64,000 bases of DNA, taken from the IMG/VR virus record IMGVR_UViG_3300025108_000001, positions 1 to 64,000 of that record. One strand, 5' to 3'. Under the pieces are notes generated by a model. The model ran no database searches, was not told the DNA's origin, and saw nothing but the letters and a program-made list of their open reading frames with translations. The translations under genes and the position numbers were made by a program. This stretch comes from a virus. This document shows, in pieces, positions 1 through 64,000 of this stretch (positions are counted from its first letter, which is position 1; every line of letters begins with the position of its first letter).

Positions 1-3000
1 CGTCTTTCTTAAAATTAATTCTTGAATATTGATTATTTATATTTAACCCCGCATTATCCAAATTAACATCACTTGTGAATGTTTTAGCGCCACTAAATGT
101 TTGTGTACCTGCTAATGTAGCATCACCCGCAGTACCCCAACTAAAAGAACCATCACCATCTGATAATAATGCGTCACCACTACTACCATTACCACTAACA
201 TTTAATTGGTCTGCTCCTATACCATCATCAGCAACCTTCAAAGTTAATTCGAATGGAGTACCTGTATCTCCTGTGCTTACATCTGTAAAGGTAATATCTA
301 AACCATTACCTTCATTAAACTTAATAAATCTACCATCAGGAATAAGAACATCTGTATCTGAACTGTCTCTTACAGTAAAGGCCATTTTAGCAGGTAATGC
401 TCCGAATGTTCCATCATGCTTTAAGAAATGTCCTGTTGTACCTGCTGATGGCAAAACACCACCATTACCTGTTCCAACTAAAGTTCTAATTTCTGGCGCA
501 GTTAAATCATCAGTAGCATCAGCATCTCCTGTAAAACCTAAGTCTGCTAATGTTAAGTTTCTTGTGGCTATTGTAGCATTAGCATCTGTAACGTGTCCTA
601 ATGTATCAGTAGTTATATTGAGGTCTAAATCTGAAATAACAGTTGCACCCGATAATAATGTTGTATCAATATCTATATCATCTCCATCATGTGTAGGATG
701 AGTATAATTATTAGCATTTTCAGCAATATTATCTAATTTTGATTTTAACGCATCAGTAAAGTCGTTTTCTGTAAGACCACCATCACCTACTGAATATGTA
801 GTGTTTGTATAATTAGAAGAATGAATTGTTCCCGCACTACTACTCGTCCAATCTATTACTTTATTAGCAGTTAAAGCACCGACATATCCCCATTGTGTCG
901 CATTAATTGTTGCAGTACCAATGTTTTCTAACTGCTCTCCTTCTGATGCTGTTAAATTAGAAAGTTCAGTTACTTGTGATATAGCAATTGTTTTATTTGT
1001 TAGTATGTCAGTAGTGTCTCTCCCAATTAAAAACGCATTAGCATTAGGTAAAGTAATAGTTCTATCAGCAGTAGGGTCAGTAATAGTTAATGTAGTCTCA
1101 TAATCATCAGAAGTAGCCCCTTCAAAGACAATAGCATTAGCCGCTTCCATAGTTACTGTGTCTATTTGTGTTGTTGTACCCGCTACATTCAAATTAGGAA
1201 CTAATAATGTTCCTGTGCTTGGATTGTATCTTAAAGCCCCTGTATCATCATGTAATGCACCTGTGCTTTCGTTTGCGAAAACAACAGGGAAGTTAGTGTT
1301 ATCAGTATTATCTGTAACTAAGATTATATTGTCAGAACCATCAAAAGATACTCCGCTAATTGTTCTTGCTGTTTCCAGTGCAGTTGCAGTTGGAGCAGTA
1401 CCAACTGCTAAATTTATTTTACCTGCTCCTACACCGCCATCTGCATAGGTTGCACTTATTCCTGTTTCAGTATTAGTAGCAAACATTGCACCTACTATAT
1501 CTTGAACCTGTTCTGTCGTTATTTGAGCAGAAGATATACTAGTTAAACCGCCTAATAGATTTAATTCAGTAGCACTAACAGTAACAGCAGTACCCGCAAT
1601 AGATAATTTACTATCGGGAATATCAAAGGTAGCATTATCTTTTATTCTTGCTACTTCTGTACCGTCATATTGTTGAAAGATAATTTCCTTTCCATCCACT
1701 GCGGGCATTATAATAGCATCAGAAGTTCCTATTGTTCCACTAGAAGTAGGGGTTGTTAATCTTAGATATGGGGCTATTCCTCCTTCATATCCCTGCCAAA
1801 AATAAGTTCCTTTGTTTGCACCGAGTCCGGCACTACCTATCAATACTCTATCGCCACCAATAATTTCCATAGAACCGAATGTTCCAGTACTACCTGTTTC
1901 ATTAGCAATATATGACCTATGAACATTACTAGTAGTATCTGATGTTATTCTTAAATAATCGTCTGTATTTATATCATCATAAACAAGTAGCCCGTCTGAA
2001 CTAGAAGTGCCTGTAACTTTTAGTTTACCAGTAAAGGCAGGGTCATCAGTAGGTTGTTTAGCAGTATTTGCAGCAATATCACCAATTGATGAAAGTTGAG
2101 CATCTGTTATTAGGTTCTTATCAGTTCCACTTGTAAAATTAGTAGTTGTAAATGTAGGTGTTGCCCCACTAATAACAGATTGGTCTAATGCTTTAACATG
2201 AGCAATTGCTGTTAATTCGCTATCCATTAATGCACCTGCTGATGTAACATTTGCTGTATCTGTAACATCAGCACCCGCTTCTATACCACTTAACACATGA
2301 GATTTGAGAACTGATATATCCATTCTCTTTAATGCGCCACTACCACTATTTTCACCTGCATCATTAAGAATTAATTCATCCGTATCAGCAAGTCCTGTTG
2401 TTAATGCCGTAGCACCTGTAATATCTCCTACACCGAAGTTAGATGCACCACTAGCAGATGCACCAATAGCAGTTCTAAAGTCCGAAGCACTTAACGCTGA
2501 AACACCATTATCGGCATCCATTCTAAGAAATCTTATTGCACCTGTATCTGCTAATGTAAATACTTCTGCACCAAAAGTAGAAGCACCCAAAGCAGTTCTA
2601 GCCGCAGTAGAATGCGCGGCAGTAATTACTGAAATCATTGGTGCATATACTTCTCCTATTACACCTTCTGTTGCGGCAAGTCTTCCTAAGAAGATATTAC
2701 CCGTTTCACCTGCACCAATGTTTTGCATTTTTGTAAAGGTAACAGCATCATTAGCCAACAAACCACTAGTAACTGAACCTGCTGTTCCTATTGTAGTGTC
2801 TAAAGTAGCACTAAAAACACCACTTCCATCTTTACCTAATCTTAAAAGACCGTTTGAACCTGTGCTTGGGTCTGCAATATGAAACGCTTTAATTCCTACA
2901 TTAGTAGCACCTAAGTTTGCTAATGCATTTGTTTGTTGAGTTGAGTTTAAACTTTGATTATTAACATCTACTCTCAATCTATTCCCTAAAGAAGTAGCCA

Positions 3001-6000
3001 TAGTGGTTGAAAATGAAGCATCATCACCTAAAGCCGCAGCCAATTCGTTTAGAGTATTTAATGCATCAGGTGATGAATCAACAAGATTTGAAATTTGAGT
3101 TCCAACATATGATACTATTGATTGTTGAGTAACAAGATGGTTTGCTGAATTAGAGGTCATAGCATCTTCATCTTTGACAGGAACAACAAAGTCTAAATTT
3201 CCATTAACATCATCATATCCTACTGTAATGAAAGTTTCTGTTCCGTCAAGCATACCCCCTACAAAATCTTCTATTTCTTCTTGAGTGCGAATAGTTTTAA
3301 GAGTATTAGCATCTATTTCCGCGAGTAATGTATCTGCTAACTTATCTTCTGTTATTGCATCATCAGCAATTCTGTCTGTTCCGAAAGTTCCGTCAGTAAT
3401 TTTATCAGCGTTTAGATTGGGAATATCTGTTGCCGCTAAGTCGGGAGTAAATGCATTACCTGCACTTAATGATAAACCGCTACCTGCTGTATAAGTAGTA
3501 TTTGTATCAGTAAATACAGCATTAGACGGAACATTCTTTCCAACAGTAAAAGTAGATACAGTATCAGCATCAATAGTCATTGCATTAATTTCACTAGCAG
3601 TTAATTGTGCAATAGGTGCAAGATTAGTTAATACAGAAGTGCTGTTAAGATAAGTTGTTAATTGAGCAACAGTCATTTCCCTGAGAGCAGAGTTAGATGT
3701 ATCATGTATTACGAATGAATCACCCGCAGCAAGAGAGTCTAGATTTGCTGCACCTGTTATATTACTAGCACCTAAAACAACAGAAGTTAGATATGTATTA
3801 GTATCTAAACTTGTGCTAAGAGTCCCATTTGTATTTGTTAATTTTAATAACCCATTAGTATTATTGTTAGGATTTGTAGTAGCAACTATTTTTTCACCAA
3901 TTGTAGTTACATCATCTAGTATGTCAAAATGAGCAGATGTCAATAACCCTGCCGCACTTGTTGTCGCGGCTGAATATGTGGTATCTTGAGTAGGGATTGT
4001 AAAATCAGCATCGGGTATAGTTACTGTTCTATTTGCAGTAGGTTCTGTAATACGAAGTGTAGTTTTTTCATCACCACTATCAGTATCATAACTGAATACT
4101 AAAGCATCTTGAACATCTATTTCTGTCTTATTTAAAGTAGTTGTTGTTCCCAGAACATTTAGATTACCTTTGATATTAATAGTGGTATCATTACCTGAAT
4201 CACCAATGTTTAAAGTATCATCACCAGTATAACTTCCTAATACTGTTGAAAGGTTTACCTTAGAAACATTTGAATCTGTATTTGTTATTGAACCGGATGC
4301 AGCACCAAGATAACCCCATTGTGCTGCTGTAATTGTAGTTGCTCCTATGTTTTGTATTGCTGTTATTTCTGATGCTGCTAAATCGTTGGTGAGAGCATAG
4401 ACTGTATCTGTATTAACACTAGAAATATCCAAAGTTTGATTAGTTCCACCCGATACAGTTGCCGTTATAGTTGAACCACTAAGAGATAATCCTGATAAAA
4501 ATTTATTCGTGTCTGTATTAACACCCGAAATATCAACAGTTAAATCTGCTAAACTTCCTGTTCTACCTATTGTTAATGTACCGCTACTAAAAGAAGCAGC
4601 ATCAACATAGTCATTACTATCAACAGAAGAACCCGCACCAATAGAGGTTCTAAATGCAGTTGCTTGATTAGTAGTTAAATCATCTGCTCTTGCTAAAAGA
4701 TTCGCTACGCTTACATTGTCAACTGCGGTATTACCTGCAAGAGCAGTACTAGATGTTGTTCCTAATGCTAAAGAACTTGTACCCGCACCAATATTACTCA
4801 ATATTGTTGTTTTGTCATCATTATCAATACTAGTAGAAGCAACCAAAGCAGCAGTTACATTTGTTGCGTTAGCAGTTAGTTTAGCAGTATTAGTAGAAAC
4901 AGCAGAAGCATCAGTATAACTAACTTTTGCAGTATTAAGACCTATCGCAGTAACGTTAGTTGCTATGTTAGTCGCATTAGTCGTTATATTACTAGACATT
5001 GTGTTTAGGTTAAGTGCAGAATTAACAGTAAGGTGTCCTACTTTCGTAGCGTCTGCTGATGGATATGTATTCTTAGCAGTATTAAGATTTAGAGCAGTAA
5101 CTAAGTTTTGAGTGCTACCACCATTAGGTATAGTAATATCCCCTGTAAACGTGGGGTCGTCAAACATAGTAGTTTTACTTTCATTAGTTACATTCCCTAA
5201 ACCTACATCAGAAGCAGTTGTACCTACATCTGAATGAGTTACACCTGCTCTAATAGCAGCAGTAGTTATATCTGAAACATTGGTTAATCCTACCATTGCT
5301 TTAGTAATACCACTTACCGTTCCTGTAAATGTAGGACTAGCGAGATTAGCCTTTAAATCTAAAGCAGTTTGTTGTGCGGTTGAAACTGGTTTAGCAGTAT
5401 CAGCAGTGTTGTTCACATTTCCTAATCCTACATCACTAGCACTAGCGGCAGTTAATATTTCAGATTGTAAAGTAGCAGCAGATTTATTATCCACGTCTCC
5501 TAATCCTACATCACTGGCCGTAGCAGCAGTAAGAGTTGCTGCTTGAATAGTTGCTTGACTAACATTAGTTACATTATCTAATCCCAATGTTGCAGTAGTT
5601 ATTTTAGAATTATCAAATATAACATCAGCATTACTAGCATTTTGTATAACTACCGCAGTTCCACCATCATTAATTTCTAATTTACCTGCGGCATTTATTC
5701 CTAATGTTAAATTATTAGAAAGTGCCTTACCTGCAATAGTTCTAGAAGTAGGGACTTTGGCGGCTAAATCAGAAGTTAAACTTGTAATTTTACTTTGTGC
5801 TAAAGTAGGTATTCTAGCAGTAGCAAAAGTTCCACTTGTTATTTTAGCAGTTGAAAGAGAAGGTATCAATGATTCAGTTACAGCACCCATTAATTCTGTT
5901 AAACTTAATTTTTTAACTGCACCCGAATCACTATTATCACGGAAAATTAAACTATCGTTTGCTATGTCTATACTAGATAAAGCAGTTAAACCACTAATAA

Positions 6001-7618
6001 TATCAGTAGTTCCAATGTTAGTATTTGTATCTGTATTTACCGATGCAATATCTAGAGTTTGGTTTGAGCCACCCGTTACAGTAGCAGTTATTGTAGTTCC
6101 ACTTAATGATAGACCGGAAAGAAATTTATTTGTATCTGCTGTCATGTCATCAACAACAACATTAATTTTACCACTAGTATCATCGTAAGTAGCACCAACT
6201 CTAGTTTCTGTATTGCTAGTAAACATAGCACCAACAATATCTTGTACTGCTTCTGTCGATATTTGTGAACTAGTAGTGTATCCTAATCCCGTTACGAAAG
6301 TATGTATTTGGTCTGCCGTAGCCAAACCTGTACCACCATCAGCAATAGCAGCAGTTCCTAAAGTAGCAGCAGCACCTAATCCTAAATTAGTAATAGCGTT
6401 AGATTTTTGTGTTGCTGTTAAGTTTTGACTTGCAGAATCTATCCTTAATCTATTACCTAAAGCAGTTGAAGTTGTTGTAGCAAAATTAGCATCATCTCCT
6501 AATGCTGCTGCTAATTCATTTAAAGTATCCAAAGCAGTAGGTGCAGAACTAACTAGCCCCGATACTTGACTATCTACATACGCTTTAACTGATTCCGCAG
6601 ATGCGACATTAGTAGCGGATGCCCCTGTCATTGTATCGCTATCTATTAATGGTAGTTGGGTATTAGTATCAGTAGAAGCAATTGTAATATTATTAGCATC
6701 TGTGTGTGTTAGTGTAACATTAGAACCCGCTACAAACTTAATATCTTGAGTGCCTGAACCTGCGCCACTTTCTGTTAATCGTAATATTATATCATTAGAA
6801 GAATCTACAAAAGACGTAGCATATTCATTTTGAGTATTAGTATTAGCAATATAACTAGGAGTACCAAAAGTACCATCGTGTTTCAGGAACTCTCCGGCAC
6901 TACCTGCTGATGGAATTAGACCTCCGTTTCCTGTGGAAATAGCAGCAATTGAAGAAGTTACATCGGCAGTTCTTGCTAAAGTTCCTGTTGAAGATGGAAG
7001 AGTAATAGTAGCAGAACCATATGAAATAGTTCCTGTCGGATTTATTTTGAAAGTTTCAGAACCACCATTTATTGCAGAAAAACCTCTAGAAGTTTGTACA
7101 TTTCCTGTCAACCATTGTATATCTCTAGTAGCCCCAATAGCAGAACCCGCAGTATATTTAACTAAAGCAATTGGTATATCTCCACTTTTTAATTCTGCTA
7201 CGGTAGCAGTACTTGTATTCGCTTTACCTGTTACTGCCCCTTCTCTGAAATACAAGTTGTTTAACGTTTCACCACTTTCTGTACCGTCTGCAATTACAAT
7301 TAAACCATACCAATCTTTACCCCCCGAAGCATTTGCAGTAATAGCGGGGTTGTGAGTTGTTATTTTTTTATTTGGAACAGAAACAACCATACCATCTCTA
7401 ATAGCAGTTAAAGCATTATCACCGCCATCAGTTTTCTCTATCTCATAATGGGTATAATTTGAAGTAGTTCCTTGAGTAATAACTGCTGTACTAATTAATC
7501 TATTTTGACCCATTGCAACATTTAAGGTTTTAATTATACCTGTATGTATTGCATCAGTTCCGTCAACTAATTGCGTTGTTGCTCCTAACCTACTAATAAA
7601 TCCTGTATTGTTAACCAT
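1..7618 (-). CDS. Giant tail fibre protein, 3' end cut off by the window edge
   Basis: An uninterrupted leftward frame of 2539 codons starts at ATG 7618 (overlapping the previous stop as TAATG) and is still open at position 2. I checked the frame at both ends and in the middle. The protein is low in charge and rich in Thr, Ala, Asn and Gly. Modules recur: LNELAAALGDDA near 6530-6480 and again near 3070-3020; LKHDGTFG near 6880 and 420; QWGYLGA/QWGYVGA near 4310 and 890; KFLSGLSLSG near 6120 and 4490. Such modules are typical of marine phage long tail fibres (known family character). It is the last gene of the tail module, so host-receptor binding is inferred. The many rightward ORFs on the opposite strand here are shadows. 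Confidence 0.85.
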   Translation of the reverse strand, partial: MVNNTGFISRLGATTQLVDGTDAIHTGIIKTLNVAMGQNRLISTAVITQGTTSNYTHYEIEKTDGGDNALTAIRDGMVVSVPNKKITTHNPAITANASGGKDWYGLIVIADGTESGETLNNLYFREGAVTGKANTSTATVAELKSGDIPIALVKYTAGSAIGATRDIQWLTGNVQTSRGFSAINGGSETFKINPTGTISYGSATITLPSSTGTLARTADVTSSIAAISTGNGGLIPSAGSAGEFLKHDGTFGTPSYIANTNTQNEYATSFVDSSNDIILRLTESGAGSGTQDIKFVAGSNVTLTHTDANNITIASTDTNTQLPLIDSDTMTGASATNVASAESVKAYVDSQVSGLVSSAPTALDTLNELAAALGDDANFATTTSTALGNRLRIDSASQNLTATQKSNAITNLGLGAAATLGTAAIADGGTGLATADQIHTFVTGLGYTTSSQISTEAVQDIVGAMFTSNTETRVGATYDDTSGKINVVVDDMTADTNKFLSGLSLSGTTITATVTGGSNQTLDIASVNTDTNTNIGTTDIISGLTALSSIDIANDSLIFRDNSDSGAVKKLSLTELMGAVTESLIPSLSTAKITSGTFATARIPTLAQSKITSLTSDLAAKVPTSRTIAGKALSNNLTLGINAAGKLEINDGGTAVVIQNASNADVIFDNSKITTATLGLDNVTNVSQATIQAATLTAATASDVGLGDVDNKSAATLQSEILTAASASDVGLGNVNNTADTAKPVSTAQQTALDLKANLASPTFTGTVSGITKAMVGLTNVSDITTAAIRAGVTHSDVGTTASDVGLGNVTNESKTTMFDDPTFTGDITIPNGGSTQNLVTALNLNTAKNTYPSADATKVGHLTVNSALNLNTMSSNITTNATNIATNVTAIGLNTAKVSYTDASAVSTNTAKLTANATNVTAALVASTSIDNDDKTTILSNIGAGTSSLALGTTSSTALAGNTAVDNVSVANLLARADDLTTNQATAFRTSIGAGSSVDSNDYVDAASFSSGTLTIGRTGSLADLTVDISGVNTDTNKFLSGLSLSGSTITATVSGGTNQTLDISSVNTDTVYALTNDLAASEITAIQNIGATTITAAQWGYLGAASGSITNTDSNVSKVNLSTVLGSYTGDDTLNIGDSGNDTTINIKGNLNVLGTTTTLNKTEIDVQDALVFSYDTDSGDEKTTLRITEPTANRTVTIPDADFTIPTQDTTYSAATTSAAGLLTSAHFDILDDVTTIGEKIVATTNPNNNTNGLLKLTNTNGTLSTSLDTNTYLTSVVLGASNITGAANLDSLAAGDSFVIHDTSNSALREMTVAQLTTYLNSTSVLTNLAPIAQLTASEINAMTIDADTVSTFTVGKNVPSNAVFTDTNTTYTAGSGLSLSAGNAFTPDLAATDIPNLNADKITDGTFGTDRIADDAITEDKLADTLLAEIDANTLKTIRTQEEIEDFVGGMLDGTETFITVGYDDVNGNLDFVVPVKDEDAMTSNSANHLVTQQSIVSYVGTQISNLVDSSPDALNTLNELAAALGDDASFSTTMATSLGNRLRVDVNNQSLNSTQQTNALANLGATNVGIKAFHIADPSTGSNGLLRLGKDGSGVFSATLDTTIGTAGSVTSGLLANDAVTFTKMQNIGAGETGNIFLGRLAATEGVIGEVYAPMISVITAAHSTAARTALGASTFGAEVFTLADTGAIRFLRMDADNGVSALSASDFRTAIGASASGASNFGVGDITGATALTTGLADTDELILNDAGENSGSGALKRMDISVLKSHVLSGIEAGADVTDTANVTSAGALMDSELTAIAHVKALDQSVISGATPTFTTTNFTSGTDKNLITDAQLSSIGDIAANTAKQPTDDPAFTGKLKVTGTSSSDGLLVYDDINTDDYLRITSDTTSNVHRSYIANETGSTGTFGSMEIIGGDRVLIGSAGLGANKGTYFWQGYEGGIAPYLRLTTPTSSGTIGTSDAIIMPAVDGKEIIFQQYDGTEVARIKDNATFDIPDSKLSIAGTAVTVSATELNLLGGLTSISSAQITTEQVQDIVGAMFATNTETGISATYADGGVGAGKINLAVGTAPTATALETARTISGVSFDGSDNIILVTDNTDNTNFPVVFANESTGALHDDTGALRYNPSTGTLLVPNLNVAGTTTQIDTVTMEAANAIVFEGATSDDYETTLTITDPTADRTITLPNANAFLIGRDTTDILTNKTIAISQVTELSNLTASEGEQLENIGTATINATQWGYVGALTANKVIDWTSSSAGTIHSSNYTNTTYSVGDGGLTENDFTDALKSKLDNIAENANNYTHPTHDGDDIDIDTTLLSGATVISDLDLNITTDTLGHVTDANATIATRNLTLADLGFTGDADATDDLTAPEIRTLVGTGNGGVLPSAGTTGHFLKHDGTFGALPAKMAFTVRDSSDTDVLIPDGRFIKFNEGNGLDITFTDVSTGDTGTPFELTLKVADDGIGADQLNVSGNGSSGDALLSDGDGSFSWGTAGDATLAGTQTFSGAKTFTSDVNLDNAGLNINNQYSRINFKKD

Positions 7619-7980
7619 TATTTCAACTCCACTCTAATTGTAAAAGATACCGTATCAGATGCCGCGACTACGCCTGTGCTAGTGAATGTTACTCTTGTTA
7701 ACATTGCGCCCGCATTAGAACCACTTCCTGTACCGTCATGGAATATACCTAATTCACTAACTCCCGAAGTTGGTATTTGAGAACCTAAGAAATCTACATT
7801 CCAAATTAAAGTAGAACCAACTCTAGTCGGAGTTACATTAGTAGCGTGTGTATAAACAACATGGTCTAAATTAAGTTGTGATGGAGAAGTGCTATCCGAA
7901 CCATCACCTATCTTAATAACCGTATATTTAGACATAATATAATTCGCCATTATTTCTTCTTTACCTGTATTCACTATCAT
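7618..7980 (-). CDS. Small tail-tip associated protein, unknown
   Basis: Up to 120 residues between the hub-like protein and the fibre, predicted all-beta (alternating hydrophobic stretches such as TLIWNVDFLG and MLTRVTFTSTG). No known domain recognised. Its stop overlaps the fibre start (TAATG) and its start lies 2 bases after the previous stop, so it is translated with its neighbours. The start is uncertain: ATG 7980 has an AAGGATG-like site, and ATG 7950 (MANYIM) follows AAAGAAG. By position it could link fibre to baseplate or be a fibre chaperone; this is inference. Confidence 0.7.
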   Translation of the reverse strand: MIVNTGKEEIMANYIMSKYTVIKIGDGSDSTSPSQLNLDHVVYTHATNVTPTRVGSTLIWNVDFLGSQIPTSGVSELGIFHDGTGSGSNAGAMLTRVTFTSTGVVAASDTVSFTIRVELK

Positions 7981-7982
7981 AC

Positions 7983-10900
7983 TTATACATCCTTTTCACT
8001 CTTGTAGGTTTTTAATGTTGTTGACCCTGCACCAAATCCTAACAACGTATCGAAACCTAATGCACTATCAAATCCTAAGTTGGCACTAGAACTAGTTATC
8101 TTATATTCTATTGTGCCATTTTGTATTGTAAATGAATCAAATACACTTTTTCCTACAACGCTTTGTACAGAATTTTTACCGAATAAAGTAAGGGAACTTC
8201 TAGTCTGATTACTAGAAAGTTCTCCCAATCTTTCAGCAATTGTTTTATTAAAAGTTCCAACGGTAATAGTTGATATTCCATCTAAAATATTTTCAATTTC
8301 AAAGACTTGATAATCGTTAATCGGTATGTCGTGATTCGGGAAATCTAAAGTTAAAATATCTCCCGCTTCTAATAATTCTAATCCTTTTTTTTGTAATTTT
8401 AATTTTATTTTTCGTATATCTGCATTATGTATTTGCAGTAGTTGCATTGCCTTTATTTTTGCATCTGATAACGATTTAATTGAAGAATCAACATGACGAA
8501 TAGTTTTTGTTCTTTTCTTTGTTGGTATTTCTGATTCTGCCTTAACTCCATCACCAACCACAATTATTTTATTTGCTTTATCAAATAATGATTTATTACT
8601 CTCCACCGAAATTAAATTATGTCCTGATTTATAGTTAATAGAAAATCTCCTAAGACTATGAACATCTTCTATATTCTTCGCTACTATTTCACCATTAGAT
8701 ATTTTATAATCTAATCCTCTTTTATTTGCTAGGAAATTAATCGCACTAAAAGAATCTGTATCTTCAAATTTAACATTGGAAACATGAGTTTTTCTTTGTC
8801 TTCTAATTAGTTCATCGTAAGGAGAAGGCACGAAAATTATACTGTCAACTGTTATAGTAGTAGCACTTACAGCAGAAACCTTTCCTACCAAATATCCTTC
8901 TTGTGTATAAAGTACATCTCCTACAACAACATCAATTGGTTTATCAACACAAGTTATTACATTTCCACTAACTGAATTAACTAAGTTAGTTGTATAATCT
9001 CTAAGACTTTGTTCGTAGTTCAAATCTAACCCTGCTTCTTTAGCAATATTTTCTATTTCATTTTCAACAATTCCACCAATACTAAATGTAGTTCCTAGAT
9101 AACATTTTGTTGGTTTTATTGATAATTTTTTAGGAATAGTTACATCAATAGTTTCACCAAAAGAAACACAACCATCACCATTTAACACACCATCGTATTC
9201 AAATTTAACAGAACTACTAGTTTTAGTAACTGTCAAAGATTTAGTTTGTAAATTAATACCATCGGTAATATAACAGTTTATTTCAGCATTGTTTGAAAGT
9301 AAATCAGTACTAATGTTTCCTAATTGTCTTCGTTCTAAATATATATTAGTGTTATCTATATCCAACAACATATACATTGAATATATTCCTTCACTAAATT
9401 GGTCTTTACCCGTATTTTCTCCAGTTCTCAAATTTTCGGGAATCGTATCATATTTTAATCCAGAATCTTGCATGACATTTACTTCAAAATAATCGGGGGT
9501 TTCTTCAAAGACTGTATCTGATAATCTCATCAATCTAAAAAATGTTCCATCAGTAGAATTTACTATTGCCTTGTCAAATGTTAATGTATGTGCATCGGGA
9601 CTACCCGATACAGTATGAGATAATATTTTTCCAATATAATTCGGTGTTCCTTTTCCTACAATCGCACCGTTTTCAGAAGTAGGCAAAAAGTTTCCATCTA
9701 TTGTTTTACTTCCGACAATGTAATATCCTGTAAGATTAGGTACAAAGTTTAACCAATGATGTGTAGAATTAGTATTCATAGTAAACGTGATTTCTGCACC
9801 TAATGCTAAATCAGATGTAATATTAAACTGTGGTTTCAAAAACATTTGTGCGGAATATAATTCTCCACTAGTATTTGACGCATTAGCATGAGCATAAAAC
9901 CGAGTGTCAGATTCTAAGTCCGTATCATATCCTTCTCTATTATCAAAAGGATAATATTTAGTTTTTGTTCCTATAAAAACCATATTATTACTAGAACTAG
10001 TATTATTATTCGCGTTGTTAGTTATAATATTACCAGTAGGTTGTCCTGTAATTAACCTGTCTCCTATGTTATTATCTAAACTAGGTAAATCATCTAATAT
10101 TAATGGACTACTAGTTATTTTAAGTAAAGTTTTGCTGTTCTTTTTACCCGATTTCATATCCTTAAATATCGCAATACAATTTTCATAAATATCTTTACTA
10201 GGCCAATTTATATCATAAGGGGTTTGAGTGAAGTTTGATGATGTATCGTGGTTGGGTAAATATGGTTTGCACAAAGCAGATAATACCTTAGAAGTGTGTT
10301 TCATTTGCACAGTATGAGAACTTCCAGTTATTCTTTCCACATGAAAAGCCGAGTCTGTTATAACATTTTCACTATTTATTGATTCTAAAGTTCCACCATC
10401 ACTAATTATGGGTAACAAAATATTTGGTGGGTTGTAGTCATTACCATTTCTCTCTAATAAAGAATAATCAAAATAACTAGTTTTAATATTAGGACTTAAC
10501 ATATATATTTGAGACATATTTAATGAATGAGAAATTTTTGTTAAACTGTTAATTTTGTTTCCTTTTTGGGTGTATAAATCATGGGTATCTATATCACTAG
10601 TATTTCCACTATTATATTTTTTATATTCACTTAAGTTTAACAATTCAATTTCATCTATTCCCTTTACAGATTCGGCATCTACGGAATTGAAATGCCAATC
10701 AAATGTTGCTTCTACTAATCTAACAATGCCCCATCTTTTAAGTTGGCCTGTTGTTTTAGTTGAACTTTTTATTTCCGATATTTCATAATCGTTATCATCT
10801 CTAATTGTAGCGTTTGTTTTGCCGTGATGGTCGTGATTAATTTGTGTACCTTTTGTTCCCTTGTTTTCAAACATCAACCCATATTCACTCATAGACCTAT

Positions 10901-13900
10901 CAGAAAATGATATATTGTTAAATCTTAATTTTGAAGTAGGATATAGGTCTCCCGTAGCATACAAAGAATATGGCCTTGCTCTCCAATCATTGTTAACTAA
11001 ATCTTTTATATTACCTAAAGTAATAGTAGTGTCTACATTTTTAGTTCCATCTGCTCTGCTAAACCAAGTTATATCTGAATAATTACTTGCCATATCTCTT
11101 TGGCCGTTTGGCAACACCTTAATTCCTGTTGTATATCCTTTGATTTTATGTTTCCTTTTAGCAGATTGATAAATATTATTAGAAGTATATGAATCATAAG
11201 GTATTAGAGTTTGATTCTCAAATGATTGTAAATCAATAAACTTGTAGGTATCTTCGGGTGCAAAATAATGTTGAAATTGATGTTTTAATTTATGCACAAA
11301 ACCACCTGAAGGAAGATTACTATTCAATAAATAAAAACCTGCGTGGTGGCTAAGAGTATCATTTATTGGTGATAAAAACCTATTATCATATGTATTATTA
11401 TCCTGTACCCCTAATGCTATTGGAAAATTAGGTGCAACAGTTATTATATTTTTAGAATCATTAACATCATTAACATCTATTACATGAAACATTTCTGATG
11501 AGACAATATTTTTTTGTGTGTATTCTATACTAGTTTCTTTCTCCTTTCCTATTTTTAATAAATATGTACTAGAAGGCATATCTTCATCAACGTTTATGCC
11601 ATTACTAACAATATTTCTTTTATTTACCTTTGAAGGTTTCAATATATCATAACCATAAGAACCATCCGTTTCAAAAGAACCATTATTAGAAGTTAATTTT
11701 AAATCTGAATAAGTAAATCCGTTATTACTTCCCGAATCAGCACTAGAATCATATGTAAAATTTAATCCGTTATTGAAAATTAATCCTTTTTCAGAAGTAT
11801 TTGTGAAATCAGTAGGTCTAGTTGTTTCATTTACGTTAGTTGCTAGTGCCTTTACACCCGAAATAAATCTAGAAGAATTATCTAATGGATTGTAATAATA
11901 TATGTTAGTATTATCTGCTATCGAAGCATATGCCTTGTCTTTCAATGTAATAATAGTTTTTTCACTACCCGATGCAAGGCTATTATCTCCTGAGTGAGAA
12001 CCACTACTATACTCTCCTAATAATTCATAAGATGAATTAAAGAATAATGTATATTTTGTAAAGGTCTGATGTCCGTCAACTTCTATTGTTATTGTCGTAT
12101 CTTTCACAGTTGTTCCTCTTGAATTATGAAAAGAAGTAATATTATCTATATGAGGATTTAACGTTGAATATACTATATCATCTGTAAAGTTTAAATTTTT
12201 ATTTACAGTATTCGTAAGTAAATTAGCAACTTCATCCCTTCCTGAAATAGTATAAGTCATCATTCCATTTTCATTTTTAGATTCTATATCTTCCACATTA
12301 CCGTTGAATATTTCTTCATTTAATGTGAAACTACCATTGTAATAATACATTCTAGAAATAGGAGTTTTCTGATAATATTGTTTTGTAGGTTCTAAAACAG
12401 TTAAATATTTATGTGTCTTGTCTCCATAATTTACTCTTAAATCATGTCCTCTTTTATTAGTTATTGATAACCTTGAATTGTATAATTTTGTATTCTTAAC
12501 TTCTATCGTTCTATTATCTAAAGTCAACCTATCGCTTTGGTCGTGTCTTACTGTTGTATCGGCTGCGAACTCAACATTTAGTTTATTGTTAGAATAAGGA
12601 ACTATATAACAATCAACATTCGTTACTATTTTAACAGCATTACTTCCTCCTAACCCACCTTGTTGAGTAACAAAAACATTATTATTAACAGGCTTAATAG
12701 CATCTAAATAAATTTTTTGCGTAGTAATAGTATAGTCTCTTGTAGCAACATTAGATACCACATAATTATACCCCTCAACTTCTATAATAGTACCATCGGC
12801 TAGAATAGAAGCATAATCATACTCTCCTGTTAATCCATTTATAGTTAAAACATTAGTTTCATATGCAGTTGAAGTAACAGTATGTTCTATTTTTTTAAGT
12901 TTTATACTATCTGAAAATAAACCATTTCTAACTACCATTTTAGAATCTTCTGTAATTTTCAAATGTTGAGTTCCACTATTATCTAAAGTGAGAACAGTAG
13001 CCATTTTACTCATTTTATTTTTAGGGTTATTTACTATTGTATCTAGTGTTGTAGGAATTTTATCATTCTTTAAAGAAGCAGTTTCAAATGTTATATATTT
13101 CATAGCCCCGTTTAAATTTTCACTTTCAGTCCAAACATTACCGGAAAAATCATATGAATCGGTAGAACTTCTTTTCATTAGCGGAAACGCTTTATTCCAA
13201 TATAAAGGGTCAAAATTACTATCATCTTCATCATCAACTAATACATTATCAACCAATATAGCATCCATTAAACCTCTGCCTTTATTTTGTATGGTATTGT
13301 CATATTTTCTTTCCGTTTTGAACACTACATTTTGTACAGTTTCGTTTATGTTCAAAGTAATATTTAACCCGTTACCCGCAGATAATGTTAAAGAAGGTCT
13401 GTAAAAGTCAATATAAAATCTATCATTACCATATAATTTTTCTATATTTCCTAAATAACTTGTTCCATTAAATATTGACATACCTTCTGCTAAATCATCA
13501 TAATGTGCAGAAGAAACTGTAAAGTAATTATTAGTACCACCTGCTTGATATTGGGTATGTCCCCCTACAACATTTATTGCTGTAATAGTATCGCTATTAT
13601 TCCAAGTCCTACTAGATGTTACAGTATATTTTTCATTATAATCTAATTGGTCTTTTTCTTCCAACCTATCATTATAAAAATAAAACGTAGGGGTATTTAC
13701 GTTACATATTTTATCATATTTATCTGTTGTAGCAGACGAATCCCCTCTAAGACCGTATGATACTGCTACCAAATCTGTATCTGTTTTTGCCGCACCTTTG
13801 TATATTTCAAACTTAGTTCCCTTTGGTATTTCACCATTATATTTAGGACTGAACTCTACACCATCACCAAACTCATCAAAGGAAACTATTCTAGTTATTT

Positions 13901-14411
13901 TAGCAAAATGAGCATTAACTGAATCAACCCCCCTACCACTTGCAGTATCAACAATATCATGGTTTAAAATTATAAAATAATCATGGTCTTCTATATCAAA
14001 ACCTACTCTATTAGGAGGAAAATCTAAACTAGAATGATAAGTTGCTCGTAGGTTAGTAGCAATATTATTAACAGTTTCATCGGCAAACTTAGAATCATAT
14101 ATTTTTACCTTGAAAGATGGTGTTGTTTCTTTATTTGTAGTGGCTACTATCTTTGTTTGAACTGTTCCATCCTTTCTAGGTGCTTTTCTTATTTCAGTAA
14201 ATATAATGGATTCAACAGGACTTGCTGTTATATATCCTGTTTCATTTTCTAAACCTGCTGTATATAATGTAGGATTAACTGAAACATTTTTGAAAGCCTT
14301 TGTTTTGTTATTAGTATTATTTCTACTACGGTAAATATTAGACCCATTGCTAATACTTATTTCATTTTCACTAACACCTGTATTCAAAGGAAATAGCATT
14401 CGACCCGACAT
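7983..14411 (-). CDS. Very large baseplate hub / tail-tip protein
   Basis: 2142 residues, starting at ATG 14411 just after a GGTGAG site overlapping the previous stop. The last ~350 residues resemble the hub domains of tailed phages (gpD/gp44-like): a segment with INFLANKRGLDYKIS, then KANKIIVVGDG, a helix with AKIKAMQLLQIH, and the strand pattern LLEAGDILTLDFP that follows in such domains. A second hub-like signature (GNVEDIE then YTISGRDEVANLL) lies about one third in. The middle is Asn/Ser/Thr-rich and probably carries extra beta domains. It sits between a lectin-like protein and the fibre, the usual place for tail-tip proteins. Hub assignment is by pattern and order; the length is far above ordinary hub proteins (300-800 residues). 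Confidence 0.7.
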   Translation of the reverse strand: MSGRMLFPLNTGVSENEISISNGSNIYRSRNNTNNKTKAFKNVSVNPTLYTAGLENETGYITASPVESIIFTEIRKAPRKDGTVQTKIVATTNKETTPSFKVKIYDSKFADETVNNIATNLRATYHSSLDFPPNRVGFDIEDHDYFIILNHDIVDTASGRGVDSVNAHFAKITRIVSFDEFGDGVEFSPKYNGEIPKGTKFEIYKGAAKTDTDLVAVSYGLRGDSSATTDKYDKICNVNTPTFYFYNDRLEEKDQLDYNEKYTVTSSRTWNNSDTITAINVVGGHTQYQAGGTNNYFTVSSAHYDDLAEGMSIFNGTSYLGNIEKLYGNDRFYIDFYRPSLTLSAGNGLNITLNINETVQNVVFKTERKYDNTIQNKGRGLMDAILVDNVLVDDEDDSNFDPLYWNKAFPLMKRSSTDSYDFSGNVWTESENLNGAMKYITFETASLKNDKIPTTLDTIVNNPKNKMSKMATVLTLDNSGTQHLKITEDSKMVVRNGLFSDSIKLKKIEHTVTSTAYETNVLTINGLTGEYDYASILADGTIIEVEGYNYVVSNVATRDYTITTQKIYLDAIKPVNNNVFVTQQGGLGGSNAVKIVTNVDCYIVPYSNNKLNVEFAADTTVRHDQSDRLTLDNRTIEVKNTKLYNSRLSITNKRGHDLRVNYGDKTHKYLTVLEPTKQYYQKTPISRMYYYNGSFTLNEEIFNGNVEDIESKNENGMMTYTISGRDEVANLLTNTVNKNLNFTDDIVYSTLNPHIDNITSFHNSRGTTVKDTTITIEVDGHQTFTKYTLFFNSSYELLGEYSSGSHSGDNSLASGSEKTIITLKDKAYASIADNTNIYYYNPLDNSSRFISGVKALATNVNETTRPTDFTNTSEKGLIFNNGLNFTYDSSADSGSNNGFTYSDLKLTSNNGSFETDGSYGYDILKPSKVNKRNIVSNGINVDEDMPSSTYLLKIGKEKETSIEYTQKNIVSSEMFHVIDVNDVNDSKNIITVAPNFPIALGVQDNNTYDNRFLSPINDTLSHHAGFYLLNSNLPSGGFVHKLKHQFQHYFAPEDTYKFIDLQSFENQTLIPYDSYTSNNIYQSAKRKHKIKGYTTGIKVLPNGQRDMASNYSDITWFSRADGTKNVDTTITLGNIKDLVNNDWRARPYSLYATGDLYPTSKLRFNNISFSDRSMSEYGLMFENKGTKGTQINHDHHGKTNATIRDDNDYEISEIKSSTKTTGQLKRWGIVRLVEATFDWHFNSVDAESVKGIDEIELLNLSEYKKYNSGNTSDIDTHDLYTQKGNKINSLTKISHSLNMSQIYMLSPNIKTSYFDYSLLERNGNDYNPPNILLPIISDGGTLESINSENVITDSAFHVERITGSSHTVQMKHTSKVLSALCKPYLPNHDTSSNFTQTPYDINWPSKDIYENCIAIFKDMKSGKKNSKTLLKITSSPLILDDLPSLDNNIGDRLITGQPTGNIITNNANNNTSSSNNMVFIGTKTKYYPFDNREGYDTDLESDTRFYAHANASNTSGELYSAQMFLKPQFNITSDLALGAEITFTMNTNSTHHWLNFVPNLTGYYIVGSKTIDGNFLPTSENGAIVGKGTPNYIGKILSHTVSGSPDAHTLTFDKAIVNSTDGTFFRLMRLSDTVFEETPDYFEVNVMQDSGLKYDTIPENLRTGENTGKDQFSEGIYSMYMLLDIDNTNIYLERRQLGNISTDLLSNNAEINCYITDGINLQTKSLTVTKTSSSVKFEYDGVLNGDGCVSFGETIDVTIPKKLSIKPTKCYLGTTFSIGGIVENEIENIAKEAGLDLNYEQSLRDYTTNLVNSVSGNVITCVDKPIDVVVGDVLYTQEGYLVGKVSAVSATTITVDSIIFVPSPYDELIRRQRKTHVSNVKFEDTDSFSAINFLANKRGLDYKISNGEIVAKNIEDVHSLRRFSINYKSGHNLISVESNKSLFDKANKIIVVGDGVKAESEIPTKKRTKTIRHVDSSIKSLSDAKIKAMQLLQIHNADIRKIKLKLQKKGLELLEAGDILTLDFPNHDIPINDYQVFEIENILDGISTITVGTFNKTIAERLGELSSNQTRSSLTLFGKNSVQSVVGKSVFDSFTIQNGTIEYKITSSSANLGFDSALGFDTLLGFGAGSTTLKTYKSEKDV

Positions 14412-15515
14412 TTACTCACCAAATGTATAATAAAATAAAATGTTACTGTAACTAGGTGTTAAAGTATTGAGTGTTAAACTTGGTTCTTTTCCTTTGTGCA
14501 TTGAGATTTCAAAAAGTTCTCCCATAAATTGTTCACTAGTAAGAGTCCCTTTACCTATTCTAGATTCACCATTATTGGTAGTTGAATCAAACTCAAACGT
14601 AGGTACTGAAAGAGTTTGAGTTTTAATAGATTGATTGTTAACATACAATTCTATTTGACCGTTCTTTCTATACGAACAAGAAACCTTGTAAACTTCTTCT
14701 AAATACAGTGCTTCTCTAGGTTGAGAAACATACACATCTCCTGTAATTGTAGAAGATTGAGATAGGGATAATGTAGCACTACGATTAGTTCCTAAAGTAT
14801 TTTTACTCAAAACCTTTCCTAAACTTACACCACTGCTATTAAATATTTCAGTACCTCCACTATTGTTCGCCCCTAATTCATCTAATATTACTAATTTTTC
14901 AGCATCCGTTCCCGAAGTAAATGTAAGTAACGCACCTGTAATACTAGCAACAGAAGTTAATTTAGTCAAACTAGTATTATGTTTTTCATAATAACCATTA
15001 GAATCATAATAACCGTGTAAAGTATTAACAGCAGTTATAATAGAATTATCGCTAGAAACAGTAGTAGTCAATCCCGAAGTATTTGTAAAATCAACACACA
15101 ATTTATATTCAGCAGGTTGATTATAATTAGTAGTCGTAGTATTCTGTAAATAAAACTTAAACTTATTATTGTAAAATAACATCATTTTATGAGATAATCT
15201 ATTTGTTATGTGGTCTGTTAACAAATTACCTGTTCCAAAATACCTAGCGCTTTGAAAGTTAGTTTCTATTTCATCTTCGGCAGGGCTTGGTGGAGTTCTT
15301 GTAGAAGTTTTTGTATCTACATCAGCAGAAGCATGGCCGTTTCCATTAACGTCATATGGTGTTATAATTGCCTCAATGGTAAAGTTATCAGTATGATTCC
15401 AAAAGTTGCCTTTAGACGTGGCTGTACCTACTGTATCGGCATCTAATTTTAAATAACCATCACACATAACAGGAAAGACTAATGCTTTAGAATCTCCAAT
15501 ATATACGTTAGCCAT
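14412..15515 (-). CDS. LamG / concanavalin-like lectin tail protein
   Basis: 367 residues with a perfect-looking GAGGTGA site before ATG 15515. The pattern of a LamG-type jelly roll is visible: FTIEAIITP near residue 45, YKVSCSYRKNGQIELYVNN near 280, and the closing IGKGT...FMGELFEISMHKGKE followed by ILFYYTFGE at the end. This family binds glycans or other surface ligands. It is encoded between a tail protein and the hub, so a role in host surface recognition or in decorating the tail tip is likely (inference). The insertion between strands (residues ~150-250) is longer than in a minimal LamG domain. Confidence 0.65.
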   Translation of the reverse strand: MANVYIGDSKALVFPVMCDGYLKLDADTVGTATSKGNFWNHTDNFTIEAIITPYDVNGNGHASADVDTKTSTRTPPSPAEDEIETNFQSARYFGTGNLLTDHITNRLSHKMMLFYNNKFKFYLQNTTTTNYNQPAEYKLCVDFTNTSGLTTTVSSDNSIITAVNTLHGYYDSNGYYEKHNTSLTKLTSVASITGALLTFTSGTDAEKLVILDELGANNSGGTEIFNSSGVSLGKVLSKNTLGTNRSATLSLSQSSTITGDVYVSQPREALYLEEVYKVSCSYRKNGQIELYVNNQSIKTQTLSVPTFEFDSTTNNGESRIGKGTLTSEQFMGELFEISMHKGKEPSLTLNTLTPSYSNILFYYTFGE

Positions 15516-15526
15516 TTTTCTTCACC

Positions 15527-16279
15527 TCAATCAAAGAAATTATCGCCTATTACCGTTGCCTCTTCAAAGTTTAAACTAAAACCAATACTAGGAAACTCAG
15601 AAGCAATTATACTGGTTGTAAAGGAACGTATAAAACCCGAAACACCCGTATGATTATTAGATATGTCAATACGATTTCCTTCTTTATCTTGAACATCAAA
15701 AACTGTTGATGGACTATCCATTGTATTCCCCGTACCAAATGCAAAGGAATTGTCATACGCTCTATTTTTAAATGTGAACGGTATAATTGGAACTTCGGAT
15801 ATATCTAAAGTTTCCATTACTTCTTTAGTAACAGTAGTATTATCTTTTTTTACTGTTCTTTGCTCAAACTCATTATCTACCTTACTAGGATAAAAGAACA
15901 ATATTTTGTTAATATTTTGGTCTCTTTGTAAACTGCTAGAATCTGCATATGAATGTATTAATTGTGCTATTTCAAATGAAGTCATAACTACCTGTTTAAC
16001 ACTACCCGTTGATGAAGATTGTTTAGTTATAGTTTGTTCTGTTAATACACCCTGTAAATCTATTGTTTTAGAAGCAAGACCCATATCAAATGCTATGTTA
16101 GTTGATTCTCCCTTTATTGCACCTGTAAATGGTATTGGTACATTAGGTACAGTTTTATTTGTATTAATTGTGATGGATTCAATATGTAAAGGTATTCTGT
16201 TAGTAGTACTATCACTACCGATTTCGTTTCTTCTAGATAATTCTAACATCACCATTTTGTTTGGATTTTTAGCACTCAA
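15527..16279 (-). CDS. Tail / baseplate protein, unknown family
   Basis: 250 residues. The start is TTG 16279 (TTGAGTGCTAAA), chosen because GGGGTGA lies 7 bases upstream and the TTG overlaps the stop of the tape measure gene (TTTTGA). No domain is recognised; it is mixed alpha/beta and has the look of a distal tail or baseplate adaptor. Position directly after the tape measure matches the distal tail protein of siphoviruses, but the sequence alone does not prove it. Confidence 0.65.
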   Translation of the reverse strand: MSAKNPNKMVMLELSRRNEIGSDSTTNRIPLHIESITINTNKTVPNVPIPFTGAIKGESTNIAFDMGLASKTIDLQGVLTEQTITKQSSSTGSVKQVVMTSFEIAQLIHSYADSSSLQRDQNINKILFFYPSKVDNEFEQRTVKKDNTTVTKEVMETLDISEVPIIPFTFKNRAYDNSFAFGTGNTMDSPSTVFDVQDKEGNRIDISNNHTGVSGFIRSFTTSIIASEFPSIGFSLNFEEATVIGDNFFD

Positions 16280-17805
16280 AAGTTATTCACCCCACTACCT
16301 GTTCTGCTCATTCTTAGATTAATTTCTCTAGCAACCTTATTTGCTATATCTCGTATTTCTGCATCAGATGCACCAACTCTGCCATTAACATGAACATTAA
16401 TTGTATTGCCACCCGAACCTCCTAACATTCTTTTACTATCTGCATTAGAATGTACCCTAGAACCTCTAGGTAAAGATACTAATTCAGCACCTCTTTCTCC
16501 AACTATTTGCATATCCGAATTAACTATCCCCCCTGTTGAAAAACCCATAATACTTTTAATTCCCAACATTATTACACCCGCTATTCCGGCTACTATTAAG
16601 TATGGCAATGCTGCTATTGTCGAACCAATAAACACAAGATAACCTGCCACTACCCCCACAGCCAATAATATTCCTGTAACAGTATTGTAAAAATTCGTAC
16701 TGCTACTTACAGCGTGTTCTAATAGTTCACCTAGAACAATAACAATAGAAGAAACACCTAGCCAAATAATTCCCCCTAATACTTGTAATCCTAATTTAAA
16801 AACCCCTGCAAAAATTTGTAATAGTGCGTCAATAACAGTGAAAAACTCACCATTAGCAAACCCATCATACAATAAAACAAAGGCACTTCCTAAATCAGAT
16901 AGTGTGTTAAATATTCCACCCAAAACCCACATTACTTGTTCTTTTATTGATTCAAATGCTTCTCCCAAAGGTTCTTTTAACAAATCAAAACTTTTCTTTA
17001 ACATAAATAAACCTAAAACAATTGCACTAAAGGCTAATAGTGCTTTAAAGAAAAATATACCCGCCCCCTTTATTGCATTCATATAATCAAAACTTTTAAT
17101 TTTAGTCCACATAGTATTTGCTTTAAATTGAAGACGTAAAACTTTCATTCTAAGTAAAAAGAAAGGACTATCAGGATTTTCCATAGATGGAGATATAGTC
17201 CTGTCCCCTTTTTTTAAACCCCGACTTTTTACATATTCATCAAAATCTTCCATTTCCTGTATTCTTGCTTCAGCAATATCTTTTTGAGATTGAATTTTTT
17301 GATATTGACCGCTTAACGTTCCTTTAGTAACTTCTAACAACCGCACTAAATGAGCCTTTTTTGTTTCATCAAATTTATCTCCAAAAAGATAATGTTCTAT
17401 GCCTTTAAAATCCTTAAAATGTTTTTCTAAAGTCTTAGTTAATCCCTGTAAATCCTTTTTTGTACGTTTACTAAAATCCTCTCCACCAAATAAATCGTCT
17501 TTAAACATATCCATTGCATCAGACATTTCTTTCATTTTTGACATTTTTTCTATTGATTCATACATTTTTTTTGATTGTTTATTACCCTTCGCTAACTGTT
17601 CATTTATAAATATCGCAGCGCCTCTAAACTTATTCTGTAAAGCCCAAAAATCTGGAAAAATACCCGAAGACATCCTACTCACAACATTCCACATAGTACT
17701 ATGACGCATCTTTTTTGTTACTGATTCTAATGCACTAACAGAATCTTGTAATCCGTCAAAAGCATCTTTCATGTTATAGATTTTATCTACTACTTCGTCT
17801 GCCAT
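16276..17805 (-). CDS. Tail tape measure protein
   Basis: 509 residues. The N-terminal half is helical and charged; residues ~245-430 hold several strongly hydrophobic stretches (for example FFFKALLAFSAIVLGLFML and IVAGIAGVIMLG). The C-terminal part has the hallmark FSTGGIV...VGERGAELVSLPRGSRV seen in tape measure proteins, then a Gly-rich NTINVHVNGRVG strand. Tape measure proteins set tail length and help DNA entry at the host membrane. It follows the tail chaperone frameshift pair, as expected. GGGGTGA lies before ATG 17805. At 509 residues the tail would be short for this virus class. Confidence 0.9.
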   Translation of the reverse strand: MADEVVDKIYNMKDAFDGLQDSVSALESVTKKMRHSTMWNVVSRMSSGIFPDFWALQNKFRGAAIFINEQLAKGNKQSKKMYESIEKMSKMKEMSDAMDMFKDDLFGGEDFSKRTKKDLQGLTKTLEKHFKDFKGIEHYLFGDKFDETKKAHLVRLLEVTKGTLSGQYQKIQSQKDIAEARIQEMEDFDEYVKSRGLKKGDRTISPSMENPDSPFFLLRMKVLRLQFKANTMWTKIKSFDYMNAIKGAGIFFFKALLAFSAIVLGLFMLKKSFDLLKEPLGEAFESIKEQVMWVLGGIFNTLSDLGSAFVLLYDGFANGEFFTVIDALLQIFAGVFKLGLQVLGGIIWLGVSSIVIVLGELLEHAVSSSTNFYNTVTGILLAVGVVAGYLVFIGSTIAALPYLIVAGIAGVIMLGIKSIMGFSTGGIVNSDMQIVGERGAELVSLPRGSRVHSNADSKRMLGGSGGNTINVHVNGRVGASDAEIRDIANKVAREINLRMSRTGSGVNNF

Positions 17806-17809
17806 AACA

Positions 17810-18025
17810 TCACCCCTTTCTTGCCTTTTCCATTTCTTCTGCTTCTATTTTTTTAACTTCACCATGAACTTCTAACATTTGTTTTACTAAAATAGCGGGG
17901 GTACAATAAGCCTCTAAAGGACTAATACTGAAAGTTGTTGAATATGTATATATCATTATTCGTGATGCAATATTTGGCGGTACATTACCACCTTTTAATG
18001 CCCTACGAATTAACTTTCGTTTCCC
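17810..18025 (-). CDS. -1 frame extension of tail assembly chaperone (gpGT-like)
   Basis: This frame has no usable start codon; it is open from a TGA just upstream of the slippery site to TGA 17812-17810. Reading -1 from GGGAAAC it adds 69 residues beginning RKLIRRALKGGN and ending in a charged helix EVKKIEAEEMEKARKG. The middle has SISPLEAYCTPA, a pattern I associate with the second part of tail chaperones in marine viruses. The fused product would be 190 residues. As in lambda G/GT, the long form would bind the tape measure, whose start is 5 bases downstream. The reading frame and slippery site are seen; the use of the shift is inferred. Confidence 0.75.
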   Translation of the reverse strand, partial: GKRKLIRRALKGGNVPPNIASRIMIYTYSTTFSISPLEAYCTPAILVKQMLEVHGEVKKIEAEEMEKARKG

Positions 18026-18381
18026 GTATCATCCCCCATCATATCGGTGAAAGGATTAGGGAGAATTTCTTTAAGTTGTGCGCCAACATAAGGACTTAAT
18101 CGTAGTAAATCAACAGACGTTAAAACTGGGTCTGTTTTTTCAACAAAGTTTTCAACCATGAATCTATACATTTTATTCAAATCTAAATCAAAAGATTTAC
18201 TGTTTGAATCAATGTTCATCACGCTTGACAACGCTTGTTCTACCTGTAACCAAGTTGGTTCTTTAATCCAAACTTGTAGGTATTCATCACTATCGGGGGC
18301 TACCCTTATGTGATGGCATTCTGTATTTACTGCGGCAAATAGCCTACTCTTATCTGTTATTGCTTTCTTTTCTTCTACCAT
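18010..18381 (-). CDS. Tail assembly chaperone, short form (gpG-like)
   Basis: 123 residues, start ATG 18381 behind AGGTGG. Acidic, helical protein located between the tail tube and tape measure, the fixed place of the tail assembly chaperone in siphoviruses. The last codons contain the slippery heptamer G-GGA-AAC, and the sequence continues open in the -1 frame, which supports the assignment strongly even though the protein itself has no recognisable motif. It would coat the tape measure during tail assembly and is normally absent from the virion. Confidence 0.8.
   Translation of the reverse strand: MVEEKKAITDKSRLFAAVNTECHHIRVAPDSDEYLQVWIKEPTWLQVEQALSSVMNIDSNSKSFDLDLNKMYRFMVENFVEKTDPVLTSVDLLRLSPYVGAQLKEILPNPFTDMMGDDTGNES
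18019..18025 (-). promoter_or_regulatory. Programmed -1 ribosomal frameshift site GGGAAAC
   Basis: On the minus strand the zero-frame codons read ACG GGA AAC GAA, so the heptamer is G GGA AAC, a canonical X XXY YYZ slippery sequence. It lies 7 bases before the zero-frame stop TAA (18012-18010). The lambda G/GT site is GGGAAAG (known). Confidence 0.8.
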
Positions 18382-18401
18382 GTTTTTCCACCTAACTATA
18401 T

Positions 18402-18424
18402 ACTAACAAACAAACGATGTTAGT
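18402..18424 (-). other. Small hairpin between tail tube and chaperone genes
   Basis: ACTAACA (18402-18408) and TGTTAGT (18418-18424) form a 7-bp perfect stem with a 9-base loop in the 89-base gap. It may end or process the abundant tail tube message, or be chance in AT-rich DNA. No U-run follows directly. Confidence 0.35.
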
Positions 18425-18470
18425 GGAATCTGATATTGTGAACTATTATCTAATTTAATAGTCCTCCGTA

Positions 18471-20000
18471 TTAGTGCATTAAAGCCCATTTACCTTTGTA
18501 TTGGCATGAGTTTGCAACTAATGTTCTTGCTGATGCTGTAAACGATACTTCTATTGCACCCTTATCTTCGGGGAAAGGAATATCAACAGTCTGAATTATG
18601 TAATCTGAAAATGACATTTTTATAAATTCTCCTGTATCTTTGGTAAAGTTTAGAGTAAGCAATTTATCAGCAGCAGTAACTTCCGCATCTTCCTTTCTTA
18701 AGTCATCCCAAAGTGTTGTATCTGTAATTAATACTGACATATTAATATCATATGTTCTTTGTGCAGGTATGTGTTCGTTCATAACCTGTCTGTTTGTGTT
18801 TCCAATATATCTTTGTGGGGTAATATTATTATTAATTGTAACAGACCCCGACTTAACTCTTCCAAAGGTTTGGCCGAATACAGTTAAAGCACCATCTGAA
18901 AACATGAACGGGTAATTATCAGAAGCAGTAGCACTAAAGTTCTTTAAATCACTAGGATTTAGTTTTCCGTTGTGTGGAATATAATCGGTAGTTCCATCAG
19001 TAACAACATCATATGCTCTCCTAGTAACTAAAGACAGATTACTTTTTAGTTCCTGTCCTTCTTCAAAATTAAGTGTTAAAGTGTTAACTTGACATCCTGT
19101 AAATATTCTAGAATAAATATTTTCATGAGGGGTCAGATTATCAACAGCAGTGGTTGCAGCCACATCTGCTTTTCTATATGACACATCTAACCCGAAAGAA
19201 GGAAGTGAAGCACCATTTGCTTCTCCGAATGTATATGTTAAAACGTCAGAACTAGCAATTTCATCATAATTAGTTAAATTGCCATGAACCGCTTCAACAG
19301 TATCGTTAGTTGTCGAAAGAGGAGGATATTCAAGTCCATCCAATATTACTCTCGAAATACCAACCCCCCCATTATTGTAAATGAAGGTTTCTGTGGTATT
19401 TCCATCCCAAGCCTCAGAAGAACCATTACTGTTTGATAAAGCGGTTACTTTTCCTAAAGCATAATATAACCAAGAACCATTATTCAGTGATAAATCCAAA
19501 GAACCCCCACTAACAGTTTCAGAACCTCTATATTGTAAAGATAGATTCCTTGTGTTTCCACCCATTAATGCTAATTGTTTTGTTTCAACATCAACGCTTG
19601 GTGGACTAAAAGAATTAACTAATCCTAACCAATTATCAGAAAGTAATTTTTGATTAGAAGTTGAATGTGCTATAACAGGTGCGCCAAATGCTAATAGTTT
19701 AACGTGTACTGTTTCAGTACCGCTAGTAATATCCGATACATCAGAATCAAAGGTAAAACTGGTTTCAGTATTCGATGTAATCATCACATGATACACTACA
19801 CTAGAAGTATCAGTAACTTTTGCTCTACAACCAACATATAGATTTGTTAATAACTTAAACCTAGCAATATCAGTGTTTTCTAAAACTGCAACGTTGTTAC
19901 CATTAGAAAAAGTTACTACCATATCATCAAAATACATATCCATTTCCGGCACTAACGTAGCCATTGTCCCTGCGCCTACAAATACTTCATTACTTACCAT
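18471..20000 (-). CDS. Major tail tube protein
   Basis: 509 residues, predicted mostly beta. Around residues 120-260 and 340-500 it shows repeated strands typical of siphovirus tube proteins: SGGSLDLSLNNGSWLYYALG, then GRVKSGSVTINNNI, a switch to QRTYDINMSVLITDTTLWDDL, and a final DYIIQTVDIPFPEDKGAIEVSF. It precedes the chaperone pair and follows the tail terminator, the normal order. No sheath gene is present beside it, so the tail is likely non-contractile. It is longer than minimal tube proteins (150-250 residues), leaving room for an added Ig-like domain. Start ATG 20000. Confidence 0.75.
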   Translation of the reverse strand: MVSNEVFVGAGTMATLVPEMDMYFDDMVVTFSNGNNVAVLENTDIARFKLLTNLYVGCRAKVTDTSSVVYHVMITSNTETSFTFDSDVSDITSGTETVHVKLLAFGAPVIAHSTSNQKLLSDNWLGLVNSFSPPSVDVETKQLALMGGNTRNLSLQYRGSETVSGGSLDLSLNNGSWLYYALGKVTALSNSNGSSEAWDGNTTETFIYNNGGVGISRVILDGLEYPPLSTTNDTVEAVHGNLTNYDEIASSDVLTYTFGEANGASLPSFGLDVSYRKADVAATTAVDNLTPHENIYSRIFTGCQVNTLTLNFEEGQELKSNLSLVTRRAYDVVTDGTTDYIPHNGKLNPSDLKNFSATASDNYPFMFSDGALTVFGQTFGRVKSGSVTINNNITPQRYIGNTNRQVMNEHIPAQRTYDINMSVLITDTTLWDDLRKEDAEVTAADKLLTLNFTKDTGEFIKMSFSDYIIQTVDIPFPEDKGAIEVSFTASARTLVANSCQYKGKWALMH

Positions 20001-20012
20001 TTTTTAACCACC

Positions 20013-20540
20013 CTATGTATTGCGACCAAACCGTTTCATTTCCACTGATAACTTATACCCTAATAGTCTTTTACCTCTATCATTAGCCTCGCTTCTGCTT
20101 GTTAACTTTAGTAATTCTCCACTTTCCTCTATTGTTCCCGAAGTTCCCCCACCAACATAAACAGTTGGACGTAGAGAGTTATGTTCTAAAATGTATCGTG
20201 CAATTCTATACAATGCTTGCAATCTATCCCTAGAATAAGTAGCGTTTGGAAAATCTCGTCTATGCAAAACTCTTATGTGTAAAGTAAAATTAAATGTTTC
20301 ATTTCTAACAGCATAATCTATTGTAGGATAACTTGTTGTAGCACTATCTTCAAAAACAATAACTACCTCTTGAGAATCAACATCAACCCGTCTTCCTTCC
20401 TTTGGAACAATAGACCTAACATCAATAAACTTAGGTGTTACTGCATGACTCGCTACAATACTACCATTATTTGTTAGAGTTGTAGCAGTAGCAGCCCAAT
20501 TATCATTAAGTAATCTAACAATAAAACTCACTTCATCCAT
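20013..20540 (-). CDS. Putative tail terminator / tail completion protein
   Basis: 175 residues. The pattern of a beta sheet with YAVRNETFNFTLHIRVLH followed by a helix RDRLQALYRIARYILEHN matches the fold of tail terminator or neck proteins (lambda gpU / HK97 gp10-like), and the gene lies between the connector and the tail tube. This placement and size carry most of the assignment; sequence identity to a known family is not obvious by eye. Confidence 0.6.
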   Translation of the reverse strand: MDEVSFIVRLLNDNWAATATTLTNNGSIVASHAVTPKFIDVRSIVPKEGRRVDVDSQEVVIVFEDSATTSYPTIDYAVRNETFNFTLHIRVLHRRDFPNATYSRDRLQALYRIARYILEHNSLRPTVYVGGGTSGTIEESGELLKLTSRSEANDRGKRLLGYKLSVEMKRFGRNT

Positions 20541-20545
20541 ATTAT

Positions 20546-20761
20546 TTACCCTCTTCTTTCTCTTCCTGTTAAGAACATATATGCTTCCCGTTCCAAATCA
20601 TCGAATAGTTTTTTCTGTAAAAGTTCTATTGCGTGTTTTTGCATTTCTTCATCAGATAAACTAATATCAAACCCTAAAATCCCTTCCATTTCTTTCAATA
20701 TAATATTACGTTCCACTTGTATTCTTAACATTTCAGTCAAAAATGCTTGATAGTTTGTCAT
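20546..20761 (-). CDS. Small helical protein in head-tail joining region
   Basis: 71 residues, almost wholly helical and charged (LTEMLRIQVERNIILKEMEG). It lies between connector and tail terminator genes, with 4-5 base gaps on each side. Could be a head-closure component or chaperone; no family recognised. Confidence 0.65.
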   Translation of the reverse strand: MTNYQAFLTEMLRIQVERNIILKEMEGILGFDISLSDEEMQKHAIELLQKKLFDDLEREAYMFLTGRERRG

Positions 20762-20765
20762 AATA

Positions 20766-21842
20766 TCACGATATAAAATGTATTAGATTCTTTTTACCTG
20801 CAATAATTTTATTCGCTTCTTCAATTAAAATATCATGTTTAGTTTTCAAATCTATATTAGAACCTGTTTCTGCTATTATAATAGAATTATCATCATGTCG
20901 TATTATTTCTGCCGCTACTAATTTCGTTGCCGCTTCGTGTATTCCCGCAGGGACTCTTCCATTACCTGCTACATATGTAACTCTAATAGAGTGATTTTGA
21001 ACATAAGGAAACTCTCTTCTAAAAAATATTTTTCCTTCATCATTTATCATCCAATAATCTCCCATTCTATTTTGGTCTTGATTATCTGTAAATGTCGCCA
21101 CCGTTCCGAAGTTTGATGTTATAGTGCAAGCCGAACCATCTTCACCCATTAACAAAGAAGATATAATTACAGTTTTACTATCTTCTGAATCAGTAGTTGC
21201 ATAAAAGAAATCTGAAATGTTAACATTAGGATTTCCATTTGCAGTAACAGATTTAGCCGCAACTTCACCCGTAAAGTTTGCTGTTTTAGCAGGGAACACT
21301 TCATTAATAGTATCCACTATTTGACTAGCAGTAGTTTTTGGCCCAAAATTATCAAAGAAATCTGTTGCTTCGTCTAACTCAAATGTATATGTTCCTACTG
21401 TTAAGGATATTTTCCAAGCACTATTTGTTACTGAAGTTGGAACTGTTATTTTGGCAGTAGCAGATGCCAAATCTTTGTATTCATTACCCTGCCAAACTTC
21501 CAACCTTACTATCTTACGAATTTTAGGTTGAGACAATTGCACAAAACCAACATAGTCTTTCCATGTAGATACAGGATAAGCCCCTTGATTCCATCCATCG
21601 AATGAAAAGTATTCATCTTTATGTATGATAGGACGATATGATTGTCCTATACCGCCGTCTATTTTTTCTTCTACTCTCTTTATAATTTTTCCAATTTCTT
21701 GTCTTGTTGGAGTAGTCGAATCAGTAAATGCACCAATTTGTAATAGATTAGAAACATCTGTATGCGTAGTATAATGTCCGAAACCAATATTATAGTTTAC
21801 ATCAATATTTGTAAAATCACTTGGGGAGGAAACTTTCGCCAT
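20766..21842 (-). CDS. Head-tail connector (gp6-like adaptor) with inserted domain
   Basis: 358 residues. The N-terminus has the TRQEIGKIIKRVEEKIDGGIG helix and the C-terminus the FFRREFPYVQNHSIRVTYVAGNG strand followed by PAGIHEAATKLVAAEII, the signature of gp6-like head-tail adaptors that form the ring below the portal. Between them, residues ~110-240 form an extra beta-rich domain (VTNSAWKISLTVGTYTFELD...), making it about three times the usual ~100-120 residues. The gene is correctly placed at the head/tail boundary. Confidence 0.75.
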   Translation of the reverse strand: MAKVSSPSDFTNIDVNYNIGFGHYTTHTDVSNLLQIGAFTDSTTPTRQEIGKIIKRVEEKIDGGIGQSYRPIIHKDEYFSFDGWNQGAYPVSTWKDYVGFVQLSQPKIRKIVRLEVWQGNEYKDLASATAKITVPTSVTNSAWKISLTVGTYTFELDEATDFFDNFGPKTTASQIVDTINEVFPAKTANFTGEVAAKSVTANGNPNVNISDFFYATTDSEDSKTVIISSLLMGEDGSACTITSNFGTVATFTDNQDQNRMGDYWMINDEGKIFFRREFPYVQNHSIRVTYVAGNGRVPAGIHEAATKLVAAEIIRHDDNSIIIAETGSNIDLKTKHDILIEEANKIIAGKKNLIHFIS

Positions 21843-21847
21843 TTAAA

Positions 21848-24800
21848 TCACTCCACCATTAACTTGTATTTACTAGTTGCGGATAAAATTCTAGTATTAT
21901 CATTCATACTACTACTCTTAGAACCTACTTTACTAGGTCTTGAAGAACCAAAATTCGTTCCCCTACCAAAACCTGAAATTGCAATATCATCATCCCCCGA
22001 CATTGCGCTTAATGGAGATAAAAGTTTTAATTCTTCACTAGTCTTAGAATTATAAGATATGAATGGAATGTATTTTATCTTACCTAAACCTGCTATCATC
22101 CCTCTAGGTAAAGTTGCTATTAATTTGTTATCTTTATTTTTTATTTCTAATTTAGGGATTCCCCTTTTATTTGGTAGTATTTCTTCTATAAATAATTGAG
22201 TTAAACTTCTTTCTATATTAACCATATTATAACTATTTTTACCTTGTCTATTTTCTCTCAATAAACTTCCTAAATTTAATATCTTTTTGAATGATTCAAA
22301 TTTTATTTTATCAATCTTTTTTGTTCCCGATTCTGTTAATTCAGAGTCTTCTAATTTTAATAAAAAGTTCTCGAAAAGACCCACTAAATTATCTCTATCA
22401 GTTTTTTTTAACCAAAAGAATAAACTTTTAATTTCATCAACACTTTCTATTTCTTCAACAGATTTAACAAACATTTTTGTTATTTTACTTAATTGATATT
22501 TTCTTAACACTTCACCTTTATTCTTATCTTTATTTTCATATGCTTCTGTTATTTTTTTAATCATATCTTTTAATATGTCTAAATCAACATTATTATATTG
22601 AAAATTTCCTCTTAAAATATTTTTGTAATACCCTTGATAGCCGTCATCGAACCACGAAGGAAATATATCTGTTTCCATAAACTCTTCTTTTTTTATAGAT
22701 TTTTCCAATGTTTGTTGTCTAGTATTACGTCCAGTTACATATTCATCGGGCTTTGGTGTGTATGAATATGAGTTTTGAGGAAGAAGCAACCTTTTAATTT
22801 CTTCACTTGTAAACCACTTATATGCTTCTGTTTCTTTAAATTCATCAAAAATTTCTTTTGCATTTTCTGTATTTTCTTCTGCAACTTCCTGTTCAATCCC
22901 GATATTCATTTCATCTGAATCAACGGGAACACCCAAACTTGACAGGCCTGAAATATATTTTGAATACAATAAAAATAAATTATCAATATCTTCTTGGTTT
23001 TTACTCTTTCTCAATTCCTCAATATTCTGAGACGTAATAATTTTATCATTCTTTGTCCTAATTGTTATATCATTCATTAAATTATTCATATTTTTAAAAT
23101 CTCTATACGACACGTTTATCATTGTTCGTATTCTTTTTTCGGGTGTAGTGTTAGATTGACCTCTTCCCGATGTATTAAAAAGAGAAGTTGTTATATTAAA
23201 AGCGGCATCATCCCAATCAGAATCACTACTTATCTCTTTTATTTCTCTAGGAGATTTAGTAAAATAATAACTTTCCTTTTGTAATATTCTATGCAATTCA
23301 TTTTGGAAAGGTATAATATCGTCCGTTATCATATCATATATTGTATTTATATCAGGATGTATTATTTCTTCTTTATTATATAACAATCTCTTCATTTTTT
23401 CATTGGGTTTTTTACCAGTGGTAGCAGTAGCAAGTTGTATTCCATAATCTTTATCATAATTTAAATATTCTTCAAATTTTTCTTTACTTTTTAACGCCTC
23501 TTTACCAGACTTCGAAGTAAACGCTAACGTAAATCTATATTTTCCCATCATTATTTCTTGATTTTGTGGTCTTAATATACTCTCAATAGCAGTTTTAATA
23601 TCATACATTGAAGCACTATTTATTTTTTTATTTGATGAGATTATTTCTGTGATTAATTTAGCAACAGTTTTATTATCATTAATTTTATTATATTCAGAAT
23701 TTAATTTTGCGTAAGCCTGAGACTTAGTAATACCAATATAATTACTACCAGTTAACGAGGATAAAACGTTATACTTTTCAACTGCGGGTGTTTCTATTGA
23801 ATTAGTATTATTCTTTTGGTCTAAATCACTAAATATTCTTTCTAATACTAAAATCCCATTACTAAAAGAAGGTTCAAAAAAGTCTTTAAGTCCACTAAAA
23901 TCTTCTTTCTTTAAAAAAGTTATAGTTTTTAAAACACTTTTTAGAAGTTGTTTTTCTATATCTTCTTCATCTTCTTGGTCAGTATCTTTAGTTTTTTCTG
24001 CTAACACATCGTCTATATTATCTAAGATTTCTCTAAGAACAGAAACCTCAAAACTACCTCCCTCGCGTTTTCCTCTTTTTTGTCTTAGTATTCTTTTCTC
24101 AAAATTGTCTGTTCCATCAGACAAATCTTTAAGCAACATTATAATAAACTTTGAATTAGAAACACCAAAAATTTCTTTAATTCTATTGTTCGTTTCTTCT
24201 TCTTCTTCGGTTGTATCTAATAGCGTTGTTAGATAAGTAATTTTTTCATTATTATTACTTATTTTTTTAAGCCATTCTTGATATATGTCTGATTTTTCTT
24301 TTGTTGTATCCTCTTGCACAGTTTGTATATTATATTTAGATTTATCACCTAATATATTTGCGTCTAGTCCGGCTTTTTTAAATGCTAATTTAAAATATTT
24401 TTTAGTGTCTATAACAATTTCAATAGAACTTTCAGTTGTTGTTTTACCCTTACCCGTTGTTTGTATATTAGTAGTAATAACACCATCTGCTAATAGCAAC
24501 TCAGGAATATAGATAGGTTTCCCCTTATCAAAGGAATCTATAATACCATAATTACCCACTTCACTATCAACTTCTTCTAAAGTTGCTAATTGTTCTTCAA
24601 ACCTTTCTTCGATTTCTTCGTTTAGTGTTCTATCAAAATCATCTTTTTCAGATTCAGAAGAAAGAGATTCTCGTTTAACGTCTTTATCGTCTAGTATTTT
24701 TTCTTTTATTTTATCTTTCATATCTTTTAATTCTTCACTAGTAAGTTTAGGTTTATCATACGTTTCTTCTAATAATTGTTTTACTCTTTTTTCATTTGTA

Positions 24801-25309
24801 AATTGACTAGTTAAAAAATTTAATTCTTTAGCCCTATTTAATAACGCTACTGTAAAAATATATTTTGAATCGTCATAAGTTAATTTTTTCTTCTTCTGTT
24901 CTTTAGACTCGTTATATATTGTAAAATAACCTTTAGCGGCTAATTTTTCTATTAAAGTATGTAATTTTGTTTTTCCTATTTTTTTCATAATTAGTTTTAT
25001 TAAATTTTCTAACTCTTTTGGCTTACGTTTTCTTTCTTCTACATCGGGATAATCCTTAGAGAAATCATCTTCATCTGCATTTCTCAACCCTCTAACAGAA
25101 AGATTGGCTTCTTTCAACAAACTGTTAGGTGAAGGTTCTGACTTATAAAAAATATCGGCGGCAAATTTATAAAAAAGTTGTTCTATTCTTTTATTAGAAG
25201 AAGAGAAATCTTTTGTATTGAATAGTTCTATTTGTTCTTCGGTCAAAAGATATCTTACAAATTGGGTTCTATCCAATTCATTACTAATATATACTCCTTT
25301 TGTCGCCAT
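21848..25309 (-). CDS. Large charged protein of unknown function (1153 residues)
   Basis: 1153 residues, very rich in Lys, Glu, Asp, Asn and Ser, mostly helical by pattern, with no recognised motif. The final ~60 residues switch to Ser/Gly-rich sequence (GFGRGTNFGSSRPSKVGSKS). It is one of four very large charged proteins in the late unit. It lies between capsid-associated genes and the connector, so a structural or head-internal role is possible, but it lacks the W-motif found on the others' N-termini. Rightward ORFs in the same place are shadows. Confidence 0.75.
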   Translation of the reverse strand: MATKGVYISNELDRTQFVRYLLTEEQIELFNTKDFSSSNKRIEQLFYKFAADIFYKSEPSPNSLLKEANLSVRGLRNADEDDFSKDYPDVEERKRKPKELENLIKLIMKKIGKTKLHTLIEKLAAKGYFTIYNESKEQKKKKLTYDDSKYIFTVALLNRAKELNFLTSQFTNEKRVKQLLEETYDKPKLTSEELKDMKDKIKEKILDDKDVKRESLSSESEKDDFDRTLNEEIEERFEEQLATLEEVDSEVGNYGIIDSFDKGKPIYIPELLLADGVITTNIQTTGKGKTTTESSIEIVIDTKKYFKLAFKKAGLDANILGDKSKYNIQTVQEDTTKEKSDIYQEWLKKISNNNEKITYLTTLLDTTEEEEETNNRIKEIFGVSNSKFIIMLLKDLSDGTDNFEKRILRQKRGKREGGSFEVSVLREILDNIDDVLAEKTKDTDQEDEEDIEKQLLKSVLKTITFLKKEDFSGLKDFFEPSFSNGILVLERIFSDLDQKNNTNSIETPAVEKYNVLSSLTGSNYIGITKSQAYAKLNSEYNKINDNKTVAKLITEIISSNKKINSASMYDIKTAIESILRPQNQEIMMGKYRFTLAFTSKSGKEALKSKEKFEEYLNYDKDYGIQLATATTGKKPNEKMKRLLYNKEEIIHPDINTIYDMITDDIIPFQNELHRILQKESYYFTKSPREIKEISSDSDWDDAAFNITTSLFNTSGRGQSNTTPEKRIRTMINVSYRDFKNMNNLMNDITIRTKNDKIITSQNIEELRKSKNQEDIDNLFLLYSKYISGLSSLGVPVDSDEMNIGIEQEVAEENTENAKEIFDEFKETEAYKWFTSEEIKRLLLPQNSYSYTPKPDEYVTGRNTRQQTLEKSIKKEEFMETDIFPSWFDDGYQGYYKNILRGNFQYNNVDLDILKDMIKKITEAYENKDKNKGEVLRKYQLSKITKMFVKSVEEIESVDEIKSLFFWLKKTDRDNLVGLFENFLLKLEDSELTESGTKKIDKIKFESFKKILNLGSLLRENRQGKNSYNMVNIERSLTQLFIEEILPNKRGIPKLEIKNKDNKLIATLPRGMIAGLGKIKYIPFISYNSKTSEELKLLSPLSAMSGDDDIAISGFGRGTNFGSSRPSKVGSKSSSMNDNTRILSATSKYKLMVE

Positions 25310-25322
25310 TCATCAAACCACC

Positions 25323-26042
25323 TTAAGCAAGCCATTTAGCCCATGCAACTGCTTTACCCAATCCTTGCGCTAGACCTAGACCACTTTGAGGTGGAGTATA
25401 TGTTGGTTGACCTGTTTGCGGGTCAATCCAATAAGGATTATTCATGTTGTCATAACCACTAGGAGGAATAGGATAACCACTACCGTTGTTCATAGCCATT
25501 TGTTGTTGGTTTAGAGTATTGTTAAAATTCGTACTCATGTTACCACCTTGTATTTGATTAGGGTTTAATCCTTGAGGATTCATACCACCCATATTACCCA
25601 TAGCACCCATAGTATTAGTTTGAGGTTGCGGTTGCTGTGGAGAACTGAATCCCTGCGCCTCAAGATATTGTTGTTTAGCCATTCTTCTTTGCATAACAAC
25701 TTCACTATTAACAGCAGAAGCCAATAGTTGCTGTATATCTAAATCAATATTTTCCTGAGTTATGTTTGTGAACTCAGTTAATGCATCAGGAGTAATAGAT
25801 AAATTTCCACTAGAACTCTGACTAAATTCTAATTTAACTAACATTTGACTGACTGCTCTTTGAACAGTATCTTCAATTAATTTTTCTAGTGTACGTAAGA
25901 ATGATTCCCCATGATATTGAAAGAAATCTTCTACATGATTTTCCTGTAAAGTTAGAAGGTTGTTCATTGCTTTGAATTGGGTTTGCTGCTGTGCGCCGAT
26001 TTGTGTTGCTAATGCTCCATTACTAGTTCCGAATAATCCCAT
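25323..26042 (-). CDS. Virion-associated protein with Gln/Asn/Gly/Met-rich tail
   Basis: 239 residues. The first ~130 are helical, with an amphipathic stretch LRTLEKLIEDTVQRAVSQML. From residue ~135 the sequence turns into a low-complexity Q/N/G/M/P tail (repeated Gly-Met-Asn units), ending in a hydrophobic GLGLAQGLGKAVAWAKWLA. Unknown function. The last 15 residues could be a membrane-active helix. Neighbours are structural genes. Confidence 0.65.
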   Translation of the reverse strand: MGLFGTSNGALATQIGAQQQTQFKAMNNLLTLQENHVEDFFQYHGESFLRTLEKLIEDTVQRAVSQMLVKLEFSQSSSGNLSITPDALTEFTNITQENIDLDIQQLLASAVNSEVVMQRRMAKQQYLEAQGFSSPQQPQPQTNTMGAMGNMGGMNPQGLNPNQIQGGNMSTNFNNTLNQQQMAMNNGSGYPIPPSGYDNMNNPYWIDPQTGQPTYTPPQSGLGLAQGLGKAVAWAKWLA

Positions 26043-26045
26043 TAA

Positions 26046-26723
26046 TCACTCCCCCACTGTTTCAACATTGACAACGTTAACGCCTTCGGTTAATAGAGTT
26101 TTGACTCTTTCATTAATATTATTAGTTTCTATAATTAATCTAAATAATTCTTCTTCTTTATTTTCAATAGCATTATTGGGAGGTTTAATAGTCCAACCCA
26201 TAGCAGAAAGAGATTGCATATCGGCTTGTTTTAATGTTGTCATTGGACTTGATGTTACTAAATTAACAGGGTTCAAACTTTTAGCAGATGGAATATATGC
26301 ACTAAAAGAAAGACCGTGTTCTTCTGCTAATATTTGTTGCTCTAACATTTCGTATTGTTTATGTATTGATGCGTGTTTATTGCAGTAAGTTCCTCTCATT
26401 GGATAACCTTTTCTAACTTTGTGTAAAGGTAAAGGGGGTCTCATTGTATCGCCTGATTCCCAAACTTTCTGAGAACCACATACTACACATCTATCTTTAA
26501 TATTGTATTTAAATTTGTATGGGAACTTTAAGAAAGTCTTTTTTTCAGGCATGAGAACTTTAATTATTTCTTTTAATTTCTTTTTCGGTTTTATGTTTTT
26601 ATATTCATACATGATTACTGTACCTGCTGCTCTAGCAGAACTAAATCTATCTAAATATGGGTTAGCCCCCACATGGGCTGATTGTGCGCCGATTAAATTT
26701 GGTGGGCTATAATTCATTGTCAT
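26046..26723 (-). CDS. Zinc-binding protein next to the GTPase
   Basis: About 225 residues. A split zinc site is visible: CVVCGSQKVW followed ~30 residues later by YCNKHASIHKQ. The region between is basic (LPLHKVRKGYPMRG). The C-terminal 60 residues are helical and acidic. ATG 26723 is my choice; a GTG at 26738 overlapping the GTPase stop would add five residues. It is coupled directly to the GTPase gene, so a shared function is plausible but not shown. Confidence 0.65.
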   Translation of the reverse strand: MTMNYSPPNLIGAQSAHVGANPYLDRFSSARAAGTVIMYEYKNIKPKKKLKEIIKVLMPEKKTFLKFPYKFKYNIKDRCVVCGSQKVWESGDTMRPPLPLHKVRKGYPMRGTYCNKHASIHKQYEMLEQQILAEEHGLSFSAYIPSAKSLNPVNLVTSSPMTTLKQADMQSLSAMGWTIKPPNNAIENKEEELFRLIIETNNINERVKTLLTEGVNVVNVETVGE

Positions 26724-26737
26724 GTGATAATACCCCA

Positions 26738-27406
26738 CTAGTAGTCCTTTATCATTGTTAGGATTCCTCTATAAACCATCTCTGAATCAGATTTAGCACT
26801 TACTATATATTTATAACAAGGTATTCCCTTATCATTTAACTTCTGCATACCATTTCTAAAGGATTCAAATATTGGATGTTTTTCTATTGTCTCATAATCA
26901 TATTTGTCTTTCCACAAATCATGTTTATTAGCCCAAAGACCAACTGCTACGGGGTAATCATGTAACTTTTTCTTTTTCTTTTTTCCACCAACATTCCAAT
27001 AAGGACTACAAATAGTATCTACTAAAAAAGTCCAACATAATTGTTGTTCTATATCATAGTGTTTATCCATATGCCTATCATCTAACATAAAAATAATATA
27101 TTTAACTTTTCGAGTTCTCATATCTTCTACCCACTCTTGCCAAAATACAGTTTCACCACCAACATCAGCAGTTTTAACAGTATGAGCATCACCGTCTAAT
27201 TTTACAAATTTTCTAGATGCTCGATGAAGCCCGACAGTTCTATCTGTAATAGATGGAACTTCACCTCTAGTTCTTAGTTGATGATGTAATGTAGTTTTAC
27301 CTGCTTTACTAGCACCATATACCCCAAAGGGTATAGAATGTAATCTCTGATAGACTTTGTTTATACCCTCAACTAACAGAATAGCGAAGCCCGCCATTAC
27401 CGACAT
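26738..27406 (-). CDS. Arf/Ras-superfamily small GTPase
   Basis: 222 residues with all five G-boxes in order: P-loop GASKAGKT (31-38), switch I threonine in DRTVGL (about 57), DVGGE (81-85, the Arf/SR-beta type DxGG), NKHD (160-163) and SAK (203-205). It should bind and hydrolyse GTP. The N-terminus has a hydrophobic stretch (GFAILLVEG) that could contact a membrane. A lysine-rich insert lies before the NKxD motif. GGTGTGAT precedes ATG 27406. The two genes just upstream encode membrane proteins and the gene downstream a zinc protein, all inside the capsid/tail cluster. Such GTPases are rare in viruses of prokaryotes; its role is unknown. Confidence 0.85.
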   Translation of the reverse strand: MSVMAGFAILLVEGINKVYQRLHSIPFGVYGASKAGKTTLHHQLRTRGEVPSITDRTVGLHRASRKFVKLDGDAHTVKTADVGGETVFWQEWVEDMRTRKVKYIIFMLDDRHMDKHYDIEQQLCWTFLVDTICSPYWNVGGKKKKKKLHDYPVAVGLWANKHDLWKDKYDYETIEKHPIFESFRNGMQKLNDKGIPCYKYIVSAKSDSEMVYRGILTMIKDY

Positions 27407-27412
27407 TGTTTA

Positions 27413-27637
27413 TCACACCAAATGATGAAATAAATTAACTATTCCGTTCCAAGTTGAAGAATATAAATTATAGCCAAATAAAGATATAGCATGACCTACA
27501 AAAAAACTAGTAACACAAGCAATCCCACTCCAAAGAAAAAACCTCGCTCTTAAGAACCATATATCAGCAGAATGCGCTCTTTGTAAATCATAGGCTAATG
27601 TGGATTCATCGAATCCCATTAGGATTTCTCCTACCAT
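27413..27637 (-). CDS. Small membrane protein upstream of GTPase
   Basis: 74 residues with one clear transmembrane segment (FFLWSGIACVTSFFVGHAI, about 33-51) flanked by charged Arg residues on the N-terminal side, giving an N-in orientation by the positive-inside rule. AGGTGATTAT lies before ATG 27637. Seven bases separate it from the GTPase gene, so the two are probably co-translated and may act together at the host or virion membrane (inference). Confidence 0.7.
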   Translation of the reverse strand: MVGEILMGFDESTLAYDLQRAHSADIWFLRARFFLWSGIACVTSFFVGHAISLFGYNLYSSTWNGIVNLFHHLV

Positions 27638-27645
27638 ATAATCAC

Positions 27646-28071
27646 CTACTCATTAAAGCCTGTTAAAAATGTTGGGCTAATAGTATTCGCATCAAATTGT
27701 TGTTGTGGTTGTTGCATTACTGGAAGATTAGAGTCCCCATAAAATGGCTGTCCGAATGATTGATTAAAACTCCTAAGTGATTCTCTAACTCTCTTACGAT
27801 TTTCTTCATCTCTTGCTTTCCTATTCCAATAAGCATCTATTTTTCTTTGTAATAAAAAATCTTCTATAATATCATTTAACATTAAATCAAACAATGCTTT
27901 CAATAACATTATCCCTCCTACTGTGCATATTCCAAACAATACTGCATGGGATAATCCGGTGTATGGAAAGTCAATTCCATATATAGTGTAAAAATAAATG
28001 TTAGTGCCACTAATAGCACCAACGAAAAGTATAGTCATTACTAATCTTGTATCTGTATCAATACTAGGCAT
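27646..28071 (-). CDS. Two-span membrane protein with charged tail
   Basis: 141 residues. Two hydrophobic segments (LVMTILFVGAISGTNIYFY and LSHAVLFGICTVGGIMLL) are followed by a strongly charged helix (DYWNRKARDEENRKRV-like region near residues 85-105) and a Gln/Phe/Asn tail. GGAGTTGAT precedes ATG 28071. Placed with another membrane protein and the GTPase, suggesting a small membrane module within the late operon. No family recognised. Confidence 0.7.
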   Translation of the reverse strand: MPSIDTDTRLVMTILFVGAISGTNIYFYTIYGIDFPYTGLSHAVLFGICTVGGIMLLKALFDLMLNDIIEDFLLQRKIDAYWNRKARDEENRKRVRESLRSFNQSFGQPFYGDSNLPVMQQPQQQFDANTISPTFLTGFNE

Positions 28072-28075
28072 AATA

Positions 28076-28351
28076 TCAACTCCAAGAACAGGAGTATGAA
28101 CCGCCTGAACCAGTTAGAATTGCTGTTATTCCTGTTCCCATTGACCTATTGTGCATATCAAATTCGATTGTAGAATTAGCAGTTAGAATTAATCTAGCAA
28201 CCTCATCTGCCGAACCGACACTAGTAGTATTATGGTCGTATATTTTTAATGTAGCAGTTCCAGTAGAACAAAAATGAATACTTGTTAATTTGCATCTACC
28301 ATCATTTACTACTGCACTTGCAGTTTTTACAGGACTACCTGCGGAAACCAT
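28076..28351 (-). CDS. Putative capsid decoration / head-fibre-like protein
   Basis: 91 residues, all-beta pattern: CKLTSIHFCSTGTATLKIYD, a turn, ARLILTANSTIEFDMHN, then GTGITAILTGSGG. This single small beta-sandwich layout is what I see in phage decoration or head-fibre subunits. It overlaps the stop of the preceding gene by TAATG and sits just after the capsid gene. Assignment by pattern and place only. Confidence 0.5.
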   Translation of the reverse strand: MVSAGSPVKTASAVVNDGRCKLTSIHFCSTGTATLKIYDHNTTSVGSADEVARLILTANSTIEFDMHNRSMGTGITAILTGSGGSYSCSWS

Positions 28352-28797
28352 TACTTCACTTCCTTCTTAGTTGTGGTTTTTTTTGCAGGTGTTTTCTTTT
28401 TTGCAGGTGTTTTCTTAGCAGTAGGTTTCTTTTCTACTATGTTTTCTTCTTTCGGTAATACAGTTTCAGTAACGGTCTCTACTGCTTTTTCTACAACTGC
28501 TTCGACCTTTTTCTTTACAGGAACTTTTGCCTTCTTAGGATACAATATATCAAGAATATCTCCTTCAACACCTAAGTGCCTACGAATTGCCTTTACTCTA
28601 TTTTCAGGTAAGTTTGCAATATCCTTTTTATCATCTTCTGTAAAGTCAATTTCTATTGCTTCATCACCTAAATACAATGCTGCAATTCTTGCAGGTACTT
28701 CACAAGGAGCATTTGCATTAATGGAATACAGTGTTTCCCCTGCCCCTCTTATTACTAGTTCGCCATTTCTATGTGTTTTCAATTTTACTAAAGCCAT
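28351..28797 (-). CDS. Capsid-adjacent protein with histone-like basic tail
   Basis: 148 residues from ATG 28797, which follows GGTTGATAATT. Residues 1-90 form a compact mixed domain; the rest is Lys/Ala/Pro/Val-rich and ends in repeats of the type TPAKKKTPAKKTTTKK, like eukaryotic H1 or bacterial histone-like tails. The tail would bind DNA or neutralise charge. Placed directly after the major capsid gene, it may be a DNA-side capsid protein or a minor head protein. The low-complexity tail may also be variable in length. Confidence 0.65.
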   Translation of the reverse strand: MALVKLKTHRNGELVIRGAGETLYSINANAPCEVPARIAALYLGDEAIEIDFTEDDKKDIANLPENRVKAIRRHLGVEGDILDILYPKKAKVPVKKKVEAVVEKAVETVTETVLPKEENIVEKKPTAKKTPAKKKTPAKKTTTKKEVK

Positions 28798-28821
28798 AAT
28801 TATCAACCTTTTTTTTATAGG

Positions 28822-28863
28822 GTAGTAATCCCTACCCCGATACTTCGGAGTAGAGACTACTAC
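28822..28863 (-). other. 19-bp RNA hairpin downstream of the capsid gene
   Basis: Arms 28822-28840 and 28845-28863 pair over all 19 positions around a 4-base loop. Three of the pairs are G-U wobbles, and they are valid only in RNA made from the minus strand (the opposite strand would have A-C mismatches). The structure lies 28 bases after the capsid stop and ~25 bases before the next start. It is followed by A8, not U, so it is more likely an mRNA end-protecting or processing structure, or an attenuator, than a simple intrinsic terminator. Confidence 0.7.
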
Positions 28864-28891
28864 TTTACGTTTTCACTTACTATCGAATACC

Positions 28892-30295
28892 TTAAGCACT
28901 CTTTAGGTTGGTAATTTTACCTTGTCCCTTGAAGAAAGAACAGCAAGTTTCTCCCATAGTGCGGTACATTCCTTGATTTCCAAGTTTACCAACACCGAAT
29001 GGGTTTCCACTAGTAATACCATCTTCGAAGTATTGTGTAGGTTTCATTACAGATAGCCATAGATGGTCTGTATCTAGAACTAATATATCACTAATTCTGT
29101 TAGATGTGGACTTACCTGTTGACGGCATATCTTTAGCAGGGATAATTGGTATGTCATAGTATGTTGCAACTCTGAAACCAACTTCTTGACCCTTAACACC
29201 ACGAACACCATTATGGGAAGGAACAATTTCTTTCCTATCCATAAATCTCTCTTGTGATTGTAGTAAATCAGAGATTTTCTGTATGGTATCATATCCTGTA
29301 ATGATAACTTTAGGGTTTCCGCCGTTAGTACGGATTCTTCTAATCATATCATTAAGAATACTTAGTGTTAGAACTCTACATTCACCGGATGTATAACCTG
29401 CACCAAAATCAACTTCTGCATCTAGGAAAGATGGAACACCAGTGTAGGTGTATGCTCCACTTCCGCCTGATGTGTTAACAGTAACAGTTCTAGTTGAACC
29501 AAAGATAGTGGTAGCATCAGCAAGTTGTGCTGCTGTACCGTTATTTGTTTGGTTGTGGTAGAATACGTCATCATCAGCCATAGTTGCAAGTTCAACCGCA
29601 GATGAAACTATCTTCATTAAAGAAGTGTAGTTCTTCTCAATACCTGTTGTACCGTTTTCTGAGTATTTCTCAAGAGGCATAACTAACATTTTGCTCTGAA
29701 CTTCTGCGTGTAGTTTACCCATGTCTTCTCTAACGATAGCACGAATATCACCAACACCATCATCAATTGCAGCCATTTCCATTCCTAGTTCTGAGAACTC
29801 GAATAGATGTGCAATAGTCTTAGGGCTAACATATAGTTTAGTATATTCAGGAGCGATTGCTCTAAATCCGTCTGCACCACCTAATGTTGCGTTTTCTCCG
29901 ACACCACCAATTTGGTCTGCTCTAGGAGTTGCTGCATCTGCTGATGAAATACTAGCGGTAACTGCATTAGTACCTGTACCGAATGCTGCATCACTACCAC
30001 CAATAGGTCGTGATTTCAAAACTCTCCAACCGCTTGATGTGTAAGGTCTCTTAGCAAGCATTGCTAGAGGGTTTACTTCTTGGTTTAATACAGACCAAAC
30101 TTTCTGTCCGTATAGTAGGTTGTACAAATCACCTAGACCTGCTGCACCCGTAAATGCATTAGCACTAGTATCGTGAGGAGTACCGAAACCACCTACAACT
30201 CCACCTGCTTTAAGCAAGGCATTGCCGCTTCCTGTTCCGCCATATCCGTATGTTGCTGCTTCTAAATCTTTCATTGTTTTAATATATCCACTCAT
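28892..30295 (-). CDS. Major capsid protein (HK97 fold)
   Basis: 467 residues. N-terminal ~60 residues are Gly/Ala-rich (delta-like region), followed by features of the HK97 fold: LYVSPKTIAHLFEFSELGMEMAA leading into a long spine helix (VREDMGKLHAEVQSKML), the central EMA-like sheet with NGGNPKVIITGYDTIQKISDLLQ and VATYYDIPIIPAKDM, and a closing DILVLDTDHLWLSVMKPTQYF. It lies immediately after the protease/scaffold gene, the normal order. The base composition is less AT-rich and codons more regular than the surroundings, as for highly expressed genes. An Arg-Lys turn near FMDRKEIVPSHN is also seen. Confident by pattern and context. Confidence 0.85.
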   Translation of the reverse strand: MSGYIKTMKDLEAATYGYGGTGSGNALLKAGGVVGGFGTPHDTSANAFTGAAGLGDLYNLLYGQKVWSVLNQEVNPLAMLAKRPYTSSGWRVLKSRPIGGSDAAFGTGTNAVTASISSADAATPRADQIGGVGENATLGGADGFRAIAPEYTKLYVSPKTIAHLFEFSELGMEMAAIDDGVGDIRAIVREDMGKLHAEVQSKMLVMPLEKYSENGTTGIEKNYTSLMKIVSSAVELATMADDDVFYHNQTNNGTAAQLADATTIFGSTRTVTVNTSGGSGAYTYTGVPSFLDAEVDFGAGYTSGECRVLTLSILNDMIRRIRTNGGNPKVIITGYDTIQKISDLLQSQERFMDRKEIVPSHNGVRGVKGQEVGFRVATYYDIPIIPAKDMPSTGKSTSNRISDILVLDTDHLWLSVMKPTQYFEDGITSGNPFGVGKLGNQGMYRTMGETCCSFFKGQGKITNLKSA

Positions 30296-30307
30296 AATTT
30301 CACTTCC

Positions 30308-31519
30308 TTAATTTCCCCTCACAAGAGAATGTACGTCATCCCAAGTCATATTGGCTGCTGCCTCTAAACTTGTAGGTATTCCTTCCGGTAATGCCATTGA
30401 CATTTCCACGCTTTTGCGAATTGTTGCGTCTTTCTCTGATAGAGATTTTCGTAGTAGAGCAAACTCTTCTTTTAGTGCTGCTACATCTGTTCTAGCATCG
30501 TATGATGCGGATTCTGCTGCTGATTTCTTAACAGAAAGTTCTTCTGAAAGTCTTGCTTCAAATTGCTTAGAAAGATTATCGTATGCAATTTTTTCCATCT
30601 GCTCTGCTTTGAATTGTGCATATGCTTTCTCAACATTGTCTGCACTTAGGTTAAGAGTACTAAAGTCCGAATCATCTAACCCATTACTCTTTAGTGTTGC
30701 AGGTGCGCTAGTTGGTTTACCACCACTAACTACAAGTTCCCCTGCTTCGTAGTCTCTTGTTGAATCTTCATCAAGAGATTTTGCTTCTTCCTCTTCTTCT
30801 TCATCATCCTTACGCATAGACATCATAGTTTCAACATCTTCTTCTTCTTCTTCATCATCCCTAGTTGACATACTATATTTGGCATTCTTCGTTACTTCGT
30901 CATATTTTCCTTCCTCTCCGAGTCCGTTAACTTGTTTCATCAAGTCATTCAACTCTTCGAGTGCTTTCTCCAATTTTTCACTCATTGTTTTATCCTCCAT
31001 TTTTAAAATGTCGAATTTTGCTTCGGGATTAATCCCTTTTTCACAGATAGTTACTTCATGTAATTCTAACCTGTCTATCTCATTATACTCACCAAACTCA
31101 TCTGATGTTTTTTGTTTCTTAGAAATCGCCTGACCTCCAATACTAAAAGAACGAAGCGTTCCTTTTCTAATACTCCTTGAAATTTCTTTTGCCTTTTCTA
31201 TGTCATCTCTTAATTTAATAACAACATAGAAACCTACGTCATCTACTCCTGTTTTATGAAGAGTTCCATTAGTATCTCTATACTTTTCTATGACTTCTCC
31301 GACCTGAACATTAGAATGATTAGACATAACATTTCTATATTTCTTTTCAGACATATAGTTTTTTGCCGCATCATCTAAAGCACTTAATGTAATTAAATCA
31401 TTTTGTTTATCTACTATTTCTATCGAAGCGTAGCCACCAATAATCAAATCATCGGATTTAAGAATAGTAAACTCATGTTCTCTATCTGCTTTGAATAAAA
31501 GAGAAGGTTGCATAAGCAT
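30308..31519 (-). CDS. Prohead protease (S78-like) fused to scaffold-like domain
   Basis: 403 residues. The protease part (1-170) shows catalytic His68 in NVMSNHSN and Ser126 in LRSFSIGG, followed by LELHEVTICEKGINPEAKF, as in the HK97-type S78 family. Residues ~180-390 are an acidic then coiled-coil region (long Glu/Asp runs near 220-245, then KAYAQFKAEQMEKIAYD and ALKEEFALLRKSL), a scaffold layout. The last residues are NMTWDDVHSLVRGN, very close to the end of the 34732-34962 product and related to the W-motif of the tagged proteins. The gene directly precedes the capsid gene. Function: matures the procapsid by cutting scaffold and perhaps tagged cargo. Confidence 0.85.
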   Translation of the reverse strand: MLMQPSLLFKADREHEFTILKSDDLIIGGYASIEIVDKQNDLITLSALDDAAKNYMSEKKYRNVMSNHSNVQVGEVIEKYRDTNGTLHKTGVDDVGFYVVIKLRDDIEKAKEISRSIRKGTLRSFSIGGQAISKKQKTSDEFGEYNEIDRLELHEVTICEKGINPEAKFDILKMEDKTMSEKLEKALEELNDLMKQVNGLGEEGKYDEVTKNAKYSMSTRDDEEEEEDVETMMSMRKDDEEEEEEAKSLDEDSTRDYEAGELVVSGGKPTSAPATLKSNGLDDSDFSTLNLSADNVEKAYAQFKAEQMEKIAYDNLSKQFEARLSEELSVKKSAAESASYDARTDVAALKEEFALLRKSLSEKDATIRKSVEMSMALPEGIPTSLEAAANMTWDDVHSLVRGN

Positions 31520-31559
31520 TATTTCTTTGTCTTTTTACTTTTACTATATTAAGTAGTCG

Positions 31560-34181
31560 CTATTTTTCACTAGGAAGTGTTAAATTAGAATATTTATCTT
31601 CTTCAATATTCCAAATATCTATACTATCTTTATCTTTTAACATAACTTGTTTTTTTCCAGTCCATGCTACCCATCTTTTTTTCTCATTTATAGGAACAAC
31701 TCTAAGATGTAGTCTAGTTTCAAATTTATCTCCTTCTAATTTATATTCGTGATAACCGTCTTTTTGTATTCCTAAAATAATATCACCCTTATCTATAATT
31801 TTACCTGCATCTATTTTTTCTGCTACGATAGCAGGGTATTTTACGGATTTGCCGAATAAGTTGTATATATCATCTGTATCCTCTATATCTATCAACCAAG
31901 CAAATCTGCTTTTTTTATAATCTATAATTAAATTAATATTACCATCATCTTGTCTATTTATAGTAAATTTACCTTTTCTCGAATCTTCTTTTTGAATAAT
32001 ATTTTCATTATCTTCATCATTTTCATTATCCTTTTCTATAAATGATTCATCAACAACAAAGACTTGAGGATTTTCTTTATCTAAAAATTCAACAGAATCT
32101 TGTTGCTTTAACCATCCTGTTAATTTGTTAGGATTTTGTTTAATCCAACCCGCCCACGATTTATTGTGCTTGGTTTGCACAAATTCAATTATTTCTTCTG
32201 ATGTTAATTTTTCATTTGGACTATTTGCTATTTCATCCTTTATTGCTATTCTTAATTGAGACCTGTTACTTTTTATTAATTTCGCTATTTCTTCTTTCCA
32301 CAAATCAATATTATAAAGAGCGTTTTTCTCCATTAAATTATCGCCATCAAAACCATAGATAGTAAAGCCGTCTAAATCTTCTTTTAATATAATTTCAGCA
32401 GTACCGTGTATATCATCTGTAATGTAATATCCCTTTTTAATTTTTTTAGGTTTAAGTAAATTAGATTCCAACCCACTCATAATTCTAAATGGGACAGGTA
32501 CAGCAGTACCAATTAAACTATTAATTGCACTTGATAATGATTTTTTACTCTTAGATGCTAATTTTTCTAATGTAGCGATATTATCTGATTCTGTTACTTC
32601 CGGTATTTCTATTACTTTGGCAGAATATAGGCTAAATTTATCGTTCCTTTTAGTTACTTCATCGACCTTAACCCTAACAATAGTACCTATGTCAACATTT
32701 ATTTTTGTATTAAGAGCCTTACCAACTTCTAAATAGGCCTTATCTTCATAATCAACAGTAGCATAGTTCCTTGCAACTTCGGCTGTAACTGGCCCGATTC
32801 CCATAGTATAAGAATGTAAATTACTTTTTGTCTTTCTGTCGTTTAATACTACTACATCTAAGTCAACAAATTTTTTCCATTTAACCCACTTAGGATTTTT
32901 TCTATTTCCTATGTAATAGGTAGATTCAATATCCTTGATAACTACTCCTTCTGACGCAGGTAATTTCATAATATTCTTTGAATAGTTTTCAACTTCCTTT
33001 TTAGAATCTGCTATTCTAGTATCTTTTTTAGAAGGAAACGCCATGAGTTCGGAAGAATGTTGTGAGTATTGATAAAGTAAAATATTAATTCTTTCTCTTA
33101 GTGGGTCATCAGTTATATTTTTCCCTTCATGCACCATAATATCAAAAACGTGTGCCTTCAATGTTCCTTTTGTTTTCTTATGAAACACATGAGTAATAGT
33201 GTCTGCTCTATGAAGGGGTTCATCATCTAAAAATAACATTAATTCAGCATCTAATATACAATCCCCGAATTGTTTTTTCTCCATATGTTTTACCTGTTCG
33301 GGACATTTAGAAGTAATATCTTTTTCATTAAAAGAATAAATCTTAACTTTACCATTGAACTTATGTATCTGTATTCTCATACCATCATATTTTTCTTGAA
33401 CAACAAACTCTCCGGTTAGCCCTTTAATATCATCCAAATCATCTATCTCGAAAATACGATACATTGGTTTATTAGGTTTAATAAAATCTATTTCCGCTTT
33501 CTGTTCTTGTGATTTAGATATATCTAATTCTAATAAGGCATCCCAATCCTCATCGTCATATTTTTCTAAATAAATATCTTCTAATTTTTTGAATGCCTGT
33601 TTACACTTAGTTTCTATTCTTTCAGTATTCTCATCTGAACTACCATAATGTTCTATAATATAAATAGGCACATCTTTAGGTTCTAAATCTAAGCCCATAT
33701 ATCCTTGAGTAATCTCATCCGGTTTCAGCCCATGTGCCTTCCAAGATTTTTCGGGTATTGTATTGGTATGGGAACGAACCGCATAATGAATAAATGATAA
33801 TAAAATAGATTCGTCCTTTAAGAGTATATTAATTACATCATCTCCTAATTGTTTAGAAAACGGGTCACTAATTTTGTCTGACTTGAATCTAAGTTCTTTA
33901 ACACTATCATAAATCTCTTTCGCTTGTCTAGAATTGGGGTCGTATGCTTCATTAGAAAAAGCAGTTTTTTCCTTTAAGTAAGTTTTTAATTCTCTAGAAA
34001 AATCATCTAATGAATCGAATTGGTCTCTAACTTCTTTAACAGTCTGTTTCCATTTAGCCCCATATTCAGAAGGACTTTCTTTTGCAGAAAGGTATGAATA
34101 TCTAACTCTTTCAAAAAAATCTAAAACCCTTTTAGTTAAAGGAGTCCTTTTTTTTTCAAATAGAAGTCCTGTTTGCGGCAT
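31560..34181 (-). CDS. ATP-dependent DNA ligase with novel flanking domains
   Basis: 873 residues. The nucleotidyltransferase core is in the middle: motif I EKYDGMR with the AMP-accepting Lys264, motif III DAELM (311-315), motif IV EGVVIKD (411-417) and motif V WVKWKKF (431-437), followed by an OB-like region (DLDVVVLNDRKTKSN...). The order and motifs are those of archaeal/viral ATP-dependent ligases. The first ~235 residues do not look like the usual DNA-binding domain and are unrecognised, and ~350 residues follow the OB region (including an acidic linker near 725-745). It lies between protease and tagged small proteins, unusual for a replication enzyme, which suggests it acts on packaged DNA or is carried in the virion (inference). 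Confidence 0.85.
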   Translation of the reverse strand: MPQTGLLFEKKRTPLTKRVLDFFERVRYSYLSAKESPSEYGAKWKQTVKEVRDQFDSLDDFSRELKTYLKEKTAFSNEAYDPNSRQAKEIYDSVKELRFKSDKISDPFSKQLGDDVINILLKDESILLSFIHYAVRSHTNTIPEKSWKAHGLKPDEITQGYMGLDLEPKDVPIYIIEHYGSSDENTERIETKCKQAFKKLEDIYLEKYDDEDWDALLELDISKSQEQKAEIDFIKPNKPMYRIFEIDDLDDIKGLTGEFVVQEKYDGMRIQIHKFNGKVKIYSFNEKDITSKCPEQVKHMEKKQFGDCILDAELMLFLDDEPLHRADTITHVFHKKTKGTLKAHVFDIMVHEGKNITDDPLRERINILLYQYSQHSSELMAFPSKKDTRIADSKKEVENYSKNIMKLPASEGVVIKDIESTYYIGNRKNPKWVKWKKFVDLDVVVLNDRKTKSNLHSYTMGIGPVTAEVARNYATVDYEDKAYLEVGKALNTKINVDIGTIVRVKVDEVTKRNDKFSLYSAKVIEIPEVTESDNIATLEKLASKSKKSLSSAINSLIGTAVPVPFRIMSGLESNLLKPKKIKKGYYITDDIHGTAEIILKEDLDGFTIYGFDGDNLMEKNALYNIDLWKEEIAKLIKSNRSQLRIAIKDEIANSPNEKLTSEEIIEFVQTKHNKSWAGWIKQNPNKLTGWLKQQDSVEFLDKENPQVFVVDESFIEKDNENDEDNENIIQKEDSRKGKFTINRQDDGNINLIIDYKKSRFAWLIDIEDTDDIYNLFGKSVKYPAIVAEKIDAGKIIDKGDIILGIQKDGYHEYKLEGDKFETRLHLRVVPINEKKRWVAWTGKKQVMLKDKDSIDIWNIEEDKYSNLTLPSEK

Positions 34182-34191
34182 ACTACCTCAC

Positions 34192-34407
34192 TCAGTTAGA
34201 ATCTTTCTTTTCCTTTCCTTCAATATTACTAGTCTTTGGTAAAGGTACTTCTGAGGGGTTTTTCTTAGGTCTTTTCACTTTAACTTCTTCACCTGTTAAT
34301 GGTTCATCTAGTTCCATATTGTTTACATTAGCCTCTTGTAATACTTCCTTTGCCTTAGCGATTGCTAGTTCTAGTAATTTTTCTTCTCTTGTTACTTTTT
34401 CCGGCAT
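34192..34407 (-). CDS. Small highly charged protein
   Basis: 71 residues; N-terminal helix (REEKLLELAIAKAKEVLQEA) then an unstructured Lys/Pro/Glu tail. No W-motif. Sits between the ligase and the first tagged genes with short gaps. Unknown function. Confidence 0.65.
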   Translation of the reverse strand: MPEKVTREEKLLELAIAKAKEVLQEANVNNMELDEPLTGEEVKVKRPKKNPSEVPLPKTSNIEGKEKKDSN

Positions 34408-34408
34408 T

Positions 34409-34729
34409 TTACAACCTCCTCATGTTTCCTTTTAAATCAAATTGCATACCGAATGCATCGTATTTTCCTGAAACCTCAACATCAACATAATAACCGCCTT
34501 CTTTATCATCAGGGTCAAGACTTAAGTAAATATCAATATATTTACCGAGACCTGCCAATGCATCTCCACGATTAATCTCATCCTGTAATTCTTTCATTTT
34601 TTCTTCTGTATAATCATTTTCATCAAATATATTATCATTCAAATACGTCTCCACCATTGGCTCAAACAAATCTCTAAATTGTTCAATAGTTTTTCCACTT
34701 TCTTTTTTAATTATTTTTTCCCAACTCAT
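34409..34729 (-). CDS. W-motif tagged protein, acidic
   Basis: 106 residues from ATG 34729, chosen because GGAGAGATAAAT lies just upstream and the product then begins MSWEKIIKK like its neighbours. The rest is acidic (NDNIFDENDYTEEKMKELQ) and ends in a beta pair (YYVDVEVSGKYDAFGMQFD). Function unknown; member of the tagged family described in the findings. Confidence 0.75.
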   Translation of the reverse strand: MSWEKIIKKESGKTIEQFRDLFEPMVETYLNDNIFDENDYTEEKMKELQDEINRGDALAGLGKYIDIYLSLDPDDKEGGYYVDVEVSGKYDAFGMQFDLKGNMRRL

Positions 34730-34731
34730 AT

Positions 34732-34962
34732 TTATCTCTCCATTGTAGTTACTAATTCGTGTATGTCTTCCCAAGCCATACTCTTTTTGATAGTATTATC
34801 CATTGGAATATTATTACTATCCATTCTAGGAGAAGGGGAATTAACCACAACTAATCCTGATTTCATAAGTAGGTTATCTTTGTGATAAACTGCTTCCTCC
34901 AAGTGTTTCACCTTATTCACTAATTCTTTTAATAGCATTAACATTTCGTTATCATCACTCAT
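34732..34962 (-). CDS. Small scaffold-like protein with C-terminal W-motif
   Basis: 76 residues. N-terminal coiled coil (MLMLLKELVNKVKHLEEAVYH), a short linker, and the C-terminus MAWEDIHELVTTMER. The pattern M-A/T-W-E/D-D-I/V-H-x-L-V is shared with the end of the prohead protease/scaffold. This suggests the same partner is bound, most simply the inner capsid surface, and that this may be a second scaffold or assembly factor (inference). Confidence 0.7.
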   Translation of the reverse strand: MSDDNEMLMLLKELVNKVKHLEEAVYHKDNLLMKSGLVVVNSPSPRMDSNNIPMDNTIKKSMAWEDIHELVTTMER

Positions 34963-35035
34963 TTTCTTGTAGCCCCCTAATATACTTGGTTAACTCTTTA
35001 TGTATTAAACTTTCTAACTCTTTTTTTCTACTCAT
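34955..35035 (-). CDS. 26-residue micro-protein filling a gap
   Basis: ATG 35035 overlaps the previous stop as ATGA, and the frame ends TGA 34955 just inside the next gene. The product starts MSRKKELESLIHKELTKY and is basic and helical. The tight overlaps on both sides, with otherwise a 69-base hole in a gapless operon, support it as real. No function known. Confidence 0.5.
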   Translation of the reverse strand: MSRKKELESLIHKELTKYIRGLQENE

Positions 35036-35184
35036 CTCTTACTCACCATCTCATCAACGGCCTCTTTTAAATCATCTATAATTTTTCTAAGTTTCACTCT
35101 AAAAGCCAAAGGAATTTCCATAGTGCTTATAGTTCCTATAACTGTTTTTAATGTTTGAATTGTTCTTTGGTCGTATTTTGTCAT
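35032..35184 (-). CDS. Small helical protein (50 residues)
   Basis: The start is ATG 35184 behind GGAGAGA, one base after the stop of the preceding tagged gene; a longer version reading back into that gene is not credible. The product MTKYDQRTIQTLKTVIG... ends in a helical IIDDLKEAVDEMVSKR. No W-motif. Unknown. Confidence 0.6.
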   Translation of the reverse strand: MTKYDQRTIQTLKTVIGTISTMEIPLAFRVKLRKIIDDLKEAVDEMVSKR

Positions 35185-35185
35185 T

Positions 35186-35860
35186 CTAAATCTCTCCTTT
35201 AAGGTCTTTACCATATTTTTCTCGCCCGTACATACTAGGAGGGGGATAAAATCCTTCATCTGCCATTTCCTCTCTCTCTCTCCTACTGAGAGAATAATAC
35301 CAATTTGCATATCTCTCTCTATCGTCTTCGTCATCATTTCCGCTAGGGTCTTTAGATGACCCTTCTCCTATTTTTAAAGATTCTAAAACAGTATCAGTAA
35401 ATACTTCTTCATCTTCTAAAACTCTAGGAATCCTAAATATCGGCTTATCTCCCATTTCTGTATATGCACCTTCTGAATAGATAACAAAATACAGAATCTT
35501 CTCAATACCTTTGTATTTTACTTTTGTAGCGACACCGCCCTTTACATCGTGTTCGTATAGGCCATCACCATCAGGATTATCTTCAAAGTTATATTTTTCA
35601 TCTATTAATTTAGCAAACGTAATGTTTATCCCTAATTTAGACATTGCTTGTGCAATATCTTCTAGTTCTTTACCTAGTTTTGTTTGATAAGTACTTTCAT
35701 AGGGACTGGTTCGTTTTAAAGACTCATGTAATTTACGCGCAAATGGGATTCTCATATTCATTGCTACTTCTTTATAATTATCAGTAAATCCGTCTTTGTC
35801 AATTCTAACGCCATTAGGTTTTTTAGTAAAATCTCTTTTTAATATATCTTCCCAACTCAT
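35186..35860 (-). CDS. W-motif tagged protein, 224 residues
   Basis: Starts MSWEDILKRDF with GGGGGATT upstream and an ATGA overlap with the previous stop. After the tag comes a helical segment with AFARKLHESLKRT-like and GKELEDIAQAMSKLGI patterns, a beta region (KGGVATKVKYKGIEKILYFVIYSEG), and an acidic tail with DDEDDRERYANWYYSLSRRERE. Domain not recognised. Part of the tagged set upstream of the capsid genes. Confidence 0.75.
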   Translation of the reverse strand: MSWEDILKRDFTKKPNGVRIDKDGFTDNYKEVAMNMRIPFARKLHESLKRTSPYESTYQTKLGKELEDIAQAMSKLGINITFAKLIDEKYNFEDNPDGDGLYEHDVKGGVATKVKYKGIEKILYFVIYSEGAYTEMGDKPIFRIPRVLEDEEVFTDTVLESLKIGEGSSKDPSGNDDEDDRERYANWYYSLSRREREEMADEGFYPPPSMYGREKYGKDLKGEI

Positions 35861-36183
35861 TCTAAATCCCCCTTACTCTTTGGATAAACTAAGTCTCGTA
35901 TTTGCCGATACAAAGTTTCGTAATCTTTTCTAAGTTCTGCTGCCGAAGAAACTATGTCTAAATTCTTTTCATCGAAACTCTCAAACTTTTTTTGTAGTCT
36001 TTTATCAGACTTAATTAAGTCTAATTTTTTCATCTCATCTAACAGGTCTGAAAGATGAGTCATCTCTTGCCCCATGTATTCAGTAGGTTGAGTTTTTTGA
36101 AGAAGTTTCTTAAGTTTCTTTTTTTGTTTAGTATCAACTTTTTCTAAAATTGAAGATGATTTAAGTATTTCTTTCCAACTCAT
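35857..36183 (-). CDS. W-motif tagged helical protein
   Basis: 108 residues from ATG 36183, behind GGTGGTTGAGT. Begins MSWKEILKSSS, then almost entirely charged helix (KKKLKKLLQKT, SDLLDEMKKLDL). Stop overlaps the next tagged gene (ATGA). Unknown function. Confidence 0.7.
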   Translation of the reverse strand: MSWKEILKSSSILEKVDTKQKKKLKKLLQKTQPTEYMGQEMTHLSDLLDEMKKLDLIKSDKRLQKKFESFDEKNLDIVSSAAELRKDYETLYRQIRDLVYPKSKGDLE

Positions 36184-36232
36184 ACTCAACCACCTTGTCT
36201 ATCCGTTCTTATCTCTAGTTTATGAAGTTTCT

Positions 36233-38371
36233 TTATTTCAACTGATTACGGTCATTATACTCAGGGTTTTCATATTCAGATTCATCTGTGTCTGTAATAT
36301 CATTCCCTTTAGGTGCATCTATGTTCTTACTAAAGAAGGCATCCACCTCTTTCTCAAGGGTTGTAATTTCGTTGCTAATCTTATTGAGGTCTCTTCTAAC
36401 AGTATTTACGTTCCTTAAAGTAAGAACCGCCCATTTTTGTTTATCTAAATCTGATGTCTGTCTTACTAATTTATTTAAAAAATTACTTTTCAATAACACA
36501 TAATTTAGTATTTCAGAATCATTAATTTTAGAAGTATCATTTTCATCAAACTTAGGCAAGGAAGTTTCGTTTTCTTTATTTAGTTTAAACTTCAATTTAA
36601 AATCTATCCATAACTTTTCAGTTCCTTTTCTTTCGTCTCTTAAACGAGTTAGTCTATTTCTTTCAATTACCCCCATATTCTCTTCCGTTCTTTCTCTAGA
36701 AGTATGCGGCTTTAAAAGATAACCGTATTCTACTGGTTGAATAACTTTCCTATCTACTAATTTGCTCTTACCATCTTTATCCTTTACACTTGCTAATGAT
36801 GTTCCATCTTTATCCTTTACACTATTAAGTGGTAATTTAAATGAAGGCAATCCTCCAATAGTTAATTTTTTCTCTAATTCTTTAAATATAGTATTATAAG
36901 TTTTTTTAAGTCTGCCTCTTGCTTTGGTTAGTTCAATTTGTCGTTCAAAATCATCTGCAAGTTCACTACTTTCTTCTTGTTCTTCACTATCAGAACTTGA
37001 TTCTGGAATATCAATACTAGTTAAATAATCTTTAAAATCCCTTACCGATATTTCTTGTCCTTTAATAGAAAAAGTATTACTAAATAAAGAGCCTAAACTT
37101 ACATCATCTTTCATGTAAGGCTTCAAATTATCAATGTCTTGTCTAGTTTGATTATATTCTTTTACTACTGAATTTGGTAAAACTATACCTTTAGTTTCTA
37201 ATATAATTTTTATAAAATGTAATATTTCGTGATACTCCTTTGCTTTCACTAGAGCAATGTCAAATTGTGAAATAGTGTTTTGTGTTTCGCCATCTAAATC
37301 CTTAGCCATTTCAGTTATTTCATTTTCTAACATAATAATTTTTTCCATTATATCTAAAGCAATAGTTCTATAAAGAACCGAGTTTTGTCTGTTTAAAATT
37401 TTACTAATTTCTGTTTCGAGTTCACTATTATCTGCGGCAGGGTCATTAACTACCTCTCCATCTTGACTAATAGTAGGGTTTCCCCCTCTAAAATACAAGT
37501 CCATTATTTGTTTAACATTATCAATTTTAGTAGGATAATCCATATTTAAATAACCTATTAATTTAACACTGCTTAAATTAGTTTTAATATCATCATCAAA
37601 ATCTATATCAAGGGTATCAAATATATCATTCATAATCTCTCTTGAGTTTTTATTATTATATATCTTAAATTGATTTAACCACCCGCCCACTTTTGAAAAG
37701 GACGCTCCCTCATCTACCAATAGATTACGCAACTCAGCAGCAATACGTTTTCTACCTTTAAAAAAATCATTAATTTCGCTAGATAAACTGTTAATTAATT
37801 TAACTTCATCTTCGTCATTTTGATTAACATTACCTCTTAATAGTATGTCTTTAAGTTGTGATGCTATTTCTTCGGTTTTGGTTGCTAGTGGTGAATCAAG
37901 ATTTTTTTGTATTTTCGTAAAAGGGCTATCATCACTAAAAAGTAATTCATGCACTTTAGGATATTTTTCCTCATTGTATTTACTTTTAAGGTTCTCTAAA
38001 GCAGTTTTTAAATTATTCAATGTAGTCAAATCATCACTTTGTCCGGTAGGAAGTAACTGAACTTCGGATACCTCTTCCAAATTCTTATTTTGGGTCTTAA
38101 CTTTTCCACTTTTTCTTTTTACAGCATAGATTTCAGTTGTGCCGCTTGACCCTTTAAAATTACCATCAAATATTATATCATGTTCAATAGGAGTATTAGT
38201 TGTTTCTAATTCCTTTTTTAATTTTAAAAACTCACGTTCTAGATTTGATATGCTGTTAATAGAAACTGTATGAATTTCCTTTCTATTTTTAGATAGAACC
38301 TTTAATATCTTACTCCACGGATTTTTTCTTGCTTTCACAATATCTTTTTTTAAAATATCCATGAACGACAT
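36233..38371 (-). CDS. Large tagged coiled-coil protein (712 residues)
   Basis: Starts MSFMDILKKDIVKAR, a tag variant with Phe in place of Trp, and has a second similar piece WSKILKVLSK about ten residues later. The body is rich in Lys, Glu, Asn and Ser with many helical stretches, long acidic patches near the middle (ESSSDSEEQEESSELADDF), and no enzyme motif. Likely an internal head or scaffold-type protein by resemblance to its large neighbours, but not provable by eye. Confidence 0.75.
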   Translation of the reverse strand: MSFMDILKKDIVKARKNPWSKILKVLSKNRKEIHTVSINSISNLEREFLKLKKELETTNTPIEHDIIFDGNFKGSSGTTEIYAVKRKSGKVKTQNKNLEEVSEVQLLPTGQSDDLTTLNNLKTALENLKSKYNEEKYPKVHELLFSDDSPFTKIQKNLDSPLATKTEEIASQLKDILLRGNVNQNDEDEVKLINSLSSEINDFFKGRKRIAAELRNLLVDEGASFSKVGGWLNQFKIYNNKNSREIMNDIFDTLDIDFDDDIKTNLSSVKLIGYLNMDYPTKIDNVKQIMDLYFRGGNPTISQDGEVVNDPAADNSELETEISKILNRQNSVLYRTIALDIMEKIIMLENEITEMAKDLDGETQNTISQFDIALVKAKEYHEILHFIKIILETKGIVLPNSVVKEYNQTRQDIDNLKPYMKDDVSLGSLFSNTFSIKGQEISVRDFKDYLTSIDIPESSSDSEEQEESSELADDFERQIELTKARGRLKKTYNTIFKELEKKLTIGGLPSFKLPLNSVKDKDGTSLASVKDKDGKSKLVDRKVIQPVEYGYLLKPHTSRERTEENMGVIERNRLTRLRDERKGTEKLWIDFKLKFKLNKENETSLPKFDENDTSKINDSEILNYVLLKSNFLNKLVRQTSDLDKQKWAVLTLRNVNTVRRDLNKISNEITTLEKEVDAFFSKNIDAPKGNDITDTDESEYENPEYNDRNQLK

Positions 38372-38383
38372 AATCTAACTTCC

Positions 38384-38614
38384 TTAGAATGGTATATTTT
38401 CACTACGCATATTCTTTCTTTTAGGTGTTATCATAACATCAGGAATATTACTAGGTGCATCGTCTGTTTTATTTTTTAACGTAGTGCTAGGGTCTACACC
38501 AACAACTGCATAGTCTCTACTAATGTTGACATTACTCCTTTGTTCCGCACCTTCTTTAATTCTCGCTTGCTTCAATTCTCTTTCTAATTGTCTTACACTT
38601 TTTTCTTCACTCAT
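38384..38614 (-). CDS. Small untagged protein in tagged cluster
   Basis: 76 residues from ATG 38614 (GGTGATTAAT upstream). Begins MSEEKSVRQLERELKQAR, a basic/acidic helix, then an extended Asn/Pro-rich half. Lacks the tryptophan tag though its start site context is identical. Unknown. Confidence 0.65.
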   Translation of the reverse strand: MSEEKSVRQLERELKQARIKEGAEQRSNVNISRDYAVVGVDPSTTLKNKTDDAPSNIPDVMITPKRKNMRSENIPF

Positions 38615-38619
38615 ATTAA

Positions 38620-38874
38620 TCACCTGTTTCTCTTTTCTTCATCTAGATTTTTCTTTGCTCTTGCTATGAAAGACTTATGCCCTCCAGTTCTTGGGGGAGT
38701 AATACCTGTAAATGAAGGACTAGCAGGGTTTTCAGTATACATTAAACAACTTCCGTTATTACTAATGTTTACGTTAGGTAATGTGCATTTCATATTTTTA
38801 TTATGTTTACATTTACTGGCTTTACAAACATCTATTCTGCATTCTGCTTCCTTGACTATATTTTTCCAACTCAT
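38620..38874 (-). CDS. W-motif tagged, DUF1540-like zinc protein
   Basis: 84 residues. Tag MSWKNIVKEAE, then a cysteine pattern CRIDVCKASKCKHNKNMKC followed by VNISNNGSCLMY. The C-x-HN-x-C spacing with a late Cys-x-x-Tyr resembles the small DUF1540 domain, thought to bind metal. C-terminus basic. A compact metal-binding cargo protein is likely. Confidence 0.7.
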   Translation of the reverse strand: MSWKNIVKEAECRIDVCKASKCKHNKNMKCTLPNVNISNNGSCLMYTENPASPSFTGITPPRTGGHKSFIARAKKNLDEEKRNR

Positions 38875-38875
38875 T

Positions 38876-39145
38876 TTAATCTCTCCTCATTTCATCTTGC
38901 ATATCTTCTAAGTGTTTTTCATATTGATTTCTTTCTTCTTGGGTAGTCTCTTCTCTATCTTTCTGATTCATTACATTTCGTGGTTGTTCTTTTCCTGAAG
39001 AATTAACCATATCTTGTAACTCTCTTCGTTCTTTGGTTTTTTGCCTTTCATTAGTAAAGGAAACCGGACTACCATTTACCCTTCTATTCAGACTTATTTT
39101 TTTTCTTGCCGTATTTTTTCTTTTAACTATCTCAAACCAACTCAT
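38876..39145 (-). CDS. W-motif tagged, highly charged protein
   Basis: 89 residues from ATG 39145 (GTGATTAAG upstream). Begins MSWFEIVKRKN, then basic (ARKKISLNRRVNGSP) and finally mixed Glu/Arg helix (ETTQEERNQYEKHLEDMQDEM). Disordered or coiled. Unknown. Confidence 0.7.
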   Translation of the reverse strand: MSWFEIVKRKNTARKKISLNRRVNGSPVSFTNERQKTKERRELQDMVNSSGKEQPRNVMNQKDREETTQEERNQYEKHLEDMQDEMRRD

Positions 39146-39146
39146 C

Positions 39147-39350
39147 TTAATCACTTAATTCCTGTTTAACCCAATCGAACTCATCTTCAACATTATATTT
39201 ACTAAGTTTGTTTCTTATGTTATTCCAACTTGCCCCAAAGTCTAATAGTTTTTTTGTGTATTCTAAAACACTTTTTTTTCTATTACCATAATCTATCCAT
39301 TTTGGATATGAAAAAGATGGTTCAAACTTTAAGGCTTCAAACCATGTCAT
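39147..39350 (-). CDS. W-motif tagged small protein before the portal
   Basis: 67 residues beginning MTWFEALKFEPSF. The rest is helical with RKKSVLEYTKKLLDFGASWNN; it resembles a short three-helix domain. Lies between portal and tagged neighbours with 0-1 base gaps. Unknown. Confidence 0.7.
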   Translation of the reverse strand: MTWFEALKFEPSFSYPKWIDYGNRKKSVLEYTKKLLDFGASWNNIRNKLSKYNVEDEFDWVKQELSD

Positions 39351-41009
39351 TTAACCAACTCTCCTTTCTGTTCTTTTGTCATTATTTTGATTCCCTGCAT
39401 CCTTTGGTAATCCTGAAAATCTTTTATCGGGAGCATTAAACATACTAGGCTTGTTTCTTTTTTTAGGTGGTTCTGATTTAACTTTTTCGGGAACACCCGC
39501 TTCGGCCATTGTCGGTTTATTTCCTTCCGCCATCATTTGACCTAACTGACTAGCATCAATATCCGTACCTGCGTAAGGGTCAAGTTCAAACTCATCTTCT
39601 TTACCCTGTTGTTTTTCTTTTTCTTCCATAGGTTTATCATAAGTAAACCTGCCTTCTGAATCCATCTTTACTTCAAATCCTAAGTTCTTTATTGCCCCTG
39701 CAATATTAACTTCCATTTCTCTTAGTCTTAATTTAGCAATTTCATCTTCTTCTTCCGAAGGTGGAAGTTTTAATTCCCAATCTGTAATACCAAATTGATT
39801 AGTAATAAAGGGAAACACATAATTATTCCAAGTCGTTTGAGCCATCTCTACTGCGCGATTAGTAACAAGTATTTGCATACCTTCGTTATTTAATCCACCG
39901 CCCGCAGAAGCGTCATTCATAAACACTTTACTTACACCATAAAAGGCAGAAATTCTATCTCGTAAATCATCTTTTACTGCAACATATTCCATTTCTTTTA
40001 GGCTATCCATGAATCTAACCCATTCAACAGAACCCTTTCCGGTTTCCGATTCAATTCCCATTACCGGAATAAAGTGAGGGTCTTGTTCCATCTTTTCTTT
40101 AACACCTCGCCAAAACGATTTCATTGACTCCATATTTCTTGTCTGAACAGCCAACAATCCCTTCGGCATTCTTGCCTTAGTATATGATGAGTTAACATAA
40201 TTATCCATTGCAATTAATGTAGTAACATTATTCCACAAAGTAAGAATAGGAGACATACCATATAATCTAGAAGGGGAATATTTGCTAAAGTGAACTACTT
40301 CCCCTTTGATGAAATATTGTTCTTCTCCGTTAACACGATTAACATAATGAACAGGATACAATTCTGAATTACAGGTCTCACAAGTTTCACTCGGATGTTC
40401 ATGTATTCTGTCTCTATGGCGCAGACAAACATAACCCCCTTTTCCTCTTTCGCCAAGTTCATTAGAATAAATGTGCATAGTAACAGGGTCGCCTCTAAAC
40501 ACTTCTTTTATTCGATGCATTCTAACCTTAGAATTATTGTCTAAATAATATTCCTTTACTGTAACTAAGTAAGCATCATCCATTATATTCAAATCATCTT
40601 CTAATTCTTTCAATACATCTATGAACATTTGGTCTGCATTATTTACATATCCTTCTAAAAAGTTTTTAGCATACACTAATTGTTTTGAATCCGGTTTAAC
40701 TAAATCAGTAGATTCACAATCTGTGCATTGTAGGACGGGATTAGTATGTTCTTTTCCACAAGAATTACATTTTAATGCAAATTTTTCCTCCCACAAATAC
40801 CCTCTTCTGAAAACCTCTTGTTTAAGTTGGGTAATACAAGTCCTAACAATAGTTGACTGTTGCACTATATGATAAATAATAGGACTAGTTAACATATAGG
40901 AATTATCTCTTTCTTGTATTCCTAAATTGTAAACCGTTCTATCAGCAGGTTTAGGTGTAGTATTTCTAAATAGATTACTAAATGAAAATTTTCTTTTCTC
41001 TTCTACCAT
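39351..41009 (-). CDS. Portal protein with two zinc-ribbon insertions
   Basis: 552 residues. Portal-type features: an N-terminal helix region (IIYHIVQQSTIVRTCITQLKQEVF), the VVHFSKYSPSRLYGMSPILTLWNNV motif of HK97/SPP1-like portals, and a helical crown region (LRDRISAFYGVSKVFMNDAS). Unusually it contains two Cys-rich insertions: CNSCGKEHTN..CTDC (about 82-98) and CLRHRDR..CETC (about 195-217), which look like zinc sites. Acidic, low-complexity C-terminus. It lies next to the large terminase, with the LAGLIDADG ORF between. It forms the ring at the packaging vertex. Confidence 0.85.
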   Translation of the reverse strand: MVEEKRKFSFSNLFRNTTPKPADRTVYNLGIQERDNSYMLTSPIIYHIVQQSTIVRTCITQLKQEVFRRGYLWEEKFALKCNSCGKEHTNPVLQCTDCESTDLVKPDSKQLVYAKNFLEGYVNNADQMFIDVLKELEDDLNIMDDAYLVTVKEYYLDNNSKVRMHRIKEVFRGDPVTMHIYSNELGERGKGGYVCLRHRDRIHEHPSETCETCNSELYPVHYVNRVNGEEQYFIKGEVVHFSKYSPSRLYGMSPILTLWNNVTTLIAMDNYVNSSYTKARMPKGLLAVQTRNMESMKSFWRGVKEKMEQDPHFIPVMGIESETGKGSVEWVRFMDSLKEMEYVAVKDDLRDRISAFYGVSKVFMNDASAGGGLNNEGMQILVTNRAVEMAQTTWNNYVFPFITNQFGITDWELKLPPSEEEDEIAKLRLREMEVNIAGAIKNLGFEVKMDSEGRFTYDKPMEEKEKQQGKEDEFELDPYAGTDIDASQLGQMMAEGNKPTMAEAGVPEKVKSEPPKKRNKPSMFNAPDKRFSGLPKDAGNQNNDKRTERRVG

Positions 41010-42241
41010 TAAGCAATCACTCCTTCTAATTTATCCATCTCAAACATTTTACACTTATCGTGTAATTTAAAAACAGTAGTAATATCAATACCATCCTTAG
41101 AAAAATCATAACCAACATGGTCTTTATGATTTTCATATTTCATTAATTGAAATAATTCAGTTTTTCTTTCATCATACCAATCTGCTTTTTTATAGGATTT
41201 TTTCATTCGTAATAACTCCAATAATATATCTGCGTTTTTCCCTTTCATTCTAAAATGTGGCCTACATTTAGTTAATAATTCGACTACATCATCATGGGAA
41301 TAAAAATTTAATCTGTTAACAGGTCTAGTGTCTTGCGGAGATTTTTGGTCTAAATGTAATCTACCGCAACCTAATGATTTATGCATCTCTAACATAAACG
41401 CCTTTCCTCTTTCTCCTGTTGCTACCAAACCTACTCTTGGATTGAACTTTTTATCCATAGTAATATAGCCATCCGAATCTATGAAAGCCGCAGTATAAGC
41501 ATAAATATCTTTTTTAATATCATCACTAAACTTATAGAAAGCACCATTGACATTAGTAACATTGCAAGATATAGCCATCTTGGAAATTATACTTGGAGTA
41601 GTTTTATGAAATAAATTCTTAGGTAGTCTTTCATGTATTTGCCTTGCTGAAATTCCTGATTCTTCGCTAACTAAAGAAACAATGTTGTGTTTAATAATTT
41701 CTTTTTTATTAATTGATTTCAGGTGTTTTTTAATTAGATGTTTAAACTCTCTCTTAGAAGATGTCATCTCTTTGGATAGTTTAGCAAAATTACTATTATA
41801 ACCGATTTCATTTTTATCTATTTTTGCTTCCCAATATTTACACAAAACATCTATTATTTTTCTTCTTGTATTTTCATCATCAACATATGATAGTTTGATT
41901 AGTTGGTCTTCGCTACAAGTCATATCTTGTACTTGAGATTTATATTTACTTAACCAATAAATATTATCAATACTATTTTCTAAATGATTAGCGTAACCGT
42001 CAATTAAATTATCAATTGATTTTGACATTTGTATTCTATCTTCTCCTTTCAGAGTTCTTCTATACTTACGCATTTTTTTAATCATCTTAGGGATATCTGT
42101 TCCTTCGACTTCATATTTTTTAAGTTTATATTCAAGATGTTTTCTTGCATCTGTTAAAGATAAATCAAACTCTTTAGCAAATGTTTTTTCCAATTGAGTG
42201 TGGTCTGATATAGTAGAATCAACTAACCAACTTCTCTTCAA
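41009..42241 (-). CDS. LAGLIDADG-like homing endonuclease between terminase and portal
   Basis: 410 residues from TTG 42241; the frame stays open upstream into the terminase 3' end, and a strong GGAGGTGA at 42346-42339 sits correctly for an ATT start at 42334 (31 more codons), so the true start is uncertain. Residues ~250-400 contain AYTAAFIDSDGYI (LAGLIDADG motif with the usual acidic residue), then VNRLNFYSHDDVVELLTKCRPHFR as in intron- or intein-type homing enzymes. The N-terminal 250 residues are helical and may hold a DNA-binding domain. Only one LAGLIDADG copy is clear, so it may work as a dimer. Inserted as a free-standing gene rather than in an intron, as the flanking genes are intact. 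Confidence 0.7.
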   Translation of the reverse strand: MKRSWLVDSTISDHTQLEKTFAKEFDLSLTDARKHLEYKLKKYEVEGTDIPKMIKKMRKYRRTLKGEDRIQMSKSIDNLIDGYANHLENSIDNIYWLSKYKSQVQDMTCSEDQLIKLSYVDDENTRRKIIDVLCKYWEAKIDKNEIGYNSNFAKLSKEMTSSKREFKHLIKKHLKSINKKEIIKHNIVSLVSEESGISARQIHERLPKNLFHKTTPSIISKMAISCNVTNVNGAFYKFSDDIKKDIYAYTAAFIDSDGYITMDKKFNPRVGLVATGERGKAFMLEMHKSLGCGRLHLDQKSPQDTRPVNRLNFYSHDDVVELLTKCRPHFRMKGKNADILLELLRMKKSYKKADWYDERKTELFQLMKYENHKDHVGYDFSKDGIDITTVFKLHDKCKMFEMDKLEGVIA

Positions 42242-42357
42242 ATCTTCGGTTATTCTTTTTTGTTGTTCTTCTAGGGATTCTTCTTCATCGGCAAGGTGTC
42301 CGAGTTCTCTTAATTTGTCTCCTTTTTCACTAATACTCTCACCTCCGCTACTTGCCT

Positions 42358-43791
42358 CTAGAAGTTCAGTCCTAACATACCGCCTAAAGAGTTATTCGTA
42401 GTTGTGGGAGCATTGAATAATCCCATATCATCTAATAACATAAATACATCTTGTGAATTTTGCGTGGCGGCATTGGCTAATGCCAAACTCATTACTAAGT
42501 CATCGTGTGCGCCTACGCCTTCAAACTTTCCTGAATGAGTAATAGAAAACATTGACAATTCTTCTATCAACATATTGGTTAATTTTTTACTAGAGTTGTC
42601 GCCATAGGGAAAGTTAATTTTTCCATTTTCTATGTTCATTTGTAGGTTAAGAATTATTTCCTGTTTTCTCTTTCTTGTTGTGTTGAAATCAGTTACATTC
42701 AAATCTGAAACATTTCTTAACTCTTGAGTAAATGCCTTAGCAAACGTATTTGTTTCATATAGAATTTCTTCGGGTTCAAATATTTTACCTATCAATCTAA
42801 TTTTATCTATATTTTCTCTAAACTCAACATTCTTGGCTCTATCCACATGAACAATTGTTTTATTCATATTTTCATCAACTTCTAAAACAGTAATTACATT
42901 ATAATCTCCATCGGTAGAGATAGCAGGGTCAACACCAACGTAATATTTGTATCCCTTGTCTTTTCTATGTCCCAATTTTAATACATATTCTTTATTTTTA
43001 CATTTAGTTACAAATTCAGGATTGAAAAGTGCTGTTCCTGTGGAAATTGGAACACAAAGATATTCTCTTGTAAATTTTAGAGAACCGATTTCTGCCTTTC
43101 TTTGCATCAGTGCTTCATAATTCCATCTCTCCGGCCAAAGAGGTTCATTTAAAGAATTAAGACAAGGGTATCTGTTTACAGTATAGGCATCATTCTCTTC
43201 TAACTGTGCAAATATATCTGTATAGGTAAAAGGAGTGCCAATCATTCTCAATTTAGAAGTGTGATGTAGTGTCGGTATCATATCTCCGAAAAACCAATCA
43301 GTAACTTTCTCTATACCAACTATACTGAACTCTTTCAAAGGGTCGTCAATAATAATTTCTTGAGGATGTAGTCCTCTAATCTGAGAACCTACGGAACGCT
43401 CTAAAATTGCATTGCCGTTTGTTAATTGAATATTACCAATAGCCCAACCCCTGCTAGGTCTAAATTGTTTTAATGCGGGTAAGTTGAAATATCTATCTAT
43501 TTCTCTCATATGAACTAAAGTCTGCTTTTGGTTAGAAGAAATGTATAGCATCTGAAAAGGAGGCTCTTGGAATACTAAATTCCATACTACCCAACTGTGC
43601 ATAAATACAGATTTGCCGTGGTCTCTACTACAAATTATAACTGTTCTATCAGTAGTATTCATAGAGTCTAACCATTCTTGCATATATTCAGGATACATCA
43701 TACCTAAAACATTTTGAAAAAAATATGGAAAGGAAGTTTTAGATAATTCCATATCCATTTGGGTTACGAAATCTAATTCATTTAACTCCAA
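42358..43791 (-). CDS. terL: Terminase large subunit
   Basis: 477 residues. ATPase: Walker A-like SRDHGKS (55-61), Walker B EIIIDDPLKE. Nuclease: KYYVGVDPAIS (catalytic Asp), LYETN, and AHDDLVMSLALA near the C-terminus. The order and motifs match the packaging motor of tailed viruses. Start is TTG 43791, behind AGGTGATT overlapping the previous stop. It pumps DNA into the procapsid through the portal and cuts it. Codon use is like its neighbours. Confidence 0.92.
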   Translation of the reverse strand: MELNELDFVTQMDMELSKTSFPYFFQNVLGMMYPEYMQEWLDSMNTTDRTVIICSRDHGKSVFMHSWVVWNLVFQEPPFQMLYISSNQKQTLVHMREIDRYFNLPALKQFRPSRGWAIGNIQLTNGNAILERSVGSQIRGLHPQEIIIDDPLKEFSIVGIEKVTDWFFGDMIPTLHHTSKLRMIGTPFTYTDIFAQLEENDAYTVNRYPCLNSLNEPLWPERWNYEALMQRKAEIGSLKFTREYLCVPISTGTALFNPEFVTKCKNKEYVLKLGHRKDKGYKYYVGVDPAISTDGDYNVITVLEVDENMNKTIVHVDRAKNVEFRENIDKIRLIGKIFEPEEILYETNTFAKAFTQELRNVSDLNVTDFNTTRKRKQEIILNLQMNIENGKINFPYGDNSSKKLTNMLIEELSMFSITHSGKFEGVGAHDDLVMSLALANAATQNSQDVFMLLDDMGLFNAPTTTNNSLGGMLGLNF

Positions 43792-43795
43792 AAAA

Positions 43796-46528
43796 TCACC
43801 TAAAATTAGCCTTTATGAAATACACGCCTTCTTTTGGAACACCATGTTTTATACTTATGTCGTGCATAGAATTAACTTCATTCACTATCGAATGTATCTC
43901 ATGCGCTGAAACATCAATATTAAAATCCTTTTTTAGTATCTCAATTGTAGCATTTACATGGTCGAAATTATGTGTTTTAGAAGTATTATAATATACGGGC
44001 TTACCCATCATTTTTCTGATGCTATCATGTGCATCTAATATTTTTAATTCATCTTCGCTACGCAAAACTTTCATATCCTGTATCGCAGTTTTGAATGCAG
44101 TTATTCCCTTTTGACTACCTATCTTTTTTTTACCAACTGAGGTTGAGGTTAAACTAGCGTCTTGTCTAAGAATTACATTAACGAGTTGTTTGAAAGGATA
44201 GTTTACTCTGGGATTAAATTCTTCGTACCAGTCTTTAGGAGTTTTATTACTAGAAGAATTAGGATAATAACCGTTTATATTAGAAGTTTCTTTATGATAT
44301 TCAAACCACTCGTTTACTAAATTATTGTTTTCTAAAGTTTCATATAAAAATGAACCAAACTCGGTATTTATTTCATCAACAATAACGCCTTCACCTTTAA
44401 CGAGTAACATCTCTTTTACTAAAGAACTAATTTGTTTAAATTCTTTTTTCAAGTTAGCAAAATTAACATCCTTTAGAGAAGAATTAACTAAATTAACAAA
44501 GTCAGTGATTTCTCTCAAATCTTCAGCAGAAATCATAGCGTAACCTAACTGTCTTTCTAAATCTAATATTCGTGTAAATGAATTATTTTTACTAGAACCT
44601 CCCGCTAATGATTTAAAGGTTTTAATGCTTTTTTCATTTATAGTAAAAGCAATTTCATCATCAAAAGGAACATATTGGTTGTAAACAGGCACTACGAAAA
44701 AATCTATAATAGCATTTAGCAATTCATCTAGTTCGTTTTCTGCGTTAATTAATTCTGAACGATATTCTTTAACATTTAATGTGCCTACATTTTCTAACCG
44801 CTTTTTCCTATTAATTCCTTGAATATCTTTAGCACCCATATCTAATGAAGACTCTTTGCCGTATTTAGTTGCAGTAGGCGAGACACTTTCATTGTATATT
44901 TTAGAAAAAGTATTTAGGAAACTTGAAATCCTTTTACTTTTGTTGTCTATATCTTCTCCATTTAGTTCATTATTAGATGAATCATCTTCTTTATTATCAA
45001 TAACTAAATCCGACTTTGTTGTGGAAGATAGCGGTAAATAAAATTCGGTCATTGAATCAGTAACAGAAGCCAAGTCTTTAAGTTCTTCAAAATATTCTAA
45101 TATTTTAGAATCCATTGCTATTCTAGTATTATAATTAACATCAAATTTTGCTCCTTGAATTAATAATAATTTTTTCATTCTTTTAAGTTGGTTTTCAAAA
45201 ATTGGCGTATTTTTAAACGCTTCTGAATTGCCTCTATCAGTAAAAGCACGATAGTATATAGGGTCAACAGCAACAGTGTTTTGAAAATTAGTTAATATTT
45301 GTTCTAATTGCTTTACTTCCGATATCGAAGCGGCATCTACTTCTTCTTGCATAGTAACTTCTGCGGTTTTACCACTTTGACTTCCTTCTTTATCATAAGT
45401 TGTTACTGCAATAGGGGAATCCGTCTCCACTTTATCTTCACCATCACCCAAAAATCTTACTATATTTTTATTTTTCAAAAGTTCTACAAATAATTTAACG
45501 TGAACTTTTGATTTCATATATCCCTTCACTTGCATTTTTTTAAATCTAGTTATATAATTTAAATTGGTTTTAATATTATTAGAGTTTATCTCATTTTTAA
45601 ATAATTTTAACTCTCCTACAATATCCTTTAATTCGGACGTAAGAGCCTCTTCGTCAACTTTCTCAACAGCATTAATAAAATCAGAATACTTAGTTTGAAA
45701 GTCTTCGTAGTCTTTATTAACACCCGACCAATATGAATATATTGCCTTTCTATTTTTTAAACTTCTAAGGTCTAGTTTACCTGTTATACTAGGTGCAGAC
45801 AATATAATTTTTTTAGCCGTTCCTTCCTCATCATAACTTCTAAGTATTTCAAATACTGGCTCTAATACAGAAGACAGGCCTTTTTTATTCAGACTATCAA
45901 TATACTGTATGAAATTGTCAATAGTTTCGGGGTCTAAACTAACACCACTTTTCAATCTTAAATTATTCAATGAATGAGTCTTATCAATAAAAACTCTCTT
46001 AACCGTTAAAGTTTCTCTAGAATTTCTATCCGAAAAGTTTGCAAGCATTTCATCTATTTTTTCTACGTTTACTCCGCTTCTTTCAACTAAGACTGAAATA
46101 TCCCCTCTAAAATTAGAGTTTAATTCTGACTCAAACGCTTCACCTAATATTTGCTCTAATGCGTAATTTTCCATAACATTAATTTTTTTTGGAAAATCTA
46201 ACACTTCTGTTGGAAAGCCAACAAACAGATTACTTGCTTTTCCTCTCAACCAAACTCTAAAAGCCTGTTTTTTAGATTTTGAAGACCCTTCTCCTAACAT
46301 ATCAGAAGGGTCGGATAACATGAAAGATTTATTTTCAGTCATATATTTATGCAAATGAGAAGGTTCGGAAAAAATTATATTTAATATTTCATCCATTCTA
46401 TCATCTAAACCGTCATCAGTAACATCCTTTTCATTTTCTTCTATGTGTTTCTCTATATTAAGTTCTAACCTAGAACGGCCTTTTTCAATATATACCTTAA
46501 ATAATTCATACGATTTATCAATATCCAT
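43796..46528 (-). CDS. Large charged protein of unknown function (910 residues)
   Basis: 910 residues, helical and rich in Lys, Asn, Glu and Ser, without the W-motif. No enzyme motif found. It follows a tagged 822-residue protein and precedes the large terminase. Short conserved-looking pieces such as YPFKQLVNVILRQDAS could be helices of a domain, but none is recognisable. Possibly an internal head protein. Confidence 0.75.
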   Translation of the reverse strand: MDIDKSYELFKVYIEKGRSRLELNIEKHIEENEKDVTDDGLDDRMDEILNIIFSEPSHLHKYMTENKSFMLSDPSDMLGEGSSKSKKQAFRVWLRGKASNLFVGFPTEVLDFPKKINVMENYALEQILGEAFESELNSNFRGDISVLVERSGVNVEKIDEMLANFSDRNSRETLTVKRVFIDKTHSLNNLRLKSGVSLDPETIDNFIQYIDSLNKKGLSSVLEPVFEILRSYDEEGTAKKIILSAPSITGKLDLRSLKNRKAIYSYWSGVNKDYEDFQTKYSDFINAVEKVDEEALTSELKDIVGELKLFKNEINSNNIKTNLNYITRFKKMQVKGYMKSKVHVKLFVELLKNKNIVRFLGDGEDKVETDSPIAVTTYDKEGSQSGKTAEVTMQEEVDAASISEVKQLEQILTNFQNTVAVDPIYYRAFTDRGNSEAFKNTPIFENQLKRMKKLLLIQGAKFDVNYNTRIAMDSKILEYFEELKDLASVTDSMTEFYLPLSSTTKSDLVIDNKEDDSSNNELNGEDIDNKSKRISSFLNTFSKIYNESVSPTATKYGKESSLDMGAKDIQGINRKKRLENVGTLNVKEYRSELINAENELDELLNAIIDFFVVPVYNQYVPFDDEIAFTINEKSIKTFKSLAGGSSKNNSFTRILDLERQLGYAMISAEDLREITDFVNLVNSSLKDVNFANLKKEFKQISSLVKEMLLVKGEGVIVDEINTEFGSFLYETLENNNLVNEWFEYHKETSNINGYYPNSSSNKTPKDWYEEFNPRVNYPFKQLVNVILRQDASLTSTSVGKKKIGSQKGITAFKTAIQDMKVLRSEDELKILDAHDSIRKMMGKPVYYNTSKTHNFDHVNATIEILKKDFNIDVSAHEIHSIVNEVNSMHDISIKHGVPKEGVYFIKANFR

Positions 46529-46530
46529 AA

Positions 46531-48999
46531 TTACAGCCCCTTACTGTTTAACCATTCTAATGGTTTGAAACCTTGAGTTTTACCTTTTGTTGTCTTTGGC
46601 TTAGAAATAGTTTTCTCTTTGGAAACAGTTACCATAGAAACTTTAATCTCATCTAATATTTTTCGTTTGATGCTATCAAAACGTTTCAATAATACCTCTT
46701 TAATTTTTTTAACATCTGCCCTGTCCGTTTCACTTTCATCAATTTCTCTATTTTTATTACTGTCTATTTCATCATACATTGTTCTTAATTCTACATTAGG
46801 AGGGTCTATCAATTCATCTATATTCCTACTAAATTTTAACAATCTTTGATATTCCTTATTTAATTTATATTGTTCTTCTTTAGGCAAGGAATCTAACGTT
46901 ATAGGTTCGTCATTTTGATTATCTTGAGTTTTTTCTTCATTCATATATCTATCTTTAAAGATAGCGATAGAATTAGTTTTACTATCATCCATAGAACCGT
47001 CCGTTCCACTAATATAGAAATTACCCACCGCACCTTCTGTTGTTTCAGGAACAAAATCAACAGTCTTAGAGGGTATCATTGTTTCTAACATATCTTGGAA
47101 ATCTTCGCGTTCCTCCAAAAAACGTTTCATTTCCCTTAGGCTCAATCTAGTAGAAATATTCTGTATAGTAGAATTAAATTCAGACTTTTTATAATCATCT
47201 ATATTTTCAACTATATCTAAAAGTTTGGTTCTTGTATCGCTAGTCAATAATGTATATTTAACATTTAAAGAAATGGTTGGCATATCTTCCATGTCTTTAA
47301 GCACATTCTCATAGGCGTTTAACAAATCAACTTCTTCATCAGTAGCATTATCAGAAGTTCTAATCTCAGAAAGTCTAGTTAACCATGTTCGCCATCCCGT
47401 TACACTCCTTTGACCCTGTTTCACTACAATTTTACAAACACTCTTGAAATTCGATAACAGTTGTTCCCATTGTGTGCTAGTAGTTTCAGAAAAACTATTT
47501 TTTGCTTCATTAAAATCACTTTGTCTTTGACCGTCACTTTCGATAATCAACAACATTTTTAATTTATGTAAAAGAGTGCCTTCACTCACAGTTACTTTAT
47601 TAGTTATTATCATATCATCTAATCTTCCGCCTACATTATCGGAATCATACCTAAAGTAAATGGCTAAAGCACTTTGGAAGGCAGATACTTTTACATTTTC
47701 AAAGAAGTCTTTTTTAGTTCCGAATAAAAACTTAGGTCGGTCTGCTTTTCTAACATTATTCATTACATTTTCAAAATAAATTTTTGCTAACTTATCATCA
47801 ATGTCAGAAATATCTATATTGTCATCTTTTTTATCTCTAATTATTTTTGCGCTCTTGTCCGTAGTAGTTTTAGGTTTCATTTTAAGAGAATTAAAATCTT
47901 TTTTTCCTAATATTTTTGCTAATTGAGTTCTTTCAATTTTTCCTTTATGGATTTTTGAACCTGCTAATGAATCTATTTCCTCAATACTCAAAAAAGGAGC
48001 AAATTTAGTCAATCCTATTACTTCGGGAGATGAAGTTTTAATAGATATTTTTTTGTCATATAAATAAAACCCTTCTCGACTTTTTGTTTTCTGTTTTGGT
48101 TTATCTGCATCCTTTTCTTTTTGTGCGTCAATACTTCCTTTCTCATCTTCAGGTACATCTTCAGGTTCATCTTCAGTTTCAGTCTGATTATTACCCCTAT
48201 ATTCAACAGGTAGTAATACTGGTTTTTTAGTAAACCCGTTTAATATAGCCTTTACTTCTGTATCGAAAGTTTCTTCCGTAACACCTGCGGATAACGGCAT
48301 AACTACTATTAAATCATCACTTAATGAATAGCCTAAAGTTTCAGGATTATCTTTGTATTTATTAGTTAAGGTTTTTTGAATGTCTCTATCTTTGAAAAGT
48401 TTTGAAATATCTCTATTCCTTTGTTCCTTTTCATCCTTTGTTAACTTCTTGTTTTTACCTCTAGGTTTCAGAATAAGATTTTCATTTTTTATATATTCTA
48501 CTGCATCAAAATCAACTTCACCTTTCATGTATCTAAGAACATCATCAAAATCTCCTTGTTTTACTAACTTTGTCAACATCGGTTTAGTTCTATAAAAATT
48601 TTTTTCATAAATATCTAATAACATATCTAATCTATCTATATATTTTTCAGTATGAACCATTTGTGGAGACTTATAGTAAGGGTCTTCTCTTAATTGTTTA
48701 ACGGATGGTTGCTTTCCATCTTTACCTTTAGGCCTAAACATATCTTTTCCTTCATGGATATTATCTATTGATATTGGAGGGTCTCTAAAAAAACTAGGGA
48801 AAGCAACATATCTCAGTTTTGACCTTAATTGGTTAGCGGTTCGCTTGAAGTGATTATCCCCATTTTCTTTCATATATTTTTCTAATAATGCTGTCAATTT
48901 CTTTTTGTCATCAGTAGTTAATAAGACATATATTTTTTTTACACCTTCGGTCATATTTTTTGACGGTCTAGGTGCTTTCAAAACAGATTGCCAACTCAT
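46531..48999 (-). CDS. Large W-motif tagged protein (822 residues)
   Basis: The start is ATG 48999 (GGAGATAAATAAG upstream), so the product begins MSWQSVLKAPRPSK; an earlier in-frame ATG would overlap the upstream gene and lose the family pattern. The body is charged and helical with Lys/Glu/Asp-rich patches and Pro/Glu-rich low-complexity pieces near residue 270 (DEPEDVPEDE). No known domain. Together with the 910- and 712-residue proteins it makes up a large share of the late coding capacity. Confidence 0.75.
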   Translation of the reverse strand: MSWQSVLKAPRPSKNMTEGVKKIYVLLTTDDKKKLTALLEKYMKENGDNHFKRTANQLRSKLRYVAFPSFFRDPPISIDNIHEGKDMFRPKGKDGKQPSVKQLREDPYYKSPQMVHTEKYIDRLDMLLDIYEKNFYRTKPMLTKLVKQGDFDDVLRYMKGEVDFDAVEYIKNENLILKPRGKNKKLTKDEKEQRNRDISKLFKDRDIQKTLTNKYKDNPETLGYSLSDDLIVVMPLSAGVTEETFDTEVKAILNGFTKKPVLLPVEYRGNNQTETEDEPEDVPEDEKGSIDAQKEKDADKPKQKTKSREGFYLYDKKISIKTSSPEVIGLTKFAPFLSIEEIDSLAGSKIHKGKIERTQLAKILGKKDFNSLKMKPKTTTDKSAKIIRDKKDDNIDISDIDDKLAKIYFENVMNNVRKADRPKFLFGTKKDFFENVKVSAFQSALAIYFRYDSDNVGGRLDDMIITNKVTVSEGTLLHKLKMLLIIESDGQRQSDFNEAKNSFSETTSTQWEQLLSNFKSVCKIVVKQGQRSVTGWRTWLTRLSEIRTSDNATDEEVDLLNAYENVLKDMEDMPTISLNVKYTLLTSDTRTKLLDIVENIDDYKKSEFNSTIQNISTRLSLREMKRFLEEREDFQDMLETMIPSKTVDFVPETTEGAVGNFYISGTDGSMDDSKTNSIAIFKDRYMNEEKTQDNQNDEPITLDSLPKEEQYKLNKEYQRLLKFSRNIDELIDPPNVELRTMYDEIDSNKNREIDESETDRADVKKIKEVLLKRFDSIKRKILDEIKVSMVTVSKEKTISKPKTTKGKTQGFKPLEWLNSKGL

Positions 49000-49000
49000 C

Positions 49001-49306
49001 TTATTTATCTCCAACTTCATAGAACAGTGCTTCATTAGACTCGGCAGGGGTTAATCTTCCAAGAGGGTGTCTTCCGGCATCAAAACATTCCTTACAAGAA
49101 TCTCCCAAATCCGAATTATCATTGTCCGGTTCATAATCCACAATCGTCCACTTTTTTCCTAATAACTTCATACGACAAGAATCACAAATCTTCTTACCAC
49201 ATCCTCCTTCACAGGCTGTATGGTGAACCTCTTTCTCATTAGGACTAATACCACAATAAGAGCAATCTTGTTCAGTTTCACTTTTTAATACATCTTGCCA
49301 ATTCAT
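49001..49306 (-). CDS. W-motif tagged zinc-binding protein
   Basis: 101 residues, starting MNWQDVLKSETEQ. Two Cys clusters follow: CSYCGISPNEKEVHHTACEGGCGKK (split here by a short loop) and CDSCRMKLL then CKECFDAG. The His/Cys spacing suggests a cross-brace or double zinc ribbon. GGAGAGA upstream of ATG 49306. Unknown role; may bind DNA or protein within the virion. Confidence 0.72.
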   Translation of the reverse strand: MNWQDVLKSETEQDCSYCGISPNEKEVHHTACEGGCGKKICDSCRMKLLGKKWTIVDYEPDNDNSDLGDSCKECFDAGRHPLGRLTPAESNEALFYEVGDK

Positions 49307-49318
49307 TGAACTCTCTCC

Positions 49319-49864
49319 TTAGACATCTTCTCTTCTGTCAAATGCCGTATGTTGGTCTGCATTTCTTCTTTGCTTCCAACCACCTTCGACCCGTTTTGTT
49401 TTAGGTCGTCTTAAATTAGATAAAGCACTAGAGCCGCTAAGATTTCTTGTTAAAGGCGGTAATGCAAAACTAAATTTTTCATTTTTAATTGACCCTGCAC
49501 TATATTCAATTGTAATAATTGCATCTTCTTCGGGATAAGCGTCATCGAACAAAGTATTAGCCACATCCCCTCTATCTCGATTTTTTTGTGGCTTAACTAC
49601 TACATCGTGAATTTTTATTCTAAGGCTACTTGGAAGACCCTTATATCCTCCATAATGTTGAATCACGCTAACTAATTGATTATCAGGAAATTGATTCCTT
49701 CTTAGTTTGTATAAATCACTTTTACTCATCATTAATATTCCGTTAGTTAAAGCACTTTCAATAGTAATCTTTAATTTGCCTTCACTCATTTCTTCAGGTG
49801 CGTGTTTCCTACCTAACATTCTTGCTTCTCTTAAATCAACTTTTAATATTTCTTTCCAACTCAT
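49319..49864 (-). CDS. W-motif tagged protein, 181 residues
   Basis: Start ATG 49864 overlaps the previous stop as ATGA and has GAGGGG upstream; the longer frame in front of it lies in the neighbour gene. Begins MSWKEILKVDLREAR. Middle part basic and mixed (IESALTNGILMMSKSDLYKLRRN), with a beta pair (IIHDVVVKPQKN-like), C-terminus Arg/Lys-rich. No family recognised. Confidence 0.72.
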   Translation of the reverse strand: MSWKEILKVDLREARMLGRKHAPEEMSEGKLKITIESALTNGILMMSKSDLYKLRRNQFPDNQLVSVIQHYGGYKGLPSSLRIKIHDVVVKPQKNRDRGDVANTLFDDAYPEEDAIITIEYSAGSIKNEKFSFALPPLTRNLSGSSALSNLRRPKTKRVEGGWKQRRNADQHTAFDRREDV

Positions 49865-50247
49865 TGTATTAACCCCTCTAATTTCATTTTTTCCCAAAAC
49901 CCTGATGTATGGGGTTGTATTTTAGACACGGTTGGTAATACATTCGTGTCTTCCAATGAATGCAATTCCTCAATAAACTCCTTAAGATATTCTCTTGCCT
50001 TGCCTTTATTTTGTATATTATCTTTAATAGTAAACACATGAATATCCCAAAAATAGTTACTTGGATTTTCGTCTTGATGATAAACTGCTTCACCCCTTGC
50101 CTTTTTATCATTAGATTCCCATGTTAATTTATCATCCCATTCAGGCGTTAAATCTGACAAGTATTGAAATTGTTTGTCCTTTCTTGGTTTATATGGATTA
50201 CTACCCATATACCAAGTAGGAGATTTCAAAATATTCATCCAACTCAT
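49861..50247 (-). CDS. W-motif tagged GNAT-type acetyltransferase
   Basis: 128 residues beginning MSWMNILKSPTWYMG. The second half reads like a small GNAT: WDIHVFTIKDNIQNKGKAR, giving the Q-x-x-G-x-A acetyl-CoA loop, then a helix YLKEFIEELHSL, a strand, and GFWEKMKLEGLI as the closing motif. Compact phage GNATs of this size are known. If the tag marks virion cargo, this would be a packaged acetyltransferase. Substrate unknown. Confidence 0.7.
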   Translation of the reverse strand: MSWMNILKSPTWYMGSNPYKPRKDKQFQYLSDLTPEWDDKLTWESNDKKARGEAVYHQDENPSNYFWDIHVFTIKDNIQNKGKAREYLKEFIEELHSLEDTNVLPTVSKIQPHTSGFWEKMKLEGLIQ

Positions 50248-50262
50248 TGTAATCTCTCCTTC

Positions 50263-50571
50263 TCAATCTTTTCTTTCTAAAACAATATACCAATCAAAAA
50301 CTGTTCCATCTTCTTTTGTGGCGGCAGGTTCTAATTGTTGAATAGAAAATCCGCCATTTTGTTCTAAGAAATCCCTCAAATTACTCGTTCTTATATCTGA
50401 TGACAGAACATCTTCCTTACTTGAATAAACTTGTGCTAATACTTCCTTATCATCAACAATATAACTTCTAAGCCCACTGTAACTTGTATTTGGAAAAGCA
50501 ACTTTACTTTTAAAATCCTTTCTTTTTCCATGACTTATAAAATCATTTTTCAATATATTTTTCCAACTCAT
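50263..50571 (-). CDS. W-motif tagged protein, unknown
   Basis: 102 residues beginning MSWKNILKNDFISHGKRK. The remainder shows alternate strands and helices (RSYIVDDKEVLAQVYSSKEDV, SNLRDFLEQNGGFSI) ending in TVFDWYIVLERKD, which might be a small alpha/beta domain. Stop overlaps the preceding gene. No function assigned. Confidence 0.7.
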   Translation of the reverse strand: MSWKNILKNDFISHGKRKDFKSKVAFPNTSYSGLRSYIVDDKEVLAQVYSSKEDVLSSDIRTSNLRDFLEQNGGFSIQQLEPAATKEDGTVFDWYIVLERKD

Positions 50572-51224
50572 TGTAACTTACTCTCCATTTGTTTTCTAAC
50601 ATCTAGCCAAACTTCAGGGTGATTTTGTGCTAACACTTCTTTAATAATTTGCATCTGATGAACAATAATTGTATCTTGTCTCTTGTGAACTAACTTACCT
50701 TTGAACTCCATCAAGTATCTCAAACTCTCACGGACTTCCTTTGCTAACTTAGTTAATGAATCTATATGTTTTGGGTCTAACTCATCTGATTGGAAAAGTA
50801 AATCTAATTTAGTATCTAGTCTAGAAATGTTAGCACTTAAAGTATCAACTTCATTTATCTCTCGCATTGCTATCATGTTTGCTGCTGATTGTTGAACTAA
50901 AGGTTGAACGTGATTTTTCATATGGCGAACTACTTGGTCGGCAGTGCAGTTTACCATTGACCCTACTTCTTCAGGAGTAATTAAAGAATCGTGTATTTGT
51001 AATTCGATTGCACTTCTATGTTCACTAGTGCAAACATTACATTTTGGATTAGAAGAATTAACATATCCTTCCATGTGATTTCTTTGATGCCTTGAAGCAG
51101 TGCCACTAGGCCAATCCATTTGAATATCTAACTCATCAGCAGTAATTATCATGTTATCTAATTCATCTTCAAGGCTCTGCCTATTATCTAAATTACAAAA
51201 AACACAACGTTTTCTAGTTACCAA
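50568..51224 (-). CDS. Double zinc-finger/HTH DNA-binding protein, candidate small terminase
   Basis: 218 residues with an internal duplication: CVFCNLDNRQSLEDELDN...SRHQRNHM and CNVCTSEHRSAIELQIHD...VRHMKNHV. Each unit is CxxC, a helix, then a helix-turn-helix ending HxxxH, a pattern used by small DNA-binding phage proteins. Residues ~130-218 are coiled-coil helices that could make a ring or oligomer (ISRLDTKLDLLF, VRESLRYLMEFKGKL). Its place upstream of the terminase and the DNA-binding plus oligomer layout favour the small terminase subunit; it has no W-motif. A transcription regulator is the alternative. Confidence 0.6.
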   Translation of the reverse strand: MVTRKRCVFCNLDNRQSLEDELDNMIITADELDIQMDWPSGTASRHQRNHMEGYVNSSNPKCNVCTSEHRSAIELQIHDSLITPEEVGSMVNCTADQVVRHMKNHVQPLVQQSAANMIAMREINEVDTLSANISRLDTKLDLLFQSDELDPKHIDSLTKLAKEVRESLRYLMEFKGKLVHKRQDTIIVHQMQIIKEVLAQNHPEVWLDVRKQMESKLQ

Positions 51225-51228
51225 CTAA

Positions 51229-51480
51229 TCACCCCATTGTCTCTTTCAATTTTTCTTTAAGTTCTTCTAATGTTTTTTCCGCATCAAGAATAGTAGGTCT
51301 TTGTATTTGTTCAATGATGTTTCTTGCATATTCTATAAGCAAACCTGTTTCTTTATTCATTTTAATAGCGGCTTCTTCAATATCTTCATACAACTTTTCT
51401 AGTAGTTTTTCCGTCTTTTCAATTTGGTCTAGATAAAATGAATATTCTTCTAATCCCTTTAATACAGAAAACCAACTCAT
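51229..51480 (-). CDS. W-motif tagged coiled-coil protein
   Basis: 83 residues starting MSWFSVLKGLEEY, then one long helical coil (KTEKLLEKLYEDIEEAAIK, ARNIIEQIQRP). Short gap of 4 bases to the DNA-binding gene. Unknown. Confidence 0.7.
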   Translation of the reverse strand: MSWFSVLKGLEEYSFYLDQIEKTEKLLEKLYEDIEEAAIKMNKETGLLIEYARNIIEQIQRPTILDAEKTLEELKEKLKETMG

Positions 51481-51497
51481 CTTAATTTCTCCCTCAT

Positions 51498-51680
51498 TTA
51501 TAGTAATTTTTTAAGTTCAGTAATTAAAACCTTAACATCTTCTTTAGTATAGGGTTCAGGATTTGCTAATTTTTCTGGACTAGGATAGCCTAAAATATTG
51601 GAATTAAGTACTTCCATAACTTCGTCCGTTATATCATCTCCCCAATCAAAATCTTCTTTTATTATTCCTTTCCAACTCAT
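51498..51680 (-). CDS. W-motif tagged small acidic protein
   Basis: 60 residues from ATG 51680 (GGAGAGTATTAAG upstream); the longer frame before it overlaps a cysteine-rich micro-ORF. Begins MSWKGIIKEDFDWG and ends in helices YTKEDVKVLITELKKL. Unknown. Confidence 0.65.
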   Translation of the reverse strand: MSWKGIIKEDFDWGDDITDEVMEVLNSNILGYPSPEKLANPEPYTKEDVKVLITELKKLL

Positions 51681-51681
51681 C

Positions 51682-51759
51682 TTAATACTCTCCACAATAA
51701 CTACACATACAACAAGAATAATTATCCTCATCTATTTCCATATTACAACATTCTAACAT
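51682..51759 (-). CDS. 25-residue cysteine-rich micro-protein (possible)
   Basis: ATG 51759 overlaps the TAG stop of the preceding 401-residue gene, and the frame ends TAA 51682, one base before the next tagged start. The product has six Cys in a CC-x11-CC-x-C-xx-C pattern, so it could bind a metal. It exactly fills an otherwise unexplained ~70-base gap. No clear ribosome site of its own; translation by coupling is possible. Confidence 0.35.
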   Translation of the reverse strand: MLECCNMEIDEDNYSCCMCSYCGEY

Positions 51760-52958
51760 ATCATTTCCCTCTTTAAAATATCTTTCCAATTATCTGTATT
51801 GGAATTTATTGATTTATTAGTTTGTTCAAAACCTTCTTGTTGTAAATTATTTTCAGTTGTTTCTTCAACCGGAAAGTTAGCAATCTGAATAGTATTGAAA
51901 TTTCTCTTGTTTTTATTTTCCCAACGCATTCTTTTGTTGTCTAGTAAAATAGTTACAATTTCATTTATTCTCCATCTGCTTATTTTAAACCAAGCAGATT
52001 TTATTTCATTGGGAATATTTATTCCAATCATTTCTTTAATTCTATCAGAATCATTCCCTCTAGGTATTTGTATTGCTTTTCCTTCAATTTCCTTTTGACA
52101 CCTTTCCCATTGAAAATTACCATTAGGTAGAGGTGTTTTCATCCATTTCTTTATTATTCTTTTAACACCACTAATCTCCATTGCTTTCCTAGCCCAACCA
52201 GTTTGAGTTTTATCTCCCAACTGTATTGGTGTATCTTTGCTTAAACCAAGTGGTTGTTCTAATGCTTCTATTCCGGCATTGACTATTTGAAGTAAACTAT
52301 TAGTTAATGTATAGCCCACTACATCATTTGGATTTTCAGCATATAACATAGACCAAAAGGGAGGCTTTGCCAAATTGGGGTCAATATTATACCAAGCCGA
52401 ATCAACAGCAGGTGAAGGTTTTAGTGGAGGGTCGCCCTTTTTACGATTTTTTATTTTATATTCTATTCTATCTTCATAATTAGGAGTTCTAAAATGACCG
52501 AAAATTTTTCGTCTCCCTGTTATCTCACCTGTTTCATCATCTATTTCTTTATCTAGAAAAGGAATACTTCTAGGGTTTGAATCATTTGCACTTGAATTGA
52601 TATTGTTCATATATTGCTGTAATTGTTTCAAATCAGTAATATCATCAACATCAATATCATTGTTAAATATTCTTTTTAACATAGCATTTATTTTGTTCCC
52701 GCCTTCGGGCGAAACTGCACCTGCGAAACCCTTCCTTCTTCCAATTAGACCTTGTTTCAGAAACATACCGTATAGAGAAAGTTGAGGTTGGAGCATTCCT
52801 ATTTTATTTCCTTTAACTGCCTTAGTTTCTGTAACCCATAATTGAAACATTTCACTTAGTAATTTAACATTAACATTGCCTTCAAAATTATAAGTTCCGG
52901 TAGGAGTAGTTGCACTAATCGTTGTTCCTTCTTCTTTTTTTATTGTTTTTTCTACCAC
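51753..52958 (-). CDS. 401-residue protein with C-terminal W-motif
   Basis: Start is GTG 52958, preceded by a perfect GGAGGT six bases upstream; the longer ATG frame in front is an overlap with another small ORF. The protein has a mixed body with a conserved-looking FGHFRTPNYEDRIEYKIKNR, and a basic region IKKWMKTPLPNGNFQWERC. It ends NTDNWKDILKREMIC, the W-motif placed at the C-terminus. No known enzyme family; could be a capsid-interior or DNA-associated protein. Confidence 0.7.
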   Translation of the reverse strand: MVEKTIKKEEGTTISATTPTGTYNFEGNVNVKLLSEMFQLWVTETKAVKGNKIGMLQPQLSLYGMFLKQGLIGRRKGFAGAVSPEGGNKINAMLKRIFNNDIDVDDITDLKQLQQYMNNINSSANDSNPRSIPFLDKEIDDETGEITGRRKIFGHFRTPNYEDRIEYKIKNRKKGDPPLKPSPAVDSAWYNIDPNLAKPPFWSMLYAENPNDVVGYTLTNSLLQIVNAGIEALEQPLGLSKDTPIQLGDKTQTGWARKAMEISGVKRIIKKWMKTPLPNGNFQWERCQKEIEGKAIQIPRGNDSDRIKEMIGINIPNEIKSAWFKISRWRINEIVTILLDNKRMRWENKNKRNFNTIQIANFPVEETTENNLQQEGFEQTNKSINSNTDNWKDILKREMIC

Positions 52959-53085
52959 GTTTTTTACCTCCTTTTGATGAAATTGATTTGTTATTAAATA
53001 AAGATGAAGTTCCATTATTACTAGTAGTAACTGCCCCTGCCATTCGTAGTATAGTAAACCATTTACTGTTAGGGATAGTTGCCAC
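52915..53085 (-). CDS. Small basic ORF with WFTILR motif (possible)
   Basis: 56 residues if started at GTG 53085, or 42 from ATG 53043. It contains KWFTILR, a W-motif variant like that of the 55388-55630 gene, and a basic C-terminal half (GGKKRGRKNNKKRRRNN). It overlaps the start of the following 401-residue gene by 44 bases. No strong ribosome site, so confidence is limited, but the motif and basic tail fit the tagged family. Confidence 0.35.
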   Translation of the reverse strand: MATIPNSKWFTILRMAGAVTTSNNGTSSLFNNKSISSKGGKKRGRKNNKKRRRNND

Positions 53086-53131
53086 TTGTATAAGCGCAAC
53101 AACAATTAGACTATGAATGTTTCACTAATTA

Positions 53132-53215
53132 CTATTGTTTTTTATTTTTTCTGATTGCAACCCACACCCAAAAATCATTTGATAAAGTCCAAAAAAATTT
53201 CTCTATTCTATTCAA
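53132..53215 (-). CDS. 27-residue aromatic micro-ORF (weak)
   Basis: TTG 53215 overlaps the stop of the preceding gene (TCTTGA) behind GGAGAAAAGG, and the frame ends TAG 53132. The product has FFWTLSNDFWVWVAIRK, a doubtful W-motif relative. Evidence is only the overlap and the motif; may be chance. Confidence 0.2.
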   Translation of the reverse strand: MNRIEKFFWTLSNDFWVWVAIRKNKKQ

Positions 53216-53544
53216 GAACCTTTTCTCCACTTCTCATTTTTCTTTTCCTTAGTTTTACTAGGACTCCACTTTACTTTATCAGACCAATATGCGGCAGACA
53301 TTTTACCACGTTTAATATTCTTAGCGTGTCTAGATTTGAAGGCCTTTCTTTGACCTGCTGTTTGATTTGTTTTTACTCCCTTCTGTCCGAACCTAATAGT
53401 TTTAACTTTATCACCATCTTTTACTACAACAATGTGAGATTTAGTTTTGTGCTTAATTCTCTTGGGCTTACTAAAGCCACTAACACCTGCTCTTTTCAAC
53501 GCAGGGTGTTTACCCTTCTTTTTTAGAACTTCAAACCATGTCAT
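53212..53544 (-). CDS. W-motif tagged basic protein of marine-virus type
   Basis: 110 residues from ATG 53544 (overlap TAATG). Starts MTWFEVLKKKGK, then a conserved core: KTIRFGQKGVKTN, RKAFKSRHAKNIKRGKM and SAAYWSDKVKW. I recognise this core in small proteins of marine phages and algal viruses, of unknown function. Strongly basic; could bind DNA. Confidence 0.75.
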   Translation of the reverse strand: MTWFEVLKKKGKHPALKRAGVSGFSKPKRIKHKTKSHIVVVKDGDKVKTIRFGQKGVKTNQTAGQRKAFKSRHAKNIKRGKMSAAYWSDKVKWSPSKTKEKKNEKWRKGS

Positions 53545-53912
53545 TAATTCCACAACTCTTCTTCGGGGTATAGTTCCATTGCTTCTTCTATATCTTCTCT
53601 AAAATTTTCAGCGACTTCTAACCAATCAACATCTGATATTGAATCTCCAATTTCATCTCTATCATTAACGGGAGATAATAATTCATCCATAAAACCTTTA
53701 TTTTGAGACATCATTTCGGGCAACTCTTTCGCTATTGCATCTAAAATATCTTCAATAACTTCTTTTCTAGACCAACCCCAACCAAGATATCCTTTTACTT
53801 TTTGTTTGATTAATTGTATTATTGGAAAATAATTCGCTTCCTCATTCATAACCCACAAATCTGCACTTCTAGTTGCAGTTTTAGTGTCTTTCAAAATATC
53901 TTTCCAACTCAT
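53544..53912 (-). CDS. W-motif tagged acidic helical protein
   Basis: 122 residues from ATG 53912 (AAGTGATTAAT upstream). Begins MSWKDILKDTKTATR, then helical with a Trp/Gly-containing turn YLGWGWSRKEVIEDIL and a Glu/Asp-rich end EEAMELYPEEELWN. Unknown. Confidence 0.72.
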   Translation of the reverse strand: MSWKDILKDTKTATRSADLWVMNEEANYFPIIQLIKQKVKGYLGWGWSRKEVIEDILDAIAKELPEMMSQNKGFMDELLSPVNDRDEIGDSISDVDWLEVAENFREDIEEAMELYPEEELWN

Positions 53913-53917
53913 ATTAA

Positions 53918-54193
53918 TCACTTCTGCGAGAACTTCCTTCCGGTAGGAACGTGTTGTTTACCCTTTTTAGTTCCTTCTCTTTTTTTCCTATCTTGATACT
54001 TCAATCTAGACTTAGAGGTTTTCTTGTAAGTTCCCTTTGGCATATACCTACCCTTAGTTTTAGACTTAGGAGTTTTACCTTTTTCTTTGGCACTATGTTG
54101 CTCGGCGCTACCCCACTCTTCATTAGTCCAATTCTGTAAATCTCTTTGAGTTTTGGCCTTAGCCTTTAACATATCAAACCAACTACTAATCAC
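53918..54193 (-). CDS. W-motif tagged basic protein (DUF6321-like)
   Basis: 91 residues from GTG 54193 (GGTGG upstream); product begins MISSWFDMLKAKAK. After the tag: NWTNEEWGSAEQHSAKEKGKT and KGRYMPKGTYK, matching the W...EWG...G-R-Y-x-P-K pattern of a small basic family in marine viruses. Very Lys-rich C-terminus. The upstream ATG frame is a shadow extension. Overlaps its neighbour by 8 bases. Confidence 0.7.
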   Translation of the reverse strand: MISSWFDMLKAKAKTQRDLQNWTNEEWGSAEQHSAKEKGKTPKSKTKGRYMPKGTYKKTSKSRLKYQDRKKREGTKKGKQHVPTGRKFSQK

Positions 54194-54389
54194 GATAACC
54201 ACCACCTGCTTTTTTGTAAGCGGCTGCAAGCATTTGTGCTTTTCTTGCAGACCATTGACCTGCCGCACCACCTTTACTACCTGCTTTAATTCTTTGAAAT
54301 TGTTTTTTTCTCATCGTGGGTTTAGTATAATTACCTGCTGAATTAACGGTAGATTTCTTTTTCTTCTTAAGAACTTCAAACCAACTCAT
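54186..54389 (-). CDS. W-motif tagged basic protein with WSARKAQ core
   Basis: 67 residues from ATG 54389, six bases after GGGGTGA. Begins MSWFEVLKKKKK, then SKGGAAGQWSARKAQMLAAA and YKKAGGGY, a short motif widespread in marine and giant viruses (I recall it as DUF5872-like). Function unknown. Overlaps the zinc-ribbon gene by 14 bases. Confidence 0.72.
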   Translation of the reverse strand: MSWFEVLKKKKKSTVNSAGNYTKPTMRKKQFQRIKAGSKGGAAGQWSARKAQMLAAAYKKAGGGYRD

Positions 54390-54885
54390 AAGCATCACCC
54401 CAATATTTAGTTATAGAGTTACCACTCCTTGATTGTTTTCTAGGTTTTCCAGTTATCTTATCAAAATACCCTGAATTATAATTTTTCCCTAAGTAATATT
54501 TAAGTTCGTTTCCAGTAGGAATAGTGCTAGCACCTGTATTAAAATTATTTTTTGACTCACTCATTTTATCATACATTAACTCTAGTATCTCTCTAGGAGT
54601 TTTCGGCTCTGTAACTTCTAACATAACTTCTTCTATCAACTTCTTAGCATGAATAGACATAGACCTAGAACCTTTCTTTTCTATTTTAGAATTTAAAAAT
54701 TTAGGAAACGCTCCTGTTCTTTTAACACCTTTCTTTTCTCTTGCCTTTCTAGTACAACGTCCACATAACTCTATTCCTTTTGACGATGCAGAAGGAGTAA
54801 GTTTGGTATTGCACACCGGATTAACACAAACCTTTCTAGGTTTAGTGTTAACAGGTGTAGCCTTAATTGTGTCAAACCAACTCAT
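54376..54885 (-). CDS. W-motif tagged zinc-ribbon protein
   Basis: 169 residues beginning MSWFDTIKATPVNTK. A zinc ribbon follows (CVNPVCNTKL...ELCGRCTRKAR), then a helical half with TPREILELMYDKM that resembles a winged-helix start. It may bind DNA. Stop overlaps the WSARKAQ gene start. Confidence 0.7.
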   Translation of the reverse strand: MSWFDTIKATPVNTKPRKVCVNPVCNTKLTPSASSKGIELCGRCTRKAREKKGVKRTGAFPKFLNSKIEKKGSRSMSIHAKKLIEEVMLEVTEPKTPREILELMYDKMSESKNNFNTGASTIPTGNELKYYLGKNYNSGYFDKITGKPRKQSRSGNSITKYWGDAYELV

Positions 54886-54896
54886 TGTCTGCCTCT

Positions 54897-55190
54897 TTAT
54901 TCTATTCTTTCAGAAGGTATGTTAAACTCAAAATTATCCACTTCTCCCAATGTTGTCAAATTTGTTTCTAATTTACCTAAACCGATTTGTATATCTAATA
55001 ACAGTTCCCGAATTGCATCATGGTCAAATCTATTTTCTTCAGTTTTAGGTGTATCATAAAGCGCCTTTCTTGTTGCCTCAATACCATCCACTAAAACATT
55101 AAAATTTTTCATCATCTCTTTCATACTATCTGCATCTATTTTTTGCTTTATTATAGTAGTTTCTTTCTTAAGCATATTTTCCCAACTAAT
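54897..55190 (-). CDS. W-motif tagged protein with likely ATT start
   Basis: 97 residues if initiated at ATT 55190, which is preceded by GGGGGGGTG with a 4-base spacer; the product would then read (M)SWENMLKKETT like the family. The next upstream ATG (55214) has no room for a ribosome site and would add MCLLGGCF. The body is a helical, acidic protein (EATRKALYDTPK, LLLDIQIGLGKLETNL). Unknown. Confidence 0.65.
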   Translation of the reverse strand: MSWENMLKKETTIIKQKIDADSMKEMMKNFNVLVDGIEATRKALYDTPKTEENRFDHDAIRELLLDIQIGLGKLETNLTTLGEVDNFEFNIPSERIE

Positions 55191-55214
55191 AAAACACCCC
55201 CCCAGTAAACACAT

Positions 55215-55387
55215 TACCTTCTAAAAGACTCAAGTTTAATATTATTCCGTTTCCTACTATTTTTGTGGGTAATAAAATGTTTTACCTAACGAAAAGTGAA
55301 AAATGTGGTGGAATTTTTTTACCACTAGCGCGCGTTTTTTTTTTAATTTACTACCATAACCGTAATAAGGATACTATTATTAAAAAA
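55215..55387. other. Gene-free gap before the rightmost minus gene
   Basis: 173 bases with no credible ORF. A short stem GTGGT/ACCAC around 55301-55325 and runs of T and A on both strands are present; it may contain a terminator and a promoter for the long leftward unit. Nothing else is seen. Confidence 0.4.
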
Positions 55388-55630
55388 TTAAGGAGCATAA
55401 AACGGCTTAACTCTTCTATTACAAGTAGTGCAATGTTTATCATTCCATTCTCCTGATGCGAAATTTAAATGACCCTTACAATAAGGACAGTAAGGGCGTT
55501 TTCTTTTACTAACGCTATCAAGAGCAGGTTTTTTATGTGTTTTTGTATTCTTTTTATTGTTATTACTATTAAAGTGGCCTAGATTCTTAATTATAGTGAA
55601 CCACAAGCCGTCAGATACTACCATTGTCAT
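55388..55630 (-). CDS. Small zinc-ribbon protein with internal W-motif variant
   Basis: 80 residues from ATG 55630 (GTGGT upstream; a GTG three codons earlier is possible). MTMVVSDGLWFTIIKNLG carries the WFTI-I/L-K/R variant about ten residues in. The end has a zinc ribbon CPYCKGHL...CTTCNRR within basic sequence. First gene of the leftward unit, next to the divergent control region; may regulate it. Confidence 0.65.
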   Translation of the reverse strand: MTMVVSDGLWFTIIKNLGHFNSNNNKKNTKTHKKPALDSVSKRKRPYCPYCKGHLNFASGEWNDKHCTTCNRRVKPFYAP

Positions 55631-55640
55631 GCCTACCACT

Positions 55641-55702
55641 AGTAAAGTTAATTAAATTAACGATAATAAATAAAAAAAAATAAAAAAAATTTGCAAACAA
55701 AG
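55641..55702. promoter_or_regulatory. Divergent AT-rich control region
   Basis: Strongly AT-rich stretch between the leftward late unit and the rightward small genes, containing A/T-only runs (TTTATTTATTATCG on the minus strand about 35 bases before ATG 55630) fit for archaeal TATA boxes. No -35/-10 pair is clear. Assignment by position and composition. Confidence 0.4.
55647..55661. promoter_or_regulatory. 15-bp perfect palindrome, possible operator
   Basis: GTTAATTAAATTAAC is a perfect dyad (7+1+7) 17 bases upstream of the ATG of the rightmost minus gene. Likely operator or chance in AT-rich DNA. Confidence 0.35.
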
Positions 55703-55738
55703 CATATGGTTGGAGGCTAGGTTTAATCCAACCATATG
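55703..55738. repeat. 12-bp inverted repeat with half-palindrome copies
   Basis: CATATGGTTGGA (55703-55714) and TCCAACCATATG (55727-55738) are exact inverted repeats with a 12-base loop. Both contain the CATATGG core of the array repeat. It marks the left end of the palindrome-bounded array. Confidence 0.6.
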
Positions 55739-55740
55739 GT
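55731..55740. repeat. Array palindrome copy 1 (ACCATATGGT)
   Basis: Followed rightward by ACTTTG at 55750 and AACCC at 55764, spacing 9 and 8. Left end of the segment with genes 55793-56539. Confidence 0.65.
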
Positions 55741-55792
55741 ATGGCTGTGACTTTGGTAAGGCCAACCCTATCTGAATATAGTGAGTTATAGT

Positions 55793-55876
55793 ATGTCAGA
55801 AGTTAAGGACTTACACGATGAAATAAAAATTTGGAGACAGCATATGAAAGAATGTAGGAGTGGTTTAAATGAATAA
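55793..55876 (+). CDS. 27-residue leading ORF of the first rightward segment
   Basis: ATG 55793 to TAA 55876, overlapping the next start by 8 bases. Starts MSEVKDLHDEIKIWRQH; helical and charged. Weak GTGAG upstream. Likely a small regulatory or leader protein, but evidence is limited to frame and overlap. Confidence 0.4.
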   Translation: MSEVKDLHDEIKIWRQHMKECRSGLNE

Positions 55877-56264
55877 TATATTTCAACATAGGCATTATAA
55901 TTATCTTGCTTTAGAATTGCCCTTTATATTGGGTTTAAATGAAGCCGAGGTTTCTTCTATGGCTACTAATCTGAAATACCATAATGAAAATTTTAATCAT
56001 AATAGATTTATGAACACATGGCGTAGAGAAGTTGAAAGAAGGAATGATGAAATGGAAATTACCATAGATAATCTTTCACATTATACATTTGATACAGAAG
56101 CACACAATTCGGGTAAATGTCCTGTTTGTGGAATAAACAACATAGGATATTACAAAGACGAAGTTGGCGTACTACGCCAATGCTTTGACTGTGGTTCTGA
56201 ATGGAATGATGAAATGGAAATTACCATAGAATTAACCGAAGAAACAGGAAGTGAAGTAGAATGA
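55869..56264 (+). CDS. Small zinc-ribbon protein with internal direct repeat
   Basis: 131 residues, GGAGTGGT before ATG 55869. Helical N-terminal half (EAEVSSMATNLKYHN), then a zinc ribbon CPVCGINN...CFDCGSEW. The segment NDEMEITI occurs before and after the ribbon, from a 28-bp exact DNA repeat, hinting at duplication of a part of the gene. Unknown function; possibly a DNA-binding early regulator. Confidence 0.65.
   Translation: MNNIFQHRHYNYLALELPFILGLNEAEVSSMATNLKYHNENFNHNRFMNTWRREVERRNDEMEITIDNLSHYTFDTEAHNSGKCPVCGINNIGYYKDEVGVLRQCFDCGSEWNDEMEITIELTEETGSEVE
56041..56230 (+). repeat. 28-bp direct repeat inside a gene
   Basis: The same 28 bases start at 56041 and at 56203 in the same frame. 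Both copies encode NDEMEITI. Exact identity in coding DNA points to a recent duplication or gene conversion. Confidence 0.75.
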
Positions 56265-56539
56265 ATATAGAAGAATATGAGAAAATGAATTGGAAAACAC
56301 CATCTGATGAATTAGAAGATGCGGTGGAAAACTTAGTTGCAGAAGTGAAAAAGTTGCGTGAAGTCATAAGGAAAACCGAAAACCTTTGTACTCACAATTA
56401 TGTGACTATATCGGACTTTGAGATTAACGGCATAAATGTCAGCGTTACTATCCAATGCGATAGGTGCGGAGAAACACAGCAACAAACTTTAGACATAGAG
56501 CAGATAATATGGGATTTGGAATTGGGGTGGATAGATTGA
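56261..56539 (+). CDS. Small protein with coiled coil and cysteine pair
   Basis: 92 residues, start ATG 56261 overlapping the previous stop. Begins MNIEEYEKMNWKTPSDELEDAVENLVAEVKKL (helical, here shortened in two parts: residues 1-17 and 18-33), then a strand pair with IQCDRCGETQQQ. The Cys pair and an earlier Cys-Thr-His suggest a partial metal site. Unknown. Confidence 0.6.
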   Translation: MNIEEYEKMNWKTPSDELEDAVENLVAEVKKLREVIRKTENLCTHNYVTISDFEINGINVSVTIQCDRCGETQQQTLDIEQIIWDLELGWID

Positions 56540-56547
56540 GTAAAATA

Positions 56548-56567
56548 TTAGGTTAGAACAAACCTAA
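56548..56567 (+). terminator. Hairpin after the first cassette's genes
   Basis: TTAGGTT (56548-56554) pairs with AACCTAA (56561-56567), loop of 6, and a second stem CCCC-TGA-GGGG follows at 56577-56590. They lie 9 bases after the stop of the last gene of the segment. A terminator is likely, but no long U-run is present. Confidence 0.45.
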
Positions 56568-56617
56568 CAAAAATTGTTCCCCTGAGGGGGGTTGCGTTTC
56601 TCAAAGTTCCACTTACA

Positions 56618-56627
56618 ACCATATGGT
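56618..56627. repeat. Array palindrome copy 2
   Basis: Leftward arm reads ACTTTG at 56607-56602 and AACCC at 56593-56589, spacing 10 and 8, the mirror of copy 1. Right side has no clear code. Confidence 0.65.
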
Positions 56628-56657
56628 GTGGTGGCGACTTATACATGAGTAATGTAA

Positions 56658-56687
56658 TTACTCTTGTTCTTCTTCTTCTTCGTCCAC
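56658..56687 (-). CDS. 9-residue acidic micro-ORF (MDEEEEEQE)
   Basis: GTG 56687, GAC, five GAA, CAA, GAG, TAA. A full GGGAGGTGAT ribosome site lies at the right distance. The product is too short to be a normal protein; it may be a leader peptide or an acidic effector. The ribosome site is what makes it stand out. Confidence 0.45.
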   Translation of the reverse strand: MDEEEEEQE

Positions 56688-56706
56688 GTTTATCACCTCC
56701 CAATGT

Positions 56707-56732
56707 GGTAGCGCATCAATACTGATGCTACC
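56707..56732. other. Bulged hairpin next to palindrome copy 3
   Basis: GGTA-(GC bulge)-GCATCA pairs with TGATGC-TACC around a 4-base loop. The right arm merges with the palindrome copy at 56730. Could be an RNA stem or a protein site. Confidence 0.4.
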
Positions 56733-56739
56733 ATATGGT
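56730..56739. repeat. Array palindrome copy 3
   Basis: Rightward arm: ACTTTG at 56755 and AACCC at 56776, spacing 15 and 15. Forms the left end of the segment with the 10-residue ORF. Confidence 0.65.
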
Positions 56740-56822
56740 TGTGCGCGTTGTAAAACTTTGAGAACAATGTGCTGCAACCCGATGGTCTTTCGACCAAAGG
56801 GCTACCATGCATTGTGAGTGCC

Positions 56823-56855
56823 TTAATTTTCCTCTTCTTCTTCATCGTCTTTCAT
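56823..56855 (-). CDS. 10-residue acidic micro-ORF (MKDDEEEEEN)
   Basis: ATG 56855 to TAA 56823, with AAAGGAGGT eight bases upstream. Second such acidic peptide in adjacent array segments. May be a leader or a small acidic protein. Confidence 0.45.
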   Translation of the reverse strand: MKDDEEEEEN

Positions 56856-56923
56856 GGTAGCATACCTCCTTTCATACTATACAGTCTGATAACTAATATA
56901 TGAGGTATTACTCAAAGTTTCAT

Positions 56924-56933
56924 ACCATATGGT
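56924..56933. repeat. Array palindrome copy 4, arms on both sides
   Basis: Left arm: ACTTTG (56918-56913) after 5 bases. Right arm: ACTTTG 56942-56947 and AACCC 56956-56960. It therefore serves as end of two neighbouring segments. Confidence 0.65.
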
Positions 56934-56961
56934 TGTGTAACACTTTGTAGTTCATAACCCC

Positions 56962-56981
56962 ACTATTTTTAGTAAAATAGT
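56962..56981. other. 8-bp AT-rich hairpin
   Basis: ACTATTTT / AAAATAGT with loop TAGT. Lies in the ~225-base untranslated stretch after palindrome copy 4. Nothing else is seen from 56990 to 57207. Confidence 0.35.
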
Positions 56982-57207
56982 ATCATAGGGCTTCGGTGAA
57001 AGTTGATTCTTTTCATACTTCTAGCAGTGGGAAATTCGTTGTGCTAATATTGTTCAACCGATTAATTATACAATACTGTTCTAGAATAGTATGCATATGT
57101 CATTGAAATTTTAATAGAGACAAGAACGAATGTTCTGACAAATCTAAAAGTGGGATAAATCCTGTGATTCAATCAATTCACTTCAGCCCTGTGATATCTT
57201 GGGAATT

Positions 57208-57429
57208 TTACATTTGATTTAGTGCATCAAGGTAGGTCTTGAGTACATTGAGTGCTTTACCTGTTTCTTCTACTACTTGAGAAGGTGAATCACCTCTAAT
57301 TTTAAGAGACTTAACAATGTAGACGTGATTTGAACCCGACTTAGATTGGGAAATCTCAATCTCATAGGGGTAACTCAAGTTTAGTATCTGTTCGGGTTGC
57401 GTTGTTTGAACTAACGGTTCTGTTGACAT
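57208..57429 (-). CDS. Small protein in array segment, minus strand
   Basis: 73 residues, start ATG 57429 behind AGGTAGT. Beta strands (YEIEISQSKSGSNHVYIVKSL) followed by a helix (QVVEETGKALNVLKTYLDAL), a simple alpha/beta unit. It alone occupies the segment between palindrome copies 4 and 5. Unknown; the fold could be a DNA- or peptide-binding domain. Confidence 0.6.
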   Translation of the reverse strand: MSTEPLVQTTQPEQILNLSYPYEIEISQSKSGSNHVYIVKSLKIRGDSPSQVVEETGKALNVLKTYLDALNQM

Positions 57430-57480
57430 ACTACCTAGAACAAAAAAGAGTATATGGGATAGAACGACAAAGTGTATCCT

Positions 57481-57490
57481 ACCATATGGT
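57481..57490. repeat. Array palindrome copy 5
   Basis: Left arm: ACTTTG 57473-57468, then ATCCC. Right arm: GCTTTG 57500-57505 and AACCC 57513-57517. In the divergent space between the 57208 and 57583 genes. Confidence 0.65.
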
Positions 57491-57541
57491 TGTAAGTGTG
57501 CTTTGCTAACGAAACCCTATCCTGTTTTGACTTTACCAATA

Positions 57542-57556
57542 GTGTAAGAGGGTGAA
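57542..57556. repeat. 15-bp inverted repeat, left copy (mate at 58070-58084)
   Basis: GTGTAAGAGGGTGAA here has its exact reverse complement at 58070-58084. The pair encloses the 57583-58059 gene and is itself enclosed by palindrome copies 5 and 6, so both segment ends match over more than one block. Confidence 0.7.
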
Positions 57557-57582
57557 ACCCAATATATACAGGAATGATAAAT

Positions 57583-58059
57583 ATGACAGAACAACAAACA
57601 ATAGAAGAAAAAATTGATTTAATAACGACATGGATTGATGAAACTGATAGTTTCAACGATGATAATAATATGAGTAATTGGGCAACTTCTTCATGGGCTT
57701 ACGCTCTTGAAGAATATGCGGATACTGGCATAAAATCAGTAATCACAACGACAATTTCTCAATTTTCTAGGGCTGCTAAAAGATTTAAACTTAGTGATTA
57801 TCCTCTAGGCACTAGAGGTTCAAACTCTGTTTCTGCTGAAACTCAAGCGGAAATTGACGCACACAACCCATTCTTAGATTTTATGATGGAAGCATACGAG
57901 GCTCTGCCTGAAGTTAGCCACATTCACGCTAAAAAATCAAAGGCACGACCTGACAGACGCTACCTATCAGCGAAAGATTTTAGAAATCATTGGCTAGGTA
58001 TAATCACAGACAACGCAAAGGAGGCCGCTAAAACGGCTGATGTGGAGGCTACTCAATAA
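57583..58059 (+). CDS. Cassette-borne protein of 158 residues
   Basis: Start ATG 57583 (MTEQQTIEEKID) after GGAATGATAAAT; an ATG nine bases earlier is possible. A TATA-like AATATATAC lies ~25 bases upstream. Helical, with WATSSWAYALEEYA and a C-terminal RRYLSAKDFRNHWLGIITDN. No known family. Flanked on both sides by inverted repeats, the best-defined segment of the array. Confidence 0.7.
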   Translation: MTEQQTIEEKIDLITTWIDETDSFNDDNNMSNWATSSWAYALEEYADTGIKSVITTTISQFSRAAKRFKLSDYPLGTRGSNSVSAETQAEIDAHNPFLDFMMEAYEALPEVSHIHAKKSKARPDRRYLSAKDFRNHWLGIITDNAKEAAKTADVEATQ

Positions 58060-58070
58060 TTGGGTAGCCT
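58046..58070 (+). terminator. Hairpin with the stop codon in its loop
   Basis: AGGCTACTCAA pairs with TTGGGTAGCCT over 11 pairs (one G-U), and the three-base loop is the TAA stop of the 57583 gene. Likely a transcript end or stability element for the cassette gene. Confidence 0.55.
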
Positions 58071-58084
58071 TCACCCTCTTACAC
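58070..58084. repeat. 15-bp inverted repeat, right copy
   Basis: TTCACCCTCTTACAC, exact reverse complement of 57542-57556. Confidence 0.7.
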
Positions 58085-58117
58085 CTCAGGGTTTACATTA
58101 ACAAAGCAACATTCCAA

Positions 58118-58127
58118 ACCATATGGT
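58118..58127. repeat. Array palindrome copy 6, right end
   Basis: Left arm: GCTTTG 58107-58102, AACCC 58093-58089, matching copy 5's right arm (GCTTTG, AACCC). The right side has no code; the array ends here. Confidence 0.65.
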
Positions 58128-58897
<770 letters not shown>

Positions 58898-59032
58898 ATG
58901 CAGAAGTTTGCATTAGAAGAACCAAACCAAACAGTTGAGATTCAAACAACTGAATTACAAGTAGCGAAAAATGACCTTCATCAGAACGGTAGTGAAGTAG
59001 CAAACGTCTTTCAAGTGCGAATTAATTCTTAG
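58898..59032 (+). CDS. 44-residue ORF in the control region (possible)
   Basis: ATG 58898 to TAG 59030-59032; product begins MQKFALEEPNQTVEIQ and is hydrophilic. Only a weak AGAAG precedes it. The codon mix looks coding, but length and lack of homology keep confidence low. Confidence 0.35.
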   Translation: MQKFALEEPNQTVEIQTTELQVAKNDLHQNGSEVANVFQVRINS

Positions 59033-59521
59033 TAGGGTTGGGAAATCTAAAAAATGCTTTCTTTGGAAAAGGTATTTCCGAAGAACTAAGCGCAATAATG
59101 ATGAAAGCAATTTTAGTCATGGTCTTTCGAGGCTATGCATTTGTAAGTAATATTAGTAGTCGGCATAAGCAGTGAAACATCATTGGTAACATTTGACAAT
59201 TGTTATCATACCACCTTCGTGTAAAGCGGCATAGTACGTTTTTTCTTTCCCCTTTCAAATTCAAAAATATCCTGTATGGGTTTTACCCTTACAAATGGAC
59301 TTGTCTTTACTGTCATAGAGGCAAGTCCTACAACTCAAAATATCTTGATAATTGATACTGTCATCTGATATAACTGAGTTAGGTTTTAGATAATAATAAA
59401 TTGGATAAATTCGTTTCGTTCTGTAACGTGTTGGCATCTCCTATCTAGTCGTGTGGTGCGACCCAATTTTCCTAACTATCCCATTCCCAAATATAACAAT
59501 AAAAATAAAGAGGAAATAAAA
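59033..59521. other. Non-coding leader region before the helicase
   Basis: Around 490 bases with no gene. It repeats a 12-base element (ATGGTCTTTCGA at 59119 and also at 56782), then a dyad GGTAACA...TGTTATC near 59190-59210 and a small hairpin GTCG-CGAC near 59446-59460. Promoter elements for the rightward unit are expected here but not resolved. Confidence 0.4.
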
Positions 59522-60961
59522 ATGAAAATAAAAGGAACAAATGAACAAGAAGAAATATGGAAAGAAATGACTTACGGTGATTCTCACATGATGGTCTATG
59601 CAGGTGCAGGTACAGGTAAAACCTTTACAATTGTAAATGGTGCTGAACACGTTGTCGGTAGAAAATGCTTTTTAGCATTTAACAAAGCAATCGCAACGGA
59701 ATTAGCAAACCAACTACCTGATGATTGTGAAGCAAAAACGTTTCACAGTCTAGGACTTGCAGCGATTAAATCAGAGAGAAGAAATTGTAAAATTGATAAC
59801 AAGAAAACCTACAAGATTGTGGAAAACTTACTTGGTAAGAAATTCAAGTCAAAGTCTCAACTAGTTAAATTAGTTAGTCTCATTAAATCATCAATGGTAG
59901 AGTGGGATGACCGAGAATCAATTATCTCAATCATGCAAGAATATAACATCGAATTTGACGGTGTATTAGAAATGAATAATGCTTTGAAATACTTACCTAC
60001 AATTAAAAATAATTGTATGGATTTATCAGTAGTTGACTTCGATGATATGATTTGGCTACCTGTTGAATTAGATATGAATGTTAAACATTATGATGTAGTC
60101 TTTGTTGATGAAGCACAAGATTTCAATGAAGTTCAAAGACAATTAATTTTGAAGACTTGTAATGGTGGACGAATGATTGTAGTTGGAGACCCAAAGCAAG
60201 CAATCTATGGTTTCCGTGGTGCTGATTCAGCATCAATGAAATTATTTCAAGATACATTATCCGAATCTCCTAGAGGTGTAAAAGAGTTCACTCTTAGCAT
60301 TACGTGGAGATGTCCTAAGACAGTAGTTGCAGAAGCGAATCGTTTCTTTAGTGATTATACTTGTAGGGAAGATGCAGAAGATGGCGAAGTAAATGTTAAC
60401 GTAGCCTTTAACCCTAAAGTTGGAGACATGGTTCTTTGCAGAACAAACGCTCCATTAATCCAAAACTGCTTTCAATTAATTTCAGAAGGAATACCTGCCT
60501 TTGTATTAGGTAGAGACATTGGTTACAGTTTACAATTATTAGTTGGTAAGGTAACTAAGAATAACGATATGTTAGTATCTGATTTCTTACCATTACTTAA
60601 CAAACATATTGAATATCAAATGGATGTATTCAGAAAAGCAGACAAAGAAAGATTAGTTCAATCACTTGATGACAAGAGACAGTGCATTACTTATCTTACT
60701 AGAAATGCAAATACTGTTCAAGGTATTCTCGACAACATCAAAGCAATCTTTGGTGATGGAAAGAAACGTGGCGTTATCTTTGCTACTATTCACAAAGCAA
60801 AGGGATTAGAAAAAGATAACATTTGGATTCTAGAGCCTCAACTTATGCCTCATCCTATGGCTAAGTCTGATGCAGATAAACAACAAGAAAAAAATCTATG
60901 TTATGTGGCAATCACAAGGGCAAAGAAAACTTTGAATTATGTAGGTGAAAGAATTGGTTAA
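59522..60961 (+). CDS. UvrD/Rep-type superfamily 1 DNA helicase
   Basis: 479 residues from ATG 59522 (GAGGAAATAAAA upstream; an earlier ATG at 59453 gives an unlikely Pro/Asn extension). Motifs: NEQE (Q motif), Walker A GAGTGKT (28-34), FVDEAQD (motif II), GDPKQAIYGFRGAD (III), TWRCPK (IV), FATIHKAKGLEKD (V), and CYVAITRAKK (VI). ATP-driven 3'-5' unwinding is the family activity. Short for UvrD (650-720), with reduced accessory domains. First gene of the rightward unit, fitting a role in replication or recombination. Confidence 0.92.
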   Translation: MKIKGTNEQEEIWKEMTYGDSHMMVYAGAGTGKTFTIVNGAEHVVGRKCFLAFNKAIATELANQLPDDCEAKTFHSLGLAAIKSERRNCKIDNKKTYKIVENLLGKKFKSKSQLVKLVSLIKSSMVEWDDRESIISIMQEYNIEFDGVLEMNNALKYLPTIKNNCMDLSVVDFDDMIWLPVELDMNVKHYDVVFVDEAQDFNEVQRQLILKTCNGGRMIVVGDPKQAIYGFRGADSASMKLFQDTLSESPRGVKEFTLSITWRCPKTVVAEANRFFSDYTCREDAEDGEVNVNVAFNPKVGDMVLCRTNAPLIQNCFQLISEGIPAFVLGRDIGYSLQLLVGKVTKNNDMLVSDFLPLLNKHIEYQMDVFRKADKERLVQSLDDKRQCITYLTRNANTVQGILDNIKAIFGDGKKRGVIFATIHKAKGLEKDNIWILEPQLMPHPMAKSDADKQQEKNLCYVAITRAKKTLNYVGERIG

Positions 60962-61124
60962 GTGCGAAGAATGTAATGATACAGGTTTGGTTGCAATACA
61001 ACTCCCCGAAGGAGGTGTTGTAGCCGAACCTTGCTTACCTTGTAATATGGAAGATTATGTTGAATATATTGATTCACTAGATTTCTTTGATAAACATGGT
61101 ATTGACGAAGAGGAGGTTGAGTAA
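60954..61124 (+). CDS. Small DnaJ-type zinc-ribbon protein
   Basis: 56 residues. TTG 60954 is behind AGGTGA five bases upstream, inside the helicase end. Product has VKCEECNDTGLV and PCLPCNMEDY, the CxxCxxTG...CxxC pattern of DnaJ-like zinc ribbons, and an acidic tail ending DEEEVE. Too short for a co-chaperone; may modulate the helicase. The ribosome site decides the start. Confidence 0.7.
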   Translation: MVKCEECNDTGLVAIQLPEGGVVAEPCLPCNMEDYVEYIDSLDFFDKHGIDEEEVE

Positions 61125-61181
61125 GTTGAGTATAGTCTTAACTTACTCTTCCCTGCTTTTTTTTGGGTTGGAGGAATTTGA

Positions 61182-61751
61182 ATGAATATATTTATTTTAT
61201 CAGAAGATGCAGAAGAATGTACTAAGATGATGTGTGATAAACACGTTGTTAAAATGCCAACTGAAAGTTTACAAATGTTATCAACAATAGCAGACCATTT
61301 GGGATATGAAAATGTTCCATTCAAACCTGTAATGTTAAATCATCCCTGCACTATTTGGGCTAGGGAAAGTCAACAAAACTTCTCTTTCCTACTAACACAT
61401 ACCGCAGCATTATGTGCTGAATATACTGTTAGATATGGAAAGAAACATAAAGTTCAAACATTGTTATTACAACATAATGACCTATGGACTAATGTTATTG
61501 ATGACTTACCCGACATTGGGTTGACTCCTTTCGCAGTAGCAATATCAGAAGATATGAATTGTAGGGGAATAAAAAATTTCAATGATTTGTCGGCAGTAGA
61601 AAAATATCGCCATTACTATTTAGAAGATAAATGGTATATGGCTAAATGGAAAACCTCCCCTCCGACATGGTGGCCTAAACAACACGCAGAAAACAAACGT
61701 AAAAAATTAAAACTTTTGTATTCTGATACTGTTCAAAGATTGAGGAATTAA
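61182..61751 (+). CDS. Protein resembling pyrimidine dimer DNA glycosylases
   Basis: 189 residues; GGAGGAATTTGA before ATG 61182. The start MNIFILSEDAEECTKMMCDKHVVKM, read in two parts (MNIFILSEDAEEC and CDKHVVKMPTESLQML), then the W-x-R...NFSFLLTHTAALCAEYTVRYGKKH block, and the end KYRHYYLEDKWYMAKWKTS follow the layout of the Pyr_excise/phage endonuclease V-like family. Such proteins cut at UV-induced dimers, sensible for a surface-water virus. The catalytic residue is not certain by eye. Confidence 0.7.
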   Translation: MNIFILSEDAEECTKMMCDKHVVKMPTESLQMLSTIADHLGYENVPFKPVMLNHPCTIWARESQQNFSFLLTHTAALCAEYTVRYGKKHKVQTLLLQHNDLWTNVIDDLPDIGLTPFAVAISEDMNCRGIKNFNDLSAVEKYRHYYLEDKWYMAKWKTSPPTWWPKQHAENKRKKLKLLYSDTVQRLRN

Positions 61752-61752
61752 A

Positions 61753-62040
61753 ATGAGATTTAAAAATGTAAAACACGCAGAATATGAAATAATAAGAGCA
61801 ATATTACACAACCCTAACAATGAAAACTTTATTGTTTCCATTGAAAAGGTTAGGGAAAAAGGAGTACCAAAAGGAGATAATGTAGCAGATAAACGCTTTA
61901 CTAAAGCAGCCGCTAATATTATCTCTATATTGAGAAACCTTCAGGGTAGTAGGTTATCATCACTGCCCGAAGGTCATATGGACTATGGTCTCACAATTAA
62001 AGAAATGATAAAAGAAAATGTAAGGAGGAATAAGAAATGA
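61753..62040 (+). CDS. Small early protein, unknown
   Basis: 95 residues, GAGGAATTAAA upstream. Basic, helical at the ends (HAEYEIIRAILHNP; TIKEMIKENVRRNKK). Stop overlaps the next start (ATGA). Unknown. Confidence 0.7.
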   Translation: MRFKNVKHAEYEIIRAILHNPNNENFIVSIEKVREKGVPKGDNVADKRFTKAAANIISILRNLQGSRLSSLPEGHMDYGLTIKEMIKENVRRNKK

Positions 62041-62225
62041 ATATAATAAATGAAATAAATAACGGAAATCAAATACTAATATTACGAGACCCGATACCTA
62101 AAGGTAAATTGGGCATATCGTTTATCTTCGATGACGATAAGAGGTTCAACGGAACATTAGATATGTCAAAACATAGAGAATTAATTCTCGCTATTGCAGA
62201 AGCAATTCAGGATGAAGAGGAATAA
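62037..62225 (+). CDS. Small early protein with acidic end
   Basis: 62 residues, GGAGGAATAAGAA before the ATG. Beta-rich (ILILRDPIPKG, GISFIFDDDK) then helix ending AIQDEEE. Unknown. Confidence 0.65.
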   Translation: MNIINEINNGNQILILRDPIPKGKLGISFIFDDDKRFNGTLDMSKHRELILAIAEAIQDEEE

Positions 62226-62227
62226 AA

Positions 62228-62344
62228 ATGAGTATAATAGTTGAAAAATGCATTACTTGTGGAAAAATTAGAAAAATTTGGAGTAATGAAAACGGCTTCC
62301 AGTGTAAGAAATGTTTTGACCCTAAGCCTACTCGGAGTGATTGA
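62228..62344 (+). CDS. 38-residue zinc-ribbon protein
   Basis: ATG 62228 two bases after the previous stop. The product begins MSIIVEKCITCGKIRK and continues with CKKCFDPKPTRSD; the CxxC...CxxC pattern is a short zinc ribbon. Not visible as a longer ORF. Its end overlaps the ribosome site of the next gene. Confidence 0.65.
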   Translation: MSIIVEKCITCGKIRKIWSNENGFQCKKCFDPKPTRSD

Positions 62345-62345
62345 G

Positions 62346-62642
62346 TTGTCAATTATGGTTGAAGATTTTAGTAGAAAACATTACGCTAGATTTACTAACG
62401 GTGTTGTCTGTATAGATGATGTTCAAGCATTTACTTGGAGTAAACTAAAACCTAGTGATGATTTAACTAAGTTTATTTATCCGGCCACTAAATCAGGTGA
62501 TGTCTATAAAATAGTTATCTTCCTAAAAGGAGGACAGAATTTTATAACAGCAACAAGCCCTAAGAATCTAAAAAAGGTCATAAATAGATTCAAAGAACAA
62601 AAAACCCTTCTTGGAGAAGATGAACTATGGGAAGAGGAATGA
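62346..62642 (+). CDS. Early protein, unknown, TTG or ATG start
   Basis: 98 residues from TTG 62346 (GGAGTGATT three bases upstream, like GGTGATT-spaced sites elsewhere) or 95 from ATG 62355. An earlier ATG at 62241 overlaps the zinc-ribbon gene and is not credible. Beta-rich (RFTNGVVCIDDVQAFTW; YKIVIFLKGGQNFI) and ends DELWEEE. Unknown. Confidence 0.6.
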   Translation: MSIMVEDFSRKHYARFTNGVVCIDDVQAFTWSKLKPSDDLTKFIYPATKSGDVYKIVIFLKGGQNFITATSPKNLKKVINRFKEQKTLLGEDELWEEE

Positions 62643-62836
62643 CCGAAGAATTAATAGAAAATCTAGAAGCAATGAAACACCACTACAATAAATTAGTGGA
62701 GGCTTATGAAAAACTCCCTCATCTATCCATGATGAGAAGAGTAATTCTAGATGATGCACTTACAGTAATAGGTGCAACAATGGATGGTGTAGTTAATGAA
62801 TTAAGAGACTACACTGATATGTATAAGGAAGAATAA
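62627..62836 (+). CDS. Small helical early protein
   Basis: 69 residues, overlapping the previous gene by 16 bases. GGAGAAGATGAACT precedes ATG 62627; ATG 62639 is an alternative. Entirely helical (MKHHYNKLVEAYEKL; GVVNELRDYTDMYKEE). Unknown. Confidence 0.65.
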   Translation: MGRGMTEELIENLEAMKHHYNKLVEAYEKLPHLSMMRRVILDDALTVIGATMDGVVNELRDYTDMYKEE

Positions 62837-62838
62837 AA

Positions 62839-63069
62839 ATGGAAAATATAGAAATGAAAAAATGGAGAGAAAATCAAAACTACAAGATAGGCCACATAGG
62901 TTGGTCTGTTTTAGGTGGTAAATGGTATCAAGTAGAAGTTATTGGTAAAGAATATTATCCCATTACGGGAAATTTTCGAAGACACGTTGTAAAAATATTA
63001 AATATGGATTATACATTTAAGAGAATAACGATTTACACAAGAAAAGAAAAGGAGATGAATGAAATATGA
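62839..63069 (+). CDS. Small basic early protein
   Basis: 76 residues starting MENIEMKKWRENQNYKIG. Beta-strand pattern GKWYQVEVIGKEYYPITGN and a basic end. No family. Confidence 0.65.
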   Translation: MENIEMKKWRENQNYKIGHIGWSVLGGKWYQVEVIGKEYYPITGNFRRHVVKILNMDYTFKRITIYTRKEKEMNEI

Positions 63070-63329
63070 ATATAGAAGAAAGAATAAGAAGAAATGATGA
63101 ATTAAGAACAAAAGCCCCAATACCTGATGGTGTTGAAGATTTAAGAGGAATTACATTTAGAAATAAATATAACTCCGCTTTAATTACTATTATATCAAGT
63201 AAAATTACTGATTTAGGTAATATTTTTTGGAGAGCAGATGTGGGTGGTATCTATGATACTAAGGAACTAAATAATCACTGGAATAGATTAACAGATATAG
63301 GAATGAAAATGTTAGAGCAAGAGGAATAA
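63066..63329 (+). CDS. Small early protein, unknown
   Basis: 87 residues with ATGA overlap to the previous stop. Strands (GITFRNKYNSALITIIS) and a helical end LTDIGMKMLEQEE. Unknown. Confidence 0.65.
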   Translation: MNIEERIRRNDELRTKAPIPDGVEDLRGITFRNKYNSALITIISSKITDLGNIFWRADVGGIYDTKELNNHWNRLTDIGMKMLEQEE

Positions 63330-63331
63330 AT

Positions 63332-63562
63332 ATGGAAAGAAATGTAGAATTTAGAATGGTAAATGATAATGAGATGCCTCCGTTAGTTATAACGATGAAT
63401 GATGATGATGAAGTTAAGGTTTTATTAAACCAAAATCATTTAATTTGGTTATCCTTAAATCGTAAAACAATTGGTGGTTTACCCGAAGCATTGTATAAGA
63501 ATATAGATATGTTACTAGATGGTTTCCTTAGAGAACAACGTCAAAACGAGAGGATGGAATAA
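63332..63562 (+). CDS. Small early protein, unknown
   Basis: 76 residues beginning MERNVEFRMVNDNEMPP. Beta then helix; stop overlaps the next start (TAATG). Unknown. Confidence 0.65.
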   Translation: MERNVEFRMVNDNEMPPLVITMNDDDEVKVLLNQNHLIWLSLNRKTIGGLPEALYKNIDMLLDGFLREQRQNERME

Positions 63563-64000
63563 TGGCTACTTATAGTAGATTAACAGATAAATTATTGTCA
63601 TTATCTAATTCTGATGATTATGAAGAAGCCAAAAAAGAATGGAGAATTACAGGAAATGTTTGGAGACAATCTCCTAATGAAACAACAAGAAACCATGTTT
63701 CAGGACACCCCAATTCTTGTCTTTGTGGGCATGATATCGTCTATCACTTTGAAATTGAAAATACTGAAAATGGAACTAAAGAAATTGTTGGTTCAACTTG
63801 TATTGGTAATTGGATGGTTCTTCGACATATGGAAGAGAAACTAAAAATAGACAGGAGAACTATTACAGATAAAATGATTGAAGATTGGAAAGCAAGTGCA
63901 GTGCAATCTTTAATCAAAGATGCTTGGTGGGAAGAAAATGGTGAATGGTTTACTAATACATTTGATGAAATTAAAGAATTAGATTTGAGAATCAATGTCA
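63562..64000 (+). CDS. Zinc-containing early protein, 3' end outside window
   Basis: ATG 63562 overlaps the previous stop; 146 codons remain open to the edge. Helical start MATYSRLTDKLLSLSNS, then HPNSCLCGHDIVYHF and GSTCIGNWMV, a metal-site-like CxCxH plus later Cys. The last part is helical and acidic. No family recognised; the ORF in another frame from 63614 is a shadow. Confidence 0.7.
   Translation, partial: MATYSRLTDKLLSLSNSDDYEEAKKEWRITGNVWRQSPNETTRNHVSGHPNSCLCGHDIVYHFEIENTENGTKEIVGSTCIGNWMVLRHMEEKLKIDRRTITDKMIEDWKASAVQSLIKDAWWEENGEWFTNTFDEIKELDLRINV

Follow-up and report, generated by a model that had tools for sequence, protein, structure and literature searches.

In magroviruses, a Ras/Arf-type small GTPase, two membrane proteins and a zinc protein form a fixed module, and the GTPase matches the major capsid protein (MCP) in its degree of conservation. 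The module is part of a block of five genes that sits between the MCP and the head-tail connector in the late operon. It was identified in the window, by which we mean the whole stretch of 64,000 nucleotides analysed here (positions 1 to 64,000 of the IMG/VR record IMGVR_UViG_3300025108_000001), and the GTPase is encoded in at least 378 stretches of IMG/VR.

Composition and conservation of the GTPase block

The source record is a virus contig of 99,250 bases, in which positions 1-5440 are repeated exactly at 93811-99250. Because the last 5,440 bases repeat the first 5,440, the unique genome length is about 93.8 kb, and the terminal repeat reflects either a circularly permuted genome or an assembly overlap. 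Magrovirales are tailed viruses of marine Poseidoniales with a published genome anatomy (PMC10768690; PMC12999244). In agreement with this description (PMC10768690), the record encodes a Druskaviridae-like MCP, TFIIB (TFB), replication factor C (RFC-S), a family-B DNA polymerase in two pieces, a UvrD-type SF1 helicase and an ATP-dependent DNA ligase, has two opposed gene clusters and falls into the size range of ~90-100 kb. Among GenBank phages, the only tblastn relatives of the MCP were viruses of archaea, namely Druskaviridae and two archaeal tailed-virus genomes. Judged by gene content, we assign the source of the window to the Magrovirales; the assignment of Poseidoniales as hosts rests on its kinship to published magroviruses.

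The late operon, in which all features described in the following lie on the minus strand, carries the genes for the prohead protease (30308..31519) and the HK97-fold MCP (28892..30295) upstream of the block, which bears out the capsid cluster named in the original prediction. A small capsid-cluster protein, p91 (28076..28351), is encoded between the MCP and the block. The block starts with TM141 (27646..28071, 141 aa), which has two predicted TM helices, seen as two hydrophobic peaks, and a basic, probably coiled C-terminal tail. It is followed after 8 bp by TM74 (27413..27637, 74 aa), which consists of a conserved N-terminal segment (DESTLAYDLQRAHSADIWFLRARF) and one predicted TM helix (one peak), and after another 6 bp by the GTPase (26738..27406, 222 aa). 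The next gene encodes the zinc protein (26046..26723), whose conserved start is the ATG at 26723 (225 aa) and not the GTG at 26738 that gives the listed 230 aa; its ligands C-x2-C...C-x2-H are invariant in relatives, with the spacing C-x2-C-x31-C-x2-H. The fifth member, p239 (25323..26042), combines a helical N-terminal part with a Q/N/M-rich linker. Thus, the two short membrane proteins directly upstream of the GTPase and the zinc protein downstream of it are present as predicted.

In 80 loci found by means of the GTPase, order and strand of MCP, small capsid-cluster genes, TM141, TM74, GTPase, zinc protein and p239 were the same wherever the contig reached. To counter sampling bias, we drew a second sample of 80 loci with a capsid protein as the query, taken from the relative that was the most diverged at that stage. 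Of these loci, 56 extended 3.6 kb or more past the MCP and were testable: the GTPase was present in all of them, without a single loss, and the full block from TM141 to p239 in 55/56, with no other order seen. The sole locus without p239 (L280) lies on a contig that ends 3.9 kb after the MCP. The row of genes had been described as translation-coupled. While the gene order is indeed kept, strict coupling is not conserved, as some relatives have inserted genes between TM74, GTPase and zinc protein, which leave the order unaffected. These insertions are unrelated short genes, nearly all of which start with M(L)W-x-x-[IV]LK, and the idea of a second GTPase or an MglB-like regulator among them was rejected on these grounds.

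The median pairwise identity in 124 loci was 0.68 for the GTPase and 0.66 for the MCP, followed by p239 (0.60), the protease (0.59), the zinc protein (0.57) and the TM proteins (0.51). Ten further near-genome-length records contain one GTPase copy each. Two non-identical copies were found in one record of 184,733 bases (L313), about twice the usual magrovirus genome, which probably represents either a fusion of two related genomes or a concatemer.

The most informative relative is L408, an 8.8-kb contig recovered by the genome search from a mis-binned Maricaulis genome that also holds two magrovirus GTPase contigs. In order, its genes code for proteins of 210 aa (two TM helices) and 90 aa (one TM helix), a GTPase of 237 aa, two proteins of 65 aa and 327 aa, the latter bearing the signature M[RK]GTYCxxH, and a Q/N-rich protein. 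The L408 GTPase shares 33% identity with that of L244 (E 1e-29), is homologous to the main GTPase family at an HH probability of 99.8% and retains G1, G3 (DMGGQ) and G4 (ANKAD), with ATR as G5; the zinc protein matches its magrovirus counterpart at E 1.1e-5. Outside the block, L408 also encodes a small homologue of the window protein at 50568-51224 (E 3e-36), which supports a placement of L408 as a putative distant magrovirus or sister lineage. The two TM proteins are alike in topology and order in L408 and the main lineage, but have no significant sequence similarity. That they diverged beyond recognition and yet keep their place beside the GTPase is our strongest indication that the function of the GTPase includes work at membranes. 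Hence, the TM pair and the zinc protein accompany the GTPase in essentially every relative, including a lineage at 33% GTPase identity, which answers the question of co-occurrence raised along with the prediction.

Sequence, fold and family of the GTPase

The open reading frame and all five GTPase boxes, including DVGG, were confirmed. G1 corresponds to the P-loop G31-ASKA-GKTT39 (27290..27316), G2 to Thr57 of switch I (T-x-G; 27236..27238), G3 to D81-VGG-E85 (27152..27166), G4 to N160-K-H-D163 within A-N-K-H-D (26918..26929) and G5 to S203-A-K205 (26792..26800). Scoring in 149 and later in 214 distinct homologues revealed zero variation at G31, G36, K37, T38, T39, T57, G59, D81, G83 and G84 as well as at N160, K161, D163, S203, A204 and K205. 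No catalytic residue is lost in relatives; only position 85, which is equivalent to Gln61 of Ras and Gln71 of Arf1, varies between Glu (171/214) and Gln (43/214), with no third residue. In a maximum-likelihood tree of 149 sequences, Q85 forms a single inner group. The split is therefore one change, and since it is only one, the E85/Q85 switch is uninformative as a marker of a co-varying partner. At the level of codons, synonymous change far exceeds replacement (dN/dS 0.016 against L006 and 0.08 against L013), and the protein sequence is under strong purifying selection. From the conserved boxes we infer that the gene product is an active small GTPase that would bind and hydrolyse GTP.

Two further elements may be relevant for membrane contact or docking. 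A predicted N-terminal helix before the first strand (residues 3-22; 27341..27400) appears mildly amphipathic, with a moderate hydrophobic moment of 0.31-0.45, and is a candidate membrane contact. Between helix 3 and strand 5 there is a Lys-rich loop (KKKKKK; 26966..26983), and a run of 3-8 K/R is found at this site in 214/214 homologues.

An AlphaFold2 model built with 40 family members (mean pLDDT 68, pTM 0.70, switch regions <50) has the extra N-terminal helix 3-22 (pLDDT ~61) followed by the Ras-type order of strands and helices. A Foldseek search with this model against the PDB yielded 1448 matches at E<=0.001, with small GTPases and G-alpha at the top of those listed. The highest TM-scores among the matches listed were obtained for Arf1 (9c59; 0.61 by query and 0.73 by target), and Asgard Arf/ArfR1 (8oum) reached 0.59 and 0.73, respectively; in this list, the Arfs ranked above Rab and Ras. 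The AlphaFold model of the zinc protein, which served as negative control, had no Foldseek fold match. Taken together, the invariant core residues and the Ras-superfamily topology indicate that the set of five boxes is not due to chance.

All Pfam matches of the window GTPase were below the cut-off: the best was SR-beta (PF09439; 22.1 bits, cut-off 25, E 1.1e-4), followed by Roc (18.7 bits), Arf (PF00025; 17.4 bits, cut-off 22.3) and MMR_HSR1 (16.5 bits). No family member passed the cut-off for Arf PF00025. TIGR00231 (small_GTP) was matched by 28/28 members tested, with the window GTPase sub-threshold there too. In sequence profiles, K-Ras and Arf-like proteins rank equally and weakly against the GTPase, and the alignable identity to known GTPases is <20%. 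The weak Pfam score does not reflect decay, as the G-box residues never vary in the 214 homologues.

With G1-G5 intact and a Ras-like alpha/beta fold, the protein belongs to the Ras superfamily (TRAFAC). It shares GKTT, T-x-G, DxGG[Q/E], ANKxDL and a predicted N-terminal helix, together with the best TM-scores, with Arf/Sar/Arl and the Asgard ArfR proteins (8oum, 9c59). Unlike Arf, however, it stays below the Pfam cut-off, has an interswitch (T57 to D81) of 24 residues compared to 19 in the aligned Asgard Arf (8oun), SAK as G5, mostly Glu at the position of the catalytic Gln, and an N-terminal MSV in place of the myristoylation Gly. The label 'Arf-like' refers to a resemblance in motifs and fold; membership in the Arf family is not established. 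SR-beta, the best Pfam match and likewise a membrane-linked GTPase, differs as well, since the magrovirus protein has neither a TM peak or helix of its own nor an SR-alpha partner, in addition to its sub-threshold score. The sub-threshold Pfam scores and the longer interswitch led us to file the GTPase as a new, Arf-like family within the Ras superfamily and not as an Arf.

A possible GTP switch at the archaeal membrane

Membrane-organising small GTPases are characteristic of eukaryotes, and the study of their archaeal counterparts has only recently begun. In Haloferax volcanii, the formation of vesicles is driven by ArvA, an Arf-like GTPase with an N-terminal amphipathic helix; a zinc-ribbon protein encoded in the same operon has been proposed to be its GAP (PMC10927574). 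The magrovirus block resembles the ArvA/ArvB/ArvC system in its euryarchaeal setting, an N-terminal helix that possibly touches the membrane and an operon partner with a zinc motif. Moreover, the closest Pfam match of ArvA is Arf and its annotation MMR_HSR1, both of which also give sub-threshold matches with the magrovirus GTPase. The differences are that the magrovirus block is viral, has two TM proteins upstream and encodes a zinc protein that does not match Pfam DUF2072. An ArvB-type domain (PF09846) was not found in the virus record. Pfam and Foldseek detected no homology of the zinc protein to a GAP or to ArvC (DUF2072), and its C-x2-C-x31-C-x2-H spacing is unlike that of an ArfGAP, so a function as ArfGAP was rejected.

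By analogy to ArvA, the GTPase could well be a membrane-docked GTP switch for assembly or egress, which is the reading that we favour over its rivals, at evenly balanced chances. According to this model, the virus would make the GTPase late, together with the capsid proteins, while TM141 and TM74 would be inserted into the cell membrane of the archaeon. Docking of the GTP form at this membrane would involve the N-terminal helix, the Lys-rich loop and the TM proteins, and GTP binding and hydrolysis would time a membrane step, either the handling of proheads or virions at the membrane or a local remodelling like that by ArvA in Haloferax. The zinc protein and p239 may serve as regulator and as effector or adaptor. 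The invariant G boxes, the purifying selection, the conservation at the level of the MCP, the presence in 56/56 loci and of the block in 55/56, the same layout in L408, the Arf-like fold, the position between MCP and connector and the precedent of ArvA support a switch of this kind, for which GTP hydrolysis, membrane docking, partnership and the role in assembly or egress are all inferred. An egress role is opposed by the fact that tailed viruses normally leave the cell by lysis and that magroviruses are thought to be lytic. More tentative is the far-reaching version of the model, which we regard as possible though rather doubtful: a tailed prokaryotic virus would possess its own Ras/Arf-type machine, made up of the two membrane proteins, the GTPase, a zinc regulator and a Q/N-rich effector, and would use it to reshape the membrane of the archaeon, either for assembly or for a release without lysis.

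The position of the block and its capsid-like conservation would also fit an entry module, in which the packaged GTPase, zinc and Q/N-rich proteins are ejected with the TM pair and form a channel or remodel the membrane at DNA entry. In tailed viruses, components of the virion are often encoded between the capsid and connector genes, and p239 has a virion-like, Q/N/M-rich composition. We nevertheless consider this unlikely: within the window, the N-terminal MSWxxILK peptide that marks many other late proteins is present on 0/5 members of the block, both integral membrane proteins would need packaging, and a small GTPase is not among the known ejection proteins.

A comparison with the Druskaviridae bears on a second alternative, to which we assign a similarly small chance, namely an assembly checkpoint without remodelling, in which the GTPase would be a switch that helps, like a chaperone, to complete heads or to join them to tails, and the TM proteins would do no more than anchor assembly sites. 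Its operon position between MCP/p91 and the connector would suit such a role. The late operon of HCTV-1 and HVTV-1 is similar in its related MCP, the general order and gp116, which follows the capsid genes and is a short protein with a predicted TM segment. The haloarchaeal relative HCTV-1 runs from gp116 to the connector-like gp117 without a GTPase block, which would likewise suit the checkpoint. In contrast to magroviruses, no GTPase was found in the Druskaviridae records searched, despite the related capsids; gp116 is not detectably homologous to TM141 or TM74, and the block proteins had no significant homology to the late genes of HCTV-1 and vir519. Since druskaviruses with related capsids assemble without it, the GTPase is not a general requirement for heads, and the constant upstream neighbours of the GTPase are membrane proteins, which also speaks against a mere checkpoint. 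Finally, it is very improbable that the GTPase mimics a small GTPase of the host or titrates it (e.g. of vesicle or archaellum/cell-surface pathways) and acts on host physiology and not on virions, for although the fold resembles cellular Arf/Ras and giant viruses are known to carry host-like small GTPases, host-modifying auxiliary genes are usually patchy, whereas this gene is in every testable locus and constrained like the capsid.

Returning to the membrane-docked switch, the capsid-level conservation and the inseparable TM pair in abundant ocean archaeal viruses suggest that membrane switching is central to building or release, and the question of how marine archaeal tailed viruses exit cells becomes testable on five named genes. 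If true, GTP-switched membrane work by a tailed prokaryotic virus would be a kind of system not described before. Furthermore, the magrovirus proteins add an independent family of prokaryotic GTPases that can help to trace how Arf/Ras switches originated.

Origin of the gene and further features of the late operon

The predicted rarity in prokaryotic viruses agrees with our searches: tblastn against GenBank phages gave no match to the window GTPase (E<=0.1), the L408 GTPase (E<=10) or the L408 zinc protein, and PHROGs contained no real match to the window GTPase. PADLOC returned nothing, so the GTPase does not belong to the known defence genes. With the capsid proteins of vir519 and HCTV-1 as queries, a search for sister lineages revealed nothing new beyond druskaviruses. 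Among predicted viral structures (BFVD), the best 50 Foldseek matches to the GTPase carried giant-virus names except for one unnamed entry, and no tailed virus of prokaryotes was named among them. Like these Ras/Rab proteins, the magrovirus GTPase is a virus-encoded member of the Ras superfamily; however, giant viruses infect eukaryotes and their GTPases have clear cellular Ras/Rab/Ran kin, whereas the magrovirus proteins are a separate family tied to the capsid genes of archaeal tailed viruses. No GTPase is mentioned in the PMC papers that refer to magroviruses or in Nishimura 2017.

In 84,980 genomes of bacteria and archaea, a scan that reaches close relatives only gave a single apparently cellular match, in a Maricaulis bin. 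It was rejected as a mis-binned virus contig because the contig bears the MCP, the protease and the whole block. At least three virus contigs in this public Maricaulis MAG (L101, L408, L409; G014 C77, C111, C57) carry the GTPase block in its usual or distant form, which marks the bin as contaminated. The proposed capture of a cellular archaeal GTPase thus found no positive evidence, and a recent capture from the host is unlikely. Since the genome scan gave only a virus contig and druskaviruses lack the gene, we take it to be old in these viruses and ancestral at least to the large magrovirus clade and L408.

Several observations concern other late genes. Sixteen late-strand ORFs between 34409 and 55606 (minus strand) share the start M[S/N/T]W-x-x-[I/V/T]-[L/I/V]-K on bodies that look unrelated, and a 17th match is loose; examples are 35186-35860, 49861-50247, 50263-50571, 53544-53912 and 54376-54885 (all minus strand). 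The related start M(L)W-x-x-[I/V]-L-K is found on genes inserted into the block in L255, L262, L266, L271, L273, L275, L276, L278, L291, L301, L303, L252, L319 and L314. The shared peptide may be a capsid-targeting tag, and a comparable tag is carried by the internal proteins of T4. The C-termini of the protease (30308-31519; MTWDDVHSLVRGN) and of a 76-aa protein (34732-34962, minus strand; MAWEDIHELV) resemble the peptide and are possible docking partners or mimics of it.

The late head operon also encodes an ATP-dependent DNA ligase (31560-34181, minus strand; 873 aa, PF01068) as a neighbour of the prohead protease; the replication cluster holds another ligase-like ORF (L082:8071-9615). Between the portal and terminase genes, a 410-aa ORF (41009-42241, minus strand) looks by eye like a LAGLIDADG homing endonuclease.
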